Part shown: piece after piece, positions 1-36,772 of the stretch
Layout: each line of letters opens with the position of its first letter
How positions within the stretch are numbered: the first letter of the stretch is position 1
From: Pigoraptor vietnamica
Taxonomy: Eukaryota > Opisthokonta > Filasterea
Direction: 5' to 3'
Assembly (NCBI GenBank): GCA_943704525.1
Contig: CALSCQ010002405.1
Location: 1-36,772, forward strand
DNA: 36,772 nt
Notes under the pieces: generated by a model
What the model saw: the letters and a program-made list of their open reading frames with translations, nothing else
The model's database searches: none
What the model was told of the DNA's origin: nothing
Position numbers and translations under genes: made by a program

Positions 1-22
1 CCCCCCGCCTGCCCACCTCCCT

Positions 23-67
<45 letters not shown>

Positions 68-130
68 GAGACACGCACACAACACACCGACACACACACA
101 GAGCACAACACCTGCCGACCCCATTTTAAT
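1..130. repeat. CA microsatellite
   Basis: A nearly pure CA run (about 24-62) is flanked by degenerate CA-rich sequence. No coding signal is seen. Confidence 0.9.
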
Positions 131-145
131 CAGGGCAAGCAAAAT

Positions 146-433
146 TCACCGCAACGCCAAACACACCTTCGGCGACCCCCTCGGATCAGCGACGGACGCG
201 CCGAAAAACTTCTCGAGCTTCGATCCCCTCTTCGCGCGCGCCTGGTGCCTATAGACGTCACCCCCGTCCTCGTCCAGACTGTCCTCGTCCCCCTCGAGTA
301 TCACGGCGTCGTGCGTAATGATGGCGTCCGCCTGGAACGAGGGCCGGTGGGGACGCTCGTGCGGCACGTCGTGGGCCACAGAAGGCGACGACGCGGGCGA
401 GGACAGTGGGTCGGCGCCATCGCGGCCGATGAT
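146..433 (-). CDS. 3' terminal exon of an unidentified protein
   Basis: Reading on the minus strand, a pyrimidine-containing tract ending in CAG (434-436) precedes an open frame that starts at 433 and stops at 146-148. The 95 residues are acidic in the middle (GDEDSLDEDGGD) and end with a basic stretch and the phrase SKLEKFFGA. The frame prefers G/C third bases, unlike the surrounding microsatellites. Short KLxKFFG-like tails occur near the ends of various protist signalling proteins, but I cannot assign a family. The upstream exons are not certain. One candidate first exon lies at 1684-1715 on the same strand, with an ATG and eleven codons before a GTGAGT donor, but its phase does not join directly to this exon, so at least one more exon would be needed. 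Confidence 0.45.
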   Translation of the reverse strand: MIGRDGADPLSSPASSPSVAHDVPHERPHRPSFQADAIITHDAVILEGDEDSLDEDGGDVYRHQARAKRGSKLEKFFGASVADPRGSPKVCLALR

Positions 434-439
434 CTGCCG

Positions 440-842
440 AAGGACAGCGCATGTCAGTGGCGCGCGTAAGGGGGGCAGCGGTAGCAGAGAGATGTAAATA
501 TGAGACCCCACGCCAACAACAGAGGGGAGAGAAAAAGAGGGCATTCAGTGCCACGCTAACGAGTGAGGAGGAAAAGGGGGATCCAATTCAGAGCCAAGAC
601 ACGCGCGACACACAGGGTCACGAAGAGACGAAGGAAGGGATTGCTCATGCAGACATACAGACGGACAGACATAAACACAAACACGCACACACGTGCAGAC
701 ACACACGCACACCCACACACTCTACAGCCGCGCACGCACCTTTTTGAATCGCGACCCAATATCGCCAAGCTATGAAAGTGCGCAAGGAGTGCATTAGGGG
801 AAGAGGGTAGAGGCGTGAGCACCAGTGCTGCTGTCCAAAACT

Positions 843-876
<34 letters not shown>

Positions 877-1683
877 CTCTGCCTCACTCGAAGCACTTCC
901 AGCGACACTCACAACGCCCTTCTTGGCGTCCGATTGCGAACGCGCGCGACTCATTCCCGCACCGTCCCCTCAAAAAAAGAGCCCTCGCAATGGGACGTCC
1001 TATTTGCGCACGTGGGACACACGGGACGCGGTCGCACACAGCCAAATCCCGCGAGCACACAAGGGCGCGAAGGAGTTACAGAAAACGAGCCACTTGACGG
1101 AATTCGCTATGTCGCGCACATGGTGACACACACACAAAGTCACACACACAAAGTCACACACACACACGCACACACGAACAAATGGGGCATACGTAGCCAG
1201 GCAGACAGTGCAGAAGGGGAGGGAGGAGGCGGCTGTTTTCGAGTGGAGTGAAGCCTGTTGCCGACCACGTGACCGGATCCGTGTCCGCACACACCACACA
1301 CACACCACTGGCACGCGCGCGCACACACACACGCGCACGCACACACGCAAAACAGACACACACACAAACACACACACACACGCACACGCAGACACACACA
1401 TATACACAAAAAAAACACACAAACGCACACACACACGCACAAACACACTCAAACGCCCAACGTACACACAGAGACGCACACACGCGCACACAGAGACGCA
1501 CACACACACACGCGTGCGCACACAGCATACGCATCATGTCGTATATATACGGCACCGACAGTACAACTACACGTGACACTTTCCACTGAAAAGCACACAC
1601 GGCACACACGCAATGTACAAGCACTAGGCGCATGCACACACTCACACACTCCCGTTTAGTCCTCTCTCCGTGTTATAACTCAC
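440..1683. repeat. Gene-poor microsatellite region
   Basis: About 1.2 kb of CA/CACG-rich simple sequence (655-720, 845-875, 1125-1170, 1290-1515) with short unique islands at 870-1120 and 1195-1285. Long open frames on both strands are artefacts of the repeats (runs of His-Thr or Cys-Val). The unique islands share short words with 5.6-5.95 kb. I see no convincing gene inside, apart from possible small exons of the minus-strand gene that ends at 146. Confidence 0.8.
884..922 (+). repeat. Dispersed repeat, copy A
   Basis: A 13-bp word (884-896) and a 22-bp word (901-922) recur with one mismatch and a small gap change in inverted orientation at 5661-5702. In both places the repeat abuts a CA/TG microsatellite on the same side. 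Confidence 0.6.
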
Positions 1684-1771
1684 TGCATGCCAACCCTTCC
1701 TCGTTCCGTTTCCATGTTCGTTTGCTCTTACTGCAACTTTATCGCACGTCTACTTTCGAGAAGCGGACACG

Positions 1772-2782
1772 TCACTCACAGTGAAGTGACAGTCCATGGG
1801 CCGATTTGAGCCGCGCGGTCGGCTGAACTTTGTCTGACTCAGACTCGCCGACGCGCGCGCGCAAAGCGACCATGCTGAGCAACCGCGGCATGTCCAGCGT
1901 CACGTGCTTCCGGGGGCCCACAGTCACCTGCGCGCACGCCAGCCGAAACTCCTCGAGCTGCCTCTCGAACTCGGCCGCCTCGCAGCACCGCCCGCAACGC
2001 TTCGTATTCGCACGCCGACGCCGAGACACGCGGTGTGCAGGAACTTCTGCAACGCGATCGATGTCACTGATGCCGTCACGCGACACTCCCGCGCACGCCG
2101 TGAGCGCCGACGACTGGCCAGCGGCATCCGCACTGGCGTACGCTGTGGGTTCTTGACTTAGAGCATCAATCGGGCGGGCGGTAAGTAGAAGAGCACCCGC
2201 GCTAGTGTCCCCTGACGGCGGCACATTCGGCGGCGGCGTCGTCGCCTCGATGCTGGACGCGGCTCCCCCGCGCGCTGTGGGTGGGCGGAAGGAGCACCTC
2301 TCAGTCGATGCGCCGATCGCCTTCGCCGTTAACGGGGGCTTTGACTTGCCTCGCCGTGCGCATGTGCGAGTCGCCGATTCCACAAAATGCACGAGGTCAT
2401 CGACGCTGCGATTGTCGTCGGCGACCTCGGGTGCGCGCGGTCGTGCACACGATTCCCTCGCTGCGTCCGGCAGCGTGTTCCCGCACTGCTGGCGTAGTTT
2501 CGCTTGAAGTCGTTGGCGAATGATGCCCAAACGGTGGCCACGCGCCGCGCATGGGCACGTCGCCCGCACATCGATGCCCATCGCCACTGCAAGCACGCAG
2601 TTGTCACACGCGCAGCCGCGCACTTTGAGGGCTTGTTGCTTCATAGCCGCCCTCGCCTTGCATGCCGCACACTCCGCGCACAGCCGTGGCGATCCCTGCT
2701 CGCCCTCGGCGGCGACGGGTTGGCTGCACTGTGGCAACTGCTCGAGCACCTCGTGTGCCATTCGCGCGTAACACACCGCCAC
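1772..2782 (-). CDS. Cys-rich protein of unknown function
   Basis: A single open frame of 336 residues with strong G/C third-position preference. The N-terminal quarter holds a Cys/His cluster: C35-x2-C38-x2-C41, C57-x-C59-x2-C62, then C76-x-C78-x4-H83. This spacing could bind zinc but matches no finger I know. The centre (about 110-250) is low-complexity, rich in Ala, Pro, Ser and Thr. The C-terminal part has a basic patch (RRRRANTKRCGRCC) followed by a short amphipathic segment. No signal peptide or membrane segment is seen. An internal Met at residue 8 would be an equally good start. The gene is transcribed away from the ZIP gene, with about 0.56 kb of CCAAT-containing sequence between them. 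Nuclear or nucleic-acid binding function would be a guess. Confidence 0.6.
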   Translation of the reverse strand: MAVCYARMAHEVLEQLPQCSQPVAAEGEQGSPRLCAECAACKARAAMKQQALKVRGCACDNCVLAVAMGIDVRATCPCAARGHRLGIIRQRLQAKLRQQCGNTLPDAARESCARPRAPEVADDNRSVDDLVHFVESATRTCARRGKSKPPLTAKAIGASTERCSFRPPTARGGAASSIEATTPPPNVPPSGDTSAGALLLTARPIDALSQEPTAYASADAAGQSSALTACAGVSRDGISDIDRVAEVPAHRVSRRRRANTKRCGRCCEAAEFERQLEEFRLACAQVTVGPRKHVTLDMPRLLSMVALRARVGESESDKVQPTARLKSAHGLSLHCE

Positions 2783-2971
2783 ACGTCTCTGGCTGGGCCA
2801 ATTGCCACAAATGAACGATGCTCGTCTGACTACCCCTTGTGGATGCCCACTGAGAGTGATGCGCGCGTTTGAAGTGGCAGGCTCACAGCAAGCGCACGTG
2901 CGTTTGTGAAAGCGTCACTGGCGTGGACGTGAGAGGGTAGAAATGCCGGGTGCCGTTTGTAGCAAGCGTCC

Positions 2972-3111
2972 GATTGGTCAGTTAACTCCAGCCACCGGCC
3001 AATCGGCATCATCAACTGAATGCGGGGGTGTGAATAGTAGCACCTTCTAGTACCAAGAACACCGACATGCACGCCAAGAGCGCTGCTGGCATTGGTCCTC
3101 CACCGGCCAAT
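2972..3111. promoter_or_regulatory. Paired CCAAT boxes in a divergent promoter
   Basis: Two copies of the same arrangement lie between the divergently transcribed Cys-rich gene and the ZIP gene: ATTGGTC (2973-2979) followed by CCACCGGCCAAT (2992-3003), and ATTGGTC (3091-3097) followed by CCACCGGCCAAT (3100-3111). ATTGG is the reverse complement of CCAAT, so each copy is an inverted CCAAT pair, the type of site bound by NF-Y/HAP complexes. Single copies also occur upstream of the CLC gene (17742-17748) and upstream of MPP10 (34716-34722). Confidence 0.5.
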
Positions 3112-3344
3112 GGCACCGCGTCTCTCATCAGACGACAGCTGACACACCAGCGACTCTCATCTCCACGCATTGAAAGCCTTCACCGGCGGCGTTGCGGGCA
3201 TGACTCGGCTGCGGCGCCGGCTGCAACAGCCGCCAGTTAGGCCCGAGTTCACGCTCAGTCGGCGGCGTGTTTTCGGCCGTAGTCGCCGCGCCTTTATCGA
3301 TTCTTCGTCTCGGACTCCTGGGGGTGAGTCGACACTGACGACAA

Positions 3345-4775
3345 ATGGCACATCAACGCACGCGCGTCAGTCCGCGATCGGCTGGACCCATCGCCGGCGC
3401 CCGCCATCCTATACTGTTGCTGCATGGCTGTGCTGCGGCGGGAACGTTGTTAGCGTTGGTGTCGGTGGCAACAGCCGATGGCGACGACCCGCGTGACGAC
3501 CCTACCGCTGCAACCAACGGGACAGACGCATCTACTGACAGCGCCGACGGCGACACGGCACGGCTGCGCGGCGCAAAAATCGGCCTCATTGTCTCGATTG
3601 CCGTCGGCACATTCCTTGCCTCGCTACTGCCGTGGTACATCGCGCGGCTGAAGCGAAGCATTGCGATCATGCGCGTGTGCTGCTGCGCGGCGGCGGGCGT
3701 CATTCTCGGCGCTGCCTTCACGCACATGCTTCCCGACGCACAGGACAAGTGGACGGACTATTTCGACGTCGCCGGCACATCGGGCCTCCGCGACGCGAGC
3801 GACATCGGCTATCCGTTCGCCATGATGATTGCGATGTTCGTTCTCCTCCTGCTCACATCTGTCGACAAGGTCTTCATTGCGCACCAGCACGGCGCCGGCG
3901 AGGGCCACGGCCACAGTCACGTGGTCCCGTCCATATCGGAGAGCGGCTACGTGAAAAAAGCGAGCGGCGAAACGCCGGGCACTGCCGAGGGAAGCTGCGC
4001 CGGCACAACACGCACGCCCTCAGTGTCCAGCGACGAACAGGGGCAGACCACAGCAACTACCGCCGAGGATGATGTGCGCATGCGATCGATCCGACCACAC
4101 ACGGCCGCTCAAATGCCAGCGACCGTCAGTGCCAACGCGCCCCATCCCTTCGAAACACCGCAAATCGACGGTACCTGCCAGCCGCCCCCGCTGGTCCGCG
4201 TCGAGGTGGTCAAGCCGGTGGACGAGCGGGAGTATCTGGCGAACGGCGCCGTCCCCGTGCCAACATATGGGTCGACAATACGGGATCTGACAAGGGAAGC
4301 GGAGCCGGAGCGTGGCACTCGTGCGCAGGTCGTGCAGGCGTGGGTCATGGCGACGGCCCTTGCGCTGCACTCGATCATGGACGGGCTCGGCATCGGCGCG
4401 GAGAACAGCGAAAGCGGCCTCGTCTCGATGATCGTCGCCGTGTGCGGGCACAAGATTCTGGACGGCTTTGCACTCGGTGTCCCCGTGTACTTTGGGCGCC
4501 TCCCATTCGCGCAGACGGCGGGCGTCCTTGTTGCCAGCGCCCTCATGACGCCAATCGGGATCGGCATCGCGTGGGCGGTAACCTCGGCAAACGACGGCGC
4601 GTCCGCGAAGCTGGCCGAGGCGATCCTCGTCTCGATGAGCGCCGGGTCGTTCTTGTTCATCGCGCTCATCGAGCTGCTGCCGGGCGGGATTGGGGACGGC
4701 GAGCACGTCGCAGTCAAGATGGCGGTCACTGCCGTCGGCGGGGGTGCCATGGCCCTCCTCGCGCTGTGGGTGTAG
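3345..4775 (+). CDS. ZIP-family (SLC39) divalent metal transporter
   Basis: An intron-less frame of 476 residues. ZIP proteins move zinc, iron or related ions into the cytosol across the plasma or organelle membrane. A hydrophobic stretch near residues 22-43 looks like a signal peptide. It is followed by an acidic, Thr-rich luminal tail with an NGT glycosylation site, then three membrane segments (about 78-98, 108-130 and 160-180). The cytosolic loop opens with a His-rich metal-binding run (HQHGAGEGHGHSH, about 184-196) and continues as a long polar region to about 330. Membrane segment 4 carries H342-S-I-M-D-G and segment 5 carries H369-K-I-L-D-G. These are the transport-site helices in the form typical of the ZIP1/2/3-like branch (HS..., HK...). 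Three further hydrophobic segments complete the usual eight. The start is the first ATG after the CCAAT promoter. The last codons and stop are repeated downstream. Confidence 0.92.
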   Translation: MAHQRTRVSPRSAGPIAGARHPILLLHGCAAAGTLLALVSVATADGDDPRDDPTAATNGTDASTDSADGDTARLRGAKIGLIVSIAVGTFLASLLPWYIARLKRSIAIMRVCCCAAAGVILGAAFTHMLPDAQDKWTDYFDVAGTSGLRDASDIGYPFAMMIAMFVLLLLTSVDKVFIAHQHGAGEGHGHSHVVPSISESGYVKKASGETPGTAEGSCAGTTRTPSVSSDEQGQTTATTAEDDVRMRSIRPHTAAQMPATVSANAPHPFETPQIDGTCQPPPLVRVEVVKPVDEREYLANGAVPVPTYGSTIRDLTREAEPERGTRAQVVQAWVMATALALHSIMDGLGIGAENSESGLVSMIVAVCGHKILDGFALGVPVYFGRLPFAQTAGVLVASALMTPIGIGIAWAVTSANDGASAKLAEAILVSMSAGSFLFIALIELLPGGIGDGEHVAVKMAVTAVGGGAMALLALWV

Positions 4776-4970
4776 CGTCACTGCGTGTCACTGCCGTCGG
4801 CGCCCTCTGATGGCCCTTCTCGCGCTGTGGGTGTAGCGTCCGACTGCCGTGCGCGTTACTGCCGTCGGCGCGGGTGCCATTAATGGCCCTCCTCGCGCTG
4901 TGGGTGTAGCGTCACGCCGTCCCGGCCGTCCGTCGGCGCACTGGCAGGCGCCCTCTGATGGCCCTTGATT
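4722..4970 (+). repeat. Tandem copies of the ZIP gene 3' end
   Basis: The last ~55 bases of the ZIP coding sequence, its TAG stop and a few following bases recur. Unit 1 is the gene end itself (4722-4782), unit 2 is about 4785-4845, unit 3 about 4853-4916, and a partial unit lies at about 4926-4970. Units 2 and 3 keep the GCGCTGTGGGTGTAGCGTC core exactly, including the stop codon, while small indels break the frame between units. Confidence 0.85.
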
Positions 4971-5112
4971 TCTGCGAGTGAAACGGCATCGGCCCCGGCG
5001 GCCACGGCATGACATGGATTGCGCCATTCGATTGAACAGTTCAATGGGCTCTAAACTCTTTTGAGCCGTGTTTGTTTATTCGCCTTTTTTTTTTAGCCGT
5101 TCGTCCGTGTCC

Positions 5113-5286
5113 ATGGAATACCCCGCAAGCGTCGACAACAGTCCCACTTGCAAGCGACGGTTTGTCGCCAACCAGTTGCGGTGTGTCACACAATACGAGT
5201 ACGCGACGAAAGCGCACCGGCATGTGCAGACGACGCGTGCGTCTGCCAGTCGGCTGTTACAGGCCCTGATGCAGCGGCGCAAGTAA
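5113..5286 (+). CDS. Possible short protein or terminal exon, unknown
   Basis: A 57-residue open frame starts at an ATG in good context (GTCCATGG) and uses mostly G/C third positions. The product is basic and ends in a helix-forming run (SRLLQALMQRRK). The ATG lies 20 bases after a textbook splice acceptor (ten T then AG, about 5086-5096), so this could be the last exon of a longer gene rather than a whole one. I could not find a matching upstream exon between it and the ZIP gene. The family is not recognised. Confidence 0.35.
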   Translation: MEYPASVDNSPTCKRRFVANQLRCVTQYEYATKAHRHVQTTRASASRLLQALMQRRK

Positions 5287-5660
5287 TCGTCTCGCCCTGA
5301 CGTACAGCGCTGCCCCGTGCGCAATCGGACACTTGCGTGCACACATCGTTTGTAGTGCATCCAACCGAATGCGACCGAGAGGGGCGTTGGGTACTGACCC
5401 TGTCTGAGTGGCGTTCCGCGGGCACTAACACGCTACTGAGGAGGGTCAACGCACAACGCTTGTCCCTCGTGCGCGCAGGTGTGTGTCTGTGTGGACTGTG
5501 TCTGAGTGCCATAATGCAGGTATCCCTCGTTCTGGGGCTGTGGGTCTGTGCGCTACTACGCAGGCCTGTGTGCACGCGCGCATTCGGCGTGTCTGTATAA
5601 TGGCGTCCAAAACACACCGTTGCGACTGCTCTTTTGTACAGGGCAGCCTGGTGCGCAACC

Positions 5661-5702
5661 GAAGGGCGCTGTGAGTGTCGCTTCACCAGGTGCTTCGAGT
5701 GA
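5661..5702 (-). repeat. Dispersed repeat, copy B (inverted)
   Basis: Reverse complement of the copy at 884-922, again joined to a TG/CA microsatellite (5710-5880). Between 5287 and 5660 the sequence is unique and shows no convincing coding frame. Confidence 0.6.
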
Positions 5703-5709
5703 AGGAAGC

Positions 5710-5735
5710 ACGTGTGCGTGTGTGCGTGTGTGCGT

Positions 5736-5768
<33 letters not shown>

Positions 5769-5890
5769 CGTGTGTGTGTTTGTGTGATTGTGTATGTATG
5801 TAGTGTGTGCGTGTGCTTGCGTCTGTGTTCGTGTGTTTGTGTAAGTGCCCCTGTGTGTGTGTGTGTGTGTGTCTGTGTGTGCGCAAGAGA
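5710..5890. repeat. TG/CG microsatellite
   Basis: Degenerate TG and TGCG dinucleotide tract. The region from here to the ZNFX1 stop (6072) holds no other feature, apart from a short stretch at 5903-5945 that resembles 1234-1275 in direct orientation. Confidence 0.9.
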
Positions 5891-6072
5891 GAGAGGGTCG
5901 CTTTCGAGTGGTAGGAGGTGAGCGTAATGTCCACCATGTGACCGGCCACCCAATCACGCACACAGCCACTCGGTCATTAAGACAACGCACACCTTTGTTT
6001 AGTCGCACGCACTTTTAGCGTGCTCACACCCCGCACAACGCACGCACACGCGCACACGCTGTCTTCGCCGCC

Positions 6073-9000
6073 TCACCGGACCCATCGCCTCACAAGGCTG
6101 TCCGTCACACCGACCGTCCTGAGAAATCCCTCCGCAATGTCGACGTTGCCCGCAGCAAGTCCGTGGTTTCTGCCGCCAATCGCCGCTCCGCAGCTCGCGC
6201 AGTGCCCCTCCTCCATCGCCCCTCCGCACTCGCCCACGACGTACGGATGCCCGTTGGGGCACGTCTTCCAGTTGCCGCCGAAGCCGTTGACCACCGTCGA
6301 CACCTCCGCACGCATGGCCTCGAAGACCATCCTCATCTCCTCAGGCGTCGTCTGCAGCCGCCCGAGCGCGCGTGTCAGCTGCACCTTGGCTTCCGCAAAC
6401 TGCGCCGAGCGCACGCGCTCGAGGCTCTCCCGCCCGCGACGCACCGCCTCTTCCTGCCGCGTGGCGAGGTTCGTGAGGCGCATCGACGCGTGTGCAAATG
6501 CGAGGTGCGCCTGCGCGGCCGCCAGCGCCCCGCGTTCCCCGTCGAGCGCTGCGCCGGCCTTGCGCGACGCGTCCGCCTGCCGTTCGATGAGGCGCTGGCA
6601 GTTCGTGTACAGAGCCAGAACGGCGCGCTCTCCAGCGGTGATCGCACGGTCCTCGCGACGCTGTGCCGCCTCATCGCGGATCACCCTGTCCGCTCGTTGC
6701 CGCCGCGCCTGCTCTGCCTCGGCCGCGCGCGCCGAGAGGGTTATCGCAGCTGCGAGGCACCGCACGCCGGCGCGGAGCAACACGGCGGACGCCTGAAAAC
6801 ACAGCGCTGCGTTTGAGGTCGTTGCGGCGGCGGCCTTTTCGCAGTCTTTCGCCCGCTTTTTCGCACTCGCGGCCGCCTTCTCGAGGTCGTCTGCGGTGAT
6901 TTGGGAGGCTGCGGGCGAAGAGCTCTCGACCTCGGCGGCGGTGCGCTCCATGTCGGCGGCGTCGGCCTGCGTGGACAGCAGAAGTGCCACGGCGTTGCGC
7001 CGCGCCTCGATTGCTTTGAGGATGCGCCCGTATCGCCGCGCTCCGGCGATGGGTGCGCGGCAGTGCGGACACGTCGCGCGACGAACGAGGTCGTCCAGAT
7101 CGGCGCCGGTTGCCTCGGTGGACGACCACCGCGTGCTCGTGTGCGCGGCCCACTGACCCTCGGCGTTGCGCGCGTAGACCTTGTCGAGGGAGAGCTGTGC
7201 GTCGAGCGTCTCGGTCGTAAACGCGTGTCCGCACGCAAGCACGACGAGCGGCGGACCCTCGGGATCGGCGTCTGCGAGCGTCGTGAACGAGAGGAGGTCG
7301 ATCACCTGCGCGCCGTCGGTGCCTTCCGCTCCCGCGCGCGCACACTCGATGCAGTGCGCCGGTGTCGCGCACCGCTCCCCGCACGCGCACGGGCACGCGT
7401 GTCCGCAGCCGGGAATGGGCAGGCCGCAGCGGCGATCGCAGGGGGGTCGCACGCACGGCACACCGCACGGCAGCTCGCACTCGAGGCGGCCATCCGTGTG
7501 CGACCTCCCGCACGCCCACCGGCAGGGCTCCGCGCACGGGGCGCACACGTCGCGACACCGCTTGGCGCACTTGGAGTGCTCGCAGGCGGCGCGGCAATCG
7601 GCGGCGCAGGGCGGGCACTCTGTGGCGGTGTGGCACGAGGCCCCGCTGCAGGCGTGCCCACACAGGCCGTACTGTCGTGTGCAGTGAACGGTGCACGTGC
7701 CCGCGTGGTGGCCGTCGACGGCGCCGGGGCGCGTGAGCTTGCCCACTTTCTCGGTCGCGGTGCGCGTGCATTCGCCGCATCTGCCCGTGCACGTGTGACC
7801 GCAGACGGCGCGGCTCTTGCCACACGGCTCGCCGCACGCGAATATCGCCTCGACGTTGCGGTCGTATTGGAGGGTGACCCACTCTTCGCCGCGTTCGATG
7901 AGGTCCACGAGCCCCGCCAGGTGTCGCGCGCGCGGGCACGGGAGGCGGCCCGCATGCCCACACAGCGGGAAGTTGGTTGGCACTGTAACCATCTCCTTGC
8001 ACTTGAGGGTGCGCGTGTCCTCGCCGCACACCGCGTTCTTGTACATGTGGCCGCACGGCAGGACGCGGTCGACGCGCTTGTAACACGCCGGATTGCAGGG
8101 TTCGCCGCATCGCTTCGGGCAGCGGTGTCCGCAGGCCTCGTACACGCGCGCGCACTCCTCCAGGCAGACGCCCGCCGCGTAGTGCTTTGGGTTGTCGGGA
8201 TGGCACTTGCGCCGGCACAGATGACCGCACGGGTCAAGCCGCATCTCGCACGGGCGCGCGCACCCGCCGTCGGGGCACTTTGCGTCGAATTCGCCGGGCG
8301 ATGCGACGTGAATGTCCTCGCCGTGCCTCGAGCACCGCAGGGGAAGGGCGCGCACGACGGCCCCGCGCGTCCGCAGCATGCTCACAACGCGCTTGAACAG
8401 CGGCGTCCCCGCGCGCGTCTCGAGCGTCCGCGCGCTGCCGATGATGACAAGTCCGTCGCGTGCGCGGCTGAGGGCGACATTGGCGCGGTTGTCGTCCTTG
8501 AGAAAGCCGATTTTGCCCGTGGCGTTGCACCGGACAAGCGAGAGCACGACCACCCGCGCCTCCTCCCCTTGGAAGTTGTCGACGGTGGACAGCCGCACGC
8601 GGTCGCTCAGCGCCACCGATTCCACGCGGCCTTCGCCCGACATTTCGTCCCCCGTGCTGCTGTCGTCACCATCGCCGAGGTCGCCGTCGAGCGTTTCGCG
8701 GAGGTCATCGCGGTCCCCGTCGGAGAGATGGACTAGCATGCGCTGCGCTCTGAGGCGGTCGCGGACGAGCAGCAGCTGCCCCGTGTACGTGACGAGGATG
8801 GCGATCTCGTGCGGCTTGTAACCCTGGCGCACGAGGAACCGCGCCATCTGCACGGCAAAGTCCGCCTCCCACGCGTTTGCGTGCGAGCGGCACGAGCGTA
8901 TCGCTGGCCCGGTGTCCGTGCTCTCGGGCTGGTCGTGATCGAGAAAGACGACGTTCATGGCGAACCCGCGCACGTCTTCCCGCGAGTGCACCTCTGGGGC

Positions 9001-12000
9001 GTCCTTGAGCTGCCTGTAGATGGTCTCGCGGACGAGGCTGGCAATTTCAGGCCGCATGCGGTACTGCTGGTCCAGCGTAACGTACTGCAGCCCCTGTGCC
9101 CTCAGCGCCGCGCTGCTCCCCCCGCGCGCGTCGTTTCTTTTCGCGCGATCTTCGACGATGCGCACGAGGCGCTCGAACGTCGATAGGTCGAGGTCGTAAG
9201 CGCCGCCGGACGCGACTGTCAGCGCGTGCTCGGCCACTTTGGGGCGCAGCTGCTTGTGGTCGCCGATCAGGATGAGCTGGTCGTTGTGCTCGGTGAGCGC
9301 CGCCAGAATTTGGGCCTCGAGCACTTCTCCGGCCTCTTCGCAGATGAGCACGCGCGCGCCGAGAGCTCGCAAGAGCGCCCCGTGGCGCGCGCACCCGCTC
9401 GTCGTCATGCCCACGACCTTGGCGCCCTGCAGCACACGCAGGTCGCTGGACAGCGAGATCTCGGCGATGCGCGCGCACAGGGACTCGTGCTTTCGGAGCG
9501 CGCCCCTCAGCTCGTCGGTTGCCACCTCCCGCACGAGTCGCATGCACGCGTCCACCACGCGCCGCCTCTCCACGCGCGACAATGTCCACGCCGAACGCGA
9601 AGGGGATGCTTCCTGTACGACGATTCTGCCCGCGCGCCTGTGTTCGACCGCCGCCGCTCCAGTGCCCAGCGCGTCAAAGCGGTTGAGCGTCTCGACGTGT
9701 TCGCGCTGGTGGCCGCGTGTGTCGGTCGCGCGAGGGCTGCCCTGCACCCACTGCGACCACGCGTCCTTCACCCGCCCCTGGAAGGCATATCCGTCTTCGC
9801 CGACTTCGAACTCGTCTGCAATGTCGGGGTAGAGCACCCTCAGCGTGTCGGCGATATCCTTCCACTCGCTCGTGGGGCGCGTCGCGCGGCGGAGGGCGTC
9901 CACGAGGAGTTTCTCGACGTCTTCCTTCGCCGCCTGCAACTCCTTTTTCGCCCTATAAGCGTACTGGGTCAGGTTGCCGATGCGGAGTTTGTGCAGGCTG
10001 CGGGCTTGGAGCTTCTCGTTCCGGCTGCGGCCGCCGACGCGCACGGTGTCCTCGAGCGAGACAATCCCTCCGTCCGCAATCGCCTCGAGGAACTGGTCGA
10101 GCGCGTGGTTGGTGAAGCACATGCAAACGATGGGCGTAATGCCGCGCTTCGCCAGTATGCGCGCGACCAGCACGCCCACGTGCGTCTTGCCGGTGCCCGG
10201 GGGGCCCTGCACGAGCGCCACTCGTCGCGTGAGCATGGCGGCAATGGCGTCCAACTGCGTGCCGTCCGCCAGCATGTCCCCCTGCAGCGCGAACGCACGC
10301 AGCGCAGCGCGCACTTCGCCGAAATCCCCGAACTTGATCAATGCGTTGCCGGCCTTTGGGTGTCCCTTCGCGAGGAGCGGGGACACGTCGACGGTTGTGC
10401 CGGGGGGAAGGAATGCCGGCGGCTGCGACGCGTCCGAGTGGGGTGTCGCGGCCTCTGCAAGCGTCTCGACCATCGGGTAGAGCGGGCGCTTCGGGTCCTG
10501 CAGTGCCGCGATGACGGGGCTGTAGCCGACGTAGAAGTGACCGTGCACGAGGATGAGGACGTCTTCGACCCCCTGGACGTCCTCGCCCACCGCCCGTTGG
10601 CCGATGCGCGCGACGGCGGTGATGTCCTCTGCGCTCAGCAGCTTGAGCCAAACGTGGCACCGGTTGGGCTCGAGCGCGTCCGGTTGCTCCTCTTCTTTGG
10701 TGCGCCGCGGCGGATGCGCAACGACTGCGAAGACGAGCCTCGCAGCCGCGAGATTGTGTGCGCGCGGGGCCCCATCGCCCCTTGCCAACGTCACGCCCAG
10801 TGCCACGCAGACGAGCGAGTCAACCTGGGGTCCGTACGCGGCCCACGCCTCCGCGCGCTTGTTGTCGTCCTTCTCTCGCGAAAGAAACCCCAGCTGGCGC
10901 ACGGAGACGCACGCTATGGCGCCATCCAGGCCGAATCCCATCCGCTCAAAGCACGCGTGGCGGAGCACGTGCACGGACGCGTCGCCCTCGCGCGGGGTAC
11001 CGCCCGGGCGACCGGCGATGTCGCACGTGACCTTGACACGTCCGCTCGCTCCTCCCTTGGGGCCGATAGGGCGGGCGAGCCACGCGCACACAGCGCGTTG
11101 ATAGGCCGCCAGCATGTCGTGGCGGAGGAGGCGCACGTGGTGTTCCAGCAGGGCGTTGGCGTCCGGAGGGACCTGGTACGCGCGCGTGAGGTACGGCGCA
11201 TCGATGCACAGCACCTCGTCCTGCGTCGGCGCAGTGCGTATGTCGCGAAAGTTGGTCTTGTCGTTGTCGTGGCGACCGCCGGGAGGCCTCTGCGGCGGTC
11301 CGCTGTCTGACGGCTGGGCGTCGTCGGGGGGAGGTGGTTGGGCGCGTTGCAGTGCGGCTAGGAGCCAGCGGAGGTGGTCGCTGCCGCGCGGTGCGTCCCT
11401 GCCGCTCCCCTTGCCTCGATGCACCGCGCGGGCCTCGAGCTGTGCCAGGCCGGTGACGAACTCGTTGATGTGTCTGGACGCGAGTGCGTCGGGCAGTCGC
11501 ATGATGATGGCGCGCACAAGCGATGCGAGGGTCGCGACGGCTCCGAGTAGCCCGCCCACGCGCTCCCACTCGCTCGCTTCGCCAAGGGAAAACGCGATTG
11601 GGTCGACCTCGGCCAGCGCACGGAGGCACTCGAGGGCGTTGCGGAGGAAGAGCGCGTTTGCGTGCACGTGCGCGTAGATGCCGCACACTTGCGACTCCAT
11701 GGGCGTGTGCGTGAAGCGGGAATCGATGGCCAGACGGGCGAGGGACAGCGGCCCCGCGAGGAACGAGAACTCCCTTTCGCTCACCGGAGCGGCGCGAAAG
11801 TCCGCCGCGAGAATTTCGTCGATGCGCGCGTGGCCGTCGTCGCTTGCGAGCACGACGAGCGCCTCCGCCGGGTCTCGCCACAGCGCCTCGAGGAATTGCG
11901 TGGCCTGGCGCGGCGTTGTTATCGCCCGCTTAACAAGTTGGCGCGGATAGGGCAGGTGGCCTGTGGGGTGTGAGTGGAGTGAGCATGGTAGCGCATGTTT

Positions 12001-12472
12001 GTGCGTGTCTACATCTTGTGGTGTCATGCCGTCGCAATGAGTTTTCAGCGCAAAAACAAAGAATTGAATTGCGAGACAGCCGCGCACCTTCCCTCTGCGC
12101 GCCCGGGGACTCGCTTTCCCCCCTCCCCCCAATGTGCCCCCTCCCTCGGCCTCGTTCGGCGAAGTGCCCCGTCCCCCGGCCTCGTTCGGCGAAGTGTCCC
12201 CTCCCCCGGCCTCGCTCTTCAAAGTGTCCTCTCCCCCGGCCTCGCTCTTCAAGGTGCCCTCGCCCGCGCCCTCTTCCACGCCACTCTGAATGGCCCCGTC
12301 CACGACCGTTCGGGCTCCCACGGCCGCGGAAGGGAACACCGCGCGCGGCGCCCGAGGTATGCCGTTCGTCGTCATTTTCTTCGCGCGCGCTCGACTCGCC
12401 ATTGGGCCAGGTGCGCGCGAAGGTCGTCCGGTAGGCCGTGCCTTGTAAGTCCGGTGGGCGCGTTTGCACCAT
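6073..12472 (-). CDS. ZNFX1: ZNFX1-like RNA helicase with NFX1 zinc repeats and RZ finger
   Basis: Two exons (12472-12088 and 11960-6073) encode 2,090 residues; human ZNFX1 has about 1,900. The splice (GTGCGC...CACAG, 127 nt) is forced by frame: it joins the RG-repeat frame to the helicase frame. Domains: RG-rich tail (about 45-105); divergent N-terminal half; SF1/UPF1-type helicase core with Walker A GPPGTGKT (714-721), motif II EEAGE (1003-1007), GDHKQLRP, VDNFQGEE (1255-1262) and NVALSRAR (1289-1296); a run of NFX1-type Cys/His repeats (CGHxC...; about 1340-1650); a RING-like CGHAF...CPHC segment; a long Ala/Arg-rich coiled coil; and the RZ finger starting W2026-K-T-C-P-N-G-H, with C2029, H2033, C2049 and C2052. 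Animal ZNFX1 is an interferon-induced dsRNA sensor, and worm ZNFX-1 acts in small-RNA inheritance. It sits head to head with the RIG-I-like gene. An antiviral or small-RNA role here is inference. Confidence 0.95.
11961..12087 (-). other. Intron of the ZNFX1-like gene
   Basis: The donor is GTGCGC at the high-coordinate end and the acceptor is CACCCCACAG at the low end. The open frame happens to run through it, so a single-exon reading gives a wrong N-terminus. Removing 127 nt switches to the frame that encodes the regular Arg-Gly repeats. Confidence 0.85.
12138..12270 (-). repeat. In-frame 30-bp repeat encoding an RG-rich tail
   Basis: Four to five imperfect 30-bp units inside exon 1 of the ZNFX1-like gene encode ten-residue units of the form GHF-E/A-ERGRGR. 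The unit length keeps the frame. RG-rich tails of this kind bind RNA, are targets of arginine methyltransferases and favour granule formation in many RNA helicases. Confidence 0.8.
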
Positions 12473-13000
12473 AGCTGTAGCCGGTTGACCGCGCGTGGCT
12501 GGTTGCCGATGTGTCGCAGCGAGGGTGATGTCAACGCGCGACCTTGCTCTGGCAGACTGTGTCAGTGAGGGTGACGTTGCGCTGTGTTTTATGTGCGCAT
12601 GCGGGGGCGCGCGTGTGCCTCTGGGAGTGAGTGAGTGAGTGTGTTGCGTCAGTAAGGTGCGGCGTGAGCGTGGCGTGGAAATCTGTCGGTTAGCCATGTT
12701 TGTCGCAAAGTTGGACAATTCATCCGGGGTGGTCCAATACACGGCCATAGTAATCACTCGCCGAGTGAACCGCCTCGTCACCACTCCCACACTGGGCACT
12801 CACTCCTCCCACACTGGGCACTCACTCCTCCCACACTGGGCACTCACTCCTCCCCCTCTGCCCTCGCATATATACATAGATAACAATCGTGTCGGCGTCT
12901 CCTTCGACGACTGCTCCATAACTGCTCAGTCTCGTCGATTTTGTTGCAAATCGCTCTCTGATTTGGCTCTGTGAATTCAACTGAAGACTGAAGACGAAAA
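12473..13000. promoter_or_regulatory. Divergent promoter between the two helicase genes
   Basis: About 0.53 kb separates the ATG of the ZNFX1-like gene (minus, 12472) from the ATG at 13001 (plus). It contains three near-identical 23-bp tandem units (about 12787-12853, core ACTGGGCACTCACTCCTC) and a TATA-like stretch CATATATACATA (12866-12877) about 130 bp before the plus-strand ATG. A shared control region for both genes is likely from the layout, but no known operator was recognised. Confidence 0.5.
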
Positions 13001-13870
13001 ATGAGCGAAGGCGGCTCTGCCGGCACGTCAGTCGCACTGCCCTCGTTGAGCGCAAACGACGTGGACTCTTACTTCTCACAACCAGCAGAGCTGCAGGACG
13101 CCGCAGAGCTGCAGTTCTCGCCCGAAGCTGCCGCATGCACGGAGGGGTGGGTGGGCTGACGTTACTCACGACGGCCTGTTGCGCCCTTTTGTAGTGAAGG
13201 TCCAAACGGCAGAAGAACCACACGTGCATGAGAGAGAGGCCCTCGCACGCCTAGCTCCACCCGCTCATCTGCGTTCCCGGCTGCCGCCCGCAGAGTGACT
13301 GTGCATCTCACCGTCCTCGAGGACCCCGGCAGCGGGTACACCTGGCTGTTCGCTACGGAGGCCCCCGGAGAGGCCAACGTACGCCTCAACCTGCGCATTC
13401 CCGCCATTCCGTCCTCACTGCAGAGCCGCCACGCATGCCCCGTCCCGCCTTTGACCCTCACCCTGCGCGCACTCGACGACGTCGGCGAATGGTGGCCCTT
13501 CCGCACTGACGTCGCTCTGACGGCGTCGCTATACCTGCTGAACCGCCCCCTCACCGCAGCCGGCGAGCCGTCCCCCGAGGCCCTTCACTTCAGAAGCGCC
13601 GTCGCGCTAACTCCGTCGATCGGTGCGACAGACGTCGTCTTTTCTCCCCCGCCCTCCCTCACGCGCTTCCCCGGCCGAGTCGCCCTTAAAGATTTCCGCG
13701 AACGACGACGGACTCTTGGCCTTGACGGCACTCTGAGCGACGAGGCATGGCGGTCGGGGTTCCACTTTGGCCTTGCGATCGGTCGCAGGGACACGGTGAC
13801 CGGCGCACGACGCGCAGACGATGTGCCGCTTGTGCTTGTAGGGCCGTTCCGCCTCATAACTCACGAGGGA
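13001..13870 (+). CDS. MATH/TRAF-C-like segment, probably 5' part of the RIG-I-like gene
   Basis: Exon 1 (13001-13146) starts at an ATG in good context (AAAAATGAG). A GTGGGT...CGCAG intron (13147-13293) keeps the frame, and exon 2 runs from 13294. Third-position G/C is about 80% to about 13680 and then falls to about 65%. A segment reading EWWPFRTDVALT...LLNR, later FPGRVALKDF and GLDGTL, recalls the MATH (TRAF-C) fold, whose members carry a WPF...V.L.LL signature and end in a FP.F...DF...DGTL block. The resemblance is weak. The frame stays open to 14170, but after about 13760 it stops looking like protein, so a second intron is likely. Its donor could not be fixed. Because no promoter is visible before the next coding stretch (about 14073), I favour one gene containing MATH-like, CHAT and helicase parts, but two genes are possible. 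Confidence 0.5.
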
Positions 13871-14044
13871 AATCGCGCCCATCCGAAGCGCAGACACCTG
13901 CGCAATGAGGGCCTCCATGTGTTGCCGTGCGGGGTTGTGGGGTGCCAAGGAGAGACGCACGGCCTCTGCCAGTTCCTTGACGCTCGGTGTCGAGCTGTCG
14001 GGCGCCAGGGACTGCCTCACGGTCTCCACCACGCTGGTGCGATT
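13607..14044 (-). other. Antisense coding-like stretch, unresolved
   Basis: On the minus strand, roughly 14044 to 13680 reads as a well-behaved protein segment. It has two similar amphipathic phrases (ETVRQSLAPD and EAVRLSLAPH) about 20 residues apart, then a CASC motif, with G/C-rich third positions. It ends at a stop at 13607. No ATG or donor-acceptor pair gives it a clear 5' end, and it overlaps the 3' part of the plus-strand exon above. It may be the last exon of a convergent gene, or a chance mirror of codon bias in an intron. Confidence 0.3.
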
Positions 14045-14166
14045 GCGAATTGCGCTCACGCGCGGCCGGCAGCGATGCCGACGAGTGCGCAGACAGCGAG
14101 TGCGACTGCGACGAATGCGTCGGCAGCGAGGAAGTCGCGTCTGTTCCCCTGGACAATGGGGCGACG

Positions 14167-16934
14167 ATGACGACGCAGGCCGCAGCTCGCAATGCGAACG
14201 CCAACACACTCGATGACGCCCTTCGCGACGCCCAGAGGATATTCGAGCAGGTCGACTCCGTTCGCCAGGCAGCCAACGGGAGGAGGCCGTGCGCAAGCGC
14301 GCGTCGGTCATTGCGCGCATCGCCGAGGACATCGCACGATGCCGGGAGGGGCGGGAGTCGCCGCCGCATGTCGTGTGCGTCGTACAGGGCACGGCCGAGG
14401 GACGGCGCGAGGCCACGGCCATCGAAGACACCGTTGGCGCGCTCCGCCTCACGCGTATCGAGGGGGGCGACTGGCTCGGCGCACTCATGAGAGAGCTGAG
14501 CGCCCGCGCCGGCGTCCCCACTGCGGTGCACATCGGCATGCACGGCGGCGCGAGGGGGCTTCACGAAGAAGGGAGCGCGTCCGTCGTGTCTTGGCAGCAG
14601 CTGGCGAGGGCATTGGAGGAGAGTGCGAGTCACGTGCACGTCGTGGTGCTGGCTGCATGTGGTGCGCGCAGCCACGCGCGGATGGTTGCTGCCGCTGGTA
14701 TTCCCGTCGTGTACCCCCAGGCCAGTGTGATTAGCAACGCCGCCGCCGTGCGCCACGCGCGCCGCTTTTACGCATATCTGACGCACAGTTCGGAAAAGGC
14801 CGTCGTGGACGCGCTGGACATCGCCAATAGACTGGACGAGGAGGAGGAGGAGGTGGCGGACAGCGGCTGCTCCGAAGCACGGGGCGACCGTGCGCTCCGC
14901 CCGTTTGCGCTCGTGCGATCGGGCGAGGCAGCCTACGAGCCACGCCCTTACCAGGACGAGGTGGTCGAGGCGTGCTTTCACAACGGTCGTTACGTCAACA
15001 CGATCATCGTCACGCCGACGAACAGCGGCAAGACGCACATGGCCGCCCGCGTGGTGCGGCGCATTCGTGCACAGGGCAATGGCGCGGTCGTCGTCGTCTG
15101 CGAACGGGAGGTCCTCGCCCAGCAGCTCGCATCCTCCTTGGCGGATGCGCTCGGGGCTACTGCCAGTGGCGACGCGATCGAAGTCGAGGCGTTCTCCGCT
15201 GGGCGCAATGCGCTGCGCTTCGTCGACGTCGTGCGCAGCAAAGGCGTTGCCGTGATCACCGCGGGGATGCTGAAGGACATGCTGCGCTTGGGGACTGTCG
15301 CGCTCACATCCGTCGCACTGCTCGTGTTTGACGAGTGCCACGAGTGCGCCGGCGAGTCGCCCGCTTCTGTCATCCTCAACGACTACTGGCGGCCGCTGCA
15401 CGTGACGCGCGGCGCAGCGCCCGCAATTCTCGGCATGACGGCGACGCCGTGGAAGGGCGCGACGGCCGGGTCGCCCGCCGCTGCACTCAGCCGCCTGTGC
15501 GACAACATGCACTGCCACAACATCGCCACGGTTGTACGAGAGAAGGCGTCGCTCGAGGCCGTCGTCGGCCACCGCGTCGAGACAGAGGCGCTCGCGGAGC
15601 GGCGGTCGGGCGGGGCGGATGGCGTGTGCGAGCACCTCCGCGCACTGTTCGCCAATTTGTGCGGCCAACTGCGGGTGGGCGACGCGATCACCGAGCGGTG
15701 GAGTGACGAGGCGGCGCTTTGTACGTTTGCCCACAGCGTCGATAAGATTGGGAGGGAGCGGCGCAGCAGTAGGGTCTCTGCGTGCGGGCGCCTTATCCGC
15801 GCAGTCGCCGATGCTGTCTACGCGCTCAAGTGCGTCGGCGGGGACGCAGCCCTCGCGTCCATCGCACGCGCCATCGACGAAGAGGAGCTCATCGAGGACG
15901 AGGGCACGCGCGGCGTTTTGCGCGAGGCTGCGCCCGTCGTCCACCGCCTGCGCGCCGCGATTTGCCCGGAGCCGACTGCCGCGGAGGTGCTCGAGCGCCT
16001 CAGCCCCGTGGCGCGTCGTGCATTTCGCGTGCTCCAAGAGCGCACCCACAACGGCGAGGGCGGGCAGGCCATCCTCATGTGCACGCGGCGCACCGAGTGC
16101 GAGGCCGTGTGGAGCGCACTCGCTGTCGCAATGCCGACGCTGCACCCGGTGCGACTGCTCGGAGAAATGCAGCCGGAGGAGGCCGCGCAGAGCTACAGGA
16201 ACTTTCGGCGGGGCGTCGCGCGCGTTCTTGTTACGACGCCCATCGCCCACTGCGGGCTCGATTTCCCGGGCTGCGGGACGCTCGTTGCGCTGTGCCTCCG
16301 GCTGTCCGCGGTCGACACGATACAAGCGCGCGGCCGCGTGCGCCACCGTGGAGGCAAATTCGTCGCCATCGACTACGAGGACACCCGCATTGCGCAGAGC
16401 GTCGAAAGGGCCACGCGCGTGCACGCCGAGGGCGATATTGCACTCGCCCGGCACGTGAGCCGACAGACCGATGCGACGGTCGCGTCCCACGCAGTACAAG
16501 ATCGCCTGCACGCACAGCGCGAGGAACAGCGCGAGAAGGAGCGGAGGGCCCGCGAGACAACGCGCGCGGCCCATGCGGCGGTCTACCGCCTGGCAGACTA
16601 CCGCATCACGTGCCGCAGGTGCCACGAAGCCATCGCCCCGGCCACCGCGCTCGTCCTGTACGACGGCTGCCAGCTGTGCGTGCGCGAGGGCCATGCACTC
16701 GTGTCACTGCAGCAGCAGACAGGCGGCACCGAGCCGCTTGCATGCCCACGGTGCAGGAGTCACGTGGCGCACATGTTCCGCCTCCGCCGCGAGGCTGTTG
16801 CACTGCCATCACTGAAGCGTGAGACGGTGTACCTCAGTGGGGACGGGCGCGAGGACGTGCTCGGAACGGACATTGTCAACACATTCGAACACGAGTTGGA
16901 GCGGCGGGGCATGCAAGGCGTTGCGCGGCATTAA
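14167..16934 (+). CDS. CHAT protease-RIG-I-like helicase fusion
   Basis: The main frame opens at 14289 (GTG, counted here as residue 1) and runs 881 residues. Its coding signal continues upstream in a neighbouring frame to an ATG at 14167 and on to an acceptor-like site near 14072. The switch between frames falls near 14277. Residues ~20-175 match the CHAT (caspase-like) fold: HIGMHGG with H85, VVLAACGARS with C124, then an ISNAAAVRHARRFYAYL helix. Residues ~220-720 are an SF2 helicase of the RIG-I/Dicer type: TPTNSGKT (242-249), DECH (348-351), GMTATP (382-387), a helical insertion, and QARGRVRHRGGKF (679-691). The C-terminus has C775-x2-C778 and C819-x2-C822 with a following hydrophobic LP-K strand, as in the RIG-I/LGP2 zinc domain that grips RNA ends. 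Animal relatives have CARDs, not a protease. I infer RNA-triggered proteolysis in the cytosol. Confidence 0.9.
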
Positions 16935-17290
16935 ACGGCGCCGTCGTCGAGCAAATGAGCGCAATTTTGTTCAGTCTCACTGCCAAGCGCCCCCTTCGAA
17001 TGGCAGCACTTCCCACCGGCAATCAAAGGCGCCAAATGGCACGGGGAAGACGTGCCCTTACCGCACGTGCTGGCACAGCGGCTGCGTCCCGTGCTGCTCT
17101 AGCGACCCCGCACTTAAGACGCGCGTTCTGCCCCGCCATCACAGTCCCAGATGCCAGTTCTGCGGGTAGCGATCAACTGAGTGCTCGCTCTCCCCTCCTC
17201 CGTTGACCGTGCTTTGCGGCTCACAAGTTGCACATTGCAGATCGCGAAAGAAGAGCGAAATACACGACTATCTCCCCGGCGAGGCCGAGT

Positions 17291-17321
<31 letters not shown>

Positions 17322-17760
17322 GGGGGGGGCATGAGCGCCAGTGTAGGAGAGTGACGACAGTTAGTTTGCTCTGAAAAAAAGCTGCGGATGCCTGTGATTG
17401 GAGTCACCCGTGCGGTGTTGTTTGACATGAAACCGTTCAGAAGAGAGTGGAAGAGGGTATAAGAGAGCTGAAGAGTGAAGAGTCGCTATGAACCATGCAG
17501 GCGACAGTTTGTCTGCTGAAGAGGGACGTGGATGGGCCCCCACAAGTGCGGTGTTGTGTGACATGGGCAAGGGTAGGGAGTTGAAGAGTGAAGAGTCGCA
17601 ATAAGCATGCCAGGCGACAGTTCGTCCGCTGAAGAGGGACGTGGGATGGGCGGTGTTGTGACATGAGTTGAAGAGTGGAGAGTCGCAAGCCATGCCAGTT
17701 CGCGTCTCGGATTGTTTCGACGACTTTGTTCGATGCTTTCCGATTGGTCGAACGGAGACT
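16935..17760. repeat. Intergenic region with poly-G run and degenerate tandem repeat
   Basis: No gene is seen. At 17290-17304 a short TG tract runs into about 25 consecutive G (17305-17329). From about 17340 to 17695 a degenerate unit of roughly 100-120 bp is repeated about three times. Shared words are GAAGAGTGAAGAGTCGC, GGCGACAGTT and GAAGAGGGACGTGG, each followed by GCGGTGTTGT. An ATTGGTC (CCAAT) element lies at 17742-17748. Confidence 0.75.
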
Positions 17761-17965
17761 TCTTATGTTTTATCACACAAAAAATTCGCGGTAATTATTT
17801 CATTATAAATAGGAAGAAATAGTTATTTTAATTTTTAATCGGCTTTAAAAGAATCGAAGCCTTAAAATTCGAATTTTACCTGCGATTAAGTAAACTATCG
17901 AACTCTAAAGATTTAGACTGGTTTTCTTCTCGTATTTTTGCGTTGGTTTCGCCCATTTTTCAATT
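17755..17965. other. AT-rich island upstream of the CLC gene
   Basis: About 200 bp is strongly AT-rich, with runs such as TTATTTTAATTTTTAATC, in an otherwise GC-rich window. It holds no long open frame. It may be promoter/5' leader of the CLC gene (a GTAAGG donor-like site sits at about 17982) or a fragment of foreign or organellar DNA. Confidence 0.7.
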
Positions 17966-18322
17966 CAACTTCACGAGAGAAGTAAGGGCTTCCCAAACAC
18001 GTCCAAAACCACATGCCACAAGCCACACGACACACACACACGCACGCACACACGCACACACACACACACACGGTCAAAGCGACAGACGCACTGTGGCCCC
18101 CTCGCAGACAGAGAACGGCCCATTCTGCAGCCCAGCGACCTCTTAGTAGCGGACGCCGCTGACACGTCGTGTGGGCTTCAGGCAGATGCATTGACAGCTC
18201 GGTTTGAAGACCACGGCGGGGTGGTAGCGGGCAACGCGCAGGCCCTGAGCGCACTCTTTCGGCAGCGGTGGCCACGACGCGCTTGCGTGCGTGCGTGTGC
18301 GCCCATTGGGCCAGGCGGAAGG

Positions 18323-19390
18323 ATGCCGGTCAAGGACATGATGCAGTCATGGCTGCGGCGCCTCGACTACTTTCTCAACTCGCGCTCCACGAGCGCTATG
18401 GAGAGGCTGCGAATTGCCCTCAACATCAAAACACAGGCGACAGTCGAGGTGGGACTTGCTGTATGCATGTGTGTGTGTGTGTGTGTGTGTGTGCGTACGT
18501 GTGCGATGTGTGTGCCTGTGCAAGTACGCGTGTGTGAGGTGCGCGTGTGCGCGTGTGCATGTGTGTGCCTGTGCAGCGTGTATGTGTGCAAGTACGCGTG
18601 TGTGAGGTGCGCGTGTGCGCGTGTGCATGTGTGTGCCTGTGCAGCGTGTGTGTGTGCAAGTACGCGTGTGTGAGGTGCGCGTGTGCGCGTGTGCATGTGT
18701 GTGCCTGTGCAGCGTGTATGTGTGCAAGTACGCGTGTGTGAGGTGCGCGTGTCCGCGTGTGCATGTGTGTGCCTGTGCAGCGTGTGTGTGTGCAAGTACG
18801 CGTGTGTGAGGTGCGCGTGTGCGCGTGTGCATGTGTGTGCCTGGGCCGCTGCATATCATGCACCTGCATTATCTGGCCGTGTAGATGCCACCTCACACGC
18901 ACTCACGTGCCGGCGCTTTCGCAGAGCCACAATTTTGAGATTTTCAACAACGAAAAGTACAGAGACACAGTCGCAGCAACGTCCATTCGGGGTGGGCGCA
19001 GTTTGCTTTGCCTCGCGTGCAGACTCACACCACCGCGTGTCACGTGGCTTACGCTGTCATGAGTATACCGGTTGGCCTGCACGTATTCCCGCATAGCACA
19101 AGCATACCCTTGACCCCTTTCTCCCTCGGGTTACTCACTCTGTCACGTGCGCAGAGCGGCGAACCATTGCGGCGCACCGGTGGGCCGTGTACATTATATC
19201 TGCGGCGCTCGTGGCGCTCGTCTTTGTCGTCATGACGATTTCCGCGGACAAGCTTATTAAGCTGCGCTTCTCGCTGCTTAAGTCGTGTATCCGCTCATTT
19301 ACATACATGGGGTGTGGAGTCTTGCTGGTCGGGGGCGAGAGGGACGGACGCACACTCAGCCTTGCACAGACACTTTCTGGCTGTGTTGCA

Positions 19391-19429
<39 letters not shown>

Positions 19430-22400
19430 GTAGTGACCCACTGCCATATGCTTGTGATGCTCTGCCGCCTGTGCCGTGCGTGCGTGTGCGTTGCCCTTGA
19501 CGAGAGCGCGCGTGGGCGGCGACTGCAGACATTGCGAGCGATGACTTTGGGGGCGCGTGGGGCCTCAATTTCCTCATGATGCTCTTCCTCGCGTCCATCG
19601 GCTGCTTCACGGTGCTAATTGAGGTGCGTCCTTTTGCGGTGTGCGGCCGCTGCGAATGGACACACTAGGCACCGGCCCACTTCATACCTTATCCCAACAC
19701 GCACACAACATGTGCCTCACCGTCATTCTCTCACTTGCCGCACCGCACGTGTCGTCGTCTCATCCACTTGCGACGCCCATTGGACAGCCGACCGCGGGTG
19801 GGTCCGGCATTCCCGAGATTATCGCCATCATGAACGGCATCGACGCAAGCCGCGCAATGTCCGTCAAAACGCTCGTTCTCAAAGTCATCGGCGTCACGTG
19901 CGCTGTCGGCGCTTCGGTCGTCGCGCTCGGTCCCGAAGGTGCGTTCGTATTACGGCGCGTGTTGGCTGGAGGCTGTGCAGAAGTGTGATTGGGTACTTAT
20001 GGTGTTGTCGTGCCCCAACATGGGCCAACCCCACGTCATGAGAAAGAAGACAGGAAATTTGCATGTCCTGTTTATTGCTAGGTGGCTGTGGTCTGCGGGC
20101 CGTGCCACGCTCCCGCCTCATGCGTGCGTGCAACTGTGCCGCAGGGACCATCACGCACATTGGCGCGATGATCACGATGCGTTTGGTGAGGGTGTTTGTG
20201 CACGTCAAGCGCCCCGCGTTTTTGGTGCGCTTTCTGCGGCCGATGTCCAAACTGCTCAACCCAAAGGACGAGCGCACGATGTCCACCATGTGAGTTGTCC
20301 ACATGCGTCTCTGCGTTGGCCCTTGTGTGTCAGTTTGGCGGTTGTAGTGCTTATGTGTATGCAGCGACTCCCCACTCTTTGTTTTGTTTTGCCGAACTCG
20401 CTGTGAAAAATTCTACGACTGCGTGTTTCGCGAAACCCTCCTCTGCCCACGCCACCGCCCGTCTCACGACAGCCCCATGCGCACGCAGCGGCTCGTCGAT
20501 TGGCCTTGCGTCGGCGTTCAACGCGCCCATTGGCGGCACCATGTTCATGATGGAGCAGTCGAACGCCGTCGTGTCGGCCACCCTCATCTTCAAGACATTC
20601 CTCGTGGGTTGCATCCGGGGGTGCTGCGCGTCGCTCTTGTCCTCTGCGCAATAGTTGCTCGTGAAATGTAGTGCGTGCGCATCCGGGGGTGCCGCGCGCC
20701 GCTCTCGTCTCGCCTGCGCCATAGTTGCTTCGCGAAATGCAGTGCGTGCGCCTGTGCCTTTCCTCGCTCTCGTCCATCCATGCTTTTGCACCTGGTTTAA
20801 TTCCAATCTTCTCGTCCACACACACACACACGCACCACACACACGCACCGCATACACACCCGTACACACACACGCACACACACTCACCGACAAACAAACA
20901 AACAACCACAGGCGTGCATCGTCGCCTACTACATTGCCTACCAGCTGGAGCTCGCCGCGCTCGGCTCCACCTTCGTAAGCCGCTTTGCGGTGACGCAGAC
21001 GGGCTGCTTCGACGGGCTCGGGCACGGCGCCTTTTTGTACTTTGCGGTACTCGGGTGCGTGTGCGGCCTTCTCGGTATCTTCTTCAACTTCCTCAGCATC
21101 CGCGTGCTCGCCTGGCGCAACCGCAACATCAACCACACCCTGTGGCGAAGGTGCGTCGCGGATGCATCCGTTGTCGTGTTTGTCTTTTGTGTCTGAGAGT
21201 GGAGTGCGAGTGAGTGCGAGGTAGGCGAATATGTGGCTGCGTGTGTGACATGAGGAGCAGGGGTCAGAGCGTGTACTTGCCCATGCATCCCTCCCCTCAC
21301 CTCTTCCTGCTGCTGTTGTATGCGGTGAATGGCATGTGTCCTCACGCACGCGAAGCCCAATTCAAATTTGAATTTTCGCGCGCGTCCAGATACGTCGACG
21401 TGATTGTCATTGTCTTCATCACGTGCTTCTTCGTCATCGGCATCCCCATGGCGTGGCAGTGCCGCAGCGGGCACGAGATGATCCTCGAACTCCTCTCGGC
21501 GAAGGGCATCAGCGAGGCCGCACTCGCCGCCAACCAGCGCGTGGAGTGCCTCAACACGGCCGTGTCCGACTTTTACGCAGCGTACAAGGTGGGTTCCATT
21601 CGCTTGTTGTGACTACACTCAAGTGCCCATGGAGAAAAGCCGAAGCGAGTGCTTGTTTGTGTACTTGAAGGAGAAAGCGCGCAAAGTGATGTGCGCGCGT
21701 ATGTGAGTGTGAGGCTGTGCAATTCGGATCCCGTGACGCGGCCTGGCTCGCAGGGGTGGAATGCGAATGCGACCGCGGAGCTCTTCGCTGACCTTGAGCT
21801 CAACACGGTCGGCTGCCCTCCCGGCGAGTACAACGAAATGGCGTCGCTGCTGCACGTCGCCGGTGGCGGCATTATCCGTCGCCTCTTCCTCAGGGGCACC
21901 GTGTACAGCTTTTCGTTCGGCTGTCTCACGCTTGTCACCGCGGTCATCTTCATTCTCGCCGTGCTCGTGTCCGGTCTGGCGCTCCCCTCGGGTCTCATCA
22001 TTCCGTTCCTTTGCATCGGTGGGTGCTTTTGTGCGCGCGCGCGCGCGTGTGTGTGCGTGTGCGTGTGTGTGTGCGTGTGCGTGTGTGTGTGCGCGTGTGT
22101 GTGTGCCTTTGCGTGTGTTTGCGTGTGGATGCAGTGTGTGCAGGTCCCTTCCACTGTTGTGTGCGAGCATGGAAATTGTTGGAGGAGTTCTTTTGACTGT
22201 CGTCACTCCCCGCAGGCGCTGGCATTGGGCGTGCCTTCTGCTTGTTCGTCAACGAACACATTGAGCACTCGCTCGAGGGTGACCCGGGCGTGTGGTGAGT
22301 CGTGTGCGCGTGTGTGGAAGCGTTGTGTTTCCCTAGCCTCTGCGTCTGTTGGCATCGTACTGTTTTTTTTTTCTTCTTGTCTCCATTTGTGAGCCCCCTT

Positions 22401-23740
22401 GCGCACCCATCGAAGCCTCTTTCCTTCCCGTGATCATTTTTCACGCGACTTTGGCTTATTGGGCTTTGCTCCCAGGGCTGTTGCGGGCGCCGCTGCGTTC
22501 TGGTGCGGGTCGGGTCGCGTGGCGCTCACAGTGGCGATTGTCATCACGGAGACCACCGGCGACATCAAGCTGCTGCCGGGCATCTTCCTCACCGTCGCGT
22601 GCTCCAAGCTCGTCGCGGACTTCTTCGACCAGGGACTTTACGTCGTCCTCGTCCTCTTCCGCAAGCTCCCATTCCTCGCCGACGAGCCCTCGATCGACCT
22701 CGAGCAGCGCGTCGTCGGCGACATCATGACCCCCATCCACCGCCTGTGGACGCTGCCGCCCGTGCCGCACGTCGAGACACTCGTGGAGCGACTGGAGAAC
22801 ACGATCCACAACGGCTTCCCCGTCGTGGACCCGCACACGCACCGGCTGCTGGGCCTCGCGCTGCGTTCGCACCTGCAGGAGATGATTGCGCAGCGCGTGC
22901 CGAACATTGACGACGCCATGGACGTTGAGCTCGACATTACGAACGTGATGAACCGCACCCCGAGCATCGTTACGCCCGACACCCCGCTCGCGTACGTCTT
23001 CTACCTCTTCCGACAGATCGGTGTGCGCCACGTGTGCGTCATCAACGAGCGGTTCGAACTGGCGGGCTTTGTCACGCGCCAGGACTTTCAGCGCGTCGAA
23101 ATTGCGACGACGCTCTTCCCGGACGCCAAGGTCAACCGAATTGTCAACGAAGAGTGGGTGTTATGTAATGTGCGACGAAGAGTGGGTGTATGTAATGTGC
23201 GACGGGGAGTGTGTGTTATGTAATGTGCGACGAAGAGTGGGTGTGTTCTGCCATCTTTGTGTCGGTTGCACGTGACTGTCGCATGCCTCCGGATTTAGCC
23301 CCTTTTGGTTATTGAGTTGTCTAAATGCCCTTTTCAATATCGCCGTTCCCACCAGCACCGACAAGGGCGGCGAGAATGGCGTCGCAGGCGCTGCGCCGGC
23401 CGAGCCCTCGGATGCTCTTGCTGCGACGGAACTCGCGCGGCACGAGAGCCTCAACCTCGGCCATCTCAGTATGGAGCTCATCGATCTCACCCAGTCGCAA
23501 TCGGCGCACAACCGGTCCGTAGATGGGACGTCTGTCGTCCTCTCCGTGCCCACGGCCGCGCCCTCTGCGTCGCCTGCCGTCGTAGCTGCCGACGCAAGGG
23601 ACGCCGTCGCGTTCGAAGACATCAAGCTCGAGTCCGTGTACGAGAGCGCGGCGGAGCGCGGCGTGGACCACGAGCGCCCGAACGTGCAGCGGTTGTCACG
23701 GGACGACCTGGAGGACGAGTTCTTCTACAAGTACGACTGA
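18323..23740 (+). CDS. CLC-type chloride channel or Cl-/H+ exchanger
   Basis: Twelve exons: 18323-18448, 19157-19284, 19539-19623, 19788-19938, 20145-20289, 20489-20603, 20912-21150, 21390-21588, 21754-22018, 22216-22294, 22476-23153, 23356-23740. Every junction keeps frame, giving 864 residues, normal for eukaryotic CLCs. The first exon's frame is open upstream to about 18108, so a further 5' exon is possible. Anion-pathway motifs are present: GSGIPE (118-123), GPEG (161-164, with the gating-type Glu163), the AFNAPIGGTMF helix, and SGLIIP before a G/AGIGRAF segment. About ten hydrophobic helices precede two CBS domains in the cytosolic tail (starting near 596 and 669) and a Ser/Ala-rich C-terminus. 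Residue 165 is Thr where the family usually has Pro (GKEGP). CLC proteins form dimers in plasma or endolysosomal membranes. Channel versus exchanger cannot be told from these motifs alone. Confidence 0.93.
18500..18842 (+). repeat. 68-bp tandem repeat in CLC intron 1
   Basis: About five copies of a 68-bp TG-rich unit, each containing GTGCCTGTGCAGCGTGT and GCAAGTACGCGTGTG. They follow a TG microsatellite (18470-18492) at the 5' end of the intron. Each copy carries a CCTGTGCAG that resembles a splice acceptor. Confidence 0.9.
19391..19427 (+). repeat. CT microsatellite in CLC intron 2
   Basis: About 18 CT dinucleotides, roughly 110 bp before the acceptor used by the third exon. Confidence 0.9.
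20604..20752 (+). repeat. Two-copy ~73-bp tandem repeat in CLC intron 6
   Basis: Two units sharing GCATCCGGGGGTGC, a GCGC-rich middle, ATAGTTGCT and GTGCGTGCG, starting right at the donor site and followed by a CA-rich stretch (20818-20890). Confidence 0.8.
22021..22142 (+). repeat. CG/TG microsatellite in CLC intron 9
   Basis: GCGCGCGC then alternating TGTGTG/TGCGTG sequence directly after the GTGGGT donor. Confidence 0.9.
23148..23246 (+). repeat. Tandem repeat copying the exon 11/intron 11 junction
   Basis: About 3.3 units of roughly 30 bp (CGAAGAGTGGGTG, then TTATGTAATGTGCGA). The first unit spans the end of exon 11 and the GTGGGT donor at 23154, and the following units repeat the same exon-end plus donor. 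Confidence 0.85.
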
Positions 23741-24130
23741 AATATTGCCTTCGGAATTGCAAGTGCTCGGTTGCGTTCGGTTGTCTCCTGGAATTTGCGT
23801 GCGGCGCTGTGGGTGTGCGTGCGCGTGCGTGTGTGCGTGTGCGTGCGTGTGCGTGTGTGCGTGCGTGCGTGGCGTGCGTTTGCAACTGCTTGTGAAGTCC
23901 ACTCAACTCAACCACATTTTAATGCAACAGAGAGCCCCAACTTCTCACTTTGTGTGCTGTTTGAGTGAGTGCCTGTACAAAGTGTGGATGTCACATGTCG
24001 CTGGGGCCCAGCCCATTGTGCGCCTCTCACACATACTTGCACACACACACACAACCCCAACCCCGACCCTAACCCTAACCCATACACGACAGCACATTGG
24101 AGACGCACTCCTCAAATGGGTGTTGCACCT
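23741..24130. repeat. Convergent intergenic region with TG repeat and telomere-like motif
   Basis: Between the CLC and TruA stop codons there is a TGCG/TG tract (23811-23875), a CA run (24040-24053), then CCCCGACCCTAACCCTAACCC (about 24060-24080) after related CCCCAA units. CCCTAA is the complement of the common telomere unit TTAGGG. No gene is seen. Confidence 0.75.
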
Positions 24131-26243
24131 TCATTTCAGCGCGGTGTTCTCCACGCCCTGCCCGTCCACGAAGGATGGAATGGCGCCGCGCTCGTACTCG
24201 ACGTTGCATAGGTACAGCCCGTGGCCCGGGGGAAGTGGCACGGGCGGCCGTCGCAGGGAGCCGTCCAGCATGCGCGCAATCGACGGCGCCTCCCACCGGC
24301 CCAAGCCCACCTCCACGATACTCGCAACCATCAGTCGCACCTGCAGCACAGGGCAAGGTCACGTGAAACAGGCCGCAGAAAAACCATCTTCACGTACGGG
24401 TGTTGTGACAAGCGAAGCCCAATCTCCACTAACAGGCACTTTGCACGCACGGGCGTGTTTGCGGCGACCAAGCGAGACCCAGTCCCCGCATGTCATGTGC
24501 GCACCTGGTTGTACATGAAGGACCGTCCCGACACCCAGAATTCCCACGAAGCTGACGCCTGCGCCACGCTGCCGCAGTGACATGTCAGCGACACACCAAT
24601 TGAGACATTGAGGAAAAGGGGCAGCGGAACTGCGGTGCGCTCAATGTGCACGGCAGCACTCACGGGAGGCGGAGGTGGTCGGCCACGTCCACCCTGCGCA
24701 CTTCGAAACGTGACAGCGTGCGGACGGGATGCTCGTGCTGCGGCGGAGGGCGATGACACGAGACCAACAGGGTGAGCGAACGCCACAGCCAGAGCGCCGA
24801 GATGCGATGCGTGAAAATCCCACCGTATCGCGAATGAATGCGCTGAAGTTGTGCTGCCCCACAAACAACGAGGCAGCCTCCTGCGTGCGTGCGGTGCGGT
24901 GAGTGGTGCGAGCGCGTGCGTGCGGTGAGTGCATTCCCCAAGCGAGAGGCGTCGGAGAGACAGACATGTCCGCACGATAGCCAGTACTTACTACGCAACA
25001 CACCTTCATGCTGTCGAAATCGAGCGGCGGGCCAGTGGACACCCACGATGCAAGGCGGTCGTGCATCGGGTCTGGCACATAGCGCCCCAGCCGCGTCAGT
25101 CGGTAGCAGTACGTCCGCCCACGTGCGTCAAACCGCGCATGGAACGTCTGCGGCACACGAGCGCAGGCGACAACACGGACGTCGCGCTTGCTCTTTCGGA
25201 GGTGCGCGTTTGTTGCTGCTGCAAGCTGCGTCGGCTCCAAAATAGTCTGCATGTACATTTGACACGAGGGTTGGAAACGGCTTTACGGCTGAAAACCGCC
25301 GCACTGCGTCACTACCACGAGCCTTCCGCAAACGACGACAATTGAGTTCGCCACAGCCCGCAACTCACCCTCTCGCCAAAGTCAATGTCTGCGTGGAGCG
25401 TGTTCCACGTCGCATGCACGTCCGCGTCGGTACGGCTCGACCCAAACGTCTCCACGCGCTGGTGTGTCACGTGCTCAAGAGCGCTCTGAACAAATGCGAG
25501 GGAAAGCAGGAAAGCGGCGACACAGCGGAATGGTCAGAGCAGCCCGCCGAATGGGATGGGCGAGTGCCACTGCCCACACAGTGCATGGCAACGAGCCCAG
25601 TGCGCACTTCGCACAACACCATATATGCTCGTGCCGTACACGCACACGCACACGTGTACGCACAAATGTACGCGCACAGCGTACTGATGTAACACACGAC
25701 TCAAACCGACATTAAGCGCGCGCGTTACGGCCGAAGGTGAGACTCATCCCACCTCGATCGCATTCTGGACGCCCACGCGGCCATCCGGGGTGGCCTCTTT
25801 CACGCGACTGAAGCCGCTGCATGCGACCGCGAGAACCCTTGAGCACATGTGATGTGATGTGGCAAATGTGCAGACGCAGTGCCACAAGCACAGCTGCGCG
25901 GCCACGTGACGAGCGCAGACGCCAAACGATGCGAGCATTTGCGACTGCGCTACACCTTCACGGTGTGCTACGTTCGAAGTCACCGCGTGACAGCACGGAA
26001 TGGCACGGGCGCAGTGCGTGGAATGACGACGGAATGGCACGGGCGCAGTGCGTGGCCCATTACTGCCAGTGCCAAGTAGAGTGCGTTGCCGAGTGACTTC
26101 TCTTCTACCACCTTCAGTTGCGCTCACCAGAAACTGGGCCCATAGTACGACACGGCGAGAAAGAACCGGCGGAGGGAGGGGAGGGCCCCGTTCGCGGCGG
26201 CGTTTGCGCTGAGGGCCACTGGCGACATCTGCGTCCCTCGCAT
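24131..26243 (-). CDS. TruA-type tRNA pseudouridine synthase
   Basis: Eight exons: 26243-26128, 25816-25753, 25485-25369, 25246-25004, 24880-24824, 24737-24664, 24568-24505, 24340-24131. All phases agree, giving 314 residues, the usual TruA/PUSL1 size. The enzyme isomerises uridine to pseudouridine in tRNA. The N-terminus reads FFLAVSYYGPSFCGFSR (family form L.YDGT.F.G.Q). The active-site loop is SSRTDADVHA with catalytic Asp80; the usual form is RTDAGVHA, so Gly is replaced by Asp at 82. Next comes FHARFDARGRTYCYRL, the second family signature, then GQHNFSAF, then FWVSGRSFMYNQVR and LPPGHGLYLCNVEY at the C-terminus. Mitochondrial or nuclear placement cannot be judged: the first 25 residues are Ala-rich with few charges, and no clear presequence is seen. 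It converges on the CLC gene. Confidence 0.92.
25996..26062. repeat. Two-copy tandem repeat in TruA intron 1
   Basis: GGAATGGCACGGGCGCAGTG is present twice about 35 bp apart inside the first intron of the TruA-type gene (25817-26127). Confidence 0.8.
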
Positions 26244-26500
26244 TGCAGCCGGCCGCGATCAATTTTTTCAGTCTAAAATTTTTAGTGGCGCGGGTGTTAC
26301 AATCGATGTTACACTACGTTTTTGCGCTCTGGGCTGCAAATGCCGCGTGCGTAGCGGGCAATAGTTGCGTTTTATCTTTTTCCCACGCGCATGCATTGAG
26401 CTCGCTCTTACGCGGCTCCCGCACGCGCTGGCCTTCAGCGCAGCCGGCTTGTTCGATACTCACTCAATACAAAGCCCCACGCACATGCTTTTTGGCCATC
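26244..26500. other. Tandem-gene spacer (phytochrome 3' end to TruA start)
   Basis: About 257 bp with a locally AT-rich stretch (26261-26285). It holds the 3' end of the phytochrome gene and the presumed promoter of the TruA-type gene. No known motif is recognised. Confidence 0.5.
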
Positions 26501-29500
26501 TCATCCCGCGCGCTCCCCCAAGCCCAGCGCGCACTCGCTTGCGGGCGTCAGGAGTGCGTCGCCAGGGACTGTTTGCGGCGACAGCGGTTCGACATACACG
26601 TCGAGAGCGGCGACGAGGCCGTCGATTGAGAAGGGCTTGGCGAGGAATGCGTCCATGCCCCCCACGCGGCACGCCTCCGCGTCCTCGCTCGACGCATTCG
26701 CCGTGAGCGCTATAATGGGTACGTTGACATATTGAGCACCCGCGGCGCCATTCCGAATGTGCCGCGTCGCCTCCTGCACGCACGGAGATGCAGCGGCATC
26801 AGTAGTGCATGCAGCCACAACACAAGAAAACAGCCGCATCCCCTCCCTCCCTCCCTCCCGCCCCTCCAACCACGAGGGTCAATCGTCCTGAACCCACCAG
26901 GCCGTCCATTTCCGGCATGACCATGTCCATCATAATGACAGAAAAGGGGAGGTGCGAAGGCGCCAACGACGCCGACAGCTGGGCGAGCGCGACCTTGCCG
27001 TTCTTCGCCCACTCGTGCGCTATCGTCAGTTTCGCGAGAATCGTGCTCAGTATCTTGTAGTTCATCGCATTGTCCTCGACGACGAGCACACGGAGGCCCG
27101 AAAAGCGCCGCCGCCACCCGGCGAGGTTACCCACGCTTAGCGCCGTTGCCGCAAAGGGCGTGGCCGCTGCCCCCAGTCCAACCGCCCCGCCGTCGAGGCT
27201 GCGAGAGTGCGCCAGGAGTAGGCTGTTCTCGCTCGTCAGCGACACGGAGCGCGGCAGGGGACGGTCCTCCAGAAACGTGCGCGCGCTCAGTGGGCTGCGG
27301 ACCCTCTCCACGCGCTGCGGCTGCGGCGACCCCGAAGGCTCCGTATCAGGCGTGCGCGGCTGATCGTTAGACGGTGCCGCAGCCGCCCCGTCCTCCCCGT
27401 AGGCCGCGCCCAGGAGAAAGTCCGCGGCGCCTGTTACCGTGGCCGACCGCCGCCTGCGGGCACTGATGAGCGCCGGAAGGGCGGAGGTTGACGGGTGCGG
27501 CACGGGAAGGGCCAGTTCGACACCGCCCTCGGGGCGCTGCGGCGCAACAGACGCGGCCATGATGGGCGACAGACGAAACGAGCCGACGGACGTCTGCGTG
27601 GACGAGCGCTTGCGGGGGGACAGCGACGATCCCTCGGCGGCGGCCGAGCTGTTCCTGCTCAGCGACGGGAGGTGGCCCATTCGGAACGCGCACACAAACA
27701 CAAAGCGGGTGCCCACGCCGATCGTGCTCTCCGCGACAAGCTCCCCGCCCATCGCATCGGCAATGCGACGGCTGATCGCGAGCCCTAGTCCCGTGCCGCC
27801 ATACTCGCTGCGGGGAAGCGCGTGTGTGTGAGCGTTTTGACAAGAGCAGCTACAGGGACGAGCACCGGCAACCCACCTCGACACGCCGGCGTCCGCCTGC
27901 ACAAAGGGCTCGAATATTTTGCGCAGGTTTTCCTCCGCGATGCCACAGCCCGTGTCCTCCACCTCGAGCGACACGACGGCGAGCTGTCCCTCGGACGGGT
28001 CTGCATCCGGGGCAGCACCGCGGGTGGAGGGTGTCGACGGCGGCGACGACCGCTCCGACGACAGCGCCGAGGGTGCGACCGTTTCGCAGCCAACGCGGAG
28101 GGCCACGTGACCCTCGCGCGTGAATTTGGTCGCGTTTCCGAGCAGATTGATGATGAGCTGCGGGGTGAGGGATGGGTCGCACTGTGAGTTACCCGGACAC
28201 CCGAACACGCAGTGTAATTCGGAGCGCGTGCGTGCAGCGCAAGTGTGAACGAGTACCCTCTGCATGGGTGAGCCGCGCTGCGAACAGTTCACTGCACCCC
28301 CGGGCGAGCGCACCTGCTTGAACTTCATGCGGTCGCTCACAATCGCCAGCGCATCCGTCACAGCGTCATCAATCTCGCACTTGAGCTCAATGCCCTTCTT
28401 GGCGCAAATGGGCGCGAACATGAGCGCGCAGTCCTCCGCCGCCTGCCGCACGCCGAACGGGGCCTCGTCCAGCGCGACGGATTCGAGCCGGTTGAAGTCG
28501 AGAATGTCGTTGATCAGCGCGAGCAGGTGCTCACTGCACCCCTTGATCGAGTCCACGTACGTCATCTGCGTGTCGTCCATCCCGCCAATCTCAGAGAGAA
28601 GGCTCAGGAAGCCAAGCACTGCGTTCATGGGCGTCCTGCACACGGCACGAGAGTCAGCAAAGCTCAAATGGGAAACGTGTGTGTGCAAGTCCCGACATTG
28701 AGTTGAGCTGGGCGTGTGTGAGTGTGTGAGTGTGTGTGTGTGTGCGTGTGGAAGGCCCAACATTGAGTTGAGTGGCAGTGCACGTTAAGTCGGAGTCGCT
28801 GACGCACTGCAAAGGCGGGCACTCACCGAATCTCATGGCTGGCGGAGGCGTCGCGTGGACACACTTGTCAATACTTGCATTGGCCATTGCGAGAAGCGAA
28901 CAGTCCACTCCTTGCCATTAACCCAACCCCAACCCAAACACCCGCACTCGCACACGTTCACACACGCGGCACGCACCTAATGGTCGCGATGAACTCGGCC
29001 TTTTGCTTGAGCTGCCTCTGTAGGTCGAGTGCTTGCGACGCCGCGATATTTGCCGCCGCCGCCATTTCTTCCGACACGCGCCGCTGCAACTCAACGGCGC
29101 GCGCAATCGTCTCGCCCGACCACGGCGTGCACCAATCAGACAGCGTCTCCTCGTGCGGCTCGCACGCTTGCGTTCCGGCCAACGATCCCGCCCACGTGAC
29201 CAGCTTCTCTGACGATCTGCACCACACAGCACCGCCTCGTTACAGCGCGCACCAACGATCGCAGGTCACGTGCCATGCAACCGCGGCTCCAAAAGACGCA
29301 CCTTCGAAACAAAAGGATCCATCCGCCCGGGAAGCGCACGGCCAGCAGGCCCGCCGCGGACGGGCCGAGGCTTTCGCCAAGCTGCTGCGCCAGGCACGCC
29401 AAGTGCACTACACCCGCCGCGCGCGTGAACGACAGCGGGTGGCCCGCGAGCGTGCAATTGAGGGGCACTCCTACATCGCATGCGGACGGCAACCAGGCGG

Positions 29501-30602
29501 CCAGGTCCAACACCTGAAACCATGCGTTCACTGGTGAGTGGCACCTCAAGTGTGACACGTGATAGCGGAGCGCAGAGGGACATACACAGCCCACCTGATC
29601 TTCGGCGGGCGTGATGCCCGCGTACGCCAGAACGGGGCCGCCGAGCTGGACAACAGCAGCGCCATCCGCCGCAAAGTGGCGCAAGAGCCCATCGGCGAAG
29701 CGGTCGCTGAAGTTCAACGATGGGACCGCGCACGGGACATGGTGGCCGGTGGGTCGGCTCAAGATCGGACCCTCGCTGCAACGAGGAAAGTTCGGGGGGT
29801 AAGCGAGACGCGCAGGTTAAAGGCATACGATGCACAAACACCCGTATTACACACGCGCGAGCACCGTCCCAGCTCGCCACCCACAATTCGCGGGTCTCGT
29901 GCGCAGCGTCGACGCCGAGGTCCGCCTCGAACAGCCGTACGCGCCGGGCTATCAATGCCCGCACAGGCGGGGTCACGTGACGCTCCGTGGCGCAGTGGTA
30001 GACAACCAGCCCCCACGGCACCCCATGCACCGTCACCGGCACCACAACTTCGCTCCGAGCGCCCATCGCGGCCATGACGGCGCGGTGGGACGCAGACGGC
30101 GCCAGCGTACCGAGCGGCATGGTGCGCGCGACCTGTGCGAGTGGAGGGGCGGGGGCGGCGCGCGACGCGTGGGTTGGATCGCATGCCTCCGCAATGCCGA
30201 GACGGTAGGGACCTGGGCCGCGCCGTGAGGGGTTGCTGTGGGGCGTGGCGAGGGAGATGACCGGCAGTTGTTCCGCGAGAACATCGCTCACGTGGTGCGG
30301 GCGCAGGATGCCATCGCGCGGAAGACACCCGGACAGCATGAAGTCGGCAATAGCCATGCTTGAAGACGCAAGGGGCTTCAGGGTGGCTGGGCACGTCTCG
30401 GACCTGTTCTCCGCCACGACCTCACACGTCGTCTCCGAAACAAACTGGGTGCGAAAGGGAAGCGCATGAGCGTGTGCCTTGGGCACCCACGAGCGGGTGG
30501 TGTGTGGCTAAGTTGTGTGGTTGTGTTGCTGGGGTGGACAACACAACTCAAGCAAACAAACATTACCAAACGTACGATTGCACACAGGCAAAGAAGACAT
30601 AT

Positions 30603-30635
<33 letters not shown>

Positions 30636-31171
30636 TGGCCCACCTTGCACACGGCCACGCGGTCGAAGCCAAACGCAAAGCGCATAATGAGCGCGAGGCC
30701 CGTCACATATTCGTGCTCTTCGCGCGGCGCCATTGTGGCGGACCCCGTTTCGCTCCAATAGTACCCGCACATTTGCGATCGCTTGCAGTCCTCCGCCACG
30801 CCAAGCTCCACCTCGACGGCGACGCATTCGCGGGCCGCCGTGCGTCGCGCCTTCTGTCCAGACAACGGCGCGTCGCCCTCGTGCGAATCGTGCGCAACAG
30901 ACAGTCTCCGCAGAGTGCACCACGCGCGCGGTGCGGTGGCGCCGGCGATGCACTCGGCGCCCTCCGCCTCAATCGCACGCGATTTTGCGCCGCTGCGCAC
31001 AAACGCGTCAAGCTCCGACTCCAGCCGCGGCGAGAGAGCCACGCCGTCGCCGCTCACGACGGACGCGCTGGCATGCGTCGCACGCAAGTCCGCAGAGGGA
31101 TCTACGAGGACGAAGTGTCCGTGGCGCTGGAGCCAGACGGTGCCGTCTGCGGCGGTGTCACAGCCCTCCAT
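26501..31171 (-). CDS. Phytochrome hybrid histidine kinase with receiver domain
   Basis: Ten exons: 31171-30644, 30444-29885, 29706-29595, 29513-29302, 29216-28977, 28838-28827, 28635-28314, 28157-27877, 27807-26898, 26773-26501. All junctions keep frame, giving 1,149 residues. The N-terminal PAS-like part opens with Met-Glu-Gly-Cys-Asp; Cys4 sits where bacterial and fungal phytochromes attach biliverdin, followed by LQRHGHFVLVDP. The GAF domain (about 150-360) has GFDRVAVCK, EVVAE, SHRAVMAAMGA and VPWGLVVYHC. The PHY domain (about 365-540) has GGWILLFR and KLVTWAG. HisKA carries H552 (SHEIRTPMN). The ATPase has LLGNATKF, DTGCGIAEEN and YGGTGLGLAIS. The receiver has phospho-acceptor D1050, T1083 and K1105. 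The usual DIP motif in GAF and PRxSF motif in PHY are not recognisable. Light-driven phosphorelay is the family role; ligand binding here is inference. Confidence 0.93.
28827..28838 (-). other. 12-nt microexon encoding the kinase H-box
   Basis: CCATGAGATTCG on the minus strand lies between a CCAG acceptor and a GTGAGT donor. With two bases from the previous exon and one from the next it supplies Ser-His-Glu-Ile-Arg, the phosphorylated histidine H552 and its neighbours. Without it the frame is kept (12 nt) but the catalytic His is lost. Confidence 0.85.
30606..30633. repeat. CA microsatellite in phytochrome intron 1
   Basis: About 14 CA units ten bases downstream (minus-strand sense) of the donor of the first intron. 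Confidence 0.9.
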
Positions 31172-32061
31172 TCCGCCGACAGACGCTCGCCAAAACCAAC
31201 AAAATAAGACGCCAACGACGCTCCTTCAGACAGGCCGGCGCAGGGGCGGCCGGGTGCGGGTTGCCGCCATGAGAGCGCTTGGAACAGTTTCAACGTACCA
31301 ATAGAATAGCCGATGGATTACGATCGATGGAAACGAATGGGCTTCGCCTTCTGCCGTCGCAGAGTGTGTGCGGCAGAGAAAGTGTATGTGCAGGGAGAGC
31401 GGAGAGGGCGATGGAGAAGGAGAGCGAGAGCGAGAGTGGAGACACACAGAGAGAGAAGAGTGAGTGTGAGAGAGAGAGAGAGAGAGAGAGAGGAGCCCAA
31501 TCGGGTAAACGTACACACGCGCAGACCCCTTCCGGACATCGACAAAATAAAATTCGTGAATTTTCTTTCTATGTTCATTCCATACAAATCGGACGCGTAA
31601 TAAAAATAAAAAGGTGGCATGTGTTCCGTGTCATCGGAATTTCAAACTGCGGTACTGAAAAATCCGCAATCGTAAAATCCCGTCACTGTCGGAGTTGCGG
31701 GGTTTTTAGGCATGCGTCACACGGCAAACCAGCGTTCGGCGCCGGGTTCGCCACACTCAATGCCGTGTTCCCGGCTCCTGTGCTTGTGAAGACTGTGTAG
31801 TTCCGTGCGTTTCAGTGACTCACCGTCGCAGTCTATCGGGATTCGGCCGGCACGCCTGGCCGGCGGACTTACGGCGGGCCGAGAGTGTGTAATGTACTGC
31901 CAATGTTGAGCAACAGCTGCCTTACTACGTTTCAGCCCAACCGTAGGAAAATCTGAGTGAGGGAAGCTCCACGCCCTAAAGATGGTGTCTCGCGTGCACT
32001 CGGCGTCACGTCGCTGTTCGGCGGCCCTCACCAGCCCACGCAACTGCGAAGACACGTCATT
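31172..32061. other. Spacer with GA repeat and AT-rich segment
   Basis: No gene is seen. It contains the presumed phytochrome promoter, a GA/AG microsatellite (31466-31492) inside a purine-rich stretch, and an AT-rich segment (about 31540-31690). A short inverted repeat, GCCGGC...GCCGGC, lies near 31847-31866. The reading frames present do not show the third-base bias of the neighbouring genes. Confidence 0.6.
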
Positions 32062-34594
32062 TTATAGTCGGATTGCAGCAGTCTGCAATGTGCCCTTGTC
32101 CACCTTCCGCCGCTTGGGCGGTGGAGCGGCGCTGTCCCTCTCGCCTCCCGCGGCCTGCTCGTTCTGGAGGCGCGCAAACACCGCCTGCGAGCTCGTGTAG
32201 TTTTGGGCGCGGTCCGTTTCCCGCGCCTTCGACGCCTTCGCGCCGCCAACGGCCGTGTTCCGCTCCACCTGTGCTATGGCCGTGGACCGCGAGGACGTCG
32301 CCTGCAAACACGGGCGCTTAGTGCATTGGCCGATAGTCCCGCACAAGGGCGCGTAACACGCCAACAAGAGACAAGCATGTCTCCAACTCCCAACAATATA
32401 CAATTGAACTGCTCACAGGCCGACTCGGAGGTCATTACACTGTACATGCAAAACACAGGCACACACGGGCTCACACGCGCCGCACTCACTTTGCCGGCAG
32501 CCTCCAAACGCCTCTCCTTCTTCTCGCGCTCGAGTCGGTCGGCATGCTTTGCGGCCTTTTTGTGCCGCCGCGCGCGAAGCTTGTCGGTCCTGGTGCGCTC
32601 CGTATCGCCCTTCCGCACGCCCTTGGGCTTCGCAAACACCTCCTCCGGGGCAAGCGTGGTGCTGTCCGCCACGCCCGTCGGGATGGCCTCTTCAAGCTGC
32701 AGCGCCGGCACATTCGTCACGATAGCCACGTCCTCCTGCGCAAAAGGCGACATTCGTTTAGATGGCACGGCTTCACACGCGGCAAGGAGCGCAAAGGGGC
32801 GGCGAATATACGCATAACAAGGCAGCAGCTGGGCCGCAAGGGTACGCGAGACAATTGGAGATGCACCGTGCGCCTCAATAATTTCCACAGTGGGACACGT
32901 GACAACGAACACGCCAGCAGCAAATGATGGGACTGCGAGAGCGGGGAGAGAAGCGTGAGGGTGGCGCGGCACCCCACCTTGACGGGCTTTGGCGTGAAGT
33001 GAAAGTTGCTGAGCGCGTCGAGTTTTGTGCAGAGCGACGCAAACAGCTCCTTGATCTCCGCGTGCTCCTTGCCCAGCTTTTCCTCAGCCGCGGTTGCGCT
33101 GTTGTTGGCCTGCCGCACGTACTCCTGCTCGTATATCTCCGCAAGTCCCACCTGCGCTTGTTGCACACAGTCAACCCGAACATCCCGTTACTGCGGGCGA
33201 CGGACATGGCCAGCGACGAGAGCGACACACAACCGCAGCACTCAGACAGACAGCACCACCCACCGTGCTCTTCTCCCCATTGAGCTCAATGTCAGCTGTG
33301 CGTCGCTTGGGGCGGTCGTCGTCCTCAAACTGCGCGCAAAGAAAGACAGCGATGACCGACATCAGCGCACCATTCATGGAGGGAAGAACGAACTCAGATG
33401 CGTGCTCTGCAATCCCCGCCCACAGCACACCTTGCGAGCGACGTCGTCAAAAGCGGCGCTGCGAATGCGCTGGCGGATCATGTCCTCGAGCGAGGACGTC
33501 GTCTCCTCCGTGACGATCGGCGCAGGCTTCGACGTGCGCTCAAAGTCCAGGTCCTCCTCAAGCAGGCTGTTCATCGGACGCGCTTTCGACAGCACCTGCG
33601 GCACGTATCAGTAGTCCATACACCGACGAAAGACACCTGACACAAAGGAAGCCCAGTAACACTCACCACAACACAAACGCACGCACAGCTCAACGAGGCA
33701 CATGGCACAGACACACTCAGCGAAAGCACCAAAAATCGAAAGGCTTACTTCTGTTACTCGCGCCCAACAAGGCATACAAAAGTACACTCGCACGGCGCAG
33801 CGCTGAATGGCGAACACCCAAAGGAACACACAGCTATAGGCCAAAGCGGAAAGCAAGCACACGAGCACACAGCCAAAGGCCATAGGGACGAGCCAGCTCA
33901 CCTCGCCAGTCAGTTGCCATGGCTTCTCCGACACATTCGCGAGCTCAAGTCCCTCGATTCTCTTTTGCAACTTTTCGCTTCGCTGTTCGAATGTTGACCT
34001 AGACACAGGCGCACCGTCGGCGCCGCTATCTTCACTGTCGCTGATATCGTCGAGATTGTCCGCGTCGCCCACTTCCTCCTCCTCCCGCAATCCACCGTCC
34101 CCATCCTCTTCTCCCGAAGTGTCCTCCTCACGCGCGCCCTCGCCGCCATCCACTTCGGATTCCGCGCCGCTCTCGTCGCTCTCCCCTACTTCTCTCTCAT
34201 CCTCGCCCTCGCTCGAGGCCTCACTCGAGGCCTTATTGTCGCGGTGTCCCTCTGGATAGCTCTCGTTGCCGCCGTCGCCTTCGCCGTCGCCACCGCTTTC
34301 GTCCTCCGCCACATTCCCTTGAGCAATCAGGCCGTCCACGCGCCGCTCAATGGCCCGCAGCAACGGCTGATTTTGGAGCTGCACTTGTTCCCAGACCTGC
34401 TCGCGGTCAAAGCCGTCCACGAGGAGCTCGCCCAGCGCACACGCTCTGCGCGGCACACGCCGTCTCAGCCCGTCGAACAGCAGCTTCGTGACGGAGACCA
34501 ATTCGCCAGCGAGCGGCGCATCCGGCGCAAGGAACAGCTCTGGAGCATCGCCAATTCGCGACGCAAGCGCCGACACGCGCAGAAGGCTCTCCAT
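32062..34594 (-). CDS. MPP10: MPP10, U3 snoRNP / small-subunit processome protein
   Basis: Six exons: 34594-33902, 33595-33431, 33329-33264, 33151-32978, 32735-32490, 32301-32062. Every junction is in phase 0, giving 527 residues (yeast and human forms are about 590-680). MPP10 binds U3 snoRNA with IMP3/IMP4 in the nucleolus during 18S rRNA maturation. Signs in order: a helical N-terminus; a long acidic Glu/Asp/Ser run (about 95-195); KRIEGLELANVSEKPWQL; NSLLEEDLDFERT with TEETTSSLEDMIRQRI; GLAEIYEQEY; KLDALSNFHFTPKP; a LAPEEVFAKPKG block; and a basic C-terminal segment (KLRARRHKKAAKHADRLERE). These are the family's hallmark blocks in the right order. A CCAAT element lies about 120 bp upstream of the ATG. 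Confidence 0.95.
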
Positions 34595-34715
34595 GATGGC
34601 GTTTGCTTCGAGGGGACCAATAATGCAATGCGATATAAGTGGTGGAAGTATACACGTGCAAGGGTCACGTGATATGTGTTACACGTTGTTACGCGTTGGT
34701 GCAAATTGAACGCTG

Positions 34716-34723
34716 ATTGGTCA
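34716..34723 (-). promoter_or_regulatory. CCAAT box upstream of MPP10
   Basis: TGACCAAT on the minus strand, about 120 bp upstream of the MPP10 start codon, between the gene and the satellite. It matches the ATTGGTC words in front of the ZIP and CLC genes. Confidence 0.45.
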
Positions 34724-34740
34724 ATGCGAGCTATTCCCCA

Positions 34741-35330
34741 TGCGTGTGATTGTGCGTGTGATTGTGCGTGTGATTGTGCGTGTGATTGTGCGTGTGATTG
34801 TGCGTGTGATTGTGCGTGTGATTGTGCGTGTGATTGTGCGTGTGATTGTGCGTGTGATTGTGGTGTGATTGTGCGTGTGATTGTGCGTGTGATTGTGCGT
34901 GTGATTGTGCGTGTGATTGTGCGTGTGATTGTGCGTGTGAGTGTGCGTGTGATTGTGCGTGTGATTGTGCGTGTGATTGTGCGTGTGATTGTGCGTGTGA
35001 TTGTCGTGTGATTGTCGTGTGATTGTGCGTGTGAGTGTGCGTGATTGTGTGCGTGATTGTGCGTGTGATTGTGCGTGTGATTGTGCGTGTGATTGTGCAC
35101 GTGTGATTGTGCGTGCGTGATTGTGCGTGTGATTGTGCGTGTGATTGTGCGTGTGATTGTGCGTGTGATTGTACGTGTGATTGTGCGTGCGTTTGTGCGT
35201 GTGATTGTGCGTGTGATTGTGCGTGTGATTGTGCGTGTGATTGTGCGTGTGATTGTGCGTGTGATTGTGCGTGTGATGTGCGCGTGTGATTGTGTGTGAT
35301 TGTGTATGTGTGTGTATTTGTGTGCACACT
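34741..35330. repeat. 12-bp satellite array
   Basis: About 45 near-perfect copies of TGTGATTGTGCG with occasional one- or two-base slips. Because the unit is a multiple of three, open frames run through it (His-Asn-His-Thr or Cys-Asp-Cys-Ala repeats); these are not genes. Confidence 0.95.
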
Positions 35331-35860
35331 AACAGTCGGTGCAGTCAGTAGTGCGTGTGCTAGTAGTGCGGGACTGTGATTGTGCGCGTGATTGTGCGTG
35401 TGATTGTGCACGTGATTTTGCGTGTGTTTGTGTGACTGTGTCGGATTGTGCGTGTCAGATTGCAATTTTGTGTACGCGGTTTGTGCGTGTGTTTGCGTGC
35501 CGGTCAGGTGTTATTGTGCGTGTCGGATTGTGTGTGCGATTGTGCAAACGATTATGGCGTTGCGTGAACGTGCGTGTGATTCGTGAACGTGCGTGTGATT
35601 CAGATTTTGTGCCGTGTGCTTGCGCCATTGTGCGCGTGATCAGCCGAACTCGAGTGCATGCAATTGTGCCGGACTGTGTGTGCGCGGTCAGTGTGTGTGC
35701 GCGTGATTCGGTGCGTGTACTGACTGTGCCGGCGTGCAAAGCCATTCCCGATCCGACAGCCGGAGCTCCAGGCACCTTCAAGGCGCACGTTTCGGCTGCA
35801 AACACATTTTTTCCCTTTTGGTACGCGAGAAACTAATTCATTTCTTAATTCGGCTGCGCA
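35331..35860. repeat. Degenerate satellite flank with a short unique island
   Basis: Decayed TGTGCG/GATT sequence continues to about 35730. A unique island at about 35735-35855, ending in an AT-rich stretch, separates it from the next array. No gene is supported. Confidence 0.7.
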
Positions 35861-35861
35861 C

Positions 35862-36772
35862 AAAGGCACCACACGCCCAGAGGCACACACGCAGAGCAAC
35901 CACGCGCACATGGACACACACAGATGCATACAGACGCAGCGCACGTTGACAGTAGCACACACAGACGCACGCAAAACGCGATGGGGCGCACACAGACGCA
36001 CACGCACATATGCACCGCGCATACAGACACAGTGACCACACAGACACACAGTGAGGCACACAGACTCACAGTGACACACACAGGCGCACAGGCGCACACA
36101 CAGACGCACAGTGAGACAGTGACACACAGACACACAGTGAGACACACACGCCACAGGCGCACAGTGACACACACAGGCACACAGTGACACACAGTGAGAC
36201 GCACGTGACACCCACGCACAGTGACACACACAGACGCACAATGACACACACAGGCGCACAGTGACACACACAGGCGCACAGTGACACACAGTGAGACACA
36301 CGTGACACACACACGCACAGTGACACACGGCACACAGACGCACAATGACACACACAGGCGCACAGTGACACACAGTGAGACACACAGGCGCACAGTGACA
36401 AACACAGACGCACAGTGACACACACATGCGCACAGGGACACACACATGCGCACAGGGACACACACATGCGCACATTGACACACACATGTGCAGTGACACC
36501 GCCACACAGGCGCACATCGACACACACACATCCGCACAGTGAGGCACACAGACGCACAGTGAGACAGAGACGCACAGGGACACACACAAACGCACACCAA
36601 TGCAAGCGCACCACAGGGACACACACAGACAGCACACGCATGCGATGACACACACAGACACGCGGACAGTCGCACACGCGCGGAGTGACATACACAGACG
36701 CTGGCACACAGACGCAACACAGACACAGGGACACAGACAGACGCACGCACGCGCGGAGTGACGCACACAGAC
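35862..36772. repeat. CACAGACGCACAGTGA-type satellite
   Basis: Irregular tandem array of 10-22-bp units built from CACACAGACGCACAGTGACA and variants (CAGGCGCA, CATGCGCA, GTGAGACA), reaching the window end. Long open frames on both strands are repeat artefacts. Confidence 0.95.

Follow-up and report, generated by a model that had tools for sequence, protein, structure and literature searches.

A predicted CHAT protease domain fused to a RIG-I-like helicase in the filasterean Pigoraptor vietnamica

Background

RIG-I-like receptors (RLRs) have so far been regarded as animal proteins that signal via CARD adaptors. Dicer-related helicases are nematode proteins and, to our knowledge, carry no protease, and in SAVED-CHAT proteins the sensor is the cyclic-nucleotide-binding SAVED domain. 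In Craspase, CHAT is controlled allosterically by RNA, its catalytic pair moving from ~7 to 3 angstroms, and the gRAMP-bound TPR-CHAT has H585 and C627 at a spacing of 42 (PMC9729208); a second source reports that Cas7-11-Csx29 cleaves Csx30 (PMC10028731). In fungal receptors, a third states, the CHAT is 'physically part of the receptor' (PMC10197012).

Here we analyze a stretch of DNA from Pigoraptor vietnamica (Filasterea; contig CALSCQ010002405.1 of assembly GCA_943704525.1, positions 1-36,772), and refer to this whole stretch of 36,772 nt as the window. Its features are collected in Table 1.

Table 1. Positions of the fusion gene, its predicted domains and neighboring features in the window
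Feature	Position	Strand	Basis
Fusion-gene open frame: CHAT, RIG-I-like helicase, C-terminal zinc domain	14217..16934	+	905 codons without a stop
Predicted CHAT (caspase-like) protease domain, residues ~26-180	14364..14828	+	Profile comparisons; under the Pfam CHAT cut-off
Putative catalytic pair	H85 codon 14541-14543; C124 codon 14658-14660	+	HIGMHGG / LAACGARS
Helicase domain 1 (TPTNSGKT, DECH, TATP)	14934..15449	+	Pfam ResIII 6.1e-14, DEAD 9.7e-14; PDB LGP2/RIG-I/MDA5
Candidate Hel2i segment, after motif III and ahead of helicase domain 2	15606..15998	+	Inferred from position only
Helicase domain 2 (motif VI QARGRVRHRGG)	16026..16355	+	Pfam Helicase_C 5.5e-12, residues 580-684
RIG-I-type C-terminal domain (C775, C778, C819, C822, PSLK with K843)	16593..16871	+	Residues invariant with the paralogue
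Probable upstream coding stretch, frame +1	14030..14280	+	Codon-use scan; translation acidic, then helical by eye
Candidate N-terminal domain, frame +2, colinear with the paralogue N-terminus	13295..13876	+	26% identity
Candidate ZNFX1-like SF1 helicase with RZ zinc finger, head-to-head neighbor	6073..12534	-	Pfam AAA_12 1.2e-37, AAA_11 4e-21, ZnF_RZ 4.1e-18

Results and Discussion

One reading frame and a second copy

The initial annotation of this DNA proposed a CHAT protease followed in the same frame by a RIG-I-like helicase. Its motifs (HIGMHGG, LAACGARS, TPTNSGKT, DECH, TATP and QARGRVRHRGG) are all present in frame, and both domain identities are upheld by the comparisons given below, as is their order in one frame; overlooked, however, was a RIG-I-type C-terminal domain at residues ~769-861. 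Its start, a GTG at 14289, is not credible in a eukaryote, and the first in-frame ATG, with none before residue 67, is at 14487 (M67) within the CHAT domain. From 14289 to 16934 (+) the frame holds 881 open codons, but the antisense strand has a still longer frame here (946 aa), and openness is thus little proof by itself; the case for the predicted fusion gene is carried by homology. A codon-use score favors the fusion frame in 14 of 15 steps between 14246 and 14876 (windows reaching 14965; the exception is step 14606), a check that is partly circular because the fusion frame after 14400 belonged to the training set.

A paralogue with the same domain order exists in the same genome, as a frame of 1333 aa on contig C169, and each of the two genes lies in a single frame. 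The copies share 24-28% identity in two aligned stretches and 26% between their CHAT segments; blastp with the paralogue gives 24% over window residues 488-859, starting inside the candidate Hel2i segment. Invariant in both are the CHAT His-Gly and Cys (H85, C124), the four zinc-domain Cys and PSxK. A second gene with the same fusion argues against two separate genes or a chimeric assembly, and the sequence confirms a predicted protease-helicase fusion, in one uninterrupted frame, in a non-animal eukaryote that is probably single-celled. The paralogue also carries an intron-like insert.

The CHAT protease domain

For the N-terminal domain, the sole PDB match at E <= 10 of a two-sequence profile (window copy and paralogue) is 8tl0, 'CHAT domain-containing protein' (E 5e-4), which we take to be a SAVED-CHAT protein. 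The PADLOC SAVED_CHAT model matches the window copy at E 0.0018 and gives no match to the paralogue. Three further comparisons use one common set of 40 bacterial CHAT domains, so that the CHAT tests are not all independent: hhalign gives a probability of 97% over 168 columns (score 71.9); H85 and C124 align to columns that are His in 40/40 and Cys in 40/40 of these domains; and an HMM built from the set matches the full-length paralogue at E 3.8e-5 (model positions 79-265) and the window copy at E 0.0078, there over model positions 164-252 only, the Cys half. These results support a CHAT-type protease domain with predicted catalysis, despite the missed Pfam cut-off. Pfam CHAT scores the isolated window segment at 12.5 bits, under the cut-off of 24, has no match in either full-length protein or in the paralogue CHAT segment, and finds nothing at E <= 1 in the whole genome. 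On the same window segment NCBIfam gives two unrelated weak matches (E 0.076 and 0.73; none on the paralogue segment), and because an unrelated model reaches E 0.076 the Pfam CHAT score alone is meaningless.

The sub-threshold Pfam score and the similar score of that unrelated model are what one would expect if the likeness to CHAT had arisen by chance, in an unrelated alpha/beta domain that happens to precede an ordinary RLR- or Dicer-type helicase. We consider this very improbable: four comparisons (PADLOC, the PDB profile, the 40-domain HMM and hhalign) yield CHAT, none of 2000 shuffled segments equals the real full-length proteins in the HMM comparison (best 6.5 bits, against 12.5 and 20.1), and 60 column-shuffled hhalign runs score at most 19.5, against 71.9. 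A different possibility, to which we give a small but real probability, is that the CHAT domain acts as a catalytically dead pseudo-protease, a docking or oligomerizing module that signals by recruitment, as in CARD-bearing RLRs. The large divergence, the Pfam score under the cut-off and the availability of two sequences only are in keeping with such a loss of activity, but the His (HG) and Cys (xxC) are kept in copies that are only 26% identical over CHAT, and on columns fixed in 40/40 domains.

The helicase and the C-terminal zinc domain

The helicase is, by profile comparison, closest to the MDA5/LGP2/RIG-I group. Against PDB, the two-sequence profile scores 2.6e-31 with MDA5 and 5.9e-30 with LGP2, as compared with 6e-19 and weaker for Dicers and 5e-8 for eIF4A-III; it matches MDA5, LGP2 and AncD1D2 best, the last presumably (to judge from its name) a reconstructed ancestral Dicer, and a Dicer-related helicase is also among the best matches. 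The candidate Hel2i segment has a suitable place and length for the Hel2i of RIG-I-like and Dicer helicases and sits between the Pfam DEAD and Helicase_C matches. AncD1D2 scores nearly equal to the RLRs, so the helicase alone does not split RLR from early Dicer, but the C-terminal domain does. The profile alignments extend through this domain, to residue 700/701 of the MDA5 and 667/678 of the LGP2 chains. Pfam RIG-I_C-RD gives the paralogue 36.1 bits against a cut-off of 25.6, the only match to this model in the genome at E <= 10; it is silent on the window copy by itself, where the domain is seen only by alignment with the paralogue. RNA binding and ATPase activity of the fusion protein are predicted, from family membership only.

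The presence of AncD1D2 and a Dicer-related helicase among the best PDB matches would also suit a real sensor that serves something other than antiviral protease signaling, an accessory helicase of RNA quality control or RNAi whose CHAT acts on housekeeping targets, and three RNase III domains are encoded on other contigs. Against a role in RNAi, a six-frame search of the genome finds no Piwi/Argonaute at E <= 0.001, a search with a weak control (1/14 prokaryotic genomes positive) in which introns could hide a match; canonical RNAi may therefore be absent. Dicer-related helicases, moreover, are not known to carry a protease, and we regard the accessory role as unlikely.

Relatives in this and other genomes

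Besides the two fusion genes, a six-frame search of the genome, which could miss intron-split members, finds eight other places, all matching the helicase part. Two of these eight, on C418 (DEAD-box) and C1109 (FANCM-like), were considered as a third family member and rejected, being read as ordinary helicases. A possible CHAT relative on C505, matched by the paralogue segment at E 0.13, was likewise set aside, given that the 40-domain HMM shows no signal there (best E 1.4); an adjacent frame of the same stretch is androglobin-like.

In a prokaryotic collection, a pattern-seeded scan matched 146 stretches, from which 33 loci were confirmed, and among the matches listed all begin at query residue 187 or beyond, past the CHAT domain. 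Three such scans of a viral collection gave 0, 0 and 2 relatives. Proteins were read for 6/33 of the prokaryotic and 2/2 of the viral relatives, and across all 35 loci, translated in six frames, none of 1621 open frames of at least 60 aa matches the 40-domain CHAT HMM at E <= 0.01. No fusion of CHAT with a RIG-I-like helicase appeared in the pattern-seeded prokaryotic and viral scans, and our literature searches showed none.

The upstream region and the neighboring genes

Upstream of the main frame, the codon-use signal appears to pass from frame +1 to frame +0 near 14245-14290. The frame +1 stretch, whose only Pfam match is weak (E 0.06), probably codes and joins the main frame by a shift. 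Further upstream, colinearity with the paralogue is suggestive of an N-terminal domain: of the 24 combinations of stretch and frame tested, one gives a shuffle z of 2.1 (p 0.04), chance alone should yield about one such value, and a minus frame of the same stretch scores equally against the paralogue. An immunoglobulin-like fold, suspected there by eye, was dropped, as Pfam and PDB give no support. At 13.6-14.0 kb a minus frame is slightly ahead in codon use, but the antisense of genuinely coding parts of this genome scores well too, so an inverted coding segment is unproved. A scan of 14200-15200 finds no bacterial-type promoter or terminator, and is uninformative for a eukaryote.

The apparent frame change, the lack of an in-frame ATG before M67 and the failure of Pfam alone to detect the C-terminal domain in the window copy raise the question of whether this copy is a decaying duplicate, with the C169 copy as the only working gene. 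We think this improbable. The stop-free frame and the key CHAT, helicase and zinc-domain residues are kept, the coding bias described above (partly circular) runs through the region, and either a wrongly assembled base or a short unseen exon would account for the shift.

The head-to-head neighbor of the fusion gene is suggested, by reading, to be ZNFX1-like, and Pfam lists no NFX1-type finger in it. Also encoded are Mpp10, CLC and a hybrid histidine kinase; we know of no animal with hybrid histidine kinases. In the sequence itself, the Mpp10, CLC and ZNFX1-like genes and the intron-like insert of the paralogue point to a eukaryote, and the hybrid histidine kinase to a non-animal one; a pattern search for SSU rRNA gave no match.

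A predicted RNA-activated protease

We favor, with somewhat better than even confidence, a RIG-I-like receptor that contains its own protease and whose proteolysis is triggered by RNA. As the families suggest, the helicase and the C-terminal zinc domain would bind double-stranded or otherwise abnormal RNA; ATP-dependent closure on that RNA, or the assembly of several receptors on the same RNA, may then free or pair the N-terminal CHAT domains, and a CHAT so released or paired would use H85 and C124 to cleave some protein of the cell, perhaps a precursor in cell death or signaling. The protease would thus sit where animal RIG-I and MDA5 carry their CARDs.

The wider proposal, which we hold at about an even chance, is that complete RIG-I-like receptors signaling by a catalytic CHAT exist in a non-animal eukaryote, each a one-protein RNA-activated protease, such that sensing of this type predates or extends past animals, proteolysis is a direct output and the CARD-adaptor route is only one outcome. 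If so, a non-animal gene pair with the full helicase and C-terminal core and a protease moves the origin or spread of the RIG-I-like sensor, bacterial RNA-activated CHAT and animal RNA helicase sensing are joined in one polypeptide, and an RNA alarm would trigger protein cutting directly. The fusion could also provide a guide-free RNA-triggered protease as a laboratory tool. On the best reading, these sequences encode a putative protease-coupled RIG-I-like receptor outside animals.

Comparison with known systems

The fusion proteins resemble the animal RIG-I-like receptors (MDA5, LGP2, RIG-I) in having an RLR-type SF2 helicase followed by a four-Cys C-terminal zinc domain, the core of LGP2 type. 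They differ from RIG-I and MDA5, which carry CARDs, in that Pfam scans of both proteins and the upstream stretches find no CARD, that a predicted CHAT lies on the N-terminal side and that they very probably come from a non-animal host. Dicer and the Dicer-related helicases belong to the same helicase clade, and a Dicer-related helicase aligns through to its C-terminal part; Dicers, however, carry RNase III, of which Pfam scans of both fusion proteins find none. By profile, the closest CHAT domain is that of SAVED-CHAT (PADLOC SAVED_CHAT, PDB 8tl0).

In function, the fusion protein would be a one-protein counterpart of the bacterial RNA-activated CHAT (Craspase) and of the fungal NLR-CHAT receptors. 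With the fungal, gasdermin-linked NLR-like receptors it would share a protease within an immune receptor (PMC10197012), but their sensor is an NLR with repeats whereas here it would be an RNA helicase. With Craspase (TPR-CHAT Csx29 and Cas7-11/gRAMP) it would share a CHAT under the control of RNA recognition, predicted here from sequence, and the spacing from His to Cys is 39 in the window copy and 44 in the paralogue, against 42 in the gRAMP-bound TPR-CHAT (PMC9729208). Craspase, however, consists of two bacterial proteins and a guide RNA, whereas the fusion would combine the protease with a guide-free RNA helicase sensor in one protein.

A paralogue of matching architecture

The initial annotation proposed that a CHAT (caspase-like) protease is fused to a RIG-I-like helicase in the window, and suggested looking for the same fusion in related genomes. 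A search of the same Pigoraptor vietnamica assembly (32.5 Mb, 1395 contigs) yielded a paralogue with this plan on contig C169, in a single frame of 1333 aa. In BLASTP the window protein aligns with it in two segments, residues 80-404 (28% identity, E 6e-19) and 488-859 (24%, E 3e-22), the first of which begins at VHIxxHG, passes the CHAT Cys and enters the helicase. Because this one segment spans the CHAT Cys into the helicase, the predicted fusion is conserved across two diverged copies. Invariant between them are H85, G86, C124, GKT, DECH, TATP, four zinc Cys and K843. We describe the family from these two sequences only; no third member was found in the assembly, where eight other places match the helicase part only. 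The two of these that were opened both read as ordinary helicases.

In the paralogue 42 codons (126 nt) are richer in A+T than their surroundings (G+C 0.42, flanks 0.62 and 0.60); this segment has GT at its start and AG at its end and lies at a gap in the alignment with the window copy. We read it as a putative spliceosomal intron that keeps the frame, a feature that would also identify the gene as eukaryotic. The N-terminal 300 residues of the paralogue precede its CHAT domain. They have no Pfam match and, in a single-protein search of the assembly, match only themselves; of 24 tests, one gave p 0.04 for their alignment with the frame upstream of the window gene, and PDB was silent for this alignment. 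Going by this alignment the domain is perhaps common to the window gene, and it might be an additional control or docking part.

Reading frame of the window gene

The frame annotated at 14289-16934 (+) indeed runs for 881 codons without a stop, with every quoted motif at the residue given, and counted from about 14217, where the open stretch begins, it has 905 codons. Its openness is weak evidence, because the DNA is G+C-rich and a longer frame (946 aa) lies antisense to it. A codon-use score, for which five frames with homology support served as training set, preferred the window frame in 14 of 15 steps from 14246 to 14876 (windows reach 14965; the exception is step 14606), a check that is partly circular since the window frame after 14400 is among the training frames. 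As the start of a eukaryotic gene the GTG at 14289 is not credible, and a start at the first in-frame ATG (M67, 14487) would remove the front of the CHAT domain. Both the codon-use scan and the translation show the coding signal leaving frame +1 for frame +0 at about 14245-14290. Upstream of the domains discussed there is therefore a true lesion, an error in the assembly or an exon boundary that escaped notice. Were the window copy broken, the finding would still rest on the C169 copy. At 13616-13975, a segment flanked on either side by coding stretches of the plus strand, the scoring slightly prefers the minus strand; a local inversion, an intron or an antisense shadow may lie behind this.

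The protease half

For the isolated window CHAT segment, Pfam CHAT is the sole Pfam match (E 0.099, 12.5 bits against a cut-off of 24), a value meaningless alone because an unrelated NCBIfam model scores E 0.076 there. The paralogue segment has no Pfam match, neither full-length protein matches Pfam CHAT, and this model finds nothing in the assembly at E <= 1. PADLOC SAVED_CHAT matches the window segment (E 0.0018, its only match) and not the paralogue, and among 177,635 distinct PDB sequences the profile built from both segments matches just one at E <= 10, the "CHAT domain-containing protein" 8tl0_A (E 5e-4).

Four bacterial genomes supplied 40 CHAT domains, out of 109 matches listed, for an HMM. 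Against it the paralogue at full length reaches 20.1 bits, aligned to model positions 79-265, and the window protein 12.5 bits, aligned to positions 164-252, which form the Cys half; among 2000 shuffled segments the highest score was 6.5. When the two-sequence profile is compared with the 40-domain alignment, hhalign gives 97% probability over 168 columns and a score of 71.9 (maximum of 60 column shuffles, 19.5). Only one column of the 40 domains exceeds 60% His (40/40, in LHFAGHG) and only one exceeds 60% Cys (40/40, in LNAC), and on these hhalign puts H85 and C124, which lie 39 residues apart (44 in the paralogue). The protease half is, from this agreement of PADLOC, PDB profile, HMM and hhalign, a predicted CHAT domain with H85 and C124 as its putative catalytic pair, as first annotated; the profile search proposed there bore this out by PADLOC, HMM and hhalign, whereas the Pfam cut-off was not reached.

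The sensor half

The RIG-I/Dicer-type helicase of the initial annotation agrees with the PDB matches, LGP2, RIG-I and MDA5 being among the best. The window protein alone finds LGP2 (2e-17) and a chain named only "RNA helicase" (3.7e-17), then AncD1D2 (1.7e-15), by its name presumably a reconstructed ancestral Dicer, RIG-I (1.3e-14) and MDA5 (1.2e-13); the paralogue alone finds AncD1D2 first (2.2e-23), ahead of LGP2 (2.5e-22). Among the best 60 of 130 matches of the two-sequence profile are MDA5 (2.6e-31), LGP2 (5.9e-30), AncD1D2 (4.5e-29), RIG-I (2.8e-25), a Dicer-related helicase (3.2e-24), Dicers (6e-19 and weaker), 1wp9, which we take to be Hef (1.2e-12), and eIF4A-III (5e-8). From these matches we assign the helicase to the clade of RIG-I-like receptors (RLRs) and Dicer, and the predicted C-terminal domain is what sets it apart from Dicer.

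This RIG-I-type domain was absent from the initial annotation, whose CHAT and helicase domains stand. Within the same best 60 of 130, profile matches do not stop at the helicase, reaching residue 700 in MDA5 (701 long) and 667 in LGP2 (678 long), and the paralogue reaches 36.1 bits with Pfam RIG-I_C-RD (curated cut-off 25.6), as the sole match in the assembly at E <= 10. Pfam alone did not detect the domain in the window copy, where the four zinc Cys and a PSLK motif were located through the alignment with the paralogue. The printed PDB-profile alignments equate PSLK only with the LPxLK motif of MDA5 and LGP2; its Lys, we presume, sits at the position of RIG-I K888, a triphosphate contact.

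Genomic context and distribution

The ZNFX1-like gene lies head to head with the CHAT-RLR gene, with less than 2 kb between the frames, and a shared promoter is possible. Mammalian ZNFX1 is a dsRNA sensor. Mpp10, CLC channel and ZNFX1-like genes mark the host as a eukaryote. The window also encodes a hybrid histidine kinase (HisKA, HATPase_c and response regulator by Pfam), a type that to our knowledge is absent from animals, in keeping with a host outside them; the frame with the GAF match is possibly a phytochrome-like sensor. The repeat frames are unlikely to be genes. No Piwi/Argonaute domain was found in six frames of the assembly, a search whose control was weak, whereas three contigs encode one RNase III domain each; canonical RNAi is thus possibly missing. 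The androglobin-like frame hints, we assume, that the organism may have a flagellum.

Features of the window and of other loci in the assembly
Feature	Position	Strand	Remark
ZNFX1-like SF1 helicase with RZ zinc finger	6073-12534	-	ZNFX1-like is our reading
Frame with sub-threshold GAF match	26799-30486	-	E 0.0022; upstream of hybrid histidine kinase
CA/TG-rich long repeats, long low-complexity frames	18400-18900, 34465-35465, 35600-36772		frame scan
Paralogue	L001 3401-7402	-	
Androglobin-like frame	L051 34-819	+	Pfam Androglobin_II 7e-27

Pattern-seeded scans of prokaryotic and viral collections, which reach only relatives with a common short pattern, gave 33 confirmed loci in prokaryotic genomes and 0, 0 and 2 relatives in three scans of viral contigs; the two viral proteins were read, as were six of the 33 from prokaryotes. 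Among the matches listed, all prokaryotic relatives align only downstream of the CHAT domain, from residue 187 of the query or beyond, and of 1621 open frames taken from the 35 loci together none matched the 40-domain HMM at E <= 0.01.

Proposed mechanism and comparison with known systems

Two genes share, as read from their sequences, the domain order, the catalytic pair, the helicase motifs and the zinc Cys. RNA binding and ATP-driven closure, in RLR fashion, would release or pair the CHAT domains, which could then cleave some substrate. There are precedents. In Craspase the CHAT pocket is remodelled once non-self RNA is bound, and the distance between His and Cys shrinks from about 7 to 3 angstroms (PMC9729208); Csx30 is cleaved by Cas7-11-Csx29 (PMC10028731; also PMC9729208). 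Some fungal receptors have a CHAT protease built in, and some gasdermins are controlled by CHAT proteases (PMC10197012).

Among the matches listed in the open-licence literature (titles, abstract openings), we found no pairing of CHAT with an RLR, which does not prove its absence from print. Dicer and Piwi appear in the Acanthamoeba genome paper, in the consulted passages of which neither RIG-I nor CHAT occurs as a whole word; those of a 2024 review of ancestral immunity contain none of RIG-I, RLR and CHAT. The H585-C627 spacing of 42 in Craspase TPR-CHAT (PMC9729208) is like that in our two copies. With RLRs of the LGP2 type the window protein has in common the core of helicase and C-terminal domain, whereas CARD-bearing RLRs carry CARDs where it has the CHAT domain. 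Both halves are already known; what is new, to the extent of our search, is that they are coupled, and the host in which they occur.
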